Shown piece by piece: positions 1 through 64,000 of a stretch of 64,000 bases of DNA. A program made the translations under genes and the position numbers. Within the stretch, counting starts at the first letter, position 1; each line of letters opens with the position of its first letter. This stretch comes from Paenibacillus donghaensis (lineage in GTDB: Bacteria; Bacillota; Bacilli; Paenibacillales; Paenibacillaceae), in NCBI RefSeq assembly GCF_002192415.1, contig NZ_CP021780.1, forward strand, positions 1,240,001 through 1,304,000, given 5' to 3'. A model generated the notes under the pieces. That model searched no databases. It was not told where the DNA came from and saw only the letters and a program-made list of their open reading frames with translations.

Positions 1-2
1 AA

Positions 3-173
3 CGCATCATTGAGAACAGTAGTGAGGAAGGGGAATATGTAGTTGATTTTTTTGCGGGTAGCGGAGTGGTTCCGGAAGCAGCGGAGATCTTAAATCGACG
101 CTGGGATGCCTTCGAGGTGGACCCAGGGTGGTATGCGGTGTCTACTGAGCGAATGGAGGGCAAGTATACATAA
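3..173 (+). CDS. DNA methyltransferase, C-terminal end (partial)
   Basis: The gene enters from the left edge and only the last 56 codons are present. The visible part contains the sequence VDFFAGSGV, the FxGxG-type S-adenosylmethionine motif I that lies near the C-terminus in beta-class N4-cytosine/N6-adenine DNA methyltransferases. It is followed by a helix and the strand NRRWDAFEVDP, in which the acidic residue would contact the cofactor. The family (N6_N4_Mtase) and the SAM-dependent modification of DNA are inferred from these motifs; target specificity cannot be read. The reading frame is clean to the TAA stop. A decayed second copy of this same 3' end lies at 5060-7188, where an IS66-derived element has split it. 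Confidence 0.7.
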   Translation, partial: RIIENSSEEGEYVVDFFAGSGVVPEAAEILNRRWDAFEVDPGWYAVSTERMEGKYT

Positions 174-566
174 TAGATACTCTCTAACTTTTTGAGAACA
201 TTTTTATCGATATCTTTTCCTTATTGATAAATTTGGCCGGAACATTTATCTTGCTTTTGGTTGGATATTTTCTGAAACAACGAATTTCCATGTGGAGTAA
301 GTCTAACAAAACTTGATTAACAACCTTAGAATAACGGAAAGCATGTTCGCCGACTGTGGTTGGCCAAACATCATTATCAGCAACATTTTATCTGAAGGCA
401 GAAGTAGAAGACTACAATTATGTTCATTAGGATTTGTAATAGTACTAAGGCGAGGTGATATATCTATTGCCTCGCTTTAGTATATACAGAGGGAAATTAT
501 GTATGGACTGCCCCCAATAAACTAACACGGTCATATAGCTCATATTGTACGGGAGTGAGGATATTC
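174..566. other. Intergenic stretch without a clear gene
   Basis: No open reading frame with a start and ribosome site is seen. A short frame at about 199-315 reads as one hydrophobic segment followed by basic residues (ending MWSKSNKT), resembling the end of a small membrane or holin-like protein, but it has no ATG or Shine-Dalgarno site and is not called. Confidence 0.3.
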
Positions 567-716
567 ATGAAGATGTTTCTTTTATTTCTTGTTTTACTTT
601 TTTTGCATCAGTTAATTGATTATATTGATAAAAAGAAAAAGATTCGATTTAAACCCCTATGGGTGGGTGGGGCTACGTTCTTTACTTTATTGATTTATTT
701 TAATTTTTTTGATTAA
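567..716 (+). CDS. Small membrane protein, 49 aa
   Basis: An ATG at 567 follows a GGAGTGAGG Shine-Dalgarno site at about 6 nt. The 49-residue product has a hydrophobic segment at residues 3-16, a basic loop rich in lysine (IDKKKKIR) and a second hydrophobic segment at about 32-48, so it is probably a two-pass membrane peptide with the basic loop in the cytoplasm. A strong palindromic terminator follows 13 nt downstream, supporting a single-gene transcript. No family is recognised. It could be a toxin-like or stress peptide, but nothing in the sequence decides this. Confidence 0.5.
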   Translation: MKMFLLFLVLLFLHQLIDYIDKKKKIRFKPLWVGGATFFTLLIYFNFFD

Positions 717-729
717 TTCTCATTATATG

Positions 730-780
730 CCAAAAGAGAAATCTTCCCTTAATTGTATTTAAGGAAGATTTCTCTTTTGG
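730..780. terminator. Long perfect hairpin, probable terminator
   Basis: CCAAAAGAGAAATCTTCC and its complement form a stem of about 22 bp around a TTGTA loop. It starts 13 nt after the small membrane protein gene. The stem is A/T-rich with T-runs on both sides, so it may act in both directions. Confidence 0.65.
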
Positions 781-835
781 CTATATAGTCCTGCTTAGTA
801 TTGCATGTGCATTTAGTAAAGGGGGAAATAACCAA

Positions 836-985
836 AAGGAGAGGGAGTAACGAAGGGAAGGTGTGGGCTGTAGGAGCGAAAGCGTTCGCCTTTGCCCGCG
901 GATTTCATCCGCGAACAGCGGATAAAATCATAGAAATCTGCGGGCAACAGTGACCGGAAGTCCATACCTATCCCATAGTTACGAC
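836..985. repeat. Palindromic intergenic repeat element
   Basis: This noncoding block is GC-richer than its surroundings. It contains a small hairpin (GCGAA-AGCG-TTCGC, about 875-888) and a larger one whose arms GCCCGCGGATTTC and GAAATCTGCGGGC lie at 894-906 and 933-945. Its look is that of the dispersed palindromic elements common between Paenibacillus genes, but only one copy is in the window. The rest of the gap to 1214 is AT-rich and holds the cellulase leader. Confidence 0.45.
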
Positions 986-1214
986 CCACTCTTAGGTAAG
1001 ATACTTAAGTTCATCTTATATAGCATCCTATCAAGGTGCATCCAACCACCCCATATAGATAATCCAATTTATTGATACTTTTTAAGAAAATGTTAAGGAA
1101 TTATAAGGAAAATTTTACTTTACATTTAAAAAACCTAGCAGTAATATTATAAAAGTGTTAGCAATATGTGGAATGAAAGCCAGCAATTCATCAATGAATT
1201 AAAAGGAGGATACT

Positions 1215-2900
1215 ATGCTTAAAACAGTCAAAAGATCATGTATGTCACTCGCTCTAATCATTGCTATGGTGTTGTCAATCCTACCGATTCTACCGCAAGC
1301 ATCCGTTACAGCCGCTTCGTCCGATTATCCACATCTCATTGGTAATGCTAATGTGAAAAAGCCTTCTGTTGGAGGTAAGTTACAGGTACTTAATAAAAAT
1401 GGCGTGAAGACTTTAAGCGACAAAGATGGAAACCCGATTCAATTAAGAGGGATGAGCACCCACGGGTTACAGTGGTTTCCTGAAGTTGTGAATGCGAATG
1501 CTTTTGCAGCTCTTTCCAATGACTGGGGGGCAAACGTCATCCGCCTTGCCATGTATGTAGGTGAAGACGGCTATGCAACCAATCCAGCCGTTAAACAGTC
1601 CGTTATCAATGGAATCAACTATGCAATTGCCAATGATCTGTATGTCATTGTAGACTGGCATATGATTAATCCAGGAAACCCCAACGACAGTGTGTATTCT
1701 GGGGCACAAAGCTTCTTTAATGAAATCTCTAGTTTATACCCCAATAATAAAAACATCATTTATGAATTGTGCAATGAGCCTAACGGTGAAAATAACGGCG
1801 TATCCAATGATGCAGCTGGATGGGCTCAGGTAAAATCTTATGCAACGCCCATCGTCGAACTGTTAAGAAAGAAAGGAAATGACAATCTGATCATTGTCGG
1901 TTCTCCTTTCTGGAGTCAACGGCCTGATCTGGCAGCCGATAACCCCATTAATGACCTAAACACGATGTATTCGGTTCATTTTTATAGTGGTACCAATCCG
2001 GTATCCAATGTAGAAACGGATCGGAATAATGTAATGAGTAATGTAAGATATGCACTGAGCCATGGGGTTGGCGTATTTGCTACCGAATGGGGAACCAGCC
2101 TTTCAACGGGTAATACCGGACCCTATTTGGCGAAAGCTGACGCGTGGTTAAATTTCCTTAATCAGAACAACATAAGCTGGATTAATTTTTCACTCTGTAA
2201 TAAGGACGAAGTAGCCTCAGCGTTAAATAGCTCTACAAATCTCAATCCCGGTAGTGATAAAGTATGGTCCGAGAATGAATTAACTAAATCAGGCCAATAT
2301 GTACGTGCCCGTATTAAAGGTCTCGATTATGCCACACCAGAGGAACCCCAACCCAATAAGCCCACCCCCCCATTAGACTTCTCTTCTGGTTTCTGGGATT
2401 TTAATGATGGGACTACACAAGGCTTTGGCATTAATGCAGACAGTCCGATTACGGCTGTTCAGATAGAAAATGTGAATAAAGCATTGCAACTTCGCGGACT
2501 GAAAACCTCTGGCAGCATTGATTTATCGGAAGGTAACTTCTGGGCAAATGCCCGTCTTTCCGCCGATGTCTGGGGGTATTCAATTAATATCTATGGGCAT
2601 ACAAAACTTACTATGGATGTTATATCGCCCACACCAACTAATGTATCCATAGCGGCTATTCCTCAGAGCAATAGTCATGGATGGGAAAACCCAACAAGAG
2701 CGGTGCGTGTCAGTACCAATCAATTTGTTGCACAACCCGGTGGCACCTATAAAGCAACCTTGACGATTTCGTTTAACGATAGTCCCAATTTCAAAATCAT
2801 AGCTACGGATTCTAGTGATAGTATCGTAAGGAATTTGCTGTTATTTGTTGGCTCAAGCTCCGATAACGTTTCTTTGGATAATATCAAATTTGTAAAATAA
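1215..2900 (+). CDS. Secreted GH5 endo-1,4-beta-glucanase with CBM17/28-like module
   Basis: This 561-aa secreted enzyme should hydrolyse internal beta-1,4-glucosidic bonds of cellulose outside the cell. A Sec signal peptide covers residues 1 to about 34 (KR, a hydrophobic core, then VTAAS). The glycoside hydrolase family 5 (subfamily 2-like) barrel spans about 50-370. The acid/base is Glu188 in the NEP motif and the nucleophile is Glu291 in FATEWGTS; His255 of VHFYSG is also in its family position. A proline-rich linker ([11 protein letters not shown]) leads to a C-terminal beta-sandwich of about 180 residues that resembles carbohydrate-binding modules of families 17/28. The ATG is preceded by AAAGGAGG. 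The gene stands alone, with a terminator at 2983. It is AT-rich compared with the housekeeping part of the window. Confidence 0.93.
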
Positions 2901-2982
2901 AACTTGCAGCGCTATTGTCAACCACTAATTTTAAGATTGAGCCACTTTTAAAGTACAGAAAAACAGTATTATCATCCCTATT

Positions 2983-3017
2983 TAAACCCTCTTGATCATA
3001 CAGAGGGTTTTTCACTT
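2983..3017 (+). terminator. Terminator of the cellulase gene
   Basis: AAACCCTCT and AGAGGGTTT form a stem with a short loop, followed by a T-rich tail. It lies about 80 nt after the cellulase stop. Confidence 0.8.
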
Positions 3018-3120
3018 TTTTAAGTGGATTATATAGCTCATTCACGTAGTTGACCATTGTTCAATTTGAGTCTACTATTATCTAGAAGTAAATCCTAAAA
3101 TTTGGTTTTTTCTGGAGGCG

Positions 3121-4521
3121 GTGCTTGTTTTGGAACCAGAGAATCTAATTCGTGAGTCATTATCAAGATTTATGAGAGACAATAAACTGAATCACTCACA
3201 ATTTATGGAACAATCAGGACTTAATTCGGGCACGCTAAGTCACATCTTAAAGGGCAGCAAGCCTATTTCATTCAGACAATTAGCTGCTATAACGGAAGGC
3301 ATGGGCTTAGCAGAGGACTACTTTTTTGAAGCATATGTAGTAGAATGTTTCGCCTTTTCAGCTTCTATGCGGCGGATTCGTCCATTTATACATCGCTGCG
3401 CGGAGTTGGATCGACTTAATTGTATCGAACGGATTGCACACAGACTACTGGACGATCTCTCCTATTCAGCCGCACTCTTTGATATTGCCGAAGACTTATT
3501 TGTCAGGAATCAGTGGAAGGCTGCAGCACTAATCTATGCCAATGTGGGTGAAGGCGAGAAGTACCAGCATTCGGAACGTCTGGCAGTATGTCAATACCGA
3601 TTATTTGTGATTGGGTTAGGAGAGGATCTGGACGAGAATTTAAGGGCGGCCAACCAATTCGAACCATATGTGAATCGTCTGGATGAGGCTAACCAACTCG
3701 AAGCTCTGAAGCAATTGATGCATGTCTTTGGTTTGGTTCATAAATGGGTTAAGGTCGATGCATTAGCCATGGAAATGCATAGGGTGGCAACAATTCAGTA
3801 TGAGTTGCAAAATTCTGAGCTTAGCGATAAAGACTGTAGACGAAAAGGTCGCCCATTGTATTATTATATTCTCTATGCCTGCCTTGCACGTTCAAAGGCC
3901 AGTGAAGAGTGTGGAGATTACAAACGGGCATTAGAATTTGTAGCGCTATATTCTAATGGAGAAAGTTGGGTGCAAGAGAAAACCGAAGAATCCAGACGGA
4001 TTATTGCACAATTCTCTGAATGGGCCATTGCCAATACGTATCTTTACCGCCTAATGTCCGGAGATGTGGAAGTGATAGATGAATATGGGAATTACATTGC
4101 ATCTCAGGAAGATGAAATTTTCGTTGCTATACGATTTATGGTGCAAGCAGCAAATAGATATGGATGTAATATAGATAGCATCCTGGAGCGTTTCTCAGCA
4201 TACATACCTTATCAATCGGACAAGACAGATTTTGGAGAATATAAACTGGCTATCCTACAAGAGGGATACGCACAATTTCTGAGCGATCTTGCAGTGTATC
4301 GCCTTAATCAGAATCAAGATTATGCAATAAAATATATTTTAAAAAGTTTGGAGTTATCGATTAGAATAAATAGTAGTAAGAATATAATTACATGTATGTC
4401 ACTTTTTGAACAGTACAGGGATCGTGCTGATCTTGAAACAAAGAAGGAATTCAAAAAACTATCGAAGGGAGTGCATCTAATCAATGAGAAAAAAAGCGTT
4501 GTTCTTCTGGGTTCTCTGTAG
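3121..4521 (+). CDS. AimR/Alo-like (RRNPP) peptide receptor, HTH plus TPR-like helices
   Basis: The 466-aa cytoplasmic protein begins with an XRE-type helix-turn-helix (about residues 8-60; the LNSGTLSHILKG stretch is a typical recognition helix). The remaining 400 residues read as alternating helices of TPR-like character. This is the layout of RRNPP receptors that bind a re-imported signalling peptide, and it is closest in feel to the AimR-like (Alo) receptors of Paenibacillus. It ends in an overlap with a 33-codon gene for a secreted peptide (4484-4585), the receptor-then-peptide order of such systems. The GTG at 3121 sits only 2 nt from GGAGG; the TTG at 3130 is an equally possible start. 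DNA targets are not known. A clade with a non-peptide ligand cannot be excluded. Confidence 0.75.
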   Translation: MLVLEPENLIRESLSRFMRDNKLNHSQFMEQSGLNSGTLSHILKGSKPISFRQLAAITEGMGLAEDYFFEAYVVECFAFSASMRRIRPFIHRCAELDRLNCIERIAHRLLDDLSYSAALFDIAEDLFVRNQWKAAALIYANVGEGEKYQHSERLAVCQYRLFVIGLGEDLDENLRAANQFEPYVNRLDEANQLEALKQLMHVFGLVHKWVKVDALAMEMHRVATIQYELQNSELSDKDCRRKGRPLYYYILYACLARSKASEECGDYKRALEFVALYSNGESWVQEKTEESRRIIAQFSEWAIANTYLYRLMSGDVEVIDEYGNYIASQEDEIFVAIRFMVQAANRYGCNIDSILERFSAYIPYQSDKTDFGEYKLAILQEGYAQFLSDLAVYRLNQNQDYAIKYILKSLELSIRINSSKNIITCMSLFEQYRDRADLETKKEFKKLSKGVHLINEKKSVVLLGSL

Positions 4522-4585
4522 TGTTGTGACTGTGGTTTCTACACCGGGGATAATCGCACCTATGACACATGGATGGGGGACGTAA
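4484..4585 (+). CDS. Phr/AimP-like secreted signalling peptide precursor, 33 aa
   Basis: The 33-residue product has a basic start (MRKK), a hydrophobic core (LFFWVLCSVVTVV) and a polar tail ending APMTHGWGT, the shape of an exported pro-peptide whose last 5-8 residues become the mature signal. The gene overlaps the 3' end of the receptor gene by 38 nt in another frame, with AAGGGAG about 12 nt before the ATG, and a terminator follows directly. A C-terminal HG(W/R)G motif is, as I recall, typical of Alo peptides from Paenibacillus. The mature form (for example THGWGT) and its binding to the neighbouring receptor are inferences. Confidence 0.7.
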   Translation: MRKKALFFWVLCSVVTVVSTPGIIAPMTHGWGT

Positions 4586-4598
4586 TTAAAGAGTAAAC

Positions 4599-4637
4599 TA
4601 AAAAGGGCGTTCCTGATTCTAGGGATCGTCCTTTTTT
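4599..4637 (+). terminator. Terminator of the receptor/peptide unit
   Basis: AAAGGGCGTTCC pairs with GGGATCGTCCTTT across an 8-nt loop and is followed by a run of T. Confidence 0.75.
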
Positions 4638-4780
4638 CATACCCTGATAGCAAACTTAGCACGGGTTTAAGCCCGGACTGGATCAAGAATTGCGGTTCAC
4701 CACCTAATGATTACATGTGTCTTCTGGGTCTGATGCAATTATTTGGCATAAAAACCTAGAATATCACAAGGGGCGAACCA

Positions 4781-4951
4781 ATGAAAGGCGATTCGATGTT
4801 AATTCAAATTCGTATTGAGCAGGAACGGCAAGAGATGTATCTGCTGGTGGGAAAATACGGCGATCTTGCACATCCGAAAGTCATTAAGCAATCCATACTA
4901 CTGGACGATCTAATCAATCAGTATAATAACAAAGATGATAAGGGAAAATAA
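4781..4951 (+). CDS. Spo0E-like aspartyl-phosphate phosphatase, 56 aa
   Basis: The small protein fits the Spo0E family, whose members are short helical hairpins that dephosphorylate Spo0A~P and so delay sporulation. The family signature S-x-x-L-D-x-x-I is present as SILLDDLI near residue 40, preceded by a helix rich in charged residues (EQERQEMYLLV). AAGGGG lies 9 nt before the ATG at 4781; an in-frame ATG at 4796 is an alternative. It lies 200 nt after the peptide-signalling pair and points the same way, separated from it by a terminator, so it is transcribed separately. A link between the peptide system and sporulation timing is suggested only by proximity. Confidence 0.75.
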   Translation: MKGDSMLIQIRIEQERQEMYLLVGKYGDLAHPKVIKQSILLDDLINQYNNKDDKGK

Positions 4952-5116
4952 CAAAAGCCAATTGCTGAGCAATCGACATTGCCTACTACAGTTTCCCTTT
5001 ATTCTAATAAAGTATAAAGAACAAAAAGTGGCTGTTAGTTTCGCTTGATATCCTTAGGTGAGAATAGTAGTGAGGTAGGCGAATATGTAGTGGATTCTTT
5101 AGGTAGCGGAGTGGCT

Positions 5117-5124
5117 CTTGAAGT
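5117..5124. repeat. Left target-site duplication CTTGAAGT
   Basis: The eight bases directly before the left end of the IS66-like element are repeated perfectly at 7087-7094. Eight base pairs is the duplication length of the IS66 family. Confidence 0.85.
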
Positions 5125-5180
5125 GTAAGCGTCAAAAAGCCCCCACCTTGAAATTAAGATGAGGGCTATCTGACGCTTGC
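5125..5180 (-). terminator. Left-end hairpin of the IS66-like element
   Basis: Read leftward, GCCCTCATCTT and AAGGTGGGGGC form a stem followed by TTTTT. This is a terminator for genes transcribed toward the left end, where tnpC would stop. Outer arms GCAAGCGTCA/TGACGCTTAC extend the palindrome. Confidence 0.6.
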
Positions 5181-5287
5181 TTCAATCCGGATTATCGAGG
5201 AACATTTTAAAGAACAGATTGAGTTCGAATTAAGTGATACATTCAAAAAAACGGATTAAGCGTAGGATGATTATTGAACACTAAAAC

Positions 5288-5452
5288 GCAGAGATGAAGA
5301 GATTCCACGGTATGCATACAGCCAGATACCGGGGGCTCTCCCGTATGCGATTACAAGCCTACCTAACTGCATTCGTAGTAAATGTAAAACGGATGGTGAA
5401 ATTAAAAGAGCAAGAGCAGCCCACCCTTGGAGGATGGACTGCTTTTATTTAG
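5288..5452 (+). pseudogene. Transposase C-terminal remnant (IS1182/IS5-like DDE)
   Basis: About 54 codons are open from after a TAA to a TAG at 5450. The translated tail reads KRFHGMHTARYRGLSRMRLQ, then AYLTAFVVNVKRMVKL. The R-a-R-Y-r-G-L-x-k-v-x-x-Q pattern followed by a basic helix is the usual end of IS1182-type and related DDE transposases. No upstream catalytic part is present, so this is a dead fragment inside the IS66-like element. A stem (AGCAGCCCACCC/GGATGGACTGCT) with a T-tail overlaps its last codons at about 5415-5450 and may be a terminator. Confidence 0.6.
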
Positions 5453-5518
5453 GGATATCTGTTTATCAATTCGATCTGTATTTTATACCAAGTCATGGTT
5501 TTTTACAAGGCTCTCCTG

Positions 5519-6190
5519 TCAGCGCCATGCTACAAGCTTTTCCATATCACTTCTCGTTTTGGCACGCTTTGGCTCTTCTTGCTGGTAGCCTAACGCCATC
5601 ATTACAGCACTTTGAAAGTTTCCGTTCTCCAGCAGGCCTTCATCTGCCAGTATGCGGTCAACTTCCGCATTATCAAATCCCTCAATTGGGCATGAATCAA
5701 TGCCGATTAACGCTGCAGCCGTCATCATATTGCCTAATGCAATATATGCTTGCTTTGCGGACCACTCATACAGCAGCCGCTCATCGTCCAGCAAGCCGCG
5801 CACTTGTTGAACATCCTTTAAAGCACCGGATATATATTGTACAACCTCCTCCGGCATTTGCTGTACTTGTCTCATATGATCCAGCACATAAGGGGAATTA
5901 TACTGAACATTTGTTCTGGCCAAAATAATAACAAAATGGCTGGCAGTGTCCAGTTGTCCTTGTGCCCCAAGCGCTAACTGCTTGAGTTTGTTCCTAAGTT
6001 GGCGATTTTGCACCACGACAAATTTCCACGGCTCAAGGCCGAGGGAACTTGGCGACAATCTGCCTGCTTCCAAAACATACTGAGCATCCAAGTCGCTTAT
6101 TAACCGAGTCGAGTCAAACACTTTTGTCGCATGTCTGTTCTGTAATGCTGCCAGCACCTGTTCTTTGCTGATTTCTCTCATGGTAATCAT
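5519..6190 (-). CDS. NAD(P)H-dependent nitroreductase family protein
   Basis: This FMN-binding oxidoreductase of about 223 residues belongs to the NfsB/YdgI-like nitroreductase family, which reduces nitroaromatics or quinones with NAD(P)H in the cytoplasm. Visible hallmarks are the N-terminal RHATKVFD segment (the R-h-s-x-R-x-F region), SPSSLGLEPWKFVVV (FMN and active-site region), AYIALGNMMTAAALIGIDSCPIEGFD, and a final lobe with MALGYQ. The ATG at 6190 has GGGAG at a good distance; the upstream GTG at 6196 would be too close to it. The gene is divergent from an HxlR regulator, with a 30-bp palindrome between them, a common arrangement for inducible detoxification genes. Both genes lie inside the IS66-derived element. 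Confidence 0.88.
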   Translation of the reverse strand: MITMREISKEQVLAALQNRHATKVFDSTRLISDLDAQYVLEAGRLSPSSLGLEPWKFVVVQNRQLRNKLKQLALGAQGQLDTASHFVIILARTNVQYNSPYVLDHMRQVQQMPEEVVQYISGALKDVQQVRGLLDDERLLYEWSAKQAYIALGNMMTAAALIGIDSCPIEGFDNAEVDRILADEGLLENGNFQSAVMMALGYQQEEPKRAKTRSDMEKLVAWR

Positions 6191-6224
6191 ATTCACACTC
6201 TCCCTTGTTTGTTGTTCGAAAAAA

Positions 6225-6254
6225 TATTATATGATAAAATATTATCGTATAATA
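6225..6254. promoter_or_regulatory. Imperfect 30-bp palindrome, probable HxlR operator
   Basis: TATTATATGATAAAATATTA continues to TAATA as a near-perfect inverted repeat, with 26 of 30 positions symmetric. It lies between the divergent nitroreductase and HxlR genes and overlaps the AT-rich promoter area. Binding by the adjacent HxlR protein is inferred from position. Confidence 0.6.
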
Positions 6255-6340
6255 GTATATAAAAGCTTCGTTACAGCATTTCTACGCTATAACTAGAGCG
6301 TAAGTATGTCATTGGATACTGAGCGAAAGAGGTGGCGATT

Positions 6341-6694
6341 ATGCCATATACAAATGAAATTCTGGAAGTATGCGGTTTCACCAGTGCCCAAAAGATTTTA
6401 TCGGGCAAGTGGTCTATGCTGATTATTTTGTTTTTGAGTGAAAAAACCATGCGCTTTAATGAAATTCAACGCTTATTTCCAGACATTACACATGCTACAT
6501 TGACCAAGCAGCTGCGAATACTGGAGGGCTACGGCATTGTAGAGCGAACCGTCTATTCCCAAATACCGCCAAAGGTTGAATATGCATTGAGCGATATCGG
6601 CATGCAGCTCAAACCCATCCTAGACTCCGTCATGTTATGGGGAGAGACATACAAAAAGCACCAAACCCAACCGGCATCAGCCACAAAAGCCTGA
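6341..6694 (+). CDS. HxlR-family winged-helix transcriptional regulator
   Basis: The 117-aa protein is a typical MarR/HxlR-type DNA-binding regulator. It has KILSGKWSMLIILFLSEK at the start, the helix-turn-helix around MRFNEIQRLFPDITHATLTKQL, and the wing RTVYSQIPPKVEYALSDIG, all hallmarks of the HxlR domain. An N-terminal cysteine (EVCGF) occupies the position used for redox or electrophile sensing in some members. AGAGGTGG lies a few bases before the ATG at 6341; the GTG at 6332 would overlap that site. It is divergent from the nitroreductase gene and probably controls it and itself through the palindrome at 6225. Confidence 0.88.
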   Translation: MPYTNEILEVCGFTSAQKILSGKWSMLIILFLSEKTMRFNEIQRLFPDITHATLTKQLRILEGYGIVERTVYSQIPPKVEYALSDIGMQLKPILDSVMLWGETYKKHQTQPASATKA

Positions 6695-6698
6695 AGAA

Positions 6699-6746
6699 GT
6701 AAATGTCAAAAAGCCTCCCCACCTTGAAATCAAGATGTGGGGGGTA
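6699..6746 (-). repeat. Internal copy of the IS66 left-end sequence
   Basis: GTAAATGTCAAAAAGCCTCC matches the left end at 5125 and carries the same hairpin followed, leftward, by TTTTT. It overlaps the end of tnpA, so 6699-7086 could be read as a 388-bp solo-tnpA unit nested inside the larger element. Confidence 0.7.
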
Positions 6747-7005
6747 ATTTAATTTGTATGGAAGCTCGACCTACATTTACGATCAACATATTATCTTGTT
6801 TGTTTAGCTCAACGGGTGCTGTTTCAATAGCTATCCATTGTTTAGATTTTTTAGCTACCGGTTCTGTATTGCGCTTATATAGCCAATATTTAAAACGCTC
6901 TTTATTCACATCGTTGGCTTTACACCAAGCCGTTACTCCCATCCCGCTGGATTTAAAGCTATCGACTCGTGCTTTCCATTCGTTTCTATATTCAATTTTA
7001 GTCAT
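6730..7005 (-). CDS. tnpA: IS66 family accessory protein TnpA
   Basis: The 91-aa protein matches the small first ORF of IS66 elements, which carries a helix-turn-helix and helps the TnpC transposase. The diagnostic stretch is WKARVDSFKSSGMGVTAWCK, followed by ANDVNKERFKYWLYK, then a basic linker and a C-terminal beta segment (LIVNVGRASIQI). GAAGGAGG precedes the ATG at about 9 nt. It reads leftward from the right end, as tnpA should, but its partners tnpB and tnpC are missing. Its length is slightly short but within the family range. Confidence 0.85.
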   Translation of the reverse strand: MTKIEYRNEWKARVDSFKSSGMGVTAWCKANDVNKERFKYWLYKRNTEPVAKKSKQWIAIETAPVELNKQDNMLIVNVGRASIQIKLPPTS

Positions 7006-7086
7006 AAGAAAACCATCCTCCTTCGAATGGAATCATTTTCTCATGATATTGAGACAAGTTCTAGGTGGGGATTATTGTACGCTTAC

Positions 7087-7094
7087 CTTGAAGT
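7087..7094. repeat. Right target-site duplication CTTGAAGT
   Basis: Perfect copy of 5117-5124, directly after the right inverted repeat of the IS66-like element. Confidence 0.85.
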
Positions 7095-7188
7095 AGCAGA
7101 AACCTTGAATCGTCGCTGGGAAGCCTACGAAGTGGCCTCAGGCTGAATTGCAGTTTCTACGGACTGAGTGGAGGCGAAACATACATAA

Positions 7189-7532
7189 ACCATACTTTCT
7201 GTGTACTTTTGTAGAACGCGAGCCTATGTTTTATCTGATATTCTCATAGCATGTCAATATAGAGCGGCCTTTGGGCGGCTTTTTTTCTTTTCAGAGAAGG
7301 AGATGGCAGGGCAGATAACGTACATCTATCTCACGGAATTAAGCGGTGCGGAAGATCCTTCTCCAAGCAGTAGGGTTAGCAGAAGAAGGTTTTGTGACAT
7401 TGGGATTTTCAGCTGAAGAACAGGAAAATTTTCATAATCCATACTTTTTTAGAATGTTATTCGAACGTTTGAATGGCTTTAACGAGATAAGATTATAGAG
7501 TAAACATATTGTTCAAAGGAGGCAGAGCGTCA
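7189..7532. other. Decayed stretch before the transfer operon
   Basis: This holds a degraded terminator-like hairpin (AGCGGCC/GGGCGGCT plus T-run, about 7261-7290). A possible broken short gene follows: from the ATG at 7303 it reads MAGQITYIYLTELSG in one frame, then continues as KILLQAVGLAEEGFVTLGFS in the next frame to a TAG at 7496. The second part looks protein-like (acidic, helical) but is not recognised. The promoter of the following operon should be here but is not obvious. Confidence 0.35.
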
Positions 7533-8487
7533 TTGCATATTGTACTTGTGGGTATCAAACCTGAAATTAGTGATCCACTTTTTAAATTCCATGAATGCGG
7601 GACGTTTGAAGAAGTGAAGGAAAGTGCCTTCATCTTGAGGCCTGAATACGTCTTGCTCCATGAGGACCAAGCCCGAAGCATCTTACCGTTAGCTGAAGAA
7701 ATACCGGTGAAGTTTGTCCTCGACGGCGGTAAGAAGTTGGACCGCGTTGGGAGCGTCAGATGTTTGGATGAATCACGGCTGGCAAGAGAAGTTACTGGAG
7801 GTTCAACATCTAGTAGAGACGAACACTCAGCAGGTTGCTGTTCCCGAGCTGGATTTTAAAAGAGTCGGTGAACGGATTGTTATCGCCGTAGGCAGTGTGT
7901 TCGAAGGGGCCGGCAGCACGCATACAGCTCTGCTCATCGCGCACTACTTGGCGCGATATGCGAAAACTAAAGTAGCCGTTTGGGAAGGTGGCAGCCGTCC
8001 GTGTTTTTCCTTTCTGGAGTATATAAAGGAGGGGAATTACTCCAACCATCCCCGTTATGACTTAGGCGATATTGCTCTGTATAAAGCAGAGGTATCTGAG
8101 CACTGGGTCGGATCATTGATGAACGAATACAAGTATACGGTACTCGACTTGGGGTGCTTGACGAGTAGCAATCAGGCTGGACTGTTTGTGCAAGCCAGTT
8201 TACCTGTGCTGATCGGTTCCGGAAGTGAATGGCGGGTGAAGGAATTGATCTCCTTTTGCCGAGAATATAGCCGTGTGCCCCAGGATTATTGGCGCATTGC
8301 CTTGCCACTAGCCAATGACCAGAATCAGGAAATGGTAGCCGGATGTTTAAGTGGTAGACCGGTATTTGCGGTCCCGAATCATCCTGATCCGTTTCAACTC
8401 CAGACCAACACGGATGAGCTGCTGGAAGGCCTCTTATCCCCGATCTTGCAAAAACAGAAGAAGCGGGGATTCAGCCGATTCTTCTAA
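7533..8487 (+). pseudogene. CpaE/TadZ-like ATPase of the transfer operon, frameshifted
   Basis: AAAGGAGG lies 10 nt before a TTG at 7533. The first about 65 residues (LHIVLVGIKPEI, then EYVLLHEDQ) look like a receiver-type fold. The frame is then lost around 7720-7740 and resumes one base on, giving a SIMIBI/ParA-like ATPase half of about 240 residues. This half has a degenerate P-loop (GSVFEGAGSTHTA), a strand VAVWEGG and YTVLDLGCL. Receiver plus ParA-like ATPase is the CpaE/TadZ layout, used to localise secretion machinery at the membrane. The basic lysine of the deviant Walker A is missing, so ATP hydrolysis is doubtful. The shift may be a real mutation, a sequencing error or two overlapping genes. 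Confidence 0.55.
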
Positions 8488-8570
8488 CTTATGAATCCAT
8501 CAAAGACCTGAACTGCTTCAAGCGTTGAAGTGGTTATTTGTGCTGTTCCCAGAAAGGGGGTGAACTAAAA

Positions 8571-9290
8571 ATGAATCGTCAAGGACATGTGGGGTTGGCT
8601 ATCTTAGCAGGTTCGGCGTTGCTCTATTTCACGCCAACGATGCCACTGATACCTGCTGCCGCATTGGTTTCAGCCGCAGGCCTCGGGGGACTGCTACCTG
8701 ATCTGGACCATAAGACCAGTACCGTAAGTAATAAAATCCAGTTCCCGGCAAGGACAAGGCGGCAGCTGAAAGGCCTGTCCATATTGTGTTTCGGCATGGG
8801 GGTCTTGTGGTTTGTCATGCAGCAAGCTATGCCCTGGTTGTGGTTGGTAGCAGGCTTGGTACTTACGATGGCATCCCGTCTACGAATGCTCATCTTGAGC
8901 GGACTAGGCCTTCTGTTTATTGGGGGATATGAAGTCTATGAACTGCATTGGCTTACGCTTGTGGTAGGCGTAGCCTTACTCGTAATGCCGTTTGTTAAGC
9001 ATCGCGGAATTATCCATAGTCCGGAGTTTGCCGGGATCTTGAGCTTTGGTGTTTTATCGGTTACTGCAACGCAGCCGGTTCTCATTCAGGCGCTCGGTTT
9101 AGGGATGCTGGCCGGGTGGTGGTCTCATTTAGTAGGGGATTCGGTGACGGTAGAGGGCATTCGTTCGGTGCTTCTTCCCCGGCTAAAAGTAGCGCTAAAT
9201 ATCCTCAGAAATGGCGGCGCTGCAGAGCGCTGGATTGCCAGAGGTTGTTGGATAGGTAGTTTCGCACTTTGGGTCATGACATTCTATTAA
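8571..9290 (+). CDS. YdjM-like membrane-bound metal-dependent hydrolase
   Basis: The 239-aa protein begins with NRQGHVGLAI and carries GLGGLLPDLDHKTSTVS near residue 45, then HRGIIHSPEF and WWSHLVGDSVT. These histidine and aspartate clusters, spread between hydrophobic segments, define the YdjM (LexA-binding, inner-membrane putative hydrolase) family. About five or six membrane passes are visible. AAAGGGGGTG lies 8 nt before the ATG at 8571; the longer frame from 8538 would contain this site. It is co-directional with the surrounding transfer genes. Its substrate and its role in transfer are not known. A small hairpin (AACTGCTTCA/TGAAGTGGTT, 8511-8535) lies just upstream. Confidence 0.75.
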   Translation: MNRQGHVGLAILAGSALLYFTPTMPLIPAAALVSAAGLGGLLPDLDHKTSTVSNKIQFPARTRRQLKGLSILCFGMGVLWFVMQQAMPWLWLVAGLVLTMASRLRMLILSGLGLLFIGGYEVYELHWLTLVVGVALLVMPFVKHRGIIHSPEFAGILSFGVLSVTATQPVLIQALGLGMLAGWWSHLVGDSVTVEGIRSVLLPRLKVALNILRNGGAAERWIARGCWIGSFALWVMTFY

Positions 9291-9317
9291 TTCGTAGGTA
9301 CAGAAGGGAAGAGACAA

Positions 9318-9761
9318 ATGAAAATAAATAAAGTGGGGACCCTCTTCATGATGGTCTTTTTTAGTATGTTCGTCGTGCCGATGCTGGCTCACGCTGAGGA
9401 TAATCCGATCACCAAGATCAAGGATAAGATGAAATTTAACTGGACGGTGCTCGATGGACTGGACTTTATATTTACACCCATCGGCTTGTTCATCTCCTTA
9501 ATTACCATTGCAACGTTGATTTTTGTAGTGGTCAAAGTTGTTATAAAACTGATCAAGATCAGTGCGGGTAAGGGTAGCATCAAGGACAAATGGTTCTGGA
9601 TTGAAGCTGGTTTACTTGTATTTATTGTGTTTCTGTTCATCAGCGGCGCCTTCTTTAGCTTTTTGGAGAACGTGTATAACTGGACCTCCAAGCAAGATAT
9701 CGGGGGGACCACGCCAACAACGTTTATCCAAATGGTGGATCATATTCGTAAGTTGTCCTAA
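9318..9761 (+). CDS. Small secretion-system membrane protein (first of a related pair)
   Basis: The 147-aa protein has a signal-like N-terminus (FMMVFFSMFVVPMLAHAE) and two later hydrophobic segments around residues 54-75 and 95-120, separated by a short basic loop with GSIKDKWFW. The loop and second segment match those of the next gene (SLKDPKFW, then a hydrophobic stretch with GSVF), so the two are diverged duplicates. Position and shape recall VirB2-like or other small channel subunits of Gram-positive conjugation systems. AAGGGAAGAG precedes the ATG. Its stop overlaps the next start as TAATG. The specific role is inference. Confidence 0.6.
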   Translation: MKINKVGTLFMMVFFSMFVVPMLAHAEDNPITKIKDKMKFNWTVLDGLDFIFTPIGLFISLITIATLIFVVVKVVIKLIKISAGKGSIKDKWFWIEAGLLVFIVFLFISGAFFSFLENVYNWTSKQDIGGTTPTTFIQMVDHIRKLS

Positions 9762-10093
9762 TGGCTGAACTAATCATGGACAATGACTATATCTCAAAAA
9801 TGAAAAAAATGTATACCGTTGATCCGGGCGTGGTGGATAAGATGAACTGGTTTCTGGTCTTGGCGGGAGCCGCTGGCACGATCCTGTGTGTGTTGGCATT
9901 TGCCTACTGGCTGATCCGGTTCTTCGGCTTCCTGTTATCGGTTAGCCGGGGAGCACGAAGTTTGAAGGACCCCAAGTTTTGGAAAAACATGGGGGTGGCG
10001 ATGCTGATCATTCTCTTGTTTATGACCGGCTCCGTCTTTACCTTGCTGTCACAGTTTTATGACTATATGGACATATGGGGGTGGGGAGGTTGA
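9761..10093 (+). CDS. Small secretion-system membrane protein (second of a related pair)
   Basis: The 110-aa product has two hydrophobic segments (about residues 20-48 and 68-92) and the loop RGARSLKDPKFWKNMG between them. It is a shorter relative of the preceding protein without its signal peptide. The start overlaps the upstream stop (TAATG), so translation is probably coupled; the ATG at 9776 is an alternative. The 3' end overlaps the start of the VirB6-like gene. It is probably a membrane subunit of the type IV secretion channel, judged by context alone. Confidence 0.6.
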   Translation: MAELIMDNDYISKMKKMYTVDPGVVDKMNWFLVLAGAAGTILCVLAFAYWLIRFFGFLLSVSRGARSLKDPKFWKNMGVAMLIILLFMTGSVFTLLSQFYDYMDIWGWGG

Positions 10094-12531
10094 AGAGACG
10101 TGTTTGGTTGCTGACCGTTCTGCTGCTGTTTGGTCTGGCGACCAGTATGTGGAGTGTACCTGTTCAAGCGTCCAGCCCTGCTTCACATACCTTGCAAGGT
10201 TCAGGAGGCGCGGTGCAGTTGGCAGTTGCGATGCCGACGGCCACGCCTACAGCGGCACCGAGTGGCGCGGTAGTACCTGTAGAGCGGGAAACGAGTTTTT
10301 TAATTCCTGATTGGGTCGAAGATATGATTCAAAAAGTGGACGACATGATCCAGTCGTTTAAAGACCTGATGTCCGGTAAGCTGATCAAAGACGCCATTGA
10401 AGGTCTGATTGTGCTGCTGGTAGATGAACTAATGACCCCACTTTATGATGCGTTCGCTAAGAGCTATTTGTTTACACCGCAAATTGCGGAAATCGACTTG
10501 GTGCAGTCAGGCTGGTCCATCTTTATAATCATCGGCCTGGTGTCGCTATTCATCGGGATTTCATGGCTGGCGTTTAAAATCATTCGAGGCAAGAAAGACC
10601 TGGGCAGTTTGCTCAAGGTCTTTTTGCTTTGCTTTGTCGCCACCTATTTCTCCTTGACTGCGCTGAATATCGCTAACGTAGGCATCAATTGGATAGCCAG
10701 CAAGATGTTTGAGGGTATCATCGGTACCAGCGGCATTACGTATGAAGGGCTGGATGGTCAGCAGATCTTAAAAGCCATGATTGTCGGTGCAGATGGAATT
10801 ACTGAAGCATCGTATGCGGCGCAAACCCTGGGCGAGCTAACGGTGTCCACAAGTGGAGGTATCTTTAGTCTGCTGAGTTATTTATTGCTGGTGGTGCTAC
10901 CTTTGTATGTAGTTGCCGTGATAAAAACAATGGTCCTGATATTTATGGCCATCCTGGTGAATCTGTGGATTACTCAATCTGCCTATACGGGCAAGTTTGA
11001 GACGATGCTCGGGTTTGCCAATTTGTATTTGCGGACCTTACTGGTCGGCCTAATCTGTGGCTTGCATTGGGCGATTTTCGTCAAAATACAGACGGACTAC
11101 GGGGAGGGGACCGGATTCTCTGCCTGGCTCGGTATTCCGCCGATTATTTTTGCCATACTCAGCGCCGTGGCCTTACTGATCTTCTTTTTCTTCTTCTGGA
11201 TCAAGCCCCTATTCAAGGCTGCGCAAAACCCGATGTCGCTCAATGGTGCCCATGTGGTCGATTCCTTGGGCAAATGGGGGGAACGGACCTCCACTTCGCT
11301 CGATTCGATGGGCAAACGGATGGGGTCGGAGGGGGTGCAGAAGAAGGCACTCAGCATGAAAGAGGCCAGTCAACGGATGCAGAAAGCAGCAGAACGCATG
11401 CGTACCCAGCGTAGTGTGGGTAAGGACAAGAGGTTGTCTAGTCTCAGCGGTGGACTTTCCGAATCGGTCCAAGGTATCGCCTACCAAGAGCCGGAAGAGT
11501 GGCTGGAGGATGGCGGTCAGATCCATGTGGATGTTGAGCATGAACTGGCATTTGGGGAATCGGAAATTAAATCATCGGCCTTGAACATTTCCACGGTTTT
11601 GGGAGAAGAAGGCTTTCGAAGCGTCTCTCTCCTGAACGCTCCTGTGGCCCAACGTAAAAAGCTGACGCAGAAGCTGTCCACGTTAAAGAAAGAATACAAA
11701 GAAGATGTGCAGTGGGACGAGAGTACGGGGGAGTTAATCTTGGCCGGTCCTACGCTGGATATGTTGCCGCAGCTGGAGAAGGAAGGCTTTAATGTATCAG
11801 CGGTGCGTGAGGGGATGTACAAGGGTGGAGCATTCGTCGATCTGAACAGTGCGCCGAAGATTACGAAACTGGCGGACACTTCCGAAGCCGAGGACGCGGT
11901 GGACCAGATTAAAGAAGCCTTGCCACTGTATACGCAAGCCAAGTTGCCCGAAAGCCAAGCGGCCGCGGCCTACCATGCGTTGCAGGCTCGCGCCGATGAA
12001 TTCCCATGGGTCAAAGATTTGTTACTGGAACAGGGCGCTTTATGGTTGCCGGACGATGATTTGGAAGAAGCCACGGAAGTGCTGGAGGGGATGCTGGCCC
12101 AAAAGAGCCGGAAGATCCGCTGTAACTTCCCTCATCACTCCCGGTTTGCCGCCAGTATGCTGGCAGAATGGAAACGTTCCTCTGCAACAGAGGCACTGGC
12201 AGAGGTGCTGGAAATAGCGAAAGACGAGTCCCATGTCTATCTTCCCGAGGCACATCTATCTGAATTTCAGAAAGCCTATGACAGCTACCGGAAAGACCGC
12301 ACGCCTTATTGGCGTGCCAAAGACGGTGCAGTCTATGTTATTAAGGACCGGGTACCCGTTAACTACGGTCAGCCTCCGCTGGATGGATTAGATATGGGAA
12401 GCTTTGAAAAACTGCAAAAGGATATGCTACACCGGCATGAGTTGCAGCGGTTAAAAGAAAGTCAGGATGCGAAGAAGGCGGCTGCATTGGCAAATGCCAA
12501 AACGGCTGGGAAACCGAAAGACAAAGGGTAG
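10075..12531 (+). CDS. VirB6/TrbL-like conjugation channel protein
   Basis: The 818-aa protein starts with a signal-type segment (RRVWLLTVLLLFGLATSM) and a threonine/proline-rich stretch. It then has at least five membrane segments between about residues 140 and 365 (for example SIFIIIGLVSLFIGISWLAF and IFAILSAVALLIFFFFFW). The remaining 450 residues are soluble, charged and partly helical. A polytopic core with a long cytoplasmic tail is the pattern of VirB6-like proteins of Gram-positive type IV secretion systems, which form the inner-membrane pore. The start is uncertain: ATG 10075, GTG 10081 and TTG 10090 are all in frame, and the GGGGAGG run lies among them. The gene overlaps its upstream neighbour. 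Confidence 0.65.
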   Translation: MGVGRLKRRVWLLTVLLLFGLATSMWSVPVQASSPASHTLQGSGGAVQLAVAMPTATPTAAPSGAVVPVERETSFLIPDWVEDMIQKVDDMIQSFKDLMSGKLIKDAIEGLIVLLVDELMTPLYDAFAKSYLFTPQIAEIDLVQSGWSIFIIIGLVSLFIGISWLAFKIIRGKKDLGSLLKVFLLCFVATYFSLTALNIANVGINWIASKMFEGIIGTSGITYEGLDGQQILKAMIVGADGITEASYAAQTLGELTVSTSGGIFSLLSYLLLVVLPLYVVAVIKTMVLIFMAILVNLWITQSAYTGKFETMLGFANLYLRTLLVGLICGLHWAIFVKIQTDYGEGTGFSAWLGIPPIIFAILSAVALLIFFFFFWIKPLFKAAQNPMSLNGAHVVDSLGKWGERTSTSLDSMGKRMGSEGVQKKALSMKEASQRMQKAAERMRTQRSVGKDKRLSSLSGGLSESVQGIAYQEPEEWLEDGGQIHVDVEHELAFGESEIKSSALNISTVLGEEGFRSVSLLNAPVAQRKKLTQKLSTLKKEYKEDVQWDESTGELILAGPTLDMLPQLEKEGFNVSAVREGMYKGGAFVDLNSAPKITKLADTSEAEDAVDQIKEALPLYTQAKLPESQAAAAYHALQARADEFPWVKDLLLEQGALWLPDDDLEEATEVLEGMLAQKSRKIRCNFPHHSRFAASMLAEWKRSSATEALAEVLEIAKDESHVYLPEAHLSEFQKAYDSYRKDRTPYWRAKDGAVYVIKDRVPVNYGQPPLDGLDMGSFEKLQKDMLHRHELQRLKESQDAKKAAALANAKTAGKPKDKG

Positions 12532-12540
12532 GTGATTGAA

Positions 12541-14565
12541 ATGGATCAGGAGCATCAGGAACGGGAAGACGAACTCCTCCGGGCAAGCTTTATGGGCGAT
12601 ATCCGTGAGGATGTACAGTTTTTGGGTCTGTCCCTAGGGGATATCGGCTGGATTGTTGGCACAACATTGGTGATCGGGGGCCTTCCCTTTCTGCTTCCAG
12701 TCTCTGTCGTGTTCAAGTTGAGTTGGATTCTTGTTATCTTTATCGTGAGCACGCTCGGGCATATGCTGAAATGGCCCTATCGCTTGAAGCGTTATATCCA
12801 TGATGTACAGCGACAAAAGGAAGGAACCGGGGAAGAACTCGGTTCCTTTCTAGGTGTGGAGGAAGACGGTTGGCTGTACCGCAGCGGAAAGATGCTGCAT
12901 GTGGTGTCCTCGTTATCCGCAGCCCCCTGGAAAACAGCGGTGTATGGGCAAAAGCGGACACGGATCGGTGGATTCGAACAATTCTTGCGTGCGATCGTGC
13001 AGGAAGGCTTCTCCGCGCAAATTTCGGCAGAGCAGATTCCGGATGTGCGGCAGGAGCTCTGGAACGAGAAGCGGAACCGCGCCGCTGCAAGTGACGGTAT
13101 CCAGCAAATGAAGCTGAACCGAATCGAGATGTGGGAACGGCTGGCCCGAAATGGAGAGGCATTGCGTAGTGAATATACGCTGACCCTCACCACATCGGAA
13201 GCTCAAATCAAGATCCGGGAACGGGCCGATGAACCCGCAGACCTCAGTCCCGAGGAGGTTAAACGGTTTCGCATGTTAAGTGAACTGCAGGAGAAGAAAG
13301 ACCGTGTGCTGAATACACTCTCCTCTCATGGAGGGCACACCCTGTCTCTGTTATCCGGATTCTCATTGCCAGAGATTCTAGGACGCTGGTGGGACCGGAC
13401 CACCTGGGAAGCCTGGAAAATGGCTGAAGGGACATGGGAAGAACCGGCTGAAGATTTGGAAAACCTTCACCAGTCCGAAGATCAGGAGGAAATTGAGGAG
13501 GATCGCTCCATGTTTAGTCCTTCGCTTACCCAATGGATACAAGAGGAAGCGGAGAATGAGGCAAGTGCTGAGATGAAGGAGCAGGATGTACTTGTTCCGT
13601 TAGTGCTGGATGAGGAAATTCCGGACAAGTCGGGCCTTGCTACGCTCAAGCTAAGAAAATGGCCCATCGCAAAGTGGCTGCAGCGCAGTAAGGAGGAGTT
13701 CTCCCGTCTCCGGATGGCATGCAAAGAGCATGTTCTACCTTTGATCAGGAAGTGGGCAACGGTTGGCCTTTTGAGGTGGCAAACATTCAGAATGCGTAAA
13801 GCTGTAGTCCTTGCAGAACGAGTGGAACAGGTGAAAGAAGAGTTTGCTGGAGAAGAAGGTTTACAATCTACGCCTCCGGTTGCGATGCCTGGACAACTTC
13901 CCAAGGGACTACGGGGAATTGTGCTGCTTACCTCACCGGCACCAAGTGGAGTCTCGTTTCTAGCTGCAAATCTGGGAGTGTCCCGTAGCTTTACCGGAAT
14001 AACCGTGAGTATTGTCGACTTGTCAACGGATCAGGGCGTGAAGACCGTGCTGAATCCGTTAAGGCATTCGCTGGAGTTGGAGGAATGGGATATATGGACG
14101 GGCAAAGCCGCGAACTGGCTGTTATTTACGCCTTCGCAATATCCTTCATTGGCGCAAGTGGAATATCTGCTCCAACGCCGCGCAGCGGAGGATGGGCTAG
14201 TCATAGCCGAGATCCCCTGGAACTATCCGCAGCGGGAAGCGCTGATGCAGCGTTATCGATCCATTGCCGTTGTGGATTGCGATTATCATCATTGGTTGCA
14301 GTTTACAAACGCGGCCCCGAGCTGGGGTGGTGATTTTTGGCTGAACCAGAGCACCCCGGAGATGGTCAGTAAAATGTCTTCCCTGCTTAAAGAGCAATAC
14401 CAGCAGTCCTTCACAGCGATTTATCCGTATTTTTCGGCTGCGGCCTATGGCCTCTACCAAGGTCGCCCCTTGGCGCTTGATCCGGAGCTGCGTGAAATGT
14501 TGAACGCACAACAAAGAGAGGAGGAAGCCGATGAGCCTGCTCAAACATACGAATCGGTTGGTTAA
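12541..14565 (+). CDS. PrgI-like membrane protein fused to a degenerate ParA-like domain
   Basis: The protein is about 674 residues long. Residues 1-90 resemble PrgI/VirB3-like subunits: DVQFLGLSLGDIGWIVGTTL is followed by a second hydrophobic segment and a basic tail. The middle (about 90-430) is charged, helical and acidic in places. From about residue 456 a SIMIBI-like fold begins (GIVLLTSPAPSGVSFLAANL), with a loop in the P-loop position that lacks the lysines; VSIVDLSTDQG follows. PrgI/VirB3 normally precedes VirB4, and this gene indeed overlaps virB4 by 35 nt. The ATG at 12541 follows TAGGTG; the GTG at 12532 is an alternative. The fused ATPase-like domain is unlikely to bind ATP in the usual way. 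Confidence 0.6.
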   Translation: MDQEHQEREDELLRASFMGDIREDVQFLGLSLGDIGWIVGTTLVIGGLPFLLPVSVVFKLSWILVIFIVSTLGHMLKWPYRLKRYIHDVQRQKEGTGEELGSFLGVEEDGWLYRSGKMLHVVSSLSAAPWKTAVYGQKRTRIGGFEQFLRAIVQEGFSAQISAEQIPDVRQELWNEKRNRAAASDGIQQMKLNRIEMWERLARNGEALRSEYTLTLTTSEAQIKIRERADEPADLSPEEVKRFRMLSELQEKKDRVLNTLSSHGGHTLSLLSGFSLPEILGRWWDRTTWEAWKMAEGTWEEPAEDLENLHQSEDQEEIEEDRSMFSPSLTQWIQEEAENEASAEMKEQDVLVPLVLDEEIPDKSGLATLKLRKWPIAKWLQRSKEEFSRLRMACKEHVLPLIRKWATVGLLRWQTFRMRKAVVLAERVEQVKEEFAGEEGLQSTPPVAMPGQLPKGLRGIVLLTSPAPSGVSFLAANLGVSRSFTGITVSIVDLSTDQGVKTVLNPLRHSLELEEWDIWTGKAANWLLFTPSQYPSLAQVEYLLQRRAAEDGLVIAEIPWNYPQREALMQRYRSIAVVDCDYHHWLQFTNAAPSWGGDFWLNQSTPEMVSKMSSLLKEQYQQSFTAIYPYFSAAAYGLYQGRPLALDPELREMLNAQQREEEADEPAQTYESVG

Positions 14566-16367
14566 ACGATGGATGAAGCATCCACGGCATGTGGTTGTGA
14601 ACACCCTCGATGGAAAAGACGGGAAAACAGGACATTTTGTCCGTGTACTTATGGTCCAGGAGTATCCGCCGGAGATTATTGCCGGGTATCTGGATCATCT
14701 GGACGGCATTGTCTCGGATGCCGGAGCGACCTTACGCAAGACGATCCGGTATGCGAAAAGTGACATCAAATTCAACACGCGAATGAAATATAAATTAAAC
14801 CGTTTAACGGCCAGTATCCAGGATCAGAGTGAAACGGACCCGGCGCGAAATGCAGAGATTGCCGCGAAGGAAACGATTTTGGCTTTGCGGGACTCCACAT
14901 TGTCGAATGACCACAAGCTGGTGGAAGTGCAAACCTTTTTGACGTTATCCGCGCCGAAGTTGCATCAAATTGAGGCGGCTGAGGCGGGGCTGAAGCTGTG
15001 GTTTGATAATATGTCCGGCAAGCTGAATGAATTGAAGCGTGAGCAGAGTGAAGCGATGCGGCAGACGGGTCCTGCCTCTGATCCGTATGCGGCTCACAGT
15101 GAATTTTTTAACATAACCCATTATGGGCGTGTGACCACCGATTCGGTCGCGGCACGCACGTATCCTATGACACGAGGCTCCTTCTCCGATAATGAAGGAC
15201 CCTATTTTGGTCGCCGGACCGAGGACGGCGGCTTTTGTTTTGTCAATATTTGCGATCCGGATGATCCTCGGGCACAGAACGTCACCGTGTTCGGCAAGAC
15301 GGGAGAAGGCAAGAGTTACTTTTTGAAGGCGCTGGTGGTCTCGCTGCTGGAAGAAGGGGTACATGTATTTGTTTTTGATCTGGATGGCGAATGGCTTGAT
15401 TTATGTAAGTATGTGGGCGGTGTCTATATTGACCACACCACAGAGGAAGGCCGTTACTTTGAACCATTGACAATTATGCCTGCGATCACGGAGATCGATG
15501 AGGAGTGCGCACGGTATAATCGCTCCCGCTATAAGATGGCCGAAATGGGCGGTTTGCGAACCTTTTCTTTGCTTGGGGAGAACTTGACCCGCCCGGAAAT
15601 CTTCGAGGTGGGAGAAGCCATCCGCAGGGATTGATAAGAAACGGCCGGAAACCTGGAACTGTCCTACGGGACCCAAGCCAACGATTCACGCCGTATTCGC
15701 GGAAATCGAGCAGGCTTCGCACACGAATAGCGATGCCAAAAGTGTGTATGACAAAATCAAAATCTATTTCATCGGAATTTACGATGATATCTTCCAAATC
15801 GAAGAATCTTCCAACTTTGAGCATCAGGCCCCTCTTGTGGTGTACCGGGTCGGTTCAGGGGAAGAAGATGAATCCAAGAAAGATGAATCGGCCAAGCAGG
15901 CTCAGATTAAGATGTCGATGGCCTTTGAACAGGTCAATGCCAGCATTCATTTGCTTAAAATCGCCGGTGCAGATTTTTCAGCGGTCCTGGTGGATGAAGG
16001 TCAGCGGCAACTGCAGAATCCGGAGCTGCGCAGTTACGTGTTTAGCTGGTACACAGCTATTCGCAAGCAAAATGGCATGATGATTCTGGCAGGCAATTCC
16101 CCGGCCATTATGCTGGATACCGCCAAAGGCGTGGGGATGTGGGAAAACACCAGTGTTCGCGTCTATTTCTACATGGAGCAATCTGCTGTGCGTTTACTAT
16201 CCTCCCATGCGGATCTCCCCATCGAAATTCAGGATCTGATCACCCAGAACGAAGGGACGCAGCGCTATATTCTGGAGAACCACAAACGGTACGATGAACT
16301 GATTATGCATGTCCCTCCGGAAGAACATGTCCTGTACAAAACGCGGGGACTGAAAACTGCGGGATAA
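14531..16367 (+). pseudogene. VirB4/TraE-type conjugation ATPase, split by a +1 frameshift
   Basis: The ATG at 14531 follows GAGGAGG. The first 367 codons hold the N-terminal VirB4 domain and the Walker A motif GKTGEGKS (near residue 255). The frame ends in TGA at 15634, but one base further it continues as IDKKRPETWNCP to a normal end at 16367. The second part includes the Walker B strand AVLVDEGQRQL and the QNxG-like NSPAIMLDTAKG. Removing a single G from the GGG at 15627-15629 restores one open frame of about 611 codons, slightly short for VirB4. VirB4 powers substrate passage and pilus or channel assembly. If the extra G is real, the transfer system is inactive. Confidence 0.8.
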
Positions 16368-16379
16368 GGGGGGTTACCG

Positions 16380-17492
16380 GTGGATGTCGTCAAAAAAGCC
16401 AAGGATATCAAGAAAACGATAGCACTGATTTCGGCACTGGGTTCTCCAGGAATCGGATTGGTGCTTCTGTTCTTTATACTGGCAGCGCTGATTATCCTGC
16501 TCGTGTTCTTACCCTTTATGATTTTTACCGATGCGGATAGTTATAAGACGCAGCCTGCAGGCGAGTATAGTTGGCTGGCCCCAGTGCAATTGGATGTAGA
16601 CGGCTCCGGGTATACCTGGCCGGTGCCTACGATTAGCCGGGTGTCGTCTCCTTTTGCGATGCGGGATTTGTTCGGTTCCACAAGAATGCACAAGGGGATC
16701 GATATCGCCAATGGAGCGGCGAAGACGGAGCTGCAGCCGATTTACGCGATGGCTGCTGGCACGGTAACCCACGCCGGTGCAGCCAGTGGATATGGACAGG
16801 CCATTTACATTGATCACGGCGGCGGGCTGGTTAGTAAATACGGTCACTTGGAGGCGCTAATGAATGTTCGCACCGGTGAGGCGGTAACCAAAGGTCAATT
16901 GATTGGCCAAATTGGCAGAGGACAAGTCGGGCGATCCACCGGATCACATCTGCATTTTCAAGTGGAAATGAACGGAGAGGCAGTTGATCCACTAGGGTTT
17001 GTGCAGGTGCCGGGATCGGGAACATCTGTTGGAACCGCACCAGTAGAACTGAGCTATCAACCCTTAAATATAGATTACGTCTTCGGCTTCCTTGACAAAA
17101 GGAAATCAGCCCTCGCAGATCGAGGTCTGCTGAACCTGATTGACCAGGCAGGCAGAGAGAAAAATATTTCCCCCTATCTGCTCATTGCGATCACAGGGCA
17201 GGAGCAATCCTTTGTGCCAAGGAAGCATAATCAGGCCTCTCAGATCATTAAGAATCCCTGGAATGTGTTCGGCTGTTGGTGTAAAGGAAAGGGGGCGACA
17301 TTAACTACTGGCGAGTCAGCCGCCATAGCCGCCAATACGATCATAAAGCTATCGCAGGATCGCCCAGCCGGACGCGATCCAATCCAGTGGCTATCTGCGA
17401 AGGATAATCCCAGGGGGTATTATGCCGAGCACAACGGGTGGTGGATTGGCGTGTCCAAGTATTTCAAATTGCTCGTAGCGGGGGGAGGGTGA
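16380..17492 (+). CDS. VirB1-like bifunctional cell-wall hydrolase: M23 peptidase plus lysozyme-like domain
   Basis: The 370-aa protein has one membrane segment at about residues 20-50, so it is anchored with its enzyme domains outside. An M23/LytM metallopeptidase follows (about 85-205) with the zinc ligands in MHKGIDIA (H and D, near 102-107) and SHLHFQV (near 190). A C-terminal domain (about 235-368) contains ISPYLLIAITGQEQSF and GGWWIGVSKYF-like features of lysozyme/glucosaminidase folds, with the candidate acid in GQEQS. Together these would cut peptide cross-links and glycan to let the transfer channel through the wall. The GTG start has AAGGGGGG 6 nt upstream. Two-domain hydrolases of this kind are standard in Gram-positive conjugative elements. 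Confidence 0.8.
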   Translation: MDVVKKAKDIKKTIALISALGSPGIGLVLLFFILAALIILLVFLPFMIFTDADSYKTQPAGEYSWLAPVQLDVDGSGYTWPVPTISRVSSPFAMRDLFGSTRMHKGIDIANGAAKTELQPIYAMAAGTVTHAGAASGYGQAIYIDHGGGLVSKYGHLEALMNVRTGEAVTKGQLIGQIGRGQVGRSTGSHLHFQVEMNGEAVDPLGFVQVPGSGTSVGTAPVELSYQPLNIDYVFGFLDKRKSALADRGLLNLIDQAGREKNISPYLLIAITGQEQSFVPRKHNQASQIIKNPWNVFGCWCKGKGATLTTGESAAIAANTIIKLSQDRPAGRDPIQWLSAKDNPRGYYAEHNGWWIGVSKYFKLLVAGGG

Positions 17493-17495
17493 AGG

Positions 17496-17756
17496 GTGAA
17501 CTTAACGGTTGTCGTTATCGCTTTGATGTTATGGATTGTTTACAAGAAAGGGAGTAATGGACTCCCGTCTTGGCTGGTAAAAACAATCGGTGTTTTTTTG
17601 ATCATCATGCTGATTCGTAATTTAGGGGAAGTCTATCAATTTGTATTTGTGGAGTCGGATGCCTGGTGGCCTCTGGTTAAGGAAAATGGGGCGCGTTTCT
17701 CGGAAAACTTGAGAAGCTTGCTCCGGAAAATGATGGAAGGAGGAGCTGAATCATGA
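17496..17756 (+). CDS. Small membrane protein of the transfer operon
   Basis: The 86-aa product has two hydrophobic segments (VVVIALMLWIVYKKG near the start and TIGVFLIIMLIRNLG in the middle) and a charged C-terminal helix. It starts at a GTG 3 nt after the wall hydrolase gene and ends in an ATGA overlap with the coupling-protein gene, so it is translated as part of the operon. No family is recognised; it is most likely a minor component that pairs with the coupling protein. Confidence 0.55.
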   Translation: MNLTVVVIALMLWIVYKKGSNGLPSWLVKTIGVFLIIMLIRNLGEVYQFVFVESDAWWPLVKENGARFSENLRSLLRKMMEGGAES

Positions 17757-19617
17757 GCGTACCGGAGTCACAGCCAAAGGAGACATTCTCCCAATTTGTA
17801 AACCGTATCACACTCACGGCAGCCCTGCTAAGCGGCGGGGCTTTACTGTTTGACGTAGCGGAGTTGAACGCGGTATCGCTTCAGATCTTTCGCTACTCCG
17901 TTACACTGTGGGTTGTATTGGTGGCTTTGCCGAATGGCGCACAGTGGATATGGAAGCACAAATTGAAGGTTGTTGCAGGCTTCGTCATAGCGAAGCAGAT
18001 ATTGCGAGAACGAGAGTGGAGATGGAGTCCGTCAAGCGCCGGTTCATCCGAAGGGAAGCTTGCTGCGGGAGGGACTATTGGATCAATTTCGGAAGTTCCG
18101 GATGGAAAGATGAATGAACCGATGAAACCGGGAGCGACTCTCCCAGCGGAAAGCGGCCCTTATGCGCTGTTCCCACCGAATCCCCGGCCACATTCCTCGT
18201 CTCTACTTTCTCCAGGTCAGGCAGCTGAGCTCATTTTCAATACGGTGCAATTGGCAGGACTCAAAATGGATGAACCCCCTGAAATTTTGTCCATCGATGC
18301 CGGTCCTACCTTGCAGACCATATCATTTCGCCTCCCAGCCCGGCTGCAGCTGAGTGATCTGGTGAAAAAGAGGGATGATCTGGCTAACCATATTGGACAT
18401 GACCGTAGTTTCGAAGTCACTTCGTCCACTCATCCCAGTGCGGCTGCCTTTGTACTACCGCATGAGGAACGGGCGTTTGTCTACATGCGAGATATGACGC
18501 GGGATCTGATTGCTTTTGCAGAGAACGCTCAACTCCCCATGGTGTTTGGCAAGGATATGGAAGGCAAGCCGCTGCTGGTGGATTTAACCGATTTGCCGCA
18601 TCTCCTAGTGGCCGGGGCCACCGGATCGGGGAAGTCCGTTTTTATCAATGGGTTACTCACTTCGCTAGCGACTGCGCGTTCTCCTCAGCAGGTACAGTTT
18701 CTGCTGATCGATCCGAAGATGGTGGAGTTCACGATGTACACCGGCTTGCCGCATCTGATCTCGCCGCCGGTTACTGATCCGAAGCGTGCTTCGCTGATGC
18801 TCAAAAAGCTTGTCGTGGAGATGGAAAATCGGTACCAGCGTTTTGCTGCAGCAGGCGTACGTAACTTGCTGCAGTATAACCGTAATCATCCCCAGGAACA
18901 GATGCCACACATTGTTACAGTGATTGATGAATATGCTGACTTAATGGTGATTGCCCGCGCTGATGTAGAGGAGACCGTACAGCGACTAACCAAATGGGGC
19001 GAGCTGCCGGACTTCACTTGATCTTGGGGACCCAGCGTCCCAGTGTGGATGTCGTAACCGGTGTCATTAAATCTAATCTGCCCTCACGGGTGGCCTCTCA
19101 TTTGCTCAGTGTCTACGATTTCAAGACTATCATGGACACTGGTGGCCCTCATCTGCTCGGTGGCGGGGACGGCATTTGCATGCTGAAAGGGGGGAGGCAG
19201 AAGCGATTCCAGTCAGCAGCGATCAGTGCGGATGATGATGAGACGACTCGTTATATAGAGGATCTGAAGCGCTATTGGCAAAATGAAGTAAGGCTGCGAA
19301 AAGAAGATCCGGAAGTGGAGGCGACCGCAGCGATGAAAGTCCCACTCCAACTATCCAAGGAAGAGGAGGAGGAACCCTTAGCAGGGGAAACTGAGGAATG
19401 GGTTCCTGAGAGTATAGATGTAACCCAGGAGTGGACAGATCCTGGGGAGGAGGACGTGCCGTCCATGAATGAAAGTGTGTACGAACAGGTTATCCGATTG
19501 GCACGTGAGCATAACGGTGTATCCGGTAGGCTGTTGCAGCAAGGAAGGCGATGCACGCACCCCGGCTATTCTCTAAGAAGTGGAAGAAGAAATATCCATT
19601 CAACGCACTGTGTCTGA
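17753..19617 (+). pseudogene. FtsK/SpoIIIE-type coupling protein (TcpA/ConQ-like), frameshifted
   Basis: Two membrane segments (residues 20-65) are followed by a variable linker and an FtsK-type motor. Walker A is AGATGSGKS (near residue 289) and Walker B is VTVIDEYADLM. At 19000 the frame breaks: LTKW should be LTKMGRAAGLHLILGTQRPS, which is restored by adding one A to the AAA run. The 3' end is damaged again: after SGRLLQQ one extra base shifts the frame, and the true frame (EGDARTPAIL) meets a TAA at 19574. The protein would move single-stranded DNA-relaxase substrate to the channel. As written, only an N-terminal piece that includes both Walker motifs would be made. Confidence 0.8.
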
Positions 19618-19620
19618 CTA

Positions 19621-19900
19621 CTTATATAGTTATAAGATGATAGAGATGGGATTTTGCAAAGCGAGAAGAAAAATAAAGATGATTATCCGATTTCTTGAAT
19701 CTTTATTTGTTAAATTAGTGGTTTTACAAATAATTTACATTAATCAATGTTATGTATAACACAATTAGATTATTGTATCTTAATATTCACTAAGATTGAA
19801 AGTGGATAATTCAGGAATATAAAGGAGCTATAGAATTATTGATCCAGTTGTTGACGATTTAAGGAGATAACCATTTTTATTTGAGAGGTAGGTTTATGAA
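19621..19900. other. AT-rich gap after the transfer operon
   Basis: The first 140 nt continue a decayed frame of the coupling-protein gene (RTVSDYLYSYKMIEMG). The rest is AT-rich and presumably contains the promoter of the following gene. No terminator hairpin was seen. Confidence 0.4.
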
Positions 19901-22396
19901 TTGACGAACAAGCAATTATTTATAAGAATTTTAGGAACGATACTAGGAATTACTTTATTTATTTTCTTCTTATTTCAACCATACGCTGAAGGAAGCAATC
20001 AAAAATTTAAGTATAAAAGTGATATTTCTTTAGATAATCCTATTCCAAGCGATAATCGTATCAATAGTAAAATAAAACCAAATGATGTTGAAGTAGTAAG
20101 TGAAAGGACTATTAACTCAAAGGCCTATATGGGCTCTGGTAATAATAAAATAGTACGTTATTCAAATCACTCAGAGCACTATTTTAGTAATGGGAAATGG
20201 AAAGAAATAAATACAAATTTCAAGAAAAAAATTACAAGCGACTCTATAGGTGTGATGGATGAAAACAATTATAAAGTAGAAATAATGAAGAATTATCCAG
20301 GTGTCAAAATTAAAAGGGATTCCTTTTCAATCAAGTATGAACCTGTCAATATTAAGTCAGATAGCAAAGTTGTAATTAAAGATAATACAGTAACATATTC
20401 TAGCTTATGGGAATATTCTGATTTAATTTATTCAGTGACTAATGATTCACTTAAAATGTTTATCATAATTAATGATTCGAAGGCACAAAGTGAATTCAAC
20501 TTCGATATTAAAACTCAAGGATTAAAAGCAGTTCTTAATGAAGATCAATCCATATCTTTTTTTGACTCTTATGGGAACAAAAGATTTGAAATTCCGCCTA
20601 TGTGGGTGAAAGGTAGTGGTAGCCAAGTAAAGCATTTTGAAAAAATTACTATTGAATTAAATCCAACAGAAGATGGTTACAATTTAGAAATGAAACTTGA
20701 TGATTCGGGGTTACAATATCCTTTAGTGATTGACCCATCAACTGTATCATTTTTTTCAACTGATAATTCAAATAAAATTTATATAGATACTTATGATATG
20801 TATACTGATGAAATTGAAGAGATAGTATTTACCAATGATACGTTAGATCTTTCGGGTGATTCAGATGGGAGTCCCATTGACTATCCAATGAATGTTTATT
20901 TCGCCCATCAAGACGTAGAGACGAATGGTGAGACAGTTCCATATGGTTATTATGGTTGTTGTTCACCAGAACCAGGGATTGACGGTGTAGCGGCAACTAA
21001 AGTAGGACGAACAGCTGTCTTTATGGGGAGTCATCAATCTGCAAACGAACTAGTATTAAATTCTGAAGATATTAGTAAATTGTTTAGCGATAGAGAAAGA
21101 ATCTCTGGTGTGGCCTTTTGGGTGCCTGAATTAAAAAACGATTATGAAATGTATAATTATGTATATATAACATATAACCCTTCATTAGTAAACCCACCTA
21201 TCATTACCAAAACAGGATATGAAAATGGAAAGTTATCTTGGGAGTATTGGGATAGAGATGGAATTAATACTCAAGCTAAATATAAAGTTGTTATATATGA
21301 TAGCTCTGAAAAGAAAATTATAGATACTGGTTACGTAAATTCGAATAACAAATATTATTTAATGCCGTTCAAACCAAAGGATGGTGTTTATCAGTGGAAT
21401 CTTACTGTAGTGGACGATACTGGAGAAATAGATACTAAAAGTAGTGAGTTTTTGTATGGTATTGATTCGATAGCACCAACGATCCCTGAGAATTTAAAAA
21501 TATTAAGTAATACAAAAAGTTCTATTTCTTTATCTTGGAGTGCATCCACGGACAATTTTGGTGTAGCGAGTTACAGTGTTTTATTAAATGGAGCTCTAAT
21601 TGAAACACTGCCCTCTACAACTCTTCAATATACAGTAAATAATCTTAAAGAAGGTTATGTCCATACAATAACCATAAGGGCTAATGATAGATCAGGGAAT
21701 TACTCCTCTGCTCAAATAAAGTATGAGATTGATTCAAAGGCACCAACGATCCCTGAGAATTTAAAAATATTAAGTAATACAAAAAGTTCTGTTTCTTTAT
21801 CCTGGAGTGCATCCACGGACAATATTGGAGTAGTGAGTTACAGTGTTTTATTAAATGGAGCCCTAATTGAAACACTGCCCCCTACAACTCTTCAATATAC
21901 AGTAAATAATCTTAAAGAAGGTTATGTCCATACAATAACCATAAGGGCTAATGATAGATCAGGGAATTACTCCTCTGCTCAAATAAAGTATGAGATTGAT
22001 TCGAAAGGGCCAACGATCCCTGAGAACTTAAAAATATTAAGTAATACAAAAAGTTCTGTTTCTTTATCCTGGAGCGCATCCACGGACAATATTGGTGTAG
22101 TGAGTTACAGTGTTTTATTAAATGGAGCCCTAATTGAGACACTGCCCCCTACAACTCTTCAATATACAGTAAATAATCTTAAAGAAGGTTATGTTCATAC
22201 AATAACCATAAGGGCTAATGATAAATCAGGAAATTATTCATTCGCTCAAATAAAAATACCATTTGGGAAATTAGTGTATAGGTATGACGCCCGCAATAGA
22301 CTGGATCACATAGAGTTTCAGTCAACAGGTAATATATATATAGATTATATCTATGATTTAAATGGGAATTTAGTTAAGAAAATTTTTAATGAATAG
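19901..22396 (+). CDS. Large secreted protein with three near-identical FN3 repeats and a YD-like tail
   Basis: The 831-aa product has an N-terminal hydrophobic export segment (about residues 8-27), a beta-rich N-terminal half of about 490 residues without recognised motifs, and three fibronectin type III-like modules of 89 residues each (about 525-790, SVSLSWSASTDNIGV core). It ends with YRYDARNRLDHIEF and YIYDLNGNLVKKI, which are YD/Rhs-type half-repeats. FN3 modules in secreted bacterial proteins usually act as spacers or wall/carbohydrate adhesion units. A TTG start follows GAGAGGTAGG. Codon use is much AT-richer than the transfer operon to the left. The YD-like end suggests it is an Rhs-type protein cut short by recombination, or a separate surface protein paired with the Rhs protein downstream. 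Confidence 0.65.
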   Translation: MTNKQLFIRILGTILGITLFIFFLFQPYAEGSNQKFKYKSDISLDNPIPSDNRINSKIKPNDVEVVSERTINSKAYMGSGNNKIVRYSNHSEHYFSNGKWKEINTNFKKKITSDSIGVMDENNYKVEIMKNYPGVKIKRDSFSIKYEPVNIKSDSKVVIKDNTVTYSSLWEYSDLIYSVTNDSLKMFIIINDSKAQSEFNFDIKTQGLKAVLNEDQSISFFDSYGNKRFEIPPMWVKGSGSQVKHFEKITIELNPTEDGYNLEMKLDDSGLQYPLVIDPSTVSFFSTDNSNKIYIDTYDMYTDEIEEIVFTNDTLDLSGDSDGSPIDYPMNVYFAHQDVETNGETVPYGYYGCCSPEPGIDGVAATKVGRTAVFMGSHQSANELVLNSEDISKLFSDRERISGVAFWVPELKNDYEMYNYVYITYNPSLVNPPIITKTGYENGKLSWEYWDRDGINTQAKYKVVIYDSSEKKIIDTGYVNSNNKYYLMPFKPKDGVYQWNLTVVDDTGEIDTKSSEFLYGIDSIAPTIPENLKILSNTKSSISLSWSASTDNFGVASYSVLLNGALIETLPSTTLQYTVNNLKEGYVHTITIRANDRSGNYSSAQIKYEIDSKAPTIPENLKILSNTKSSVSLSWSASTDNIGVVSYSVLLNGALIETLPPTTLQYTVNNLKEGYVHTITIRANDRSGNYSSAQIKYEIDSKGPTIPENLKILSNTKSSVSLSWSASTDNIGVVSYSVLLNGALIETLPPTTLQYTVNNLKEGYVHTITIRANDKSGNYSFAQIKIPFGKLVYRYDARNRLDHIEFQSTGNIYIDYIYDLNGNLVKKIFNE
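21474..22257 (+). repeat. 267-bp tandem repeat, three copies
   Basis: The motif CACCAACGATCCCTGAGAA recurs with period 267 nt (21474, 21741; the third copy near 22008 with one change). Copies are almost identical at DNA level, indicating recent duplication or gene conversion of one FN3 module. Confidence 0.9.
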
Positions 22397-22586
22397 ATTA
22401 CTGAGAATATTAGGCCAGCATCTGCTAACACAGTCAGCGTATGTATCAAGACGCCTTTCCCGCAGAGAACGAACGTTTGCTCGAGTAGACATGGCACCAA
22501 GACACGACTTCTCTGGTGCTGGGCATCTACGACTGTGCGATCAAAAGGGGAGTCCCTAAGGGGATATAGCAGGTACATTTTCCTAC

Positions 22587-23021
22587 ATGAACGCACATGG
22601 TGATCAAGATGCCTGGAAAGGAACGGTGGTGTATTCCAAGCATTCCAAGACTGGCAGATATATCACTCATATTTACTCCAATGCCACCTTTCTTGGAGCT
22701 TGGGATTATGATGTGACCCATTCAACTCTAGTAAAGGCACCTACCACTGCAAAGATCAGCAGCGGATATTATGACATATCTATTGAAGGAGTACCTTCGA
22801 ATGTAACGTTAGTGGAGTTCCCGGCGTGGACATTAAATAATGGACAAGATGACATAGAGTGGATTCGAGGAGAACGTGTAAGCTCTAACAAATGGCAAGC
22901 GAGGATTTCGTTCAACAAGCACAACAATGAATCTGGGGTTTATGCCACTCATATCTATGCTCATGATGCATATGGGAACAGTCTTGGTATCGGTGGCGCT
23001 AATGTGAATGTTGGGAATTAG
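22587..23021 (+). pseudogene. GBS-Bsp-like repeat protein remnant
   Basis: The open frame encodes about one and a half copies of a GBS-Bsp-like beta module: GDQDAWKGTVVYSKHSKTGR, then VEFPAWTLNNGQDDIEW and SFNKHNNESGVYATHIYAHD. Such modules occur in tandem in secreted wall proteins. There is no signal peptide and no ribosome site before the ATG at 22587. The sequence upstream (22400-22586) shows related pieces (VSVCIKTPF-like, GIYDC) in other frames with stops. It is therefore read as the 3' end of a broken gene. A short independent gene is less likely. Confidence 0.55.
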
Positions 23022-23086
23022 GACCCGTGCGTCCTTCTACTTATGGAGTGTATAACCAGTCAACCAGCTAATAATTAATAGGAGAG

Positions 23087-26000
23087 ATGAATTTGAAATC
23101 CAATACATTAAGATTCAAGTTATTTATTATTTTCTTGTGCCTTGCTATTGTCCTACCCAATCTATCAACAGATTACTCACTTCCAACTGTACAAGCGCAA
23201 GAGAGTGGACAGCCAGCGAATTCATTGACATCACTTTTAGAGGAACCTAAAGAACCTTCAGCTTCCTCCTCTTACCCTGCACCGGATGTGAATTACGAGC
23301 CCCAGATTACTCATGAATATTTGCTTGATGAAGATTTGAACCGAAATAATCTCAGCAGAGCATTAAATCAAAAGATATTGGAAGTGCCGGAAGTTACATG
23401 GGAAACCAAGGTTGAAGTCATCAAACAAAAATATGCAAAGTCTCAAGCAAGAGCACGAGGACTCATGTCTACATCTGCCAAGCTTGAACCTATTGCGCTA
23501 TCTACAGAAGACATTAAGAAATTAATGGAGCTCGGAGCCAATATCGAAGATATATATGAATTGGCTTATTTAAGCAGCGAACAACAGATGGAACCCTTCG
23601 AGCTATACCAGAAAAAAGTAGAATATAAGGGTTCATGGGATTTGTTTAGACAATCTTTACCTACTTCGGATCTTGCTAGAGTAACGGAAACCGTTTATAG
23701 CACAGATCTGGCCCCTCTGCCTATCCAAGAACTAAGCGTAGCAGACAGCGTGTATTCCGTAACTCAAACGGTCTATGATCAACTTCTGGGAAAAAGATTT
23801 AAAGGTACGATCCTCACTTCACTAGACTATAATATCAGCAGTGTGTTTAACGATTTTCAGATGGAAGTGATTAATCAGACCGCTAAGCCACAGTTCTCAG
23901 ATCGGTCATTATCCAGCGAGACGGTAGATCCCTCTTCAGGATCGCTTACTTGGAAAGATACCCAGATCAGTCTGCCGGGCAGAGATGGACTGGATCTCAA
24001 CATCGGAGTGATGTTTAATGCTAATCAGGCCCAGCTCATCGACCCCCAGGTTGGGGCGTATAATTTCAACAATAGAAGATATGATCTGGGTACGGGGTGG
24101 AGTTTCCGCTTCCCCTCGGTAGAGAGAGATAATTATGGAAATATCTCGTATCATGATGGTCAAGGTGCAATCTATAATGTTACGGATTTTTCAGAGAATG
24201 AATTGGAGAACTATACCCATCTTAAAGGCTACAAAGGCAAAGATATGCGTTTCGTTTTCGATGCTGCCCAAACCTTTAACAGCGGCCAGTACGGGTCCGA
24301 TTATTATCTGGAATATGCAGATGGGAAAAGAGAATATTTTGGTGGATATGACAATGTCCTGCTGGGTATCAAAGACCGTTTCGGTAACGTAATCACCTTC
24401 AAATACGAAGGTAAACCTTCAGATCATGGAGCTCAGCTCTTGTTGTCCGAAATCAATGACAGTTTGGGACGAAAAGTGCTTTTTGAGTATGATTACATCA
24501 AGAACGCCAGACTGGAGCGGAATCAGGAAACGCCTGAAGAACGGATTACGGTCACCGTTCTGAAGGCTTCGGGAGAAAAAAGTGAGCATGTCACCTATAC
24601 CCGAAAACGAGTGACCTATGCCCTGTCACGAGTCTACCCAGGTGGCTATGCTGACCTCACGTACCCGGGAATCGCAGTCCCGGTATTAACGTCGATTACC
24701 CGCCAAAACGGAGAAAAGACGCAATTTTCACACAGTGTAGGTAATTTCTTTTATAACACGCAACTGAAGGAGTTTAAACCTTGGGATTCCTATACGGAGG
24801 ACACCGCTTACATTAAATTATTGGAGGTGAAGTACCCTCACTCTCTGACCAAATATAACTATGAATATGGGAAGCGGAATTATGGTTATTACGGGGCCAT
24901 GGTCACTGAATATGTAAGCTCACGCTATGACCAAATCATTAAATCCGGTGCGTTTACCGGTGAATACAATAAGGTGGAGTATAGCAGAAATGGAAGTTAT
25001 GATGCTTACCCTGTGTATTATGAACAAGGGAAGTATCCGGCTGAATTCACGTATTCCACGGCTGCCAGTCAAAAGACGTCAAGTGGAAATATAGATACCA
25101 AGTACACCTTTAATGGGAAGGGGCAACTGCTCTCTACAGAGCAAACGGCCCGAAATGGCGAAAAGACAGTGATACGAAATTCGGCGTTTCACCCTCTGTA
25201 CTCCCAATCGCCAACCCTAAGTGAAAGTCTGGACTTTGGAGCTGGAGATAATGACAGCACAGCCAATAAGCTCTACTCTGACTTTACCTACGATGAGTGG
25301 GGGAACATCGCCAGCGCCACCCAGCCGCTAACCGAGAGTCAGCGAAACAACCCGGGACTCAAACAGAAATATACGACAAGCTATAGTTATGAGCCCAACT
25401 TCAGGTTTATATCCGGTAAATCCTGGTATCAGAATGAGAACGATGCAGCACCAAGCTCAGAAAGCTATACGTATACTGCTCAAGGCCGGGTTAATAGCTT
25501 TACTAACCCGCTGGGTGAGGTCAGCAGCTACACTTATGAGAATGCCCCAGATGGTTCAGGTAAACTCCACCGAATCACCGAAACCAAAACGTCTGCAGGA
25601 CAGTTGGTTGCTAAAACGGTTACTGTTCTTGGTGCTGAAACAGGATATGCGTATCCTACGGAGCAGCAGCAATACTTCAATGTGAATCAACCGAACGAGC
25701 AAGCTGTAAGAAAGACTATCCGTTATGACATGGCCAGTGGACGGGTGTTGGAAGAAAGAGATGGAAATGATCGCGTCACCGCTTACCAATACGATGCGTT
25801 AGGGAGAACCCAGAAAGTTACGTATCCAAACACAACAAATGATCTCGGTGTCATCTATAGCGAAGTCGACGAAATTAATTATTATAATAATACTGGACAT
25901 CATGAATTCGATGCCGAGAATGCAGGCACATCAACTCTCAAAGTAGATACTGTAAAGACTATTACCCAAGTATCTACAGGGGCAAATATTAAAACCTATC

Positions 26001-29000
26001 GCAATACACTATATAATGGTTTCGGTTTAGCTTTAATGGAAGAGCAGTGGGACGAGTATTCGGGAAAATGGACGCACAGTGAATATCATTATGACAACTA
26101 TGGCCGGCCGATCTATGCAGCAGATCCGGCTGGAAATATTACTACGGTCGGTTATGATGCTTGGGGCAGACAGAATCGGGCGGTTGACCCCTTTGGAAAT
26201 ATCTATGTCTCAGACAGCAGTCTGAAACAACGCCATAGTATTAGTTATCTGATCGATGTTCGAACGAACGAGAAGCTGAATTATGTGGAAGAATATAACG
26301 ATCAATGGGGAAATCAAACCTCTAAACGAACCTTTAAGACCTGGCCCCAGACTTCAGCGCCGATCGGCGAATCGTATCGGTACGATCTGTTAGGGAATGT
26401 CACGGCCTATACGGATCCGAATCAGAACCTGAATAATGAAGGGGTGACGATCAGTTACCGGTATGACCGATTAAACCGTCTGATTTCACTCAAGGATGCG
26501 TTAAACCAAACAAGCGCCTATGGGTATGATGGCAACGGTCAAATCATCAGTTCGACTATTCAGGCAGCAGGTGGCAGTCCGCAAACAATAAATACCAAAA
26601 CCTATAATGAATTAGGATTACAGACCATTAAAAGAGATGCGGCATCTCTAAATGAAACCCAGCACTACAACAACCTGGGATTAGTGCAACAAAAGACGGA
26701 TCGAATGGGGACGGTTTCGGACTATCGTTATGATGAGCGGAGTCAGCTGAAGAGCGCCAGCTATAAGGGAACTGTTAATGGAGTCGCGCAAACGCAAGAG
26801 AAGCGCCTTATCTTTGGTGATGGCGGTCCGCGTTATCAGACTTCGCAGACCTACATGAACGGGGGACAATCGGCAAGTCGTACCTTGTATATCGATAGTT
26901 TCGGACGTGCTCGCCAAAAGACGGAGAGAGTAGGGAGTCATAGTTCCATCATTCGGACCGGATATAATATTCTGGGGCAGGTTACCGAAGTAAATGATGA
27001 CTATCTGGCGTTTAATACACAGTATAAGTACAATAAGCTGCGTCTCGACCAAGTTCAAACCAATGGCAATGGCGTAGTTAATAACAGCGCAGCCGTAAAT
27101 GTTCAGTATCAGTATACCGGTTCTGGACAAGTGGCAAGCCTCACCTATCCGACTTTGACAGATAGCAGTCTCTTAAAGACCGAATACCAATACAAGAAGG
27201 CACTGGGCTGGGTCGAAAGTGTGACCAACTGGAAGGGTAGCACCGTGTTATCCAAGTCGGAATATGAGTATGACAATAACGGGAATATCACCAAATCGAT
27301 CGAGACGAGAAAGGATCAAGCGACGGAAACGAGCAGTTATACGTATGATGCGTTAAACCGGCTACTCATTGTCACCCGAGCGGATGGCAGCCGAGAAGCG
27401 TATACCTATGATTTAAGAGGGAATCGATTAACGCTGGAGAGTAAAACCTCTATAGAGGCAGCTTTTGCAGAAACCACGTATGGGTATGATCTGCTTAATA
27501 CATTAACGACACTCAGCCAAGGCGGCAAGACGACCCACTTCACGTATTATGCAGATGGGCTGCGGTTCAAAAAAGTGACAGGGAACAGTCAAACCCAATA
27601 CAACTACAACTTGAACGGAGAAGTCATTACCGAAGAGAAAAATAGCGGGCAGAAAGCCAATTATGTACGAGGCGACCGGGTACTGGTGAAAAAAGACAAA
27701 ACGGCGGGAAAGGATTATTATTATCTGTACAATGGTCACGGAGATGTGGTACAGATTGTAGATACGAGCGGTAAGCCGGTGAATACGTATTCGTATGATG
27801 TATGGGGTAACATTACCAACCAAACCGAAGGGATTTCGAATCCGTTTAAGTATACGGGCGAAATCTATGATGAAGAGACTGGGCTTTACTATCTACGGGC
27901 ACGGTATTATGATCCGAGTATGGGACGGTTTTTGAATGAGGATACGGTTGAAGGGCAGATTACGAACCCCTTATCGTTAAACCTGTATACTTATGTAGGT
28001 AATAATCCGCTCATCTATGTAGACCCAAGTGGGAATGTGTGGAAATGGGTTGGAGACGGTTGGAAGATGGTGAAGTCAGCGGCTGTCGCTGTGGCAAATT
28101 TTATGGTCGTTGACGATATTCGGACGATTATCGATCCGAATGCCTCAACGTTCGATAAATCGCTCGCTATTGCAGGTTTCATCCCCGTAGGTAAATTTAT
28201 TAAGGGCGGTAAAATAGTTGTAAAGCTGATTAGCAAGGAAGGTAAAGTAATTGAGAGAGCAGTTGAAAAAACGGTAAAAAATGAAAAGGCGATCGCTAAA
28301 GCGTTAGGGTGTAATTGTTTTACAGCAGGAACGAAGGTGCAAACAGAGGATGGGGAGAAACCTATCGAGGAAATCGAGGTAGGGGATAAGGTTCTATCCA
28401 AGTCTGATGTAACCGGAGAAGTGGAATACAAAGAAGTAGTACAGCTGTTCCAAAAGCAGGCTGATGAAATTTATTACGTCCATATCGGTGATGAAGTCAT
28501 TGAGACAACTGGATTGCATCCATTCTGGTTAGATGGAAAAGGTTGGACGCTTGTACAATATTTAAAGGTTGGAGAATTGCTTGTTTCAAGTAATGGTACT
28601 AAACTTGCAATAGACAAGATTGAGAAAGCGCCGAGACAAGCAACTGTTTACAACTTCATGGTCGCCGATTATCATTCTTACTTTATATCTAATCTTGGGA
28701 TTTGGGTGCATAATTGTACCATTATCACCGCAGGCAAGAACTTCAAAGACCATTTTATTCGACACAAGGGCATTTTGGAAAATGCTCTTGGAACAAAGTA
28801 CGCAAAATATAAGACACACGGTGACGCATTTCTGAATGATATTGGAAAAATAATTGATGATGGAACTGTAAAGTTAGTCGGTAAGGGTACTTTGAAAAAA
28901 GATGGTGAAGTGTTAAATATTTATAAAGGCAATGGGATGACAGTAGCCACTAAAGCAAATGGAGAGTTTGTTACTTTAATAGAGTCAGGTAAGGGTATGG

Positions 29001-29023
29001 ACTTAAATATTCAATTTAAATAA
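23087..29023 (+). CDS. Secreted Rhs/YD-repeat polymorphic toxin with HINT domain and C-terminal toxin
   Basis: The 1978-aa protein has a signal peptide (about residues 1-38), a region of about 900 residues with early Rhs-type repeats, dense YD repeats (YDALGR, YDNYGRP, YDLLGNV and similar) and the Rhs core end YYLRARYYDPSMGRF near residue 1600. After DPSGN (about 1646) come a pre-toxin helix region, a HINT autoprotease (CFTAGTKVQTEDGEKPIEEI near 1743 to GIWVHNC near 1876) and about 100 residues of toxin. The toxin has FKDHFIRHKGILENALG and lysine/glycine-rich strands, suggesting a small RNase-like (BECR-type) fold; this is not proven. HINT would release the toxin by self-cleavage at the Asn-Cys end. 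GGAGAG almost touches the ATG, so TTG 23093 may be the real start. An immunity candidate follows 12 nt on. Confidence 0.88.
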   Translation: MNLKSNTLRFKLFIIFLCLAIVLPNLSTDYSLPTVQAQESGQPANSLTSLLEEPKEPSASSSYPAPDVNYEPQITHEYLLDEDLNRNNLSRALNQKILEVPEVTWETKVEVIKQKYAKSQARARGLMSTSAKLEPIALSTEDIKKLMELGANIEDIYELAYLSSEQQMEPFELYQKKVEYKGSWDLFRQSLPTSDLARVTETVYSTDLAPLPIQELSVADSVYSVTQTVYDQLLGKRFKGTILTSLDYNISSVFNDFQMEVINQTAKPQFSDRSLSSETVDPSSGSLTWKDTQISLPGRDGLDLNIGVMFNANQAQLIDPQVGAYNFNNRRYDLGTGWSFRFPSVERDNYGNISYHDGQGAIYNVTDFSENELENYTHLKGYKGKDMRFVFDAAQTFNSGQYGSDYYLEYADGKREYFGGYDNVLLGIKDRFGNVITFKYEGKPSDHGAQLLLSEINDSLGRKVLFEYDYIKNARLERNQETPEERITVTVLKASGEKSEHVTYTRKRVTYALSRVYPGGYADLTYPGIAVPVLTSITRQNGEKTQFSHSVGNFFYNTQLKEFKPWDSYTEDTAYIKLLEVKYPHSLTKYNYEYGKRNYGYYGAMVTEYVSSRYDQIIKSGAFTGEYNKVEYSRNGSYDAYPVYYEQGKYPAEFTYSTAASQKTSSGNIDTKYTFNGKGQLLSTEQTARNGEKTVIRNSAFHPLYSQSPTLSESLDFGAGDNDSTANKLYSDFTYDEWGNIASATQPLTESQRNNPGLKQKYTTSYSYEPNFRFISGKSWYQNENDAAPSSESYTYTAQGRVNSFTNPLGEVSSYTYENAPDGSGKLHRITETKTSAGQLVAKTVTVLGAETGYAYPTEQQQYFNVNQPNEQAVRKTIRYDMASGRVLEERDGNDRVTAYQYDALGRTQKVTYPNTTNDLGVIYSEVDEINYYNNTGHHEFDAENAGTSTLKVDTVKTITQVSTGANIKTYRNTLYNGFGLALMEEQWDEYSGKWTHSEYHYDNYGRPIYAADPAGNITTVGYDAWGRQNRAVDPFGNIYVSDSSLKQRHSISYLIDVRTNEKLNYVEEYNDQWGNQTSKRTFKTWPQTSAPIGESYRYDLLGNVTAYTDPNQNLNNEGVTISYRYDRLNRLISLKDALNQTSAYGYDGNGQIISSTIQAAGGSPQTINTKTYNELGLQTIKRDAASLNETQHYNNLGLVQQKTDRMGTVSDYRYDERSQLKSASYKGTVNGVAQTQEKRLIFGDGGPRYQTSQTYMNGGQSASRTLYIDSFGRARQKTERVGSHSSIIRTGYNILGQVTEVNDDYLAFNTQYKYNKLRLDQVQTNGNGVVNNSAAVNVQYQYTGSGQVASLTYPTLTDSSLLKTEYQYKKALGWVESVTNWKGSTVLSKSEYEYDNNGNITKSIETRKDQATETSSYTYDALNRLLIVTRADGSREAYTYDLRGNRLTLESKTSIEAAFAETTYGYDLLNTLTTLSQGGKTTHFTYYADGLRFKKVTGNSQTQYNYNLNGEVITEEKNSGQKANYVRGDRVLVKKDKTAGKDYYYLYNGHGDVVQIVDTSGKPVNTYSYDVWGNITNQTEGISNPFKYTGEIYDEETGLYYLRARYYDPSMGRFLNEDTVEGQITNPLSLNLYTYVGNNPLIYVDPSGNVWKWVGDGWKMVKSAAVAVANFMVVDDIRTIIDPNASTFDKSLAIAGFIPVGKFIKGGKIVVKLISKEGKVIERAVEKTVKNEKAIAKALGCNCFTAGTKVQTEDGEKPIEEIEVGDKVLSKSDVTGEVEYKEVVQLFQKQADEIYYVHIGDEVIETTGLHPFWLDGKGWTLVQYLKVGELLVSSNGTKLAIDKIEKAPRQATVYNFMVADYHSYFISNLGIWVHNCTIITAGKNFKDHFIRHKGILENALGTKYAKYKTHGDAFLNDIGKIIDDGTVKLVGKGTLKKDGEVLNIYKGNGMTVATKANGEFVTLIESGKGMDLNIQFK

Positions 29024-29035
29024 AGGAGAGGTTAT

Positions 29036-29542
29036 ATGCTCGAAGAACTTGTTGATCTCTTTAAGAGTGACTCTATCCAAGATATTTACTTGCTTGGTTT
29101 TGTAGATATTGAAGATGGAGTAGGGGACTTTTGTCCTGATATGCGATATTATTATTTTGAAGTGGGCGAGCAGTATATCGAATTTGAATCAATTAATCAG
29201 TACTCAAGACTAAGTGTTAAGATAGTTGATTCGATACGCTATCAATTTGAAATTGATGAAGATATGTTGCCGTGTAAGACGTCAGTAAGTCAAATTATAT
29301 TGATTGACTCGATGTCTGCCAAAAATACTGTTAAAAGCATCGTTATTAACGGCATAGATTTTAAAAATAAAGAACAAATTATCTGTCACAACCTTCAGTT
29401 GAACTTGGAGAATGGGCAAGAATTGTTCATCGACCCATCTTTTTATTATGGGTTAAACATCGGTGGGGCAGAACAACGGAAGTTTTGGATAGAGAACCTT
29501 GCAGATGGCATAAAACCTGATGAAATAGTAATCGAAGTTTAA
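29036..29542 (+). CDS. Putative immunity protein for the Rhs toxin
   Basis: The 168-aa protein is acidic and has no signal peptide or membrane segment, as expected for a cytoplasmic immunity factor. AAAGGAGAGG precedes the ATG and the gene begins 12 nt after the Rhs toxin stop, so the two are co-translated. Beta-rich patterns (YYYFEVGEQYIEFESI, IVINGIDF) are visible, but no immunity family is recognised. A terminator follows at once, closing a toxin-immunity unit. The assignment rests on position, size and charge. Confidence 0.6.
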   Translation: MLEELVDLFKSDSIQDIYLLGFVDIEDGVGDFCPDMRYYYFEVGEQYIEFESINQYSRLSVKIVDSIRYQFEIDEDMLPCKTSVSQIILIDSMSAKNTVKSIVINGIDFKNKEQIICHNLQLNLENGQELFIDPSFYYGLNIGGAEQRKFWIENLADGIKPDEIVIEV

Positions 29543-29563
29543 GTTTGCTTTTTTTGTGTAGAG

Positions 29564-29595
29564 CCTTGAGGGATAATTTCCTTCAAGGTTTTTCT
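29564..29595 (+). terminator. Terminator of the Rhs toxin-immunity unit
   Basis: CCTTGAGG and CCTTCAAGG form a stem around GATAATTT, followed by TTTTTCTTT. Confidence 0.8.
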
Positions 29596-29793
29596 TTACC
29601 CCCACCCAGTGCCGAATGATTGAGTGGCTAATTCCAATAGAACTTATCCCTCATCACCCTGGTGTGATATTCCTCTAATATGAAGTGCGCAGATGGCGTA
29701 AAATAGTTTGTGTAAGGACCGGAGTCTAGTAAATGACAAAAAAGTAGGGTATCCTTGGGATTGCGAAGTCACCAAGAAAAGGAGCCCTACTCA

Positions 29794-30387
29794 ATGACCA
29801 GTATACAACAAAACCCGTTCCAGGATCTACTCGAAAATATCATCCAAAGTTTTCTGAAAGAAAAGATTGAACTCATGCTCCGCGAAGAAATCAAAAAAAT
29901 ATTTAGGTGTCGAACATCCGGAAGACTCCAATACTCGCAACGGATATTACACTCGCACCTGGGAAACACGCCACGGCCTGATCCAGACCTGAACGTCCCG
30001 CGGGATCGGCAAGGTCAATTCCAAACGGAGCTCTTTGAGCCCTACCAGCGCCGGCTTGAAGACACGGTCATTCACATGTATAAAGGCGGCATGAGCACCC
30101 GGGATATCGCTTCGTTTATCGAAAAAATGTTCGGAACCTCGTACTCGCCAACCACCATGAGCAACATCACCGGCACGGTGCTGGAGGATGTGGCCGCCTG
30201 GCAAAACCGTCCGCTCTCTAAGCGCTATTCCGTCATCTATCTGGATGGCATGTACGTCAAACTGAAGCGCCAAACCGTGGCCAGTGAAGCCATCTACATC
30301 GCGATGGGGATCGATGAAGACGGGCACCGGGAAATTCTCAGCTTCAGCATTGGCGGCAAGGAAAGCGTATCCTGTCTGCCGTGGTAA
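29794..30387 (+). pseudogene. IS256-family transposase, truncated and frameshifted
   Basis: AAAAGGAG precedes the ATG at 29794. The N-terminus (NPFQDLLENIIQSFLKEKIE) and DLNVPRDRQGQFQTELFEPY, then MYKGGMSTRDIASFIEKMFG and the first catalytic aspartate in IYLDGMYVKLKR, are typical of IS256 (MULE-type) transposases. Between about residues 34 and 67 the text is out of frame. An extra A in a 7-A run shifts it, and a missing G near 29995 restores it; the other frame gives YLGVEHPEDSNTRNGYYTRT. The gene ends after IGGKES at half the usual length of about 390 residues, so the other two catalytic acids are lost. The likely left end of the element lies at about 29715-29760. Confidence 0.85.
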
Positions 30388-30474
30388 CCATTGTTATGGC
30401 GTTGTCAAACAATGCATTCGTGGTTAATGGTGACAATGTGCGGTCCGTTGATATTTAACGGAGGATATTACTAT

Positions 30475-30561
30475 TTGAAGGACAAAAGTGAGCCAGGAAT
30501 TTTAATGGTGATTATTGGATTTGCTATATTGGTATTAGTCGTGGCTAAATTCCCTTTTTAG
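30475..30561 (+). CDS. 28-aa hydrophobic peptide
   Basis: A TTG at 30475 follows AACGGAGG at 8 nt, a strong ribosome site. The product is a charged start (KDKSEPG) and one membrane helix (ILMVIIGFAILVLVVAKF). It may be a real membrane micropeptide or a leftover end. Just before it, 30391-30459 encodes SNNAFVVNGDNVRSVDI in an open frame, which resembles the end of a copper-amine-oxidase N-terminal-type module cut off by the transposase remnant. Confidence 0.4.
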   Translation: MKDKSEPGILMVIIGFAILVLVVAKFPF

Positions 30562-30572
30562 GAGTGATCGTG

Positions 30573-30788
30573 TTGAGCAATGCATACAAAGTCCTAAAGA
30601 CAGATGCAGAATCTCTAACAGCTGCTTTGGCTCAGTCCCAGGTGTTTATCGTTGAACGCCGTGGTGATCTGGCTGGGTGTGCGATTGAATGTGGAGGTCC
30701 AGTCCGGAAATGGAGTCTACAGAGTGTAAAGGTTGCTGATGCTTATTACATGAGAAGTGAATTTCAATTTAGGATGGATTTAGCATAA
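30573..30788 (+). CDS. Hypothetical protein, 71 aa
   Basis: GGAG lies 8 nt before a TTG at 30573 (GTG 30570 and 30564 are alternatives). The small cytoplasmic protein begins SNAYKVLKTDAESLTAALAQ and has a central beta-like part (SQVFIVERRGDLAGCAIECG). It follows the 28-aa peptide by 11 nt, so the two may form one transcript. It is not recognised. Its context beside a dead transposase suggests a mobile-element passenger. The remaining stretch to 31085 shows no further gene. Confidence 0.45.
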   Translation: MSNAYKVLKTDAESLTAALAQSQVFIVERRGDLAGCAIECGGPVRKWSLQSVKVADAYYMRSEFQFRMDLA

Positions 30789-31087
30789 GTACTCGGGATT
30801 CTTTGGTGAGGTAATGCAGGGATAGAACAAGAGGGAACAGGGGAATTAAAATGGTTTCTATTTGCTTTATTTTTATACCATTGGCCGCATTTTACTTGTG
30901 ATTGCGGATTAGGAGTAAGCTATTTTTAAGATTAATTACATAATGCATAGTTGAGTACTGCATAAGTCAATCAGTCATATAACCTTATAGGAATTTTTAT
31001 CGAGCTTTTCAACAATCTTTTTTGGTGTATGGTCATTAAATTATTCATTTTTTTGTTGATTCTCTAATTTCTTTTTTAATTCTACAC

Positions 31088-31128
31088 AAAAAAAGCGCCG
31101 CCCCTTTTCTGGAAAACGACGCTTGCTC
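31088..31128 (-). terminator. Terminator of the protease/lipoprotein unit
   Basis: Read leftward, AAGCGTCG and CGGCGCTT pair around an A/T-rich loop with a TTTTTTTG tail, 18 nt after the lipoprotein stop. Confidence 0.75.
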
Positions 31129-31145
31129 ATACTATATTGTATGCT

Positions 31146-31496
31146 TCATTGCTCAATTCTTGATTTTACAATTTTTTTGGCGGTAACTTGTGCTGGAAAT
31201 GAATCATCACTTGCTTTAAAGAACACTTCAATCTCATCACCCTTTTTATATTTAGAAGGTGCAACTTTATTTACCCAAATGGCTTGAGAGTACTTATTAG
31301 ATTCGAGAACTTCCTTGTAATCCTTACTCAAGTCTTCTTCTTTTATCTGAGAAATTACTAAAATCCTTTTATTCTCTACATCTACTGTGTGTACAATCCC
31401 TTTAAAAACTTTATCATCATTACTACAGGCGGTGACCAATAACAAAAAAACAAAAATAAGAGTCCATTTAGTAATAGTACTAGTTTTTTGAAACAT
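31146..31496 (-). CDS. DUF3221-like (YobA-type) lipoprotein
   Basis: The 116-aa protein has a lipoprotein signal (WTLIFVFLLLVTACSN) with the lipobox cysteine at residue 24, so it is anchored on the outer face of the membrane. The mature part is one small beta-barrel-like domain: FKGIVHTVDVENKRILVISQ, then QAIWVNKV, KKGDEIEVFF and DSFPAQVTAKKI. This pattern is that of DUF3221/YobA-like lipoproteins, whose function is not established. AAAGGAGAAAG precedes the ATG. It lies 28 nt downstream of the secreted protease gene in the same orientation, so it may assist or guard against that enzyme, but this is speculation. Confidence 0.75.
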   Translation of the reverse strand: MFQKTSTITKWTLIFVFLLLVTACSNDDKVFKGIVHTVDVENKRILVISQIKEEDLSKDYKEVLESNKYSQAIWVNKVAPSKYKKGDEIEVFFKASDDSFPAQVTAKKIVKSRIEQ

Positions 31497-31524
31497 GGAC
31501 TTTCTCCTTTGAATGGTTACGACA

Positions 31525-32778
31525 TTAGTTTAAAATTGGTTGCACAGATAAAGCATTCATTACATGACCGATATACGAATAAACAGCGTTTCCATTATGA
31601 CGACCTTTATTAATTCCCATTAATACAGTACTATAATATGTTGGTGCACCACTATCCCCAGGTGCAGATGTATAACTAGCTGATCTTAAGCCACTAAAAG
31701 ATACCCCATCGATACTATATGATACAGATTTACTCAATAATGTTCCACATGATACTGGATTAGTGGCAGATGAAGCCCCAGACATGCAAACCATATTTCC
31801 TGCGAAGTCGTTAGCCTGAACAGTATCGAAATATCCTGCCCTACTGGAAGATGTATAGAGATCATTGGAATAGGATAAGCTTGTTCTCCCTATTACTGCT
31901 GCATCAACATTTCCCCCATAGGTTCTTCCACCCATACTACCAACACTATTAGTACCTTGACTGAAGAGGTTGCCGGCAGACCCGCAATGGGCGGCAGTAA
32001 CAATGAAATCTGAAGCCAAAAAACCGATGCTACAGTAACCACCAGTATAATTGTTAACTATTTTAGTCCCTGCTTGAAGAGGGTTATATGTTGAATTTCT
32101 GTCAACATCATCTGAAACCACAGCAGATTTTCTTATAGACAACATATCGGCATTAAAAGTCTCTTCTAATTTCTTTCTCTTTGTTTCATCAAAGTCCTTA
32201 ACGCCCACCTGTACTTTTTGTTCTGCTAAATCTACTAACGTGTCAGTAATTGTAACTCCATTAAAATCAGTATTCATCAAAGAAATTAATTTTTCATTAA
32301 GTTCGTTTAAATCCTTTTCAGAATATTTTGTAACAAAGATATTTATTAAACTGGAGTCACCATATATTTTTCTAAAATCAGATTCATATTGATCTTTATT
32401 GGTATCACTCTTAATACCGATATTTACAATCCCTCCAGACTTTTGGTCAATAAAAACAAGTCCATCTTTAATATTTTTATCTAGGTAATCCTTAATTAAT
32501 GGTAGTTTGTTTGTTTGGTGATTGATGCGTTGTATGAGCCGTTCTTCCTCCAGTTTTGTCATCCTAACTCCGAACTTAGAGTCAACCATTATATCATCAA
32601 CCTTGGAATCCATTTCTTTTACCTTACTGATATTAGTGTCTAATCCGAATTGCTGTCTAAAAGACAGTTCGTCTTTTGTGTAATCATAAGACTCAAGTTC
32701 AGACGATGCACTTACACTTCCAGAGCACAATAAGATGGCAGCGGTTAACATCAAAACAGTTCTTTTTTTCAGTTTCAT
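31525..32778 (-). CDS. Secreted trypsin-like (S1) serine protease with propeptide
   Basis: The 417-aa precursor has a signal peptide (residues 1-24), a propeptide of about 200 residues with repeated charged helices, and a C-terminal chymotrypsin-fold domain from about residue 232. The catalytic triad is His264 (VTAAHCG), Asp292 (NVDAAVIG) and Ser376 (PGDSGAP). Paired cysteines (249/265 and 331/344) fit the disulfides of alpha-lytic/streptogrisin-type enzymes. The long propeptide probably acts as folding chaperone and inhibitor, as in that group. It is the first gene of a two-gene leftward unit with the DUF3221-like lipoprotein. It is AT-rich like the neighbouring accessory DNA. Confidence 0.9.
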   Translation of the reverse strand: MKLKKRTVLMLTAAILLCSGSVSASSELESYDYTKDELSFRQQFGLDTNISKVKEMDSKVDDIMVDSKFGVRMTKLEEERLIQRINHQTNKLPLIKDYLDKNIKDGLVFIDQKSGGIVNIGIKSDTNKDQYESDFRKIYGDSSLINIFVTKYSEKDLNELNEKLISLMNTDFNGVTITDTLVDLAEQKVQVGVKDFDETKRKKLEETFNADMLSIRKSAVVSDDVDRNSTYNPLQAGTKIVNNYTGGYCSIGFLASDFIVTAAHCGSAGNLFSQGTNSVGSMGGRTYGGNVDAAVIGRTSLSYSNDLYTSSSRAGYFDTVQANDFAGNMVCMSGASSATNPVSCGTLLSKSVSYSIDGVSFSGLRSASYTSAPGDSGAPTYYSTVLMGINKGRHNGNAVYSYIGHVMNALSVQPILN

Positions 32779-33371
32779 AAGTCACCTCTAACCTAGTTAT
32801 TTGAGACAAAATTCGACTACTTGCTAAAAGTTTACTATTTTTTAAAAATAATTACAATATATTATTTGAAAATTTTTCCTTGAAAATTTAAAATACTAAA
32901 AGTTTTAAAAATTTCGCATGAGCCAATTTAGATCACCGGCGGCCGACTCATCTGGGGAAGTTTAGAGTTTAGCATACATAACATGACTTTAAATTCTATC
33001 TAATCCAAATTATATTGTAATATCCAATGACAATGTTCCATAAATCACCATGAAAGTATGTGAGGATTGTCACTATTTGGAACTTGTTTATGCATCTGTA
33101 TCTAGAAACTAAAGTAACCCAATGTACGCGTAGAGAACCAAAGGGTGCATCCTTCTACTTATCTGCCGTTAGCCATCCTGCCTGCCGCGTCCAGAAGCAA
33201 TTGAGTCTGAAGATCTGCTGGCTGTCGGTGCTGGATATTCCCGTACTCAATGCCCAGAGGAAGAACCTGACTGAGGAGCTGCTGGTGTCGGAGTTATCCA
33301 TCCTTGCCCCGTGACATCCGAAATCAAAGCGTCAGTTTGAAAGGTCAAAATGAAACGAAAATAATATACGT
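32779..33371. other. Junction between accessory and core DNA, no clear gene
   Basis: The first 150 nt are very AT-rich and hold the protease promoter. From about 33130 the composition changes toward the core. A frame ending at 33314 reads QKQLSLKICWLSVLDIPVLN, then LTEELLVSELSILAP, and looks like the end of a lost rightward gene, but its upstream part has no start. The truncated YheC/YheD copy begins just to the right. Confidence 0.35.
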
Positions 33372-33512
33372 CTATAATAAACATGTAAACACGAAGACAT
33401 CTAGGCCAATCCGTCTGCCTTCAATGATCATTCGTTTGTAAACCGGCTTTTCTTCAAGCTGCTTGGCATCGTTCAGATACAGGGTAAGGATCCCTAAGAC
33501 GGGTTCAGACAT
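33372..33512 (-). pseudogene. Truncated fifth YheC/YheD gene
   Basis: The ATG at 33512 follows AAGAAGGTGA and overlaps the GNAT stop by 19 nt. It encodes SEPVLGILTLYLNDAKQLEE, then KPVYKRMIIEGRRIGLDVFVF, which matches the start of the lid region of YheC/YheD proteins (compare the next-but-one gene upstream, KPVIAILTTSDKQHQFGG). After 46 codons it runs into unrelated AT-rich sequence and stops, so the ATP-grasp domain is missing. The break marks the left end of core DNA. Confidence 0.65.
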
Positions 33513-34018
33513 AGGAGTTCACCTTCTTGTGGAGAGATGACGGAGCAGCTGGCAGGCTGCGGCGACTGCAGCAGCAGCGTAGGCTTGCCCGTGGGGCCAG
33601 TGCTTAAGGAAACCGCAGCCAGGCCGGCATTGAAGCACATTTTGAGACTGGAGTAATTGTCGCTGGCTACGCTGCACTGCAGCTGTCCAAGATGGCGGAG
33701 CTGTGCGGCCAGCAGTTTGGTGCCAATATGTTTGCTGCGATACAAGGGATGTACGGCGACCAGGCAGGCTTCTTTGCCATAGTCGGCTACGAAGCTGATG
33801 CCTGCGAGCTGATGCCCGCTCTGGCCACGCACGGTGGCGACCACCAGCGAGAATCCCGGCCAGGACAGCTGCTGCGGGGTCAGTCTGGACAACACCTTGC
33901 ACCCTTGATTGGTCAGACGTCGTTCGCCGTGCTCCCGCAGGAACTGGAGCAGTCCGGCCAGCCTGGATTTCCACTGCTCTGGAGCGGTGTCGTGAATAGA
34001 AGAGAGCTGCAACTGCAT
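33494..34018 (-). CDS. GNAT-family N-acetyltransferase
   Basis: The 174-aa protein carries the GNAT acetyl-CoA motif: GISFVADYGKEACLVAVHPL, then YRSKHIGTKLLAAQL, where RSKHIGT fills the (Q/R)-x-x-G-x-(G/A) loop. The donor is acetyl-CoA; the acceptor is unknown. AAGGAAGTG precedes the ATG at 34018; the longer frame starting at 34132 would cover that site and the end of the upstream gene. It lies 25 nt after a YheC/YheD gene and overlaps the truncated one, so it is part of the spore-coat-type operon. Confidence 0.8.
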   Translation of the reverse strand: MQLQLSSIHDTAPEQWKSRLAGLLQFLREHGERRLTNQGCKVLSRLTPQQLSWPGFSLVVATVRGQSGHQLAGISFVADYGKEACLVAVHPLYRSKHIGTKLLAAQLRHLGQLQCSVASDNYSSLKMCFNAGLAAVSLSTGPTGKPTLLLQSPQPASCSVISPQEGELLCLNPS

Positions 34019-34043
34019 AAGGGTCACTTCCTTAACCTTGAAA

Positions 34044-35165
34044 TCATTTATTATGCTTGGGCATACGGGCCAGATGCTGGCTGTAATGAAAAATCCGTTC
34101 CAGCGACAGCTTGCGGATCGCCGGTTCATCAAATTTCATAGGCCTTGCATTGGCCTCGAAGAACCAGAGTCCGCCGTTGTCATCCACGCCGAGATCCATC
34201 GACATCTCCCCGAGTGTCAACTCGGAAGCCCGTTCAATCTGCCGCGCAATCAACAGCGCGGTAGTGGGCAAGCTCTTCAGGATGGCTGCCGCGCGTTCAG
34301 CGCCGAAGGTGCTCTCCAGCATGCTGGAGGGCTCTTCGATGCTGCCGCCGCGCGGCACATGTGTCGTAATGCTGCGGGCGCCGGCCAGCCTTGCGCCGAT
34401 GCCCGTAATGGCCCAGCCGCCCCGGCCGTTCTTCTGCACCAGCACGCGCAGATCGAAAGGCCGCTTGTGGTGTGTCGCCAGCACGATGGCTTGCTGCACA
34501 ATATAGTGAGCCGCGCCCTTCTCCTTCTCGACGCGCGCCCACAGGCGGTCCATGGAGGCGGCCTTGTAGGTTACGTTTCTGCGGCCGCTTTGAATCTGCA
34601 GGCGGTAGGGCAGGGCCGTATCTTCACGGTATTTCAGGCGCATAATGCCTTTGCCAGCCTTGCCGCTCTCAGGCTTCAGGTAGAGGCTGTCATGATTCTT
34701 CAGCATGGCCGTAAGCGTGGCTGCAGTCCGCAGCCGCCGTGTCTTCGGCACATGCTTGGAGGTGGAATGTGCCCCTTTCAGCCATTCAAACAGATTCCAT
34801 TTATTGAAGAAATACGGATTATACAGATGAATCTCGGGATGCTCCAGACATTCGGCTATTTTGCGGGCCACAGGCAGCCTCTGTTCCTGTTCACGGGTGG
34901 GAATCCGGTTATAGATCACCTGCGGCAAGGGCACAGGGATGCTGTACCACAACCTGCCGCCGGGTGAAGGGACGTATCCGTTGATCAGCCGCTCCTCCAG
35001 CTTCAGATCACGGACGGTGACTACATATACCAGATAGCCCATTTCTTTACCGGTGCGGATAATATCGCGAAAGTTCTTGCGGTTGCCGCCGAATTGGTGC
35101 TGCTTGTCGCTGGTGGTCAGGATGGCGATGACGGGCTTGCTTTCTTCGGGATTGCGGGTGTTCAC
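34044..35165 (-). CDS. YheC/YheD-family ATP-grasp protein (copy 4)
   Basis: The 373-aa protein begins with the short lid region (KPVIAILTTSDKQHQFGG) and continues into an ATP-grasp domain with SLYLKPESGKAGKGIMRLKY (nucleotide-binding loop) and the C-terminal metal-binding strand GEMSMDLGVDDNGGLWFFEAN. Relatives in Bacillus are endospore coat-associated proteins; the substrate ligated is not known. It lacks the N-terminal about 80 residues present in copies 1 and 3. The GTG start overlaps the stop of the previous gene (ATGTGA) with GGAGGG upstream, so translation is coupled. Confidence 0.85.
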   Translation of the reverse strand: MNTRNPEESKPVIAILTTSDKQHQFGGNRKNFRDIIRTGKEMGYLVYVVTVRDLKLEERLINGYVPSPGGRLWYSIPVPLPQVIYNRIPTREQEQRLPVARKIAECLEHPEIHLYNPYFFNKWNLFEWLKGAHSTSKHVPKTRRLRTAATLTAMLKNHDSLYLKPESGKAGKGIMRLKYREDTALPYRLQIQSGRRNVTYKAASMDRLWARVEKEKGAAHYIVQQAIVLATHHKRPFDLRVLVQKNGRGGWAITGIGARLAGARSITTHVPRGGSIEEPSSMLESTFGAERAAAILKSLPTTALLIARQIERASELTLGEMSMDLGVDDNGGLWFFEANARPMKFDEPAIRKLSLERIFHYSQHLARMPKHNK

Positions 35166-36535
35166 ATCTCATCCCTCCTGCGGAATTTGCTGAGATACAG
35201 GCAGTGCTCCAGAATATGCTCAATGGAAGCTTTGCCCTCAGCGCGCAGGGAGGGATGGCGGAAGATGGAGCGTCCCGGCTTGGCATTGGCCTCGAACATC
35301 CAGATATCCTCATCCTGATCGATGCCAAGGTCAAAGCCGATTTCGCCGAGCAGATGGTGATGCTGCACTTCCAGCGACTCGGCCAGCCGGACTGCGGTCG
35401 TTTTGGCCTGCTGCAGCACTTCGTCTGCTCTGGCTCCGAATACACGGCCGAGCGCCTGCTGCGGCGTGAGCAGAGCGCCGCCGTTTTTAAGATGGGTGGT
35501 TACACTGCCCCGACCCGCCTTCTTGGCGCCGATGCCAACAACTACCCATTGATTGCTGCCGTTCTTGTGCATATGGAAGCGGAAGTCGATCGGGCAGCCG
35601 TCAATTTCAATCAAGCGGATGCCTTGCTGCACTACATAACTCTGCAGACTCTGTCCATGCCGGGTACGCAGCATCCGCATCAGGCTGTCAAAGGTTCCGA
35701 AACGCAGCAGCACATTTTTACCGCCCCGGCGGTATCTGGCGAAATACCCTTTTTTGGGCAAGTAGGTCAGCCGGTAAATGCCGTGGCCCAGACTGCCGGC
35801 AGACGGTTTGTAATATACGAAATGATGGCGATCCAGCATGTCGCGCATTTGCTCTGTGGAAGGATTGCTGTGTGTCTCCGGCACGTAACGGTTCGCTGTG
35901 CTGTCATTCTCCAGCAGCTTGTAAACATCCGATTTATTGAAGAAGCTCCAGTTGAAATAAGGAATTTTCTTGCGGGCAAAACGATCGCGCAGCTGGTTGA
36001 TATACGGTGAGGTTTCCGCTTTGCGGCTGGGCAGCCGATTGTAGACTACGTCGGGCAGAGGCACCATTTTACGTTCGAATTTGCCTGAGCCGGTCAGGAA
36101 GTACCCGTATACCTGCTCCTGCTGCCAGTTGATGTCACGTGGCATAAAAGCAAAAATATAACATTTTCCGCTGCCCTCGCGCAGCAATTGCTTGATGAAT
36201 CCGGTGCGTGAGCCGAAAGGCTGGGTGGAGGAACCAGCCCCGTCGGACAGAATTCCGACCAAGGGTCCGATCTGCACCTCTTCGTTCTGCAGATTGCGTA
36301 AATAAACGCCGCCTGAATTAGGTACTTTAATCGCGCTTTTGACGCCTGAGGTCAGGAATATATGATTGCCGCTGCGTTTGATCGGCTTGATTACGGCCGG
36401 GATCGTGTCTTTGCCCAGACGCATGCGGATATTTCTTTTGCCCGATAATTTCAGGCTTTTCATGAGTGAACCGGATAGATATACCACTCGCTCGGCCTGT
36501 TTGGTGAAATGCACATTGCAAAAAGTGAGACCCAT
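35162..36535 (-). CDS. YheC/YheD-family ATP-grasp protein (copy 3)
   Basis: The 457-aa protein has an N-terminal beta domain (residues 1-80: LTFCNVHFTKQAERVVYLSG, then MKSLKLSG), a Rossmann-like lid starting VQIGPLVGILSDGAG, and an ATP-grasp core with FVYYKPSAGSLGHGIYRLTY and GEIGFDLGIDQDEDIWMFEAN. It contains the feature PRDINW that is typical of YheD. It probably acts in the mother cell during coat formation, judged from relatives. AAGGAGG inside the end of the upstream gene precedes its ATG, and the two genes abut (TAAATG). Confidence 0.87.
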   Translation of the reverse strand: MGLTFCNVHFTKQAERVVYLSGSLMKSLKLSGKRNIRMRLGKDTIPAVIKPIKRSGNHIFLTSGVKSAIKVPNSGGVYLRNLQNEEVQIGPLVGILSDGAGSSTQPFGSRTGFIKQLLREGSGKCYIFAFMPRDINWQQEQVYGYFLTGSGKFERKMVPLPDVVYNRLPSRKAETSPYINQLRDRFARKKIPYFNWSFFNKSDVYKLLENDSTANRYVPETHSNPSTEQMRDMLDRHHFVYYKPSAGSLGHGIYRLTYLPKKGYFARYRRGGKNVLLRFGTFDSLMRMLRTRHGQSLQSYVVQQGIRLIEIDGCPIDFRFHMHKNGSNQWVVVGIGAKKAGRGSVTTHLKNGGALLTPQQALGRVFGARADEVLQQAKTTAVRLAESLEVQHHHLLGEIGFDLGIDQDEDIWMFEANAKPGRSIFRHPSLRAEGKASIEHILEHCLYLSKFRRRDEM

Positions 36536-37720
36536 TTATGAATCCTCCTTAGGAACCATTGTTATCATTTTCCCGTCAGTGATGGAGCTGTCAGCCAGTG
36601 CCGCCGGGATTCGTCCCTGCGCCAGCAGCAGATGCCGTGCATAGAGAAGCGGATTCTCGGCGGCAAGCCTCGCGGCCTGAAGGTCGCCAGTTAACCGGAA
36701 GACCGTCCGCCCTGGCTTGGAATTGGCTTCCAGCAGATAGATCCGGCCTGCCGGGTCCAGCCCGAAATCAAGGCCAAGCTCGCCCAGCCTGCCGCAGGCT
36801 GTCTCCAGCAGTGGCGGCAGAAATGCTGCTTCTGCTGCCAGCTCTTCTATTAGTTCCTCACCGCCCGGTCCATATTCTGAGCGCAGGAAGGGCAGCAGTG
36901 GCACGGCGGTCCCGCCGCCATGCAGGTTGGAGGTCAGGGAGTTCCGGAGGCCCAGGCGTACGGCCATTCCGGTGAGCGTCCAGGCCCCGCGCCCATTCTT
37001 CTGCATCAGCACACGCACATCAAACGGCTGCCCGGAGCGGCTGGTTAAATGCAGATAAGGCTGTATAATATAGCGGCGCTGGCCGATGAAATCATCAATC
37101 CACTGAAGACCGTCCTGCAGGGATGCGAACACATACGCTATAGGCTTGTTGCTGCCGTCGCGTCCCTTGACCTGAAGCCCGCCACCATCGGCACGCCCGA
37201 GCAGCATGGCGCGCAGGGTGCGTTTCCCATGGGAGCCGGCCTGGGGCTTTAGGAACAAGCCGAATTCTCTTTCAGCGAGCAGGGTGCCAAGCTGGCTGCT
37301 GCCGCTATACAGGCTGGTCTCAGGCAGCAGCGCTGCTGCCCGGCGATTGCGTCGCAGGATCTCATGAACGCCCCATTTATCAGGCAGTCCGCGTGACCAG
37401 GGGATCGCCCGGGGCAAGGCGGCCCAGGCAGCGGAAGCCGCTGTTCTCTCCCGGGCGCTGCCGTAGAAACAGCGGTTAAACACAACGTCCGGGGGAGGCG
37501 AGCAGAGCTTCTGCCAATGACCGCCGCTCCAGCTGAAACCGGAGACGGAAGTGCCGTCTGCCGCAACGCCGTCCGGGTGAAACACAATCACTTTGAGGTT
37601 GTACAGCGGTGCTGCCTGGCAAAGCTCTGTACAGAATGCCGGCTCAGCAATCGGCGGGCTGCCCTCCCGGTATCCCGTCATGACACCGAACAGTCCTGCG
37701 GCAGCCTTGTTCATCATCAT
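36536..37720 (-). CDS. YheC/YheD-family ATP-grasp protein (copy 2)
   Basis: The 394-aa copy is GC-rich and lacks the N-terminal beta domain, starting directly with a lid (LFGVMTGYREGSPPIAEPAF). The ATP-grasp core shows FGLFLKPQAGSHGKRTLRAM and GELGLDFGLDPAGRIYLLEAN. It begins with three consecutive ATG codons six bases after the stop of copy 1. There is no Shine-Dalgarno site; instead a GGCCGGTT hairpin fills the junction, suggesting coupled or reduced translation. Function is as for the other copies, not defined biochemically. Confidence 0.85.
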   Translation of the reverse strand: MMMNKAAAGLFGVMTGYREGSPPIAEPAFCTELCQAAPLYNLKVIVFHPDGVAADGTSVSGFSWSGGHWQKLCSPPPDVVFNRCFYGSARERTAASAAWAALPRAIPWSRGLPDKWGVHEILRRNRRAAALLPETSLYSGSSQLGTLLAEREFGLFLKPQAGSHGKRTLRAMLLGRADGGGLQVKGRDGSNKPIAYVFASLQDGLQWIDDFIGQRRYIIQPYLHLTSRSGQPFDVRVLMQKNGRGAWTLTGMAVRLGLRNSLTSNLHGGGTAVPLLPFLRSEYGPGGEELIEELAAEAAFLPPLLETACGRLGELGLDFGLDPAGRIYLLEANSKPGRTVFRLTGDLQAARLAAENPLLYARHLLLAQGRIPAALADSSITDGKMITMVPKEDS

Positions 37721-37741
37721 GGCCGGTTATAAACCGGCCAG
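37719..37741 (-). promoter_or_regulatory. Hairpin over the copy 1 stop / copy 2 start junction
   Basis: TGGCCGGTT-TAT-AACCGGCCA is a perfect inverted repeat with 9-bp arms that covers the TAA of copy 1 and ends at the first ATG of copy 2. It has no T-run, so it is not a simple terminator. It may block fresh ribosome entry or mark an RNA processing point. Confidence 0.55.
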
Positions 37742-39094
37742 GTAACGGCAATACAGAATCATTTGTTTGACGGAGGGCCTTATCTTCTGATCATTAAGCG
37801 GTGTATTATCGTTCTTGGAGGGCTTGGAGTTGACCTCCAGCAGCCAGATCCGCCCGGTTTGGTCGAGCGCAAGGTCGATGCCAAGCTCCCCGAAATGGGC
37901 CGGGATAAAGGTCTCCACGCCCCTGGCGATTGCGAGGGCAGCCCGTGGGAGCTGCAGTTGCACACTTTCCTTGACGCCGGCGGGCAGACTGCTTTTGCTT
38001 ACAGCCTCGCGTACGGTACTTAGGGTCCCGCCTTTGGCAAGGTTGGAGACGAAATGATTGCCCCCGGCGGTGCGGGCCACAATGGAAGTGACGCCCCACT
38101 TGCCGGTGCCGTTCTTCTGCACCAAGGCCCGGAAATCTACCGGCCGGCGTCCAAGCTCCATCAGAGGCAAGCCCTGCTGTATCTGGTAGCGGGTCGTTTT
38201 CATCTTAGGGGCGATGGACTGGAACAGCTTGGTGAGAGTCGGATAAATCTGCTTGCGTGTGCCCAGCGGTGTAGTTGATAACAGGCGGTAGCCCCCGCCT
38301 TCCTCTTTGGAAATGCGGAGAATCCCTTTGCCGAGACTGCCCCGGACAGGCTTGAGGAAGACGCTGGCATATTGCCCGCACATCCGTTTCATCACGGCAT
38401 AGCCGTTCAGCAGATGGGACTCCGGCAAATACCGCTGGAGGGTGGGGTCCTGGCGCAGCGCTTCGAACACCTCTGTTTTGTCGAGAAATTTCTCATTGAA
38501 GAAATGGGTTCCGTACCGTGATTTTACATCCGCCAAAAAATGCTGTACGCTTGGTTTATTCTCCACCTTGCGCGATGTAACCCGATTATTGATCACATCG
38601 GCGACGGGCAGACTCTGTTTCTTCCAGCCTTCGTCGTATACCCAGCCCTTGATGGAGGAGCTGTGTGTTTCCAGCGCTTCCGGGGTAAAGAAATATACAT
38701 AGGCGCCCTGCGCCTGGCAGACGTTGGTTAGTTCCCGGCAGAAGAGGGTAATGGGTCCGAACAGCCTGTCGGGATTGTCGGGACGGGCGCGACTGACGAG
38801 CACTCCGATCAGCGGACCCAGCCGCAAGGTACGGCTCCCGGAGCTGTAGGAGACACCCAGCGTCAGCCGGTGGTTCCATCCGATCCGCCGTGCCAGTCCT
38901 TCGCTGACGCGCAGACTGTCGGATTTCGGAACCGGGACGACGGTGACCTCCTGCCGGAATGAACCGAAAGCAAGCTGGAGAGTTCCGTGTGCCGGGATTT
39001 TGAGTCTTTTCATCGATCTGTCGCCAAGCATTACAGCGTTTTCCTGCAGGATGCCCGAGTGAACCGTATGGACCGGGATCTTAAGCTTAGACAT
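37727..39094 (-). CDS. YheC/YheD-family ATP-grasp protein (copy 1, first gene of operon)
   Basis: The 455-aa protein is complete: an N-terminal beta domain (SKLKIPVHTVHSGILQENAV), a lid around LRLGPLIGVLVSRARPDNPD, and an ATP-grasp core with SVFLKPVRGSLGKGILRISK and GELGIDLALDQTGRIWLLEVN. GGAAGGAG lies before the ATG at 39094; the upstream ATG at 39121 has no such site. Being farthest upstream, it leads the leftward operon of copies 1-4, GNAT and the truncated copy. Sporulation-specific control is likely from the family but no sigma-factor promoter could be assigned. Confidence 0.87.
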   Translation of the reverse strand: MSKLKIPVHTVHSGILQENAVMLGDRSMKRLKIPAHGTLQLAFGSFRQEVTVVPVPKSDSLRVSEGLARRIGWNHRLTLGVSYSSGSRTLRLGPLIGVLVSRARPDNPDRLFGPITLFCRELTNVCQAQGAYVYFFTPEALETHSSSIKGWVYDEGWKKQSLPVADVINNRVTSRKVENKPSVQHFLADVKSRYGTHFFNEKFLDKTEVFEALRQDPTLQRYLPESHLLNGYAVMKRMCGQYASVFLKPVRGSLGKGILRISKEEGGGYRLLSTTPLGTRKQIYPTLTKLFQSIAPKMKTTRYQIQQGLPLMELGRRPVDFRALVQKNGTGKWGVTSIVARTAGGNHFVSNLAKGGTLSTVREAVSKSSLPAGVKESVQLQLPRAALAIARGVETFIPAHFGELGIDLALDQTGRIWLLEVNSKPSKNDNTPLNDQKIRPSVKQMILYCRYLAGL

Positions 39095-39410
39095 CGTGGA
39101 TCTCCTTCCGGTAGGCAGCATGATGCCGGCAATTTGATAGCTAAGGGTTACATATCATTCATCATATGGAGACATCTGACCCTTGGTGATTGACCTATTT
39201 CTCTAAAAAGCCGGAACCTGCCGTTTCGGGAAGATCCGGGTGTGGCCCTGCAGAAGTGGGTCAACCGGCAGTAAGAAGGCAACGCCGCATTCGCTTAGCG
39301 GCAGCACAGCACATGCCTAAGCTTCAGCATATGCTGACGGCCCGGTTTTGCCTGTAAAGCGGGCGGTTGCGGAGCATATAATCAGAGCAAACTTTTGGGA
39401 GGAATCAGAA
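39095..39410. other. Divergent promoter region
   Basis: This gap between the leftward YheC/YheD operon and the rightward YlbF-like gene must hold both promoters. Several GC-rich short inverted repeats are present (for example CTGCCG/CGGCAG at about 39219-39271), but no clear promoter consensus was found. Confidence 0.35.
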
Positions 39411-39755
39411 ATGAACATATATGACAAAGCCAATGAACTGGCACGAGCGATTAAAGAGAGCAGTGAGGTTGCAGATATTAACAGCGCGATGAAGCTTGTG
39501 GACGCCGATCCGGAGAGCAAGCGGATGCTCGACAACTTCCGTCAGGGTCAAATGGAGCTGCAGCAGCGGATGATGAGCGGAGAGATGCCTCCGCCGGAAG
39601 AAATGGAGAAGATGGAGAAGCTCTTCGAGGTGCTTAACCTGAATCTGGGCATCCGCCGTCTGTTTGATGCGGAGCGTCGACTGAGTGTAGTGATCGAGGA
39701 TGTGAACAAGATTATCACTGAGAGCTTGTCCCAGCTCTATGGCGATGGCCAATAA
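39411..39755 (+). CDS. YlbF/YmcA-family regulator
   Basis: The 114-aa, all-helical, charged protein matches the Com_YlbF family: MNIYDKANELARAIKESSEV, then FRQGQMELQQRMMSGEMPPP and LFEVLNLNLGIRRLFDAERR. In B. subtilis YlbF, YmcA and YaaT form a complex that affects RNase Y activity, competence, biofilm and sporulation. Whether this is the YlbF, YmcA or YheA-type paralogue is not decided. GGGAGG lies before the ATG at 39411; the longer frame from 39348 is not supported. Its position beside YheC/YheD genes recalls the yheA-yheC-yheD neighbourhood of Bacillus, so YheA-like is a fair alternative. Confidence 0.75.
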   Translation: MNIYDKANELARAIKESSEVADINSAMKLVDADPESKRMLDNFRQGQMELQQRMMSGEMPPPEEMEKMEKLFEVLNLNLGIRRLFDAERRLSVVIEDVNKIITESLSQLYGDGQ

Positions 39756-39839
39756 ACCCCGGCAACGTAATTCCACCAACGTAACCGAACTAACGTAACC
39801 CAGCCAACAGATCGCACCCCACCCACCCAACAAACTAGT

Positions 39840-40065
39840 TTACTTTCAGCTACTGGGGAACCGTATAGCCGCTATTTTCCGTTTTTTGGTTATTTCGCGT
39901 GGGTAACGGACCGTATGGCCTCTATTGTGCTAAATTTGGCTCGAAAGAGAGAGGTTTGGAGTAAATAAGGTCACCTGGGTCCGCAAGCAACTCCAAAGAG
40001 GCGGAAATTGCACAAATAAGGGCTCCACGGTCCGCTAGCGGCGGTCAGACCTGAGCATCCGTGTT
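39840..40065. repeat. Long inverted-repeat intergenic element
   Basis: The outer parts ACCGTATAGCCGCTATTTTC and, 150 nt on, the roughly complementary CGGAAATTGCACAAATAAGG followed by CTCCACGGT form an imperfect long palindrome with GGTCCG-type motifs inside. It has no coding potential and resembles mobile intergenic repeats of Paenibacillus. Confidence 0.5.
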
Positions 40066-40104
40066 CTTGAGGCTTGTCCGGTAGACGGCGCGATAGACAG
40101 AAAC

Positions 40105-40143
40105 AAGGTGCCCTGTCAGCCAATCTGGCTGTCACAGCACCTT
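40105..40143. terminator. Strong hairpin terminator
   Basis: AAGGTGCCCTGTCAGCC and GGCTGTCACAGCACCTT pair around AATCT. It lies downstream of the leftward LURP-one-like gene. Confidence 0.75.
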
Positions 40144-40194
40144 ATTTATAGATTCATATTATTGCTGCAACTTATCCGATACTCCTCATGCAGA

Positions 40195-40770
40195 CTATTG
40201 CTGTTTGCCCTCCACGGAGCAGAGCAGGATGCCTGCAGCCAGACCCAGCCGCCGGTCAAGCTGGCCGCGTGAATCCTCGGAGAAGTCGGCCATAATCTTG
40301 GTGACGAACGGGTTGAAATTCTGCTTGAAGGTAGATACATGACTGCCGCCAATCTCCACATTGTATTGCTGGGGAATCAGCGTAATGAACCGGCGGAGCA
40401 GAGCCATCATCATGCTGGGTTCCTTGATGCTGCCGATCTCCATGTCGTTTCCGTCCAGAAGCAGCCACTCATCCTGCACAATCGACTTCAGTCCTTTGCG
40501 GCGCAGCGCCCCGATATGTTCGCCTGTACTGCTGTCATGCACATCATAGGTAGCGCTGAAATCAATCATACTTCGCGCCTTGATGCGCAGCAGCTCATGG
40601 CTCATGCTCTCATCGGTATATAGCGCAATATCCTCCTTAAGCTTAAAAGCCTTCATCTGGCAGAACATCACCAGCTGCTCCGAGCTGTCATAGATATGCA
40701 GCTTGGCTCCCACAATGGAAATTACTTTTTTGCGGATCGTATATTGGGTATCCTTCATTTCGTGAATCAT
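40195..40770 (-). CDS. LURP-one-related (LOR/tubby-like) protein
   Basis: The 191-aa protein has the beta-barrel pattern of the LOR/YxjI family: YTIRKKVISIVGAKLHIYDS, then MKAFKLKEDIALY, LLRIKARSMIDFSATYDVHD and GSIKEPSMMMALLRRFIT. Such domains resemble the tubby C-terminal and phospholipid scramblase fold, but a bacterial role is not established. CTAGGAGG precedes the ATG. It stands alone with a hairpin terminator, divergent from the next gene. Confidence 0.75.
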   Translation of the reverse strand: MIHEMKDTQYTIRKKVISIVGAKLHIYDSSEQLVMFCQMKAFKLKEDIALYTDESMSHELLRIKARSMIDFSATYDVHDSSTGEHIGALRRKGLKSIVQDEWLLLDGNDMEIGSIKEPSMMMALLRRFITLIPQQYNVEIGGSHVSTFKQNFNPFVTKIMADFSEDSRGQLDRRLGLAAGILLCSVEGKQQ

Positions 40771-40971
40771 CTGAAACCGCCTCCTAGTGTAAACTCATCT
40801 TCCCATCTTCTCATATATAATTCCGACTTACCATATAAATGCATTCTGCCGCAGGCTGAGCGGAGGGGAATGTGTATTTTTTTTGGACTTGTCTCATATT
40901 CCGGGCACGTGGTTCATAGAGTAGAAATATAGATTCAAGTAGGCATTCTTGCGAAGAAGGAGTTGTTCCAG

Positions 40972-41256
40972 TTGAGAAAAAGAAACAAGCTCAAGCATGT
41001 AGTATACCTGCTGGTGGCGCTGGGTATGCTGCTGTATGCATTGCCCAGATTGTCCCTGGAGAACGGGCCGGGCTGGGTATTCGGATTCGGTGTGGTCTGG
41101 TGCCTGTTTGCCTTTCTGGTCATTGCCGCCCATCTTCACTTCATTATTGGTGTGGATGAGGAGAAGACGAAACGGCTCGAGGCCGTTCGCAAGGCCAAGC
41201 TTCAGCAGTGGCAGAAGAAGTGGAGCGAAGAGACGCGAGTCTCGCAGAATTCATAA
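40972..41256 (+). CDS. Small two-pass membrane protein, 94 aa
   Basis: A TTG at 40972 lies 9 nt after AAGAAGGAG; the in-frame TTG at 40963 is too close to it. The product begins RKRNKLKH, has hydrophobic segments at about residues 8-25 and 35-58 and ends in a charged amphipathic helix (DEEKTKRLEAVRKAKLQQWQ). Both ends are probably cytoplasmic. No family name is certain, although such proteins are common next to ytoI in Paenibacillus-like genomes. Confidence 0.6.
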   Translation: MRKRNKLKHVVYLLVALGMLLYALPRLSLENGPGWVFGFGVVWCLFAFLVIAAHLHFIIGVDEEKTKRLEAVRKAKLQQWQKKWSEETRVSQNS

Positions 41257-41440
41257 TAGGCAAGGGTACACAAAAACAGATTGGACAACCCCTGAGGCCG
41301 CCCGCCATCGGCTGCCGCCGGGGTTGTTTGCCTTGCGCCGAGATGGCCGCGCCCCTGCTCCGCCAAGCTGTTGAACTGTGCCATTTCCTTCGGTATAATA
41401 GGTACAGTATAGTACAGATCGGAGCATGGGGGTGTAACAG

Positions 41441-42775
41441 TTGGAAGGTCAAGGCGATGCAATAACCAAACATGAGCAGCTGCTGCAGCACATTGAAAGC
41501 CTGAAGGTAGGCACCAAAATATCTGTCCGCAAGCTGGCCAAGGAAATGCTGGTCAGTGAAGGCACCGCATACCGTGCCGTCAAAGAGGCCGAGAACCTGG
41601 GAATTGTGATTACGAAGGAGCGGATCGGGACAGTCCGTGTGGAGAAGAAGCCGCGCAATATCTCGGAGCAGCTGACGTTCGGGGACGTGGTGGATATCGT
41701 TGAAGGGCATGTGCTGGGCGGGGCCAGCGGCCTGACCAAGCATTTGCACAAATACGTGATTGGCGCCATGAAGGTCGATGCGATGATCCGTTATATCGAT
41801 GCCGACAGCCTGCTGATTGTGGGGAACCGTGATGATGTGCACTCGCTTGCACTGGAGCAAGGGGCCGGGGTGCTGGTCACCGGTGGCTTCGGCACGAGTC
41901 GGGAGGTTAAGGCACTGGCCGATCAGCTGGATCTGCCTGTGATCTCTTCGCGCCATGACACCTTCACGGTGGCTTCGATGATTAACCGCGCTATTTTTGA
42001 CCGGCTGATCAAGAAAAAAATTATGCTGGTTGAGGATATTGTCGACAGCAAGCCGCGCCTGCACACGCTGAAGATCTCCAGCACTTGCGGCGAGCTGCGC
42101 CGGCTCTCGCAAGACAGCGGTGAGCAGCGGTTCCCGGTGACCGACGAATGGAACCGGGTCATCGGGATCATCGGACGCCGTGATGTGGAGGAGCTTGGTG
42201 ATGCGCAGAGCATTGAGAAGGCCATGATCCGCAATCCGATCACGGCCGCCTTGCAGACCTCTCTGGCTTCCGCCGCGCAGATTATGATGTGGGAAGGCAT
42301 CGACTTCCTGCCGATTGTGGACCGCAACCGCAAGCTGGTCGGCTCCCTGACCCGCAGGGAAGTGCTGCAGAGCCTGCGTGATGTGCGCAACCAGCCGCAG
42401 CTGGGGGAGACCTTCGACCATCTGATGTGGAACGGTTTTGCCGATGAGCGGGATGAGGAGGGCCGGCTGTTTTTTCATGGCTTCATTACTCCGCAGATGG
42501 CCACCGACCTGGGAACGATCTCGGAAGGGGTCTTATCCACGCTGATGACGCTCTCAGCATTCAAGGCTGCGAAAGATATTACAGGAAATGACTACGTGGT
42601 GGACAACATGTCCACTTACTTCATCCGACCGGTTCAGATCGAGCATTCCGTAACGGTGATGCCGAAATTGCTCGAGATCAGCCGCCGGACCTGCAAACTG
42701 GAAATTGAGATTATCCATCTCGACACGCTGGTAGCCAAGGCGGTGCTGATGCTGCAATCGCTTGACCACGGCTAA
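41441..42775 (+). CDS. ytoI: YtoI-like CBS/DRTGG-domain regulator with thioesterase-like domain
   Basis: The 444-aa protein has an N-terminal winged helix (residues 10-65: HIESLKVGTKISVRKLAKEM), a DRTGG domain (about 75-185: GALKVDAM-type), two CBS motifs (about 195-310: HTLKISSTCGELRRLSQDSG, then FLPIVDRNRKLVGSLTRREV) and a C-terminal hot-dog/MaoC-like domain (about 330-440). This order is that of B. subtilis YtoI. CBS pairs usually sense adenine nucleotides; what it regulates is not known. A TTG start follows GGGGGTG. It converges on ytpI with a 4-bp overlap of the coding ends. Confidence 0.88.
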   Translation: MEGQGDAITKHEQLLQHIESLKVGTKISVRKLAKEMLVSEGTAYRAVKEAENLGIVITKERIGTVRVEKKPRNISEQLTFGDVVDIVEGHVLGGASGLTKHLHKYVIGAMKVDAMIRYIDADSLLIVGNRDDVHSLALEQGAGVLVTGGFGTSREVKALADQLDLPVISSRHDTFTVASMINRAIFDRLIKKKIMLVEDIVDSKPRLHTLKISSTCGELRRLSQDSGEQRFPVTDEWNRVIGIIGRRDVEELGDAQSIEKAMIRNPITAALQTSLASAAQIMMWEGIDFLPIVDRNRKLVGSLTRREVLQSLRDVRNQPQLGETFDHLMWNGFADERDEEGRLFFHGFITPQMATDLGTISEGVLSTLMTLSAFKAAKDITGNDYVVDNMSTYFIRPVQIEHSVTVMPKLLEISRRTCKLEIEIIHLDTLVAKAVLMLQSLDHG

Positions 42776-43083
42776 GGGCGACGAGAGCCGCTGCGCATGC
42801 GGCTGTAATAGCCGTAGCTGCGCAGGCCCGAGAAGAGATTGAAGGCCCCGATCACAAGGAAAACGGTCTCAACCAGAACATTGACGGTAGAGCCAGGGAA
42901 CAGGAACATCGCCATCAGGGCAAGCGTCACCAGCATGGCCCCCAGCAGGATATTCATCAGCGAGCGCTTCAGTCCCTGATCCAGCGGATCTTGCGCGCGC
43001 CGGGAAGACAGGCTGAACCAGGCAGCGCCAAGCATGCAGACTACAAGCAGGATGAAGAGCACATATTTAATCGTCAGGACCAT
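42772..43083 (-). CDS. ytpI: YtpI-like membrane protein
   Basis: The roughly 103-aa protein has three membrane segments (VLTIKYVLFILLVVCMLGAA, a middle one around LLGAMLVTLALMAMFLFPG, and LVETVFLVIGAFNLFSGLR) and a basic tail, matching the YtpI family in shape and position. AAAGGAG lies 10 nt before the ATG at 43083 or 4 nt before the TTG at 43089. In B. subtilis ytpI sits next to ytoI as here. Its function is not known. Confidence 0.8.
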   Translation of the reverse strand: MVLTIKYVLFILLVVCMLGAAWFSLSSRRAQDPLDQGLKRSLMNILLGAMLVTLALMAMFLFPGSTVNVLVETVFLVIGAFNLFSGLRSYGYYSRMRSGSRRP

Positions 43084-43167
43084 GGACAACCAGCTCCTTT
43101 GCCGGGCCTTTTCCCATCAGGCAGGGCACCGGTATAGTCTATGGTTTTTATTGTACCATGAACAGGT

Positions 43168-43671
43168 TCAACTGCGGCTGTGCGGCGTGATTTCTACCCA
43201 GATCTGCAGCACGCCTTCCATAACAAGCATCGTTCGGATCCTCACGGCATATTCCTTCTCCCGCACAAAGTACAGTTTGCCGTCCAGCAGAAGACGGGCC
43301 AGCTTGCCGTCAGTATCAATATCGAACATGCTGCGGCCGCGCATCGGCTCAAGGTCAGTGCCCATTTCGGAGAGGATCATCTTCAGCGTGACCGGGTCCA
43401 GGGCAGTCGCGCCTTCCTTGGGCTTGCTTTCTTCGGCTCGGATCTTGATCTCACGGATCACGGTGGACGTATTCTTATATTTTTTGAGTGTAACAATATC
43501 CTTCTGGTACTGCTCAATTTGTACGCGCAGATCTTGGTTGTTCAGCCAGAGCACATTATAGCCCAGGTGAAAAATCGCATTGTACACGACACAGCCAGCA
43601 ACCATCCCCAGCACGAATACAGCAGAAATTTGGGAGAAGCGGCGAAAGCGCCGGAAGGGTGGAATCCTCAT
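43168..43671 (-). CDS. ytrI: YtrI-like sporulation membrane protein
   Basis: The 167-aa protein has a basic start (RIPPFRRFRRF), one membrane segment (ISAVFVLGMVAGCVVYNAIF) and an external coiled segment (NQDLRVQIEQYQKDIVTLKK) followed by a small beta domain, the YtrI layout. In B. subtilis ytrI and ytrH are sigma-E-dependent sporulation genes. Here it starts 6 nt after the ytrH stop with GGGGG upstream, so the two are cotranscribed. nrnA, which lies between ytpI and ytrI in B. subtilis, is absent. Confidence 0.85.
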   Translation of the reverse strand: MRIPPFRRFRRFSQISAVFVLGMVAGCVVYNAIFHLGYNVLWLNNQDLRVQIEQYQKDIVTLKKYKNTSTVIREIKIRAEESKPKEGATALDPVTLKMILSEMGTDLEPMRGRSMFDIDTDGKLARLLLDGKLYFVREKEYAVRIRTMLVMEGVLQIWVEITPHSRS

Positions 43672-43677
43672 GGTCCG

Positions 43678-44001
43678 TTACCCCCTGCCGCAGACCCACT
43701 TGACCAGTTCACTGCCCATATGGGCGCCAAGGAAGGCGAAGACGAGATACAGGATTTGTTTGATGGCGGGCGAAAGATTGCCTCCGATCATATTGCTTTC
43801 GATCACTCGCATCGGGTCTATGGTCCCGCCGACCGCGGCGGCAAGTGCCCAGATTTTGATCCGGTCAGCCACATCCAGCATGGTCTGCGTGGGCGGCTGG
43901 AGGGAGACGACGGCACCGATTCCGCCCAGCATGGCCCCTCCCAGCACAATGCCGCAAGCAATGAAGAAGTCAAGTACAGCCTTGCTCAGAAAAATACTCA
44001 C
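43678..44001 (-). CDS. ytrH: YtrH-like sporulation membrane protein
   Basis: The 107-aa protein is mostly hydrophobic: SIFLSKAVLDFFIACGIVLG, then GGIGAVVSL, a conserved GGTIDPMRVIESN loop and AIKQILYLVFAFLGAHMGSE. It matches YtrH, a mother-cell membrane protein needed for efficient sporulation. The GTG at 44001 has AAAGGAGTG 7 nt upstream; the ATG at 44055 has no such support and would add an unrelated charged stretch. It is divergent from dnaE. Confidence 0.87.
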   Translation of the reverse strand: MSIFLSKAVLDFFIACGIVLGGAMLGGIGAVVSLQPPTQTMLDVADRIKIWALAAAVGGTIDPMRVIESNMIGGNLSPAIKQILYLVFAFLGAHMGSELVKWVCGRG

Positions 44002-44148
44002 AAATAAACACTCCTTTCCGGACAGGAGCCCTGCATAGCGCGGCCTGTCCTCCATGCGCTTAATCCATTCTATGGGCGAGTCCCCCTTTAATATGATAAA
44101 ATAGTTTCATCTTATAAATGATTGTGTCTGTAGAGAGGAAGTGGAAGG

Positions 44149-47100
44149 ATGAGCCCTTTCGTGCATTTGCATGTGCACAGCGAATACAGTTTACTGGACG
44201 GGGCGGCGCGCATTACCGATCTCGTGCGCCGGGCCGGCGAATACGGCATGAAATCGCTGGCGCTTACGGATCATGGAGTGATGTACGGGGCGATCCCTTT
44301 TTATAAAGCCTGCCAGGCGCAGGGCATTAAGCCGATTATTGGCTGCGAGGCCTACATGACCTCCGGCTCGCGCCGCGAGCGGGGCAGCCGTAAGGATCAG
44401 CCGATCTACCATCTGATCCTGCTCGTCAAGAATGAAACCGGCTACAAGAACCTGATGAAGCTGGTCTCCATCGGCCATCTGGAAGGCCAGCATTACAAGC
44501 CGCGGATTGATATGGAGGTGCTTGCCGAATATGCCGAGGGTATTGTCTGCCTCAGCGCCTGTCTGGGCGGCGAGGTGCCGCAGCATCTGCTGCACGGCCG
44601 GGAGGCGGAAGCCCGCAAGGCGGCTCTGCGCTATAAGGAAATCTTCGGCCCGGATTTCTATCTGGAGCTGCAGGATCACGGCATGGCGGAGCAGAAGCGG
44701 GTCAATCCGCAGCTGATCGCGCTTGCTGCCGAACTCGACATTCCGCTGGTGGCGACCAATGACGTGCATTATCTGCAGCGGCAGGATGCCGAGGTCCAGG
44801 ATGTGCTGATCTGTATTGGAACCGGCAAGACGGTGGACGATGAAGACCGCCTCAAGATGGCCTCGGAGCAGCTGTTCTTCAAGAGTGGTGCAGAAATGGC
44901 GGCGCTGTTCCCGCATGTGCCGGAGGCGCTGGAGAATACCGTGCGGATTGCCGAGAAATGCAATCTGGAGCTGACATTCGGCAATCACATTCTGCCGGCC
45001 TATTCGCCGCTGCCGGAGCAGCAGAGTTCTGCCGCCTACCTGCGGCAGCTCTGCCACGCCGGGCTGGAGCAGCGTTATGCCGGTACGCCGCGCTGGGAGT
45101 CGCCGGAGCAGCGCGAGGCAGCACAGCAGCGGCTTGAATATGAGCTGGGCGTGATTGAGACGATGGGCTTCTGCGATTATTTCCTGATTGTCTGGGATTT
45201 CATCGCCTATGCCCATCGGATGGATATTGCCGTCGGCCCGGGCCGCGGCTCCTCCGCAGGCAGTCTCACGGCGTATTCGCTGCGGATTACCGATGTGGAC
45301 CCGCTGAGATATAATCTGCTGTTCGAGCGGTTCCTGAACCCGGAGCGGATCACCATGCCCGATATCGATATTGACTTCAGCGATGAACGGCGTGAAGAGG
45401 TGATCCAGTATGTTGTGGATAAATACGGCAAGGAGCATGTGGCGCAGATTATTACCTTCGGCACCATGGCTGCCCGTGCCGCAGTGCGCGATGTGGGACG
45501 GGCGCTGAACCTGCCCTACAACGAGGTGGACAAGGCGGCCAAGCTGATTCCAGCCCAACTGGGAATCAGCATCGCCAAAGCGCTGGAAGCGACGCCTGAG
45601 CTGAAGTCACTCTATGAGACCAGCCCCAAGATCAAGGGACTGCTGGACATGGCAATGAAGGTGGAGGGCATGCCGCGGCATGCTTCAACCCATGCTGCCG
45701 GAATCGTGATCTCCAAAGGGCCGCTGACCGATGCCGTGCCGCTGCAGGCCGGCAATGAGAGCACGGTTCTGACCCAGTATTCGATGGAGCATCTGGAGAG
45801 TGTCGGGCTGCTGAAGATGGATTTCCTCGGTCTGCGCACATTGTCGATTATCGAACGCTGTCTGCAGTCCATCCGGGAGATGAACGGCACGGTGCCTGAT
45901 TTCCGGCTGATTCCCGATAATGACGAGCTGACCTATCGGATGCTTAGCGCGGGCGAGACCGCAGGCGTGTTCCAGATGGAATCCTCCGGTGTCCGTCGGG
46001 TGCTGAAGGACCTCAGGCCAACCGGCTTCGAGGATATCGTCTCTGTGGTGGCCTTGTACCGTCCGGGTCCGATGGAGTTTATCCCCAAATATATCGGAGG
46101 CAAACACGGCCAATTCGAGGTGGTCTATCCGCATCCCGATCTGGAGCCGATTCTGGCCGACACCTACGGGATTATCGTCTATCAGGAGCAGATTATGCAG
46201 ATCGCCTCGCTGATGGCCGGGTTCTCGCTCGGTGAATCTGACCTGCTGCGCCGCGCCGTGTCCAAGAAGAAACGCGAGACGCTCGACAAGGAGCGGAGCC
46301 ACTTCGTGGAGGGCAGCCTGCAGCAGGGCTACAGTGAGCAGGATGCGAACGCAGTCTATGATATGATCGTGCGGTTCGCCGATTACGGCTTTCCGCGCGC
46401 CCATGCGGCCGCCTATGGCGTGCTGGCCTTCCAGACCGCCTACCTGAAGGCGCATTACCCGGTGCAGTTCACGGCGGCGATGCTGACCGCTGTCATGGGC
46501 AACCACCGCAAGGTGGCGGAGTATGTGCTGGAATGCCGCCGCACAGGCATCGGCGTATTGCCGCCGGACGTCAATGAGAGCGGCGTGCTGTTCACGCCGG
46601 TTCCCGGCGAAGGGTCGGCAGGCCATATCCGTTTCGGCTTGGCGGCTGTCAAGAATGTCGGTACGCTTGCCGTAGAGAACATCATAGCCGAGCGCAAGGC
46701 GCGCCCATTCGACAGCTTGCTCGATTTCTGTCGGCGGGTAGACCTGCGCGTCTGCAACAAGCGGGTGGTGGAATCGCTCCTGCAGGCCGGAGCCTTCGAC
46801 GGGCTGCCCGGCCACCGCGCACAGCTGCTGGCGATGCTGGACGAGACGGTGGAGGCGGCGCTGAAATGGCGCAAGGAGCGCGATGAGCTGCAGATCCAGC
46901 TGTTCGATGATCTGGTGGAGACCCCGAACTGGGAGATCCGCTACCCGGATATCCCGCGGTTCACGGTAGGTCAGCAGCTTGAGCTGGAACGCGAGCTGCT
47001 GGGCCTGTACCTGTCGGGGCACCCGCTGGACGACAGCGCGGAGCTGCTGGAGGAGCCGGGCATGCAGCGGCTGATGGATCTTGGCGAGGCGCTGGATGAG

Positions 47101-47844
47101 AGCCAGACCGTGACAGCGGGCATGGTCGTGTCCGTCAAGGAGATCACGACCAAAGCCGGCAAGGCGATGGCTTTTGTGCAGTGGGAGGACCAGATCGAGC
47201 GCTGCGAGGTCGTGCTGTTCCCCGAGGTGTGGAAGCGGAGCCGCACCCTGATTGAGAAGGGCGCGCTGCTGGCCCTGCGCGCCAAGGTGCAGCACGAAGA
47301 CGAAGGCTTCAAGCTGCTCGCCGAGGAAGTGGCGCCGCTGGCTGCGGACACGCTGCGCAGCCTGCTGCAGCGCCGCAGCGCGGCTGCCGCCCGGCCGCAG
47401 GGCGCGGGCCGGGCGGCGCCGGGTGCAGGCGCGCCGCAAGGCGCAGCGCCTGCTGCCCGCGCCGCCGGGGCCGGTGCCCGCGGCCCCGCAAGAGCGGCAG
47501 GCGGCGCTAACGCGCCTGCCGCAGGCACCCCGAAGCCGCCGGCACCGCCCGCGGCCTCGGGGCCAGGCAGCCCGGCGCCTGCGGGAGCCGGGCCGGACCG
47601 ATCCGCCGCCGGCACTGCCCAGCGGCTATTCATCAAGATCACGCCGGCCTCCGAGAATCCGGCGCTGCTCTCCCGGCTGCAGGAGCTGCTGCAGGCAGAG
47701 CCGGGCCCGGTGCCCGTCCTGCTCTTCTATGAGCGGGGCCAGCGGCTGCTGGCACTCAGCGACAGCTACCGGATCAAGCCCTCAGAGACTCTGCTGGCCG
47801 ACATTGAAGCTATGCTGGGAGCAGGCACAGCAAGAATAAAATAA
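44149..47844 (+). CDS. dnaE: DNA polymerase III subunit alpha (DnaE)
   Basis: The 1231-aa protein is the DnaE-type replicative polymerase that in Firmicutes works with PolC, mainly extending primers on the lagging strand. The PHP domain opens with FVHLHVHSEYSLLDGAARI. The polymerase catalytic aspartates lie in MPDIDIDFSDERREE (near residues 403-417). The fingers, tandem HhH region and OB fold (TAGMVVSVKEITTKAGKAMA, near 985) follow. Between about residues 1080 and 1160 there is a long alanine/proline/glycine-rich insert, followed by a short folded end (RLFIKITPASENPALLSRLQ). B. subtilis DnaE is about 1115 residues, so the insert explains the extra length. GGAAGTGGAAGG precedes the ATG. Confidence 0.96.
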   Translation: MSPFVHLHVHSEYSLLDGAARITDLVRRAGEYGMKSLALTDHGVMYGAIPFYKACQAQGIKPIIGCEAYMTSGSRRERGSRKDQPIYHLILLVKNETGYKNLMKLVSIGHLEGQHYKPRIDMEVLAEYAEGIVCLSACLGGEVPQHLLHGREAEARKAALRYKEIFGPDFYLELQDHGMAEQKRVNPQLIALAAELDIPLVATNDVHYLQRQDAEVQDVLICIGTGKTVDDEDRLKMASEQLFFKSGAEMAALFPHVPEALENTVRIAEKCNLELTFGNHILPAYSPLPEQQSSAAYLRQLCHAGLEQRYAGTPRWESPEQREAAQQRLEYELGVIETMGFCDYFLIVWDFIAYAHRMDIAVGPGRGSSAGSLTAYSLRITDVDPLRYNLLFERFLNPERITMPDIDIDFSDERREEVIQYVVDKYGKEHVAQIITFGTMAARAAVRDVGRALNLPYNEVDKAAKLIPAQLGISIAKALEATPELKSLYETSPKIKGLLDMAMKVEGMPRHASTHAAGIVISKGPLTDAVPLQAGNESTVLTQYSMEHLESVGLLKMDFLGLRTLSIIERCLQSIREMNGTVPDFRLIPDNDELTYRMLSAGETAGVFQMESSGVRRVLKDLRPTGFEDIVSVVALYRPGPMEFIPKYIGGKHGQFEVVYPHPDLEPILADTYGIIVYQEQIMQIASLMAGFSLGESDLLRRAVSKKKRETLDKERSHFVEGSLQQGYSEQDANAVYDMIVRFADYGFPRAHAAAYGVLAFQTAYLKAHYPVQFTAAMLTAVMGNHRKVAEYVLECRRTGIGVLPPDVNESGVLFTPVPGEGSAGHIRFGLAAVKNVGTLAVENIIAERKARPFDSLLDFCRRVDLRVCNKRVVESLLQAGAFDGLPGHRAQLLAMLDETVEAALKWRKERDELQIQLFDDLVETPNWEIRYPDIPRFTVGQQLELERELLGLYLSGHPLDDSAELLEEPGMQRLMDLGEALDESQTVTAGMVVSVKEITTKAGKAMAFVQWEDQIERCEVVLFPEVWKRSRTLIEKGALLALRAKVQHEDEGFKLLAEEVAPLAADTLRSLLQRRSAAAARPQGAGRAAPGAGAPQGAAPAARAAGAGARGPARAAGGANAPAAGTPKPPAPPAASGPGSPAPAGAGPDRSAAGTAQRLFIKITPASENPALLSRLQELLQAEPGPVPVLLFYERGQRLLALSDSYRIKPSETLLADIEAMLGAGTARIK

Positions 47845-47917
47845 GAACAATTCCCACCCCTTCCGCATACATTAGGAAACCACAGGCACTTCCTGTGCGG
47901 AAAGGGGAAATATCATC

Positions 47918-48418
47918 ATGTCCTATCAAATGGCAGCAGACATGCTGAAGCGCAGGGGCGTAACACTTGCATCAATCGCCAAAATTGTATATATTCTGCA
48001 ATCGGTATATTATCCGGGTCTGACGGAGGAAGAATGTGTATCCAGCGTCAAGTCCGTTCTCGGCAAAAGAGAGGTGCAGTACACGCTGCTGACCGGCATC
48101 GCACTGGATGAGCTGGCTGAGAAGAAGCTTCTGCCGCAGCCGCTGCAGGCGGTGATGGAAGCGGATGAGTCGCTCTACGGGGTGGACGAGACTCTGGCGC
48201 TTGGCATTACGAGCATCTACGGGATGATCGGGCTGACCGGCTTCGGTTATCTGGACAAAATAAAGCTCGGCGTCATCGGGGAGCTGAACGATGACAAAAA
48301 CGGGATTCACGTGTTTCTAGATGACCTGGTGGCAGGTATTGCCGCTGCGGCTTCAGCCAGAATCGCCCACAGGCATGAAGGGGCAAACGTCTATCCGCAT
48401 GTCACCGGTACGGAATAA
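47918..48418 (+). CDS. PgpA/YutG-family protein
   Basis: The 166-aa protein resembles the soluble YutG-type branch of the PgpA family: LKRRGVTLASIAKIVYILQS, then CVSSVKSVLGKREVQYTLLT, YGVDETLALGITSIYGMIGL and HVFLDDLVAGIAAAA. PgpA hydrolyses phosphatidylglycerophosphate to phosphatidylglycerol; the aspartate and histidine clusters around GVDE and FLDD fit metal binding. No strong membrane segment is present, unlike classical PgpA, so its substrate is uncertain. GGAAAGGGG lies before the ATG. Confidence 0.8.
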   Translation: MSYQMAADMLKRRGVTLASIAKIVYILQSVYYPGLTEEECVSSVKSVLGKREVQYTLLTGIALDELAEKKLLPQPLQAVMEADESLYGVDETLALGITSIYGMIGLTGFGYLDKIKLGVIGELNDDKNGIHVFLDDLVAGIAAAASARIAHRHEGANVYPHVTGTE

Positions 48419-48567
48419 TTAAACGCCTTGCGATTCCATGGTGGCGGCTGTCCCTGGTCTTGCTTTCTTCGCCCATCTCCTGTTGCGGGAAAAAAGAAAA
48501 CTGTGTTATCATGATTCCATTATACGGGATACGGCTGGGAATTAAGACAGGGGAGGCCTTGCACGGC

Positions 48568-48756
48568 ATGTGGACGGTAATTTACATTGCGCCGACCGCC
48601 CGAGTGGCGGATATGATTCAGAGCAAGCTGACAGAAGAAGGTTTTCTTGTGAAGTGCCGTCCCATCAATATGTCCAAGCAGCAGTTTGAAATTCTGGTGC
48701 CCTCCGGCGAGCTAGAGGAAGTGCAGGAAGTTCTGAATCTGATTCTGCATCCCTGA
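48568..48756 (+). CDS. DUF2007-like small protein
   Basis: The 62-aa protein has the pattern WTVIYIAPTARVADMIQSKL, then TEEGFLVKCRP and FEILVPSGELEEVQEVLNLI, a small alpha/beta fold like the DUF2007 or putative signal-transducing family. GGGGAGG lies 11 nt before the ATG at 48568; the longer frame starting at 48460 is not supported. It precedes accD by 77 nt in the same direction. Its role is unknown. Confidence 0.65.
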   Translation: MWTVIYIAPTARVADMIQSKLTEEGFLVKCRPINMSKQQFEILVPSGELEEVQEVLNLILHP

Positions 48757-48833
48757 GGGCTGTTAAGAAAGAGAGTAGTCATAACAGCGGCAAGCTGCTA
48801 TATACGCAAATAAACGGCTGAAGAGGTGCGGTT

Positions 48834-49736
48834 GTGTTCAAAGATTTATTTCAGAAGAAACGGAAATACGCGACTATTCCTTCAGAGCGTCTGGAGCGGA
48901 ACGGCGGCGTACCGGTGGAAGGGGAACGCCCCAAACGGGAGATTCCTGAAGGTTTGATGAGCAAGTGCAATAAATGCGGAACGATCCAGTACAGCAAGGA
49001 GCTGGAGAAACATCTGAAAGTCTGTCCTTCCTGCGGGTATCATATGCGGCTGAATGCAGTGGAGCGGATTGCGATCACCCTTGATCCCGAAAGCTTCATT
49101 GAGTTTGACGGCGGCATGAGCTCCGTTGATCCGCTGCAGTTCCCCGGCTATGCCTCCAAGCTGGAGCAGCAGCAGCTGAAGACCGGCCAGACGGACGCTG
49201 TAATCACAGGCCAGGGGACGATTGGCGGTTATCCGGTAATTGTTGCTGTAATGAATTTTGAATTTTTCTCTGGCAGTATGGGCTCGGTGGTCGGAGAGAA
49301 GATTACCCGTGCCATCGAAGAAGCAACGGAGCGAAAGCTGCCGCTGCTCATCTTCTCCACCTCCGGCGGAGCAAGAATGCAGGAGAGTATTCTAAGTCTG
49401 ATGCAGATGGCCAAGACCAGCGCGGCTCTTGCCCGGTTTGGCGAAGCAGGAGGGCTGTACCTGTCCATCATTACTGACCCGACAACCGGCGGCGTATCGG
49501 CCAGCTTCGCGAGCCTGGGCGATATCATTATCGCAGAGCCCGGAGCGGTCTTTGGTTTCGCTGGACGGATCGTAATTGAGCAGACGATCCGGCAGAAGCT
49601 GCCGGATGATTTCCAGACGGCAGAATTTAATATGCAGCACGGCCAGCTGGATATGGTGGTGCACCGTAAGGAAATGCGGTCAACGCTTGCGAAGCTGCTG
49701 GAGCTGCATGCACCGAATGAGAAAGGGGGCGTGTAA
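48834..49736 (+). CDS. accD: Acetyl-CoA carboxylase carboxyltransferase subunit beta
   Basis: The 300-aa subunit pairs with AccA to move CO2 from carboxybiotin to acetyl-CoA, giving malonyl-CoA for fatty acid synthesis. The N-terminal zinc ribbon is clear ([20 protein letters not shown] and the second CxxC in CPSCGYH, residues 44-66). The crotonase-like core carries [20 protein letters not shown], then [12 protein letters not shown] and [21 protein letters not shown] start follows GAGGTG. accA starts 2 nt after its stop, as an operon. Confidence 0.96.
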
Positions 49737-49737
49737 G

Positions 49738-50736
49738 ATGGCAGGGGAATTGCCTTTTGAAATGCCTCTGGTGGAAATGCGCAAGAAGATTGCCGAACTG
49801 AAGCAGTTCGGCGAAGAGAAGGGGATCGATTTCAGCGATGAAGTCGCGCGGCTGGAGGAGCGCTACCGGGTGCTGGAGGAAGAGGTATACTCCAATATCT
49901 CCCCCTCGCAGAAGATGCATCTGGCCCGTCATCAGGGGCGCCCGACATCGATGGATCTGATGGAGCTGATCTTCACCGATTTCATCGAGCTGCATGGCGA
50001 CCGGATGTATGGAGATGATCTGGCCGTGGTAGGCGGAATCGGCAAGCTGAACGGGATTCCTGTAACCGTCATTGGCCAGCAGCGCGGCAAGGACACCAAG
50101 GAGAACATTCTGCGGTTCTTTGGCAGCGCGCACCCTGAAGGCTTCCGCAAGGCGCTGCGTCTGATGCAGCAGGCGGACAAGTTCAACCGTCCGGTCATTA
50201 CCTTCGTAGACACCAAAGGGGCTTATCCCGGCAATACCGCCGAGGAGAGAGGCCAGTCCGAAGCGATCGCACGCAATCTGCGGGATATGTCCCAGCTGGG
50301 CGTTCCCGTCATTTGTGTCGTGATCGGCGAAGGCGGCAGCGGCGGGGCATTGGCGCTGGCTGTCGGCAACCGGGTCCTGATGCTGGAGCATGCGATCTAT
50401 TCGGCCATCTCTCCGAACGGTGCGGCTTCGATACTCTGGAAGGATGCCTCCAAGGCCGATCAGGCCGCTGAAGCGATGAAGATTACGGCCGATGATCTGC
50501 TTGGTATGGAAGTGATCGAGGAGATTGTTGCCGAGCCGAAGGGCGGCGCGCACCGGGACTATGAGGCTACAGCCTCAAGCATCAAGGATGCGCTGTGGCG
50601 CCATTTGCAGGAGCTGTCAGAGCTGGATGCAGAAATGCTCAAAGAGGACAGGTACCGCAAATTCCGCAAAATCGGCGAGTATGCCGAGCAGCAGGAGCAA
50701 ATTCTGCCGGAAGAGCAAGAGCTGACGGTGGACTAA
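49738..50736 (+). CDS. accA: Acetyl-CoA carboxylase carboxyltransferase subunit alpha
   Basis: The 332-aa subunit completes the carboxyltransferase. It begins AGELPFEMPLVEMRKKIAEL and holds the helical N-terminus followed by the crotonase core with GRPTSMDLMELIFTDFIELH, then TFVDTKGAYPGNTAEERGQS and GEGGSGGALALAVGNRVLM. AAAGGGGG lies just before the ATG at 49738. A terminator hairpin follows at about 50829. pfkA, which follows accA in B. subtilis, is not found before pyk. Confidence 0.96.
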   Translation: MAGELPFEMPLVEMRKKIAELKQFGEEKGIDFSDEVARLEERYRVLEEEVYSNISPSQKMHLARHQGRPTSMDLMELIFTDFIELHGDRMYGDDLAVVGGIGKLNGIPVTVIGQQRGKDTKENILRFFGSAHPEGFRKALRLMQQADKFNRPVITFVDTKGAYPGNTAEERGQSEAIARNLRDMSQLGVPVICVVIGEGGSGGALALAVGNRVLMLEHAIYSAISPNGAASILWKDASKADQAAEAMKITADDLLGMEVIEEIVAEPKGGAHRDYEATASSIKDALWRHLQELSELDAEMLKEDRYRKFRKIGEYAEQQEQILPEEQELTVD

Positions 50737-50828
50737 AGCATGTTTTGATTTGCACTTTAAGACATAAATGACTGCTGAACGGACAAGAAGCCTGCGAAGA
50801 CCGTTTTTACAATATATTCCTATGTGAT

Positions 50829-50862
50829 AATCCCGGACAAGCGCCGGGATTATTTTTATTTT
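50829..50862 (+). terminator. Terminator of the accDA unit
   Basis: ATCCCGG and CCGGGAT pair around ACAAGCG, followed by TATTTTTATTTT. Confidence 0.8.
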
Positions 50863-51065
50863 GAGCTGTATTTCAGAAAATTCGACGTATAATTACAGCG
50901 AAAAGACGCTATAACATTGATTTTGTGTCCGAGTTGCAGTAATATTCTTATTGGTGCAGAAAAAGGCGTGTGTGATTTTGTTCCTATTCAAGACGCAAGC
51001 CTTATAGTAGATTTTGTAGTTGGAAAAAGTGAGACAGAGAGAACGAAAAAACGGAGGAAAACCTA

Positions 51066-52490
51066 ATGCGGAAAAGTAAAATTGTATGTACAATCGGTCC
51101 TGCTAGTGAATCGTTGGAGAATATCAAAAAATTGATTTTGGCTGGTATGAATGTGGCCCGTCTGAATTTCTCCCACGGCGATTTCGAAGAGCATGGTGCA
51201 CGGATCAACACGATTCGTCAAGCATCCAAGGAACTGAACAAAACAGTTGCCATCCTGCTCGATACGAAAGGACCTGAGATTCGCACCGGCAAACTGGAAG
51301 TAGAACCTATTGAACTGGTTCAGGACGAGTATCTGACGCTGACTACGGAAGAGATTCTTGGCGATGCCAACCGTATCTCGATCACTTACAGCAACCTGCC
51401 TAACGACGTTCATGTTGGATCGACGATCCTGATTGATGACGGTCTCATCGGACTGACGGTAGTTGACATTCAAGGCACAGAAATCAAGACCCGTATCGTC
51501 AACGGCGGCACCATCAAGAGCAAGAAGGGTGTTAACGTTCCTGGAGTGGCTATCTCCCTGCCGGGTATTACGGAAAAAGACACCAACGATATCATCTTCG
51601 GGATTGAACAGGACATCGATTTTATCGCCGCTTCCTTCGTTCGCAAAGCCAGCGACGTTCAGGAAATCCGTGAATTGCTGGAGAAGCACAACGCTCCCCA
51701 CATTCAGATCATTTCCAAAATCGAAAACCAACAGGGTGTTGACAACCTTGATGAAATTTTGGCTGCATCCGACGGCCTGATGGTTGCCCGCGGCGACCTT
51801 GGTGTGGAAATTCCAGCTGAAGATGTGCCTTTGGCGCAGAAGCTGATGATCCAGAAATGTAATGTTGCAGGCAAACCGGTTATCACTGCTACGCAGATGC
51901 TGGATTCCATGCAGCGCAACCCGCGTCCTACCCGCGCTGAAGCGAGTGACGTAGCCAACGCTATCTTCGATGGTACCGATGCCATCATGCTGTCCGGAGA
52001 AACAGCTGCCGGTAAATATCCGGTGGAATCCGTTCTTACCATGTCCCGCATTGCTGAGAAAGCGGAATCTGCGCTGAACCACCGTGAAATCTTCATGAAG
52101 CAGCAGATCGCCCAGGAAACAACAGTGACAGAAGCGATCAGCCAGTCTGTTGCGATTTCTGCTCTGGACCTGAATGCGAAAGCAATCATCTCCTCGACAG
52201 TAACCGGACATACCGCGCGTGTAGTATCCAAATACCGTCCTAAGGCCCAGATCATTGCCGTAACGACTCAAGAAAGAACCATGCGTCAGCTGGCTCTGGT
52301 ATGGGGCGTAACTCCGGTTTACGGTCTGGAAGCTCACTCTACAGACGAATTGCTGGAAACAGCAATCAAAGGCGGCAAGGATTCCGGACTGGTTCAGGCC
52401 GGTGATCTGGTCGTGATTACTGCCGGTATCCCACTGGGACGTTCCGGTTCCACCAACCTGGTGAAAGTAAGCACGATCCCGCACGAATAG
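51066..52490 (+). CDS. pyk: Pyruvate kinase
   Basis: The 474-aa enzyme transfers phosphate from phosphoenolpyruvate to ADP in glycolysis. Family motifs are [20 protein letters not shown] at the start, [24 protein letters not shown], the active-site lysine region [20 protein letters not shown], and ARGDLGVEI. The C-terminal regulatory domain ends normally. It lacks the extra PEP-utiliser-like domain that makes the B. subtilis enzyme about 585 residues, as in E. coli-type enzymes. ACGGAGG precedes the ATG. It is transcribed alone, between two terminators. Confidence 0.96.
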
Positions 52491-52524
52491 TACGACAGAC
52501 TTATTCATTACCGCAGTACCCCAC

Positions 52525-52555
52525 AAAGCAATGGTGATTTTGCCATTGCTTTTTG
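52525..52555 (+). terminator. Terminator of pyk
   Basis: AAAGCAATGG and CCATTGCTTT pair around TGATTTTG with a T-run. Confidence 0.85.
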
Positions 52556-52574
52556 TGTTTAACAGGATCTGGCA

Positions 52575-52823
52575 GTGAAGAAGAGCGCGGGACTGCTGGT
52601 GGTTGCAGGGCGTGCCGCAGCTTTTGGATATACCCGCTTCACACTGAAGGCGTCACCTCTGCGGCCAGGGCAGGAAGGCACGGCTACGGCGGCAGTATTC
52701 TGCAGCATGATTCCGCCCATGGGCGGCTTCAGCTTGGGACTGACGGCCATTGACCCGGCAGCAGCGGAAGCCCAGCCGAAGCCGCATTCGCGTGCCTGGC
52801 TGGTTTGGGATTTGTCCGTGTAA
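52575..52823 (+). CDS. Possible small protein, 82 aa
   Basis: A GTG-started frame of 82 codons begins KKSAGLLVVAGRAAAFGYTR and is followed by low-complexity alanine/proline-rich text. It lies directly after the pyk terminator with only a weak AGGA before it, and the opposite strand is equally open. GC-rich shadow coding is a fair alternative. It is listed only because the stretch otherwise holds no gene. Confidence 0.25.
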   Translation: MKKSAGLLVVAGRAAAFGYTRFTLKASPLRPGQEGTATAAVFCSMIPPMGGFSLGLTAIDPAAAEAQPKPHSRAWLVWDLSV

Positions 52824-52962
52824 CAACGGCCTTGACTGGCTAATCTCTGATTTCTATTCACTTGCCCACCGCCTTATCCAGTTATGATATAGTAGATGCG
52901 ATGATGGCAGGTTAAGGTATAGGTATTATGTAAAAAAGGAACGGAGAGGACTTATTGCATAC

Positions 52963-54150
52963 ATGACTAAACTGCTCAAGCTTCGCGGCTTCTATCTCTT
53001 TCTGGGTCTGGCGGGCGGCTCCTTCGGCTCTTACCTGACCCTGCTGCTCGTCCATAACGGACTCGACAGTGGACAGATTGGCATCCTGATGGCAACGGGA
53101 ACATTGATTGCCATCACTATTCAGCCGATGTGGGGAATTATCTCCGATAGGTATAATCAGACCCGGCTTGTGCTCATCCTTAGTGTGGCGGTGCCTGCTC
53201 TGCTGGCTGTGTTCTACCGCTCCGAATATTTCATTGTGCTGCTGATGGTATACACCGTATCTACCATCTTCTCGTCCACACAGGCCCCTATCGCTGATTC
53301 TTACGCCATAGCGGCCGCGAGCAAGGTTGGGTCCTCCTATGGCAGTATCCGGCTGATGATGAGCATTGGGGCCGCTGTGGGGGCTTATGCAGGCGGGATG
53401 TATGTAGCGAGGTTCACCGTGTCCACGATCTGGATGCCATTTCTCTTTTTCAATCTGATCGCGGTAGGTGTTGCCTTTACTTTACCGAAGCAGGCGGAAG
53501 AGAACCATATGATGAGCCAGTCCTTCACCCAAGGGGTGCGGAAGCTGCTGGGGAACCGTGTGTTTCTGGCCTTTCTGGGCGGCAGCTTTCTGGTGAATCA
53601 GACGATGACGGCGTTCGGCACGTATTTTGTGCTGGCCTTTCAGTCGGTTGGTGGTTCAACCCAGTATGCCGGGATTGCGCTTTTTCTGGCTTCGGTAACC
53701 AATGTGCCTTCGATGTTCTATGCCTCCAGGGTGATCCGCAAGCTGGGCAGGGAGCGCACGCTGCTGCTGGGCGCCTTGATCTATGTCCTGCGCTGGGGCA
53801 TCCAGGTCGCCTTCCCTTACCCATCCGTTATGATCGGGGTGCAGGTGCTGCACGGCTTGTCCTTTGGTTTCTTTTATATCGCGGCCGTCGAATATGTATC
53901 CCAGATCACTTCTGCGGAGATGCAGGCGACAGGTCAAAGTGTGTTCAATATGGTCTTCACCGGCTTCGCTGGCATCCTCGGCAACCTGCTGAACGGGTTC
54001 CTGCTAAACCGCGGGGGAGTGGACGTGATGAATATGTCCTGTATGATCAGTGCGGCGGCCGGTGCTGTTCTGCTGGTCTATGTGGCCCGCAGCTCGAAGC
54101 GGCGGCCTGTTCCAATCGCACCGAACGCTGCGGGCAATACCGGAGGGTAA
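52963..54150 (+). CDS. Major facilitator superfamily transporter
   Basis: The 395-aa protein shows about 12 membrane segments and MFS loops: GTLIAITIQPMWGIISDRYN after the third segment (the G-x-x-x-D-R motif) and a second-half counterpart around VIRKLGRERTLLLGALIYV. The LacY/nucleoside permease-like branch (MFS_1_like) is the best fit. Substrate is not known. GGAGAGG lies 13 nt before the ATG, a rather long spacing. It is not part of the conserved core order and may be a local insertion. Confidence 0.85.
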   Translation: MTKLLKLRGFYLFLGLAGGSFGSYLTLLLVHNGLDSGQIGILMATGTLIAITIQPMWGIISDRYNQTRLVLILSVAVPALLAVFYRSEYFIVLLMVYTVSTIFSSTQAPIADSYAIAAASKVGSSYGSIRLMMSIGAAVGAYAGGMYVARFTVSTIWMPFLFFNLIAVGVAFTLPKQAEENHMMSQSFTQGVRKLLGNRVFLAFLGGSFLVNQTMTAFGTYFVLAFQSVGGSTQYAGIALFLASVTNVPSMFYASRVIRKLGRERTLLLGALIYVLRWGIQVAFPYPSVMIGVQVLHGLSFGFFYIAAVEYVSQITSAEMQATGQSVFNMVFTGFAGILGNLLNGFLLNRGGVDVMNMSCMISAAAGAVLLVYVARSSKRRPVPIAPNAAGNTGG

Positions 54151-54226
54151 AGCAGACCCTTGAAGCATAGGTTAGTTAAGGGTGGAGCAGAGTGGTTTCT
54201 ATTCAAGCAGAGAGGAGTATCAGGTT

Positions 54227-54763
54227 ATGGAATCAAGCAGACAAGGCCTGCCCAGCCGATGGTATACTTCCGGCTTTCGGGTCCGTTATCAGGAGAGTGA
54301 CCAGATGGGGGTGGTATATCACGCCAACTACCTGAACTGGTTTGAGTGCGGACGTACGGAAATGTTCCGTCAATTGGGCTTCACCTACCGTGGGCTGGAG
54401 AGCAAGGGGGTGCTGCTCCCCGTGACCGCTGCAGATTTGCAATTTAAAAGTCCGGCGCGATATGATGATCTTATCACCGTATATGCGCGTCTGACTGTCT
54501 TCTCGGCACTGAGAGTCGCTTATGAATATGAAATCAGGCGGCTTCCGGCGCCGGAAGACAGCGGAATAGACCGTCCTCAGAACTCTGCGGAGATTGGAAG
54601 GGCGCTTGCTGACTATGAACCGCAAGGTCAGCTGCTGGTCACCGGTACAACCAGCCATGTCTGGCTGAACCGAGAGTGGAAGCCAACCCGGCTGGACCGG
54701 GCCCTTCCGGAGCTGTATCACGCTATAACCGGCGCGCTGCGGGAAGAAAGGGGAGCAACATGA
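54227..54763 (+). CDS. Acyl-CoA thioesterase, YbgC/4HBT type
   Basis: The 178-aa protein contains the 4-hydroxybenzoyl-CoA thioesterase signature FRVRYQESDQMGVVYHANYL followed by NWFECGRTEMFRQLG, with the catalytic Asp in ESDQMG. It should hydrolyse acyl-CoA thioesters in the cytoplasm. Compared with usual members (130-150 residues) it has a polar insertion of about 25 residues (PAPEDSGIDRPQNSAEIGRA). AGAGGAG lies 9 nt before the ATG at 54227; a GTG at 54182 is less well supported. It overlaps fxsA as ATGA. Confidence 0.87.
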   Translation: MESSRQGLPSRWYTSGFRVRYQESDQMGVVYHANYLNWFECGRTEMFRQLGFTYRGLESKGVLLPVTAADLQFKSPARYDDLITVYARLTVFSALRVAYEYEIRRLPAPEDSGIDRPQNSAEIGRALADYEPQGQLLVTGTTSHVWLNREWKPTRLDRALPELYHAITGALREERGAT

Positions 54764-55158
54764 TTAGAAACAAATGGCTGTGGGCTGCTCTTTTCGTAAT
54801 CCCAGCTGTGGAATTATTCGGATTCATCCTTGTTTCAGGTTATCTTGGAGCACCCAAAACACTGCTGCTCGTGCTGGCTACCTCGGTCATCGGTCTGCTG
54901 ATGATGCGCTTTGAAGGCAAGAAGGTGCTGCAGGACAGCAAGCAGCATATACAGGAGGGCCGGGTGCCCGGCCGGACGATGCTGGATGGGTTATGTATTT
55001 TCTTTGGGGGTCTGCTGCTGATTCTGCCGGGCTTCGTGACCGACCTTATAGGCTTCAGTCTCGTGTTTCCGTTGACCCGCCCGTTGTACCGGGCTTTTCT
55101 GCTGAAATGGGTTGAGAAAAAAATGAAAAACGGCACCTTCACCTTCTACCGCCGGTAA
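54760..55158 (+). CDS. fxsA: FxsA-family membrane protein (YtwI-like)
   Basis: The 132-aa membrane protein matches FxsA/YtwI: three or four hydrophobic segments with LWAALFVIPAVELFGFILVS, then the conserved polar helix RFEGKKVLQDSKQHIQEGRV, and GLLLILPGFVTDLIGFSLVF. In E. coli FxsA relieves phage T7 exclusion by F; the role in Firmicutes is unknown. The start overlaps the thioesterase stop (ATGA) with AAAGGGGAG upstream, so the two are coupled. A terminator-like stem follows at 55186. Confidence 0.9.
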   Translation: MIRNKWLWAALFVIPAVELFGFILVSGYLGAPKTLLLVLATSVIGLLMMRFEGKKVLQDSKQHIQEGRVPGRTMLDGLCIFFGGLLLILPGFVTDLIGFSLVFPLTRPLYRAFLLKWVEKKMKNGTFTFYRR

Positions 55159-55185
55159 CGAAGTAGAAGACCGTTTGATCTGAAT

Positions 55186-55226
55186 AGAGCGGCACCTGTC
55201 ATGAGAGGACGGGGCCGCTCTGTTTG
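55186..55226. terminator. Hairpin between convergent fxsA and ytvI
   Basis: AGAGCGGC and GCCGCTCT form an 8-bp stem with a long, partly structured loop. It lies between two converging genes and could serve both. Confidence 0.55.
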
Positions 55227-55247
55227 CTTAGCGGTATGTTTTTGGCT

Positions 55248-56363
55248 TCAGCGCAGCCTGCCGCTGACGATGTAACCGTGCAGCGCCCGGAAGACGCCGG
55301 CGCGCCGGAATGCGGCGAGAACCACCAGCAGCACCGGGCCCAAGATCAGGCCCAGCATGCCGAACAGCTGCAGGCCGGCGAACATGCCGATCAGCATGGC
55401 GAGCGGGTCAAGACCGATACTGCTGGCCAGCACCTTGGGCTCCAGCACCTGGCGGGTGATCAGGATGACCGCATACAGCACGGACAAGCCGACCCCAAGC
55501 GCAAGGTCTCCGGTCATATAGGAGTAGAGCGCCCAGGGCAGCATGACGATGCCTACGCCGAGATAAGGCAGCAGATCCACGAAGCCAACCATCAGCCCGA
55601 TGGCAAAAGCGGACTTCACACCCAGCAGCAGCAATCCCGAGATGACCAGAACTGCGGTAATGAAGATCAGAATCAGCTGTGCCCGCAGATAGCCGAACGA
55701 TGCCCGGCGCAGGTCTGTCCAGACACCGGCAACGGATTTCAGCAGCGGAGCAGGCAGCAGTCCGGACAATCTGGCGTTGTGCCGCTCCCAGCCGGTGCTG
55801 AGAAAAAACGCGGCCAGCACCACCACGATCAGCACGGTGCCCATGCTGGGCAGGGCGGAGATCAGATTGAGGATGAAATTGAAGAATCCAGTCACCACCT
55901 GTGTTACCGCATGGCCAACGCTCTGCGTGGTTCTGCTGATATTGCTGTCAATCGTAGCATGATAGTCTGGATTATCGTGGTAGAACTGATTGATTTGGTT
56001 AATAATATTCTGGATGCTCGCATTCCTGCTCCACGACAGCAGCAGCTCCCGCCACTGGTCGGTATGCAGATCGAAAGTCTGCAGCAGGACGATCAGCTCC
56101 TTGACCAGCCGGGTGATCAGAGCGGTCAGCACAAGCGCTGTTCCACCCAGGTAGAAGAGCAGCGAGAGCAGGACGGCCAGCCATGCGGGCAGCCTGAAGC
56201 CTCTGAGGATGACCACCAGCGGATGCATCACATAGGCCAGCAGCCAGGCCAGCAGCAAGGGGTAGAGCAGAGGCAGCAACACATATAGTGCAAGCAGCAC
56301 TCCAGCAGAGGCAAGCAGAACCCCCAGGCCGCGCAGCACTCTTTTTACTCCCAGATGGTCCAT
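55248..56363 (-). CDS. ytvI: Sporulation membrane protein YtvI (AI-2E transporter family)
   Basis: The 371-aa polytopic protein has the AI-2E/PerM-type pattern: an N-terminal hydrophobic pair (VLLALYVLLPLLYPLLLAWL), a long soluble middle with HDNPDYHATIDSNISRTTQS, and a C-terminal set of segments with the conserved KSAFAIGLMVGFVDLLPYLG and QVLEPKVLASSIGLDPLAML. By family and position it is YtvI, reported in Bacillus as a sporulation integral membrane protein. The gene is leftward between fxsA and citZ, whereas in B. subtilis ytvI, ytwI (fxsA) and citZ are also neighbours. Confidence 0.88.
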   Translation of the reverse strand: MDHLGVKRVLRGLGVLLASAGVLLALYVLLPLLYPLLLAWLLAYVMHPLVVILRGFRLPAWLAVLLSLLFYLGGTALVLTALITRLVKELIVLLQTFDLHTDQWRELLLSWSRNASIQNIINQINQFYHDNPDYHATIDSNISRTTQSVGHAVTQVVTGFFNFILNLISALPSMGTVLIVVVLAAFFLSTGWERHNARLSGLLPAPLLKSVAGVWTDLRRASFGYLRAQLILIFITAVLVISGLLLLGVKSAFAIGLMVGFVDLLPYLGVGIVMLPWALYSYMTGDLALGVGLSVLYAVILITRQVLEPKVLASSIGLDPLAMLIGMFAGLQLFGMLGLILGPVLLVVLAAFRRAGVFRALHGYIVSGRLR

Positions 56364-56715
56364 TTCCGTACCCTCCCAGCCCTGCTATGCAGGATATTAG
56401 CAGCTCGTCTTATATATATTCCTATGTTGGAGTTAAAGACTAACAGGCTATTATATAGCCGGAAACGGCCTTCCTATATAAACTGGAAGCGCAATCATGA
56501 AACAGTAGGATTAGAAGTTTTTTTCTATCTGTGCGATAAAATCATTTGATCTAGGGCGAAGCTTCCACATTGTTCACATAACCGTCAAAATCCAGTATGA
56601 TGAATAAAGGTTCTAATCTGCAGTGGTTTACATGGTTTGGATATTTCAAATTGTAAATGTTTTCATGGATCGGAAATGGCTTTGAATACCCTTGCTCACA
56701 AAGGAGAGAGATAAG
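56364..56715. other. citZ promoter region
   Basis: This 350-nt gap separates divergent ytvI and citZ. It is AT-rich and contains a near-consensus catabolite-response element at 56652. No other gene is visible. Confidence 0.5.
56652..56665. promoter_or_regulatory. Probable CcpA cre site upstream of citZ
   Basis: TGTAAATGTTTTCA matches the consensus TGWAANCGNTNWCA at every defined position except C7. It is 50 nt before the citZ start. CcpA repression of citZ is established in B. subtilis. Confidence 0.55.
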
Positions 56716-57828
56716 ATGACAGCTACCAAAGGCTTGGAAGGCGTCGTTGCCGCCACATCCTCGATCAGTTCAATTGTAGACGGTGTGCTCACGTATCGGG
56801 GGTATGATATTGATGAACTCGCGGAGCAGGCAACATTTGAAGAAATCGCTTATTTGTTATGGTTCGGCAGTCTGCCGACAGCAACTGAGCTGCAGGCCTT
56901 GAGACGTGATCTCAGCTCTTTTGCCAAGATTCCTGAGCAGGTAATTGCCCAGATGAAGCTCTACCCCAAGACAGCCAATGCGATGGCTGCGCTGCGCTCC
57001 GCCGTATCCAGTCTGGCCCTGTACGACGAAGCCGCCGACGATATGAGCCGGGAAGCAAATGAAATCAAGGCAGTGAAGCTGCAGGCCCAGCTTCCTACAG
57101 TAGTGGCTGCACTGGCGCGGATTCGCAAGGGCCTTGAGCCGATAGAGCCCAAGGAAGGGGCAACGATTGCCGAGAACTTCCTCTACATGTTGTGGGGCAA
57201 GGAGCCTGACATGGTATCCGTGAAGGCGCTGGACACGGCGCTTGTGCTTCATGCCGATCATGAGCTGAATGCGTCCACTTTTGCCGGCCGGGTTACGGTT
57301 GCAACACTTTCAGACATCTATTCTGGTGTAACCTCGGCTATTGGCGCGCTCAAAGGTCCGCTGCACGGCGGAGCCAATGAGGCCGTTATGAAGATGCTGG
57401 AGGAGATTGGCAGCCTGGAGGCGGTGGAAGCTTTTATCGCCGGGAAGCTGGAACGCCGTGAGAAGATTATGGGCTTCGGCCACCGGGTATATAAGAATGG
57501 TGACCCGCGCGCGAAACATCTGATGAAGATGTCGCATGAGCTGGGCACGATGAAGAATGATACGAAGCTATATGATATGTCCGTGAAGATTGAAGAGCTG
57601 ATTACCGGCCAGAAGGGTCTGAAGCCCAATGTGGACTTCTATTCAGCTTCGGTCTATACACAGCTGGGCATCGAACGCGAGCTGTTTACGCCGATTTTTG
57701 CCATCAGTCGTACTTCCGGGTGGACTGCACACATCCTGGAGCAATACGAAGATAACCGCATCATTCGTCCACGTGCCGAATACACCGGTTTGATCGAACA
57801 GAAATACGTTCCGGTGGACGAAAGATAA
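56716..57828 (+). CDS. citZ: Citrate synthase
   Basis: The 370-aa enzyme condenses acetyl-CoA and oxaloacetate. Active-site regions are HADHELNASTFAGRVTVATL, then GPLHGGANEAVMKML (catalytic His), GFGHRVYKNGDPRAKHLM (His) and the Asp region VDFYSASVYTQLGI. The length is that of the short Gram-positive type. AAAGGAGAG precedes the ATG at 56716. icd follows 88 nt on and then mdh, the conserved TCA cluster. Catabolite control through the upstream cre is likely. Confidence 0.96.
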   Translation: MTATKGLEGVVAATSSISSIVDGVLTYRGYDIDELAEQATFEEIAYLLWFGSLPTATELQALRRDLSSFAKIPEQVIAQMKLYPKTANAMAALRSAVSSLALYDEAADDMSREANEIKAVKLQAQLPTVVAALARIRKGLEPIEPKEGATIAENFLYMLWGKEPDMVSVKALDTALVLHADHELNASTFAGRVTVATLSDIYSGVTSAIGALKGPLHGGANEAVMKMLEEIGSLEAVEAFIAGKLERREKIMGFGHRVYKNGDPRAKHLMKMSHELGTMKNDTKLYDMSVKIEELITGQKGLKPNVDFYSASVYTQLGIERELFTPIFAISRTSGWTAHILEQYEDNRIIRPRAEYTGLIEQKYVPVDER

Positions 57829-57916
57829 GGCGGCCTTGCAGGCCGCTCCCCTGGTCTAGTAGAATGGTACCTGGCGTTACTTGTCTGACTATAACTATTA
57901 GGAGGAATACACACTG

Positions 57917-59212
57917 ATGTTGAAATTCGAACAATACGAACTGCCTACGGAAGGTCAGAAAATTACAATCGAGGATGGCAAGCTTCAGGTTCCGGATCAG
58001 CCGATTATTCCTTTTATCGAAGGCGACGGCACCGGCCGCGACATTTGGAAGGCGTCCAAGCGAGTGCTGGATGCGGCAGTAGCCAAAGCCTATGGCGGCA
58101 AGAAGCAAATTGCCTGGTACGAAGTATTTGCCGGCGAGAAAGCCTTCAATACATATGGTGAATGGCTGCCGAATGATACGCTGGAAGCAATCCGTGAGTA
58201 TTTTGTAGCGATCAAAGGCCCGCTGACCACCCCAATTGGAGGCGGCATCCGCTCGCTCAACGTGGCCCTGCGCCAGGAGCTGGACCTCTACGTATGCCTG
58301 CGTCCCGTGCGCTACTTCGATGGAGTTCCTTCCCCGGTCAAACGTCCGGAGCTGGTGGATATGGTCATTTTCCGCGAGAATACGGAGGATATTTATGCCG
58401 GTATTGAATATCAGGAAGGTTCGCCTGAAGTGAAGAAAGTCATTGAGTTCCTGCAGAATGAAATGGGTGTCAATAAGATCCGTTTCCCGGAAACATCCGG
58501 TATCGGCATCAAGCCGGTGTCTGAGGAAGGCTCGAAGCGCCTGGTTCGCTCAAGCATCGAATATGCAATCAAACATGGCCGCAAGAGCGTGACTCTGGTG
58601 CATAAAGGCAACATTATGAAATACACCGAAGGAGCCTTCAAGAACTGGGGCTACGAAGTGGCCGAGCAGGAATTCGGCGATAAAGTGTTTACCTGGAACC
58701 AATATGATGTGATCAAGGAGCGTGACGGTGAAGCTGCGGCCAATGCGGCCCAGAAGGATGCGGAAGCTGCCGGCAAGATCATTATCAAGGATGCGATTGC
58801 TGATATCGCCCTGCAGCAGGTGCTGACACGCCCAACCGACTTCGATGTGATTGCAACGCTAAACCTTAACGGAGACTACCTCTCCGATGCACTGGCTGCC
58901 CAGATCGGCGGCATTGGAATCGCTCCGGGAGCGAACATCAACTATCTTACCGGCCATGCCATCTTTGAAGCTACCCATGGTACTGCACCTAAGTATGCCG
59001 ATAAGGATGTGGTGAATCCGGGTTCCGTGATTCTGTCGGGCGTGATGCTGCTCGAGCATCTGGGCTGGCAGGAAGCTGCCGACCTGATCTACAAGGGCAT
59101 GAGCACCGCGATTAACAACAAAACCGTTACCTATGATTTCGCCCGTCAGATGGAAGGCGCCACAGAGCTGAAATGCTCGGCGTTCGCTGACGAAATCATC
59201 AACTCTTTGTAA
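57917..59212 (+). CDS. icd: NADP-dependent isocitrate dehydrogenase
   Basis: The 431-aa enzyme oxidises isocitrate to 2-oxoglutarate. The substrate-binding serine lies in the [20 protein letters not shown] region, followed by [18 protein letters not shown]- and metal-binding stretches are [16 protein letters not shown], then [37 protein letters not shown] and [13 protein letters not shown]. Length and motifs are those of the Bacillus type. AGGAGG precedes the ATG at 57917. It is the second gene of citZ-icd-mdh. Confidence 0.96.
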
Positions 59213-59334
59213 TATTGGAGCTGCGCACACAAACCTAAGCTTGTATTGCTTAAGCCTATGCTTCCCCTCGGTGTTTCTGATATGAAGCGCCGGGCGGAAG
59301 CATTGTTCTTTACTACCCATTAGGAGGTCAATAC

Positions 59335-60276
59335 GTGGCCATCAAACGTTACAAGATTACAGTCGTGGGTGCCGGGTTCACCGGAGCCACTACGGCGCTT
59401 ATGTTAGCCCAGAAGGAACTTGGCAATGTCGTGCTGCTGGATATTCCTGTACTGGAGAATCCGACCAAAGGCAAGGCATTGGACATGCTGGAAGCCGGTC
59501 CAGTTCAGAAGTTCGACAGCCAGATTACCGGAACCGCCAGTTATGACGATGCTGCAGACTCCGACATTGTGATTATTACAGCAGGCATCGCCCGCAAGCC
59601 GGGCATGAGCCGTGACGATCTTGTCAATACCAATGCCGGTATTGTGAAATCGGTCTGTGAGAATGTGAAGCGGGTAGCGCCGGAATGTATTGTGATTATT
59701 CTGAGCAACCCGGTGGATGCCATGACCTATGTGGCGTATGAAACGCTTGGTTTCCCCAAGAACCGTGTGATTGGCCAGTCAGGTGTGCTGGATACGGCGC
59801 GTTACTGTACATTTATTGCCCAGGAGCTAAATGTGTCGGTTGAGGATGTGCGCGGCTTTGTGCTGGGCGGCCATGGCGATGATATGGTTCCGCTGGTGCG
59901 TTATTCCAGTGTTGGCGGCATTCCGATTGATACGCTGATTCCGGCAGAGCGCATTGCCGAGATTGTGCAGCGCACACGTGTTGGCGGTGGGGAGATTGTC
60001 AGCTTGCTTGGCAACGGCAGCGCTTACTATGCGCCTGCCGCGTCGCTGGTGCAGATGACTGAAGCCATCCTGAAGGACAAAAAGCGGATTATTCCGGTGA
60101 TTGCTCTCCTGGAAGGTGAATTCGGCTACGACAATCTGTTTATGGGCGTCCCGGCGCTGCTGGGTGGCGAAGGGATCGAGAAGATTTTTGAGCTGGAGCT
60201 TACCGCTGACGAGAAGGCGGCTCTGGATAGGTCTGCGGATTCCGTCCGTGCCGTGACAGACGGTGTGGTATTTTGA
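59335..60276 (+). CDS. mdh: Malate dehydrogenase
   Basis: The 313-aa, lactate-dehydrogenase-like malate dehydrogenase interconverts malate and oxaloacetate with NAD. The Rossmann start is [19 protein letters not shown]. The substrate arginines lie in [15 protein letters not shown], and DTARYC with [20 protein letters not shown] holds the catalytic His/Asp pair. A GTG start follows AGGAGG. It is the last gene of the citZ-icd-mdh group, with a terminator 24 nt on. phoP, which follows mdh in B. subtilis, is not next. Confidence 0.96.
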
Positions 60277-60299
60277 GCAGTGGCCAGGTAAGTATTATC

Positions 60300-60332
60300 A
60301 GGGATGTCCCTTCACGGGATATTCCTTTTTCT
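60300..60332 (+). terminator. Terminator of the citZ-icd-mdh group
   Basis: AGGGATGTCCC and GGGATATTCCT pair around TTCAC, with a TTTTTCTTTTT tail. Confidence 0.85.
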
Positions 60333-60435
60333 TTTTTTGAAGGACAAAGAAGCCGTTTCTTCTTTGCTTGTGTTTTGTTTTCCGTTATACTATAAATGTA
60401 ACTTTTATCACTGAAAACATTGGAGGCGATATGTT

Positions 60436-60861
60436 ATGGGTCACGTGTTGTTTTTTCTACATATGATTGGGACGCTGGCGCTTGGATTCTACCTGGTTCT
60501 GCCGTTTATCCTCAGCGGCGCGGCCAAGCTGTCCGCACCTGCCCGTGAGGGCACGATGAATGCCGTAGGCGGCTTTAACCGGTTCGCCCAATACGGGCTG
60601 GTGGTGCAGCTGCTTACCGGCGGCTATATGATGAGCAAAGGTGAATATTCGATTGCCTGGATGGCAGTTGTAGTGGTGCTGCTGCTGGCTATGTTCGCAT
60701 TAGGCGGCATTATCAGCAGACCACTGCGGGTGGCTGCTGCCGGCATGCGCGAGAACCGCGATGTCTCTGCCGAGACGGCCAAGATCCGGCTGATGAGCAC
60801 GCTGCTGATGGTTTCGCTGATTGTGATGGTATTTTTCATGGTGTACGACGATATTATCTAG
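60436..60861 (+). CDS. Four-pass membrane protein, 141 aa
   Basis: Hydrophobic segments lie at about residues 4-28 (VLFFLHMIGTLALGFYLVLP), 50-65, 73-93 (AWMAVVVVLLLAMFALGGII) and 117-136. A conserved-looking polar loop (SAPAREGTMNAVGGFNRFAQ) and a basic/acidic loop (MRENRDVSAETAKIRL) lie between them. The shape resembles small DUF2269-like or cytochrome-associated membrane proteins, but the family is not certain. TGGAGG precedes the ATG. It is a single gene closed by a strong terminator. Confidence 0.7.
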   Translation: MGHVLFFLHMIGTLALGFYLVLPFILSGAAKLSAPAREGTMNAVGGFNRFAQYGLVVQLLTGGYMMSKGEYSIAWMAVVVVLLLAMFALGGIISRPLRVAAAGMRENRDVSAETAKIRLMSTLLMVSLIVMVFFMVYDDII

Positions 60862-60888
60862 ATTTGCTGTTGTTTGTAGCAGAATTGA

Positions 60889-60921
60889 AGGCTCCCGGGG
60901 CAGGTCTCCCGGGAGCTTTTT
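60889..60921 (+). terminator. Strong GC-rich terminator
   Basis: GGCTCCCGGG and CCCGGGAGC form the stem, followed by TTTTTG. Confidence 0.88.
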
Positions 60922-60956
60922 GTGTGCTGTAAGGCTGCTGCCTGAGACGCTTGCTT

Positions 60957-61095
60957 AGAGGAGCGCGGAAGGGTGGAATAAGAGGCAAAAAGGCCTTTGA
61001 ACTATGCTGAGGAGCGGGGAATGGTGGAATGAGAGGCAAAAAGGCCTTTGAATTATGCTGAGGAGCGGGGAATGGTGGAATAAGAGGCAAAAAGG
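60957..61095. repeat. 51-bp tandem repeat, about 2.7 copies
   Basis: The unit GAGGAGCGGGGAATGGTGGA with following AAGAGGCAAAAAGGCCTTTG recurs with period 51 nt (GAGCG at 60961, 61012, 61063). It is noncoding and lies just after the terminator. Confidence 0.85.
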
Positions 61096-61189
61096 ACCTA
61101 TAATACCTGGTTGAACTTAAGTAGTACCGTTGTAAGAAACTATAATTTACTCTTGTTACGTACAAATGGCTGTCGCTGATAAGCTTTTG

Positions 61190-61478
61190 GCGCATTCCGC
61201 AGGAACAGCCCGCCTTTGCCGTTAAGGTCTTGCGCATTCCGCAGGAACAGCCCGCCTGTGCGGTTAAGATCTTGCGTATTCCGAAGGAACAGCCCGCCTT
61301 TGCCGTTAAGGTCTTGCGCATTCCGCAGGAACAGCCCGCCTGTGCGGTTAAGATCTTGCGCATTCCGAAGGAACAGCCCGCCTTTGTCGTTAAGGTCTTG
61401 CGCATTCCGCAGGAACAGCCCGCACTTGCTCTTAAGATCTTGCGCATTCCGCAGGAACAGCCCGCCTTTGAACTTAAC
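61190..61478. repeat. 42-bp tandem repeat, seven copies
   Basis: The unit starts GCGCATTCCGCAGGAACAGC and recurs every 42 nt from 61190 to 61442 (the last copy is partial). Copies largely alternate between two versions, one ending in GCCGTTAAGGTCTT and one in GCGGTTAAGATCTT. Since 42 is divisible by 3, long frames are open on both strands (a 14-residue repeat LRIPQEQPAFAVKV on the plus strand), but no start or export signal supports a gene. Confidence 0.9.
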
Positions 61479-61613
61479 CCCCGGCCGAGCATCCCGTCAG
61501 GGATACCCGGCCAGCATCAGCGGCGTCCAAGCGGTCCCGCAGGGATAAGCGCTCCTCCCTCCCAGCCCCCTAATCACAGTACCGCCAGACTCATTCGCCA
61601 AGCTTGCAGGTGT

Positions 61614-61665
61614 CCAGAGGGCAGAGCCCTTTGGGGCCCTCCCTTGGAAGGGAGGGTTTGGGTGG
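61614..61665. repeat. Short palindromic intergenic repeat
   Basis: Nested inverted repeats (GGGCAGAGCCC, GGGGCCC, CCCTCCCTT/AAGGGAGGG) make a structured noncoding block before the ABC transporter operon. It resembles dispersed palindromic repeats, but only one copy is seen here. Confidence 0.4.
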
Positions 61666-61802
61666 GATCGAGAAAGTTATCGATATCCCTTAATATAGTT
61701 CCACGAATCTTAAGACATTGATATATCGCATTCCCCCGCGGAAACTACACTTAAAGAGTGATGACCGGTCACATTACGTTAGTAGTTATGAGGGGGAGCA
61801 GG

Positions 61803-62717
61803 TTGAAGACAAGAGAAAAGCAGGCCTGGAAATGGTCAACCACCTGGCCGCTGCACCTGATGCTGCTGCCGGGTATCGTGATCGTGCTGGTCTTTTGTTA
61901 TCTGCCCATGTTTGGGCTGGTGATGGCGTTTCAGGATTTTCAGCCTCATTTGGGCTTCTTCCGTTCCGAATGGATCGGGCTGGAGAACTTCCGGCTGATG
62001 TTTGAATACCCGGATGCAAGACAGGTAATATGGAATACCTTTTTGATTGCTTCATTGAAGATCATTGCTCATTTGATTGTGCCTTTTGTGTTTGCGCTGC
62101 TGCTGAATGAAGTGCGCAAAATAATGCTGAAACGGGTCATCCAGACCTTCGTGTATCTGCCTCATTTTCTCTCCTGGGTTATACTCGGCGGCATTCTGCT
62201 GGATATGCTCTCCACGGATGGCGGGCTGGTCAACCAACTGCTGGGACTGTTCGGACTGGAGCCTGTGTTTTTCCTGGGAGACGGTACCTGGTTCCGAATA
62301 ACGGTAATTGTCAGTGATGTTTGGAAGGATTTTGGCTTCTCCACTATCATTTTCTTGGCAGCGCTTGCAGGGGTGAATCCGGAGATGTATGAAGCGGCAG
62401 TGATTGATGGAGCCAACCGCTGGCGGCAGGTGCTGTCGATTACCATTCCGACGATGATTCCGATTGCTGTAGTCGTAGCCACCTTATCGCTGGGCAATAT
62501 TCTAAATGCCGGATTCGACCAGATCTTTAACCTGTATAATCCGCTGGTTTATGAAAAAGGCGATATCATCGATACTTATGTATACCGCGTAGGCTTGATT
62601 GGAGGCGACTTCGGCTTTGGTACGGCAGTCGGGGTGTTCAAATCGATTGTCAGTCTGGTACTGATTACTATTTCCTACCGTTTGGCTTACAAGCTGGCAG
62701 GTTACCGCATTTTCTAG
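61803..62717 (+). CDS. Sugar ABC transporter permease, LplB family
   Basis: The protein of about 304 residues has six membrane segments and the binding-protein-dependent permease EAA loop EMYEAAVIDGANRWRQVLSI, which docks the ATPase. It opens with WSTTWPLHLMLLPGIVIVLV and GLVMAFQDFQPHLG, typical of LplB-type permeases for complex sugars in Paenibacillus. GGGGGAG lies 4 nt before the TTG at 61803; the ATG at 61788 lacks a site. It is the first gene of a transporter unit whose ATPase is not in the window (commonly a shared MsmX-type ATPase). Confidence 0.92.
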   Translation: MKTREKQAWKWSTTWPLHLMLLPGIVIVLVFCYLPMFGLVMAFQDFQPHLGFFRSEWIGLENFRLMFEYPDARQVIWNTFLIASLKIIAHLIVPFVFALLLNEVRKIMLKRVIQTFVYLPHFLSWVILGGILLDMLSTDGGLVNQLLGLFGLEPVFFLGDGTWFRITVIVSDVWKDFGFSTIIFLAALAGVNPEMYEAAVIDGANRWRQVLSITIPTMIPIAVVVATLSLGNILNAGFDQIFNLYNPLVYEKGDIIDTYVYRVGLIGGDFGFGTAVGVFKSIVSLVLITISYRLAYKLAGYRIF

Positions 62718-62734
62718 AAAGGGAGGATCACCGT

Positions 62735-63616
62735 ATGCATTACCGCTCCACATCATACCGCATTTTTTCCATTGTAAACGGAATATTCCTGTCTCTCTTG
62801 GCTCTGCTCTGTATTCTGCCGCTTGTTCACGTATTGGCCGTATCGTTAAGCTCTTCTACAGCGGCGGATGCGAACCTGGTGAAGCTGTGGCCGATAGGAT
62901 TTACGACGGATGCCTATAAAGTGACGCTTGGGAATGACCGTTTCATGTCATCCTTCGGTATCTCGGTGCTGCGTACCGTGCTGGGCACAGGCTTGTCCCT
63001 GCTCCTGTCTATTCTGGTAGGGTATGCGCTGTCCAAGGAAATCAATGAATTTAAAGGACGCGATATGTACGCCTGGTTTTTTGTCTTCACGATGCTGTTC
63101 AGCGGGGGATTAATCCCGACGTATATCGTGGTTCAGAAAATGGGGCTGATCAACAGCATTTGGGCGCTGGTGCTTCCCGGTGCCATGAGCGTCTACAATA
63201 CGATCCTGCTGATGAATTTCTTCCGCACCGCTGTGCCGAAGGCACTGGAGGAAGCTGCTTTTATCGACGGGGCCGGGCACTTCCGCGCGCTGCGCAGCAT
63301 TTATCTACCGATCTCGTTGCCTTCACTGGCTACTATTTCATTGTTCACGATGGTAGGTCACTGGAATGCGTGGTTCGACGGACTGATCTATATCACCGAT
63401 GCGGCCAAATATCCGATGTCCACCTTGCTGCAGACTATAGTGGTTCAGCGTGACCTCAGCAGCATGAGCGTCAGCGCGGATGAGATTCAGGCCTTGTCCA
63501 ACCGGACAGTCAAGACGGCGCAGATATTTATCGCTACCTTGCCGATTATTTTAGTCTATCCGTTTTTGCAGCGCTTTTTCGTCAAAGGAATTGTGCTCGG
63601 ATCGGTAAAAGAGTAA
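62735..63616 (+). CDS. Sugar ABC transporter permease, YtcP/LplC family
   Basis: The 293-aa permease begins SYRIFSIVNGIFLSLLALLC and has the EAA motif ALEEAAFIDGAGHFRALRSI, followed by YLPISLPSLATISLF. FSGGLIPTYIVVQKMGLINS is characteristic of the YtcP branch. It should pair with the preceding LplB-type permease. AAGGGAGG precedes the ATG at 62735, 17 nt after the first permease gene. Confidence 0.93.
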   Translation: MHYRSTSYRIFSIVNGIFLSLLALLCILPLVHVLAVSLSSSTAADANLVKLWPIGFTTDAYKVTLGNDRFMSSFGISVLRTVLGTGLSLLLSILVGYALSKEINEFKGRDMYAWFFVFTMLFSGGLIPTYIVVQKMGLINSIWALVLPGAMSVYNTILLMNFFRTAVPKALEEAAFIDGAGHFRALRSIYLPISLPSLATISLFTMVGHWNAWFDGLIYITDAAKYPMSTLLQTIVVQRDLSSMSVSADEIQALSNRTVKTAQIFIATLPIILVYPFLQRFFVKGIVLGSVKE

Positions 63617-63637
63617 ACACATACAGGAGGAATGAAC

Positions 63638-64000
63638 ATGAGCACAAAATCCGCTAAATTAATCTCCACGGTACTTTCACTTACGCTGGGCTTGTCCCTG
63701 CTGGCAGGCTGCGGCGGAGAGGCGAACAACAATAGCAGCAGCAAACCGGCTGAAGGGGCTGCCGGTAATGAGATTGTTGACGGGAAATACAAGGAGCCGG
63801 TCAAGATCAAGGTGGCCCGGCAGTTGACAGCGGATGTGACCTTCCGCAGTGGCGAGGATATTAACAACAACCCCCATAAGACGTGGGCCAAGGACAAATT
63901 CAACATTGACCTGGATTATGTGTGGACGGCTGACAGCAGCTCAATCGATACCAAGATCCGGCTGATGCTCTCGGCCAATGAAGCACTGCCCGATGTGATC
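63638..64000 (+). CDS. Extracellular sugar-binding lipoprotein (partial)
   Basis: Only the first 121 codons are in the window. The lipoprotein signal STVLSLTLGLSLLAGCGG places the lipidated cysteine at residue 25. A serine/asparagine linker leads to a family-1-type solute-binding domain (VKIKVARQLTADVTF, then DLDYVWTADSSSIDTKIRLM). It captures the sugar for the two upstream permeases. CAGGAGG precedes the ATG, 21 nt after the second permease gene. The gene runs off the right edge. Confidence 0.92.
   Translation, partial: MSTKSAKLISTVLSLTLGLSLLAGCGGEANNNSSSKPAEGAAGNEIVDGKYKEPVKIKVARQLTADVTFRSGEDINNNPHKTWAKDKFNIDLDYVWTADSSSIDTKIRLMLSANEALPDVI

Follow-up and report, generated by a model that had tools for sequence, protein, structure and literature searches.

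The closest described system to the locus reported here is the Alo family, published by Voichek in 2020 (PMC7425212), in whose published account the receptor AloR13 activates a downstream spo0E-like gene, and the hexapeptide SHGRGG, tested by Voichek et al. as the active form of AloP13, shuts this activation off (PMC7425212). As given in the same source, the family was defined in P. polymyxa ATCC 842, and the reporter construct used for Alo13 implies a separate spo0E promoter (PMC7425212); the criterion given elsewhere for an Alo receptor is at least 30% identity and at least 80% coverage with respect to AloR13 (PMC10075063). In the 64,000-nt stretch of Paenibacillus donghaensis DNA analysed here (hereafter, the window), a receptor gene with an overlapping small gene was found. 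With 100% of the query aligned, the receptor is 39.1% identical to one encoded on a plasmid of P. polymyxa ATCC 842. By sequence comparison, the pair adds another member to the known Alo family.

The pair is best explained as an Alo-type peptide quorum-sensing module in which AloR would control the adjacent spo0E gene, a reading to which a probability of roughly 0.8 is assigned, and which draws on homology, the fold model, gene order and the conservation of the peptide C-terminus. The same lines of evidence support the RRNPP receptor and pro-peptide pair proposed in the preliminary description of this DNA; of its label "AimR/Alo-type" the Alo half was retained and the AimR (arbitrium) half was not favoured, only 2 of 50,697 phage records matching the receptor, at 26% and 23% identity. 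The features of the locus are:

3050-3078, forward strand: probable receptor promoter, TTGACC-17 nt-TACTAT (consensus scan, 9 of 12 positions)
3130-4521, forward strand: aloR-like receptor gene (open reading frame, homology, and AlphaFold2 model with HTH plus TPR-like part)
3136-3300, forward strand: N-terminal helix-turn-helix (HTH) part of the receptor, as predicted (model helices 2-56, PF13443, profile A1)
4484-4585, forward strand: aloP-like pro-peptide gene of 33 codons (open reading frame, conserved overlap, basic start, hydrophobic core)
4565-4582, forward strand: stretch encoding THGWGT, the predicted mature signal (C-terminal HG.G conservation, AloP13 SHGRGG)
4600-4636, forward strand: intrinsic terminator 3' of aloP (hairpin plus U6, -19.5 kcal/mol)
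4730-4769, forward strand: conserved promoter/operator-like element upstream of spo0E (identity in four relatives)
4781-4951, forward strand: Spo0E-like aspartyl-phosphate phosphatase gene, probable target (PF09388, E 1.4e-12; recurs downstream of the pair)

The receptor frame, which ends at 4521 and can be read from a GTG at 3121, would encode 463-466 amino acids depending on the start, TTG 3130 being likelier than GTG 3121, since the latter lies only 2 nt from GGAGG (as seen by eye, also in relatives). Promoter-like sites reaching the consensus score of the one listed above numbered 12 in the stretch vs. 6.4 in shuffles, and similar TTGACC blocks were seen by eye upstream of the receptors of many relatives. 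An N-terminal HTH is indicated by a weak match to Pfam HTH_26 (PF13443; E 0.0011, below the family cut-off), by HTH-like helices at residues 2-56 of the AlphaFold2 model (mean pLDDT 89.3, pTM 0.84), and by profile A1, whose PDB matches include regulatory proteins of the HTH type (E 2.4e-4 for the best). Paired helices continue to residue 461, and this C-terminal region, in which Pfam gave no TPR match, is modelled as divergent TPR-like on the basis of the helical-repeat model aligned to TPR receptors. Matches of the receptor model to NprR, Rap and AimR structures tied with those to unrelated TPR proteins, and a Foldseek search against the PDB returned nothing at E ≤ 0.001, while a viral structure library gave one match (S5MC02, E 2.8e-13, TM 0.66). 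Sequence searches of the PDB retrieved neither NprR nor Rap (receptor query at E ≤ 10, profile at E ≤ 1). In NCBIfam and Rfam nothing was found for the receptor/pro-peptide pair, PADLOC gave a single weak match to the receptor (PDC-M03B, over 67 residues, E 6.8e-4), and PHROGs returned weak regulator matches only.

The pro-peptide encoded by 4484-4585 (MRKKALFFWVLCSVVTVVSTPGIIAPMTHGWGT; 33 aa) starts with RKK and has a hydropathy peak of 2.58, displaying the Alo trait of a short downstream open reading frame (32-50 aa) with a hydrophobic N-terminus; its gene overlaps aloR by 38 nt (4484-4521). The terminator hairpin that follows (z -4.2; 0 of 200 shuffles as good) was absent from the list produced by a simple terminator scanner, and similar hairpins were seen by eye in relatives. 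The preliminary description had placed here a receptor frame with HTH and TPR-like helices, a 33-codon frame overlapping its 3' end by 38 nt, a basic start, hydrophobic core and tail up to THGWGT within that frame, a terminator, and a Spo0E-like neighbour; this observation holds, with both frames at the coordinates given there, and the neighbour is a real Spo0E-like gene.

Receptor matches were present in 81 of 100 genus genomes, including that of the host (E ≤ 1e-20), and scoring of 7999 candidates gave 568 homologues at E ≤ 1e-10; of the 120 homologues listed, those with a name were from Paenibacillus or compost metagenome. Conservation of the pair was evaluated in 67 receptors, a sample of closer relatives rather than a random one, which comprised six from the host, 29 that were best matches in other genomes (L015-L043), a copy on a plasmid (L045) and another 31 taken from the genus-genome listing (L055-L085), leaving out a plasmid record duplicating L015 (L044) and partial hits (L007-L014). 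The pro-peptide frame was present in 60 of the 67 (by the same criterion it was missing in L006, L018, L037, L043, L073, L078 and L080), and its start lay at the identical 38-nt overlap in 54 of these 60. An HG was found within the last nine residues of 59 pro-peptides (the exception being L004) and before them in 0/60, and HG.G was located near the C-terminus in 58/60. As a control, a pro-peptide-like frame was found at the 3' end of only 2 of 175 other open reading frames of at least 200 aa, neither with HG (179 frames with 6 matches, minus 4 that were AloR genes; antisense and shadow frames included); the pro-peptide frame is therefore not a chance one. Conservation of the small frame beside receptor homologues, on which the preliminary description had staked its reading, thus holds, and the HG.G motif together with AloP13 SHGRGG argues for a signal at THGWGT, as it had suggested.

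Locus L073 (2017-2421) has no overlapping frame, and two tandem pro-peptide-like genes, ending GHGWGGL and GHGWGSGEY, lie 228 and 486 nt downstream. A pattern search of the genome contigs by receptor protein gave 44 stretches, none of them a relative, and the published Alo13_F primer had 0 matches in the genome contigs and 0 in the 100 genus genomes at 2 mismatches.

By analogy with Alo13, we infer that the 33-residue AloP would be exported through its N-terminal hydrophobic segment and cleaved to release the C-terminal hexapeptide THGWGT, which would be re-imported and would bind to AloR in its TPR-like part. At low density, without peptide, AloR would activate a separate spo0E promoter, so that Spo0E would be made and Spo0A~P would stay low; at high density, peptide binding would stop this activation and Spo0E would fall, allowing Spo0A~P to build up and dense populations to sporulate or switch sooner. 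It is likely that the pair controls Spo0E and, with it, the timing of sporulation.

Three possible targets had been named in the preliminary description, namely the upstream cellulase, the Spo0E-like gene and the conjugation operon. When 16 window proteins were compared with the flanks of ten relatives, the host's own paralogue included, AloR was matched in 10/10 and Spo0E in 9/10; for the cellulase, a nitroreductase, HxlR and each of the eleven proteins of the conjugation region the figure was 0/10. On this sequence comparison, the Spo0E-like gene alone of the three appears conserved next to the pair, which leaves a single candidate out of the three proposed. A Spo0E-like gene lay within 600 nt downstream in 31 of the 67 relatives under a strict pattern (L060 too under a looser one) and in 10 of the 12 members of the clade of the window receptor, and on plasmids of P. 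sonchi and P. xylanexedens spo0E was found at 1.5 and 1.8 kb from the pair, respectively. Three of the six Spo0E-like genes of the host directly follow an alo pair (window, L003 and L005). The gene is not universal beside the pair, as shown by the figure of 31/67 and by the host's second copy, L002, which lacks it, and this was counted against the explanation.

Two other host loci with Spo0E-like genes showed different arrangements. At L005 (2828-2977 and 3081-3230; near host C1:2790228), a single receptor gene precedes two pro-peptide genes in tandem, nearly identical to each other, with the ends GHHGGG and GHHGEG, and the Spo0E-like gene comes next; the tandem copies are perhaps a duplicated signal that is diverging. 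At L006 (host C1:6573204-6574490, minus strand), a divergent AloR gene with a GC content of 0.538, for which no pro-peptide was found, has a Spo0E-like gene directly upstream, not downstream.

Given the terminator between aloP and spo0E, the latter should have its own promoter in the intervening region. There, a 40-nt block is identical at 30-37 of 40 positions in four relatives, in contrast with 11-15 of 30 in the adjacent upstream sequence, and is a candidate AloR operator; the words "operator" and "binding site" do not occur in the main text of the Alo paper (PMC7425212). Its core was present in 32 of 34 loci, with a pattern drawn by eye from those same loci; the two without it were the Spo0E-like gene leaders at the host's own L003 and L005. 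In the genome, the element had a single site at up to 3 mismatches, and the reversed control had 0. One AloR operator common to aloR and spo0E, suggested by a core that seems shared by eye, is retained as no more than a lead, the position weight matrix of the spo0E elements reaching a shuffle p ≤ 0.05 in just 10 of 34 aloR leaders, a set of related rows equivalent to about 3 effective independent sequences. An AloR operator matching the spo0E element in the aloR leader is weakly supported, the leader of the window aloR having a shuffle p of 0.02. By eye, spo0E leaders also display an inverted TGCAA/TTGCA repeat.

A tree of 68 receptors placed the window receptor (L001) as sister to the host's L002 (support 100/99). 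The supported clade in which both fall (96/95) has 12 members, 11 of which have peptides ending HGWGT; outside this clade, L025 ends HGWGV. In L018 (2780-2960) the small gene has a damaged start and signal part, and a GHGWGT end is still there. The L002 receptor is 80% identical to that of the window and its peptide ends GHGWGT. Comparison of the two small genes showed two silent and no replacement changes in the HGWGT codons, whereas codons 22-26 were all replaced, as was codon 28 (T/G). By eye, glycoside-hydrolase-like, LacI-like and sugar-ABC-transporter-like genes surround the L002 pair (L047, host C1:693001-712000), and the window pair likewise lies near a glycoside hydrolase, the cellulase before aloR. 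Sister receptors, near-identical pro-peptide N-termini, a single difference in the last six residues, the occurrence of both T and G at that position within the clade, and the lack of spo0E beside L002 would all suit a single shared channel, in which THGWGT and GHGWGT cross-activate and the two pairs are partly redundant, or L002 is an eavesdropper with no target of its own; against this, in other RRNPP families a single residue can switch specificity. We regard a shared channel as unlikely, and it is in any case compatible with control of spo0E by an Alo module rather than exclusive of it. With two candidate signals and two sister receptors in one genome, the one-residue specificity of an RRNPP channel becomes directly testable.

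The setting of the locus suggests another possibility, by which the pair would belong to the surrounding mobile or conjugative material and would act mainly on conjugation, as Rap/Phr of plasmids and ICEs do, or on the upstream cellulase. The GH5/CBM17_28 cellulase lies at 1215-2900, before aloR, and downstream of the alo locus, from near 7.5 kb, comes a conjugation-like region in which VirB4-like and FtsK-like ATPases were matched. The locus is AT-rich (GC 0.405 vs. 0.555 for the stretch 44149-60276), close relatives are found on plasmids, including one of P. xylanexedens (L045) on which conjugation genes of a different kind are annotated, beginning about 9 kb downstream of the pair, and L002 lies, by eye, between glycoside-hydrolase-like and sugar-uptake-like genes. 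However, GC values of 0.385-0.423 in five of the six host receptors (0.538 in L006) indicate that low GC is common to these receptor genes and not special to the locus, and the cellulase and 11 conjugation-region proteins matched 0/10 of the relatives' flanks vs. 9/10 for Spo0E. Conjugation or the cellulase as a conserved target was rejected on that 0/10 for the window's own proteins, and the mobile-element account as a whole is judged very unlikely.

Several further observations were made in the window. One gene, by eye DNA-methyltransferase-like, is represented three times by partial copies of its 3' end, at 1-200, 5059-5123 and 7090-7217, the later two being 82% and 73% identical to the first; these copies flank both the cellulase-alo-spo0E and the nitroreductase segment, and are possible insertion scars. 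The conjugation ATPases (14531-15634 and 17753-19617) seem incomplete: of an 894-position model, the VirB4-like frame covers only positions 316-590, and the FtsK-like protein appears by eye to run on in an overlapping second frame, which has no Pfam match. An RHS-repeat protein of 1978 aa, which contains a pretoxin HINT domain, is encoded at 23087-29023, and a mutator-family transposase fragment (29755-30387) lies near it.

That the small frame is a chance frame or a membrane micropeptide rather than a signal, as its length of 33 codons and its overlap with the receptor gene might suggest, is hardly credible given its presence in 60/67 AloR relatives vs. 2/175 controls and the contrast between HGWGT codons with two silent changes and none replaced and the replaced codons 22-26 and 28 in L001 vs. 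L002.

Besides the Alo module of the window, a branch of HTH-less AloR-like TPR proteins of about 270-290 aa was detected in Paenibacillus genomes, equivalent to AloR residues 183-458 (profile E 1.3e-35). In 25 of the 30 such loci read (L094-L123) a pro-peptide gene follows, ending HG(V/A/M/T)(D/G)H, with ends of the form HGVDH or NHG(A/M/T)GH. The host genome has six HTH-less hits, two of which are complete pairs:

Host C1:3035738-3036553 and 6797915-6798727: HTH-less pairs L010 (1414-2422) and L007

Tentatively, and with odds a little short of even, the window pair may represent the half that binds DNA within a wider peptide language built on H-G, whose widespread HTH-less branch would consist of Rap-like cytoplasmic receptors that lost the HTH from the Alo lineage, act by protein contact and possibly cross-talk with the xHG peptides of AloR. 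HTH-less Alo-like pairs were not found in the available text of the literature searched, including PMC7425212, PMC10075063, PMC12700828 and PMC9765709. Should the HTH-less branch be confirmed, it would add one more case in which a lineage of peptide receptors lost DNA binding, in parallel with NprR and Rap.

With respect to known systems, the window receptor carries an N-terminal HTH, as predicted, and so differs from Rap, a TPR phosphatase/anti-activator without one, membership of which was rejected on this ground; with regard to both NprR-NprX and Rap-Phr, the sequence searches of the PDB gave no match to NprR or Rap. From AimR-AimP of Bacillus phages the locus is distinguished by a downstream gene that is Spo0E-like and not aimX, and no phage region was recognised by eye in the window. 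The pair has the appearance of an intact and complete Alo module, ordinary in kind and informative in detail. Likened to Alo13 of P. polymyxa ATCC 842 through the published description of the latter, it shares with that system an HTH plus divergent TPR receptor, a short pro-peptide gene directly downstream, a C-terminal hexapeptide of the form xHGxGx (SHGRGG in Alo13, THGWGT in the window), and a spo0E-like gene directly downstream with what would be its own promoter; it differs in the peptide letters at positions 1, 4 and 6, and in that its genome also contains a second copy, 80% identical to it.
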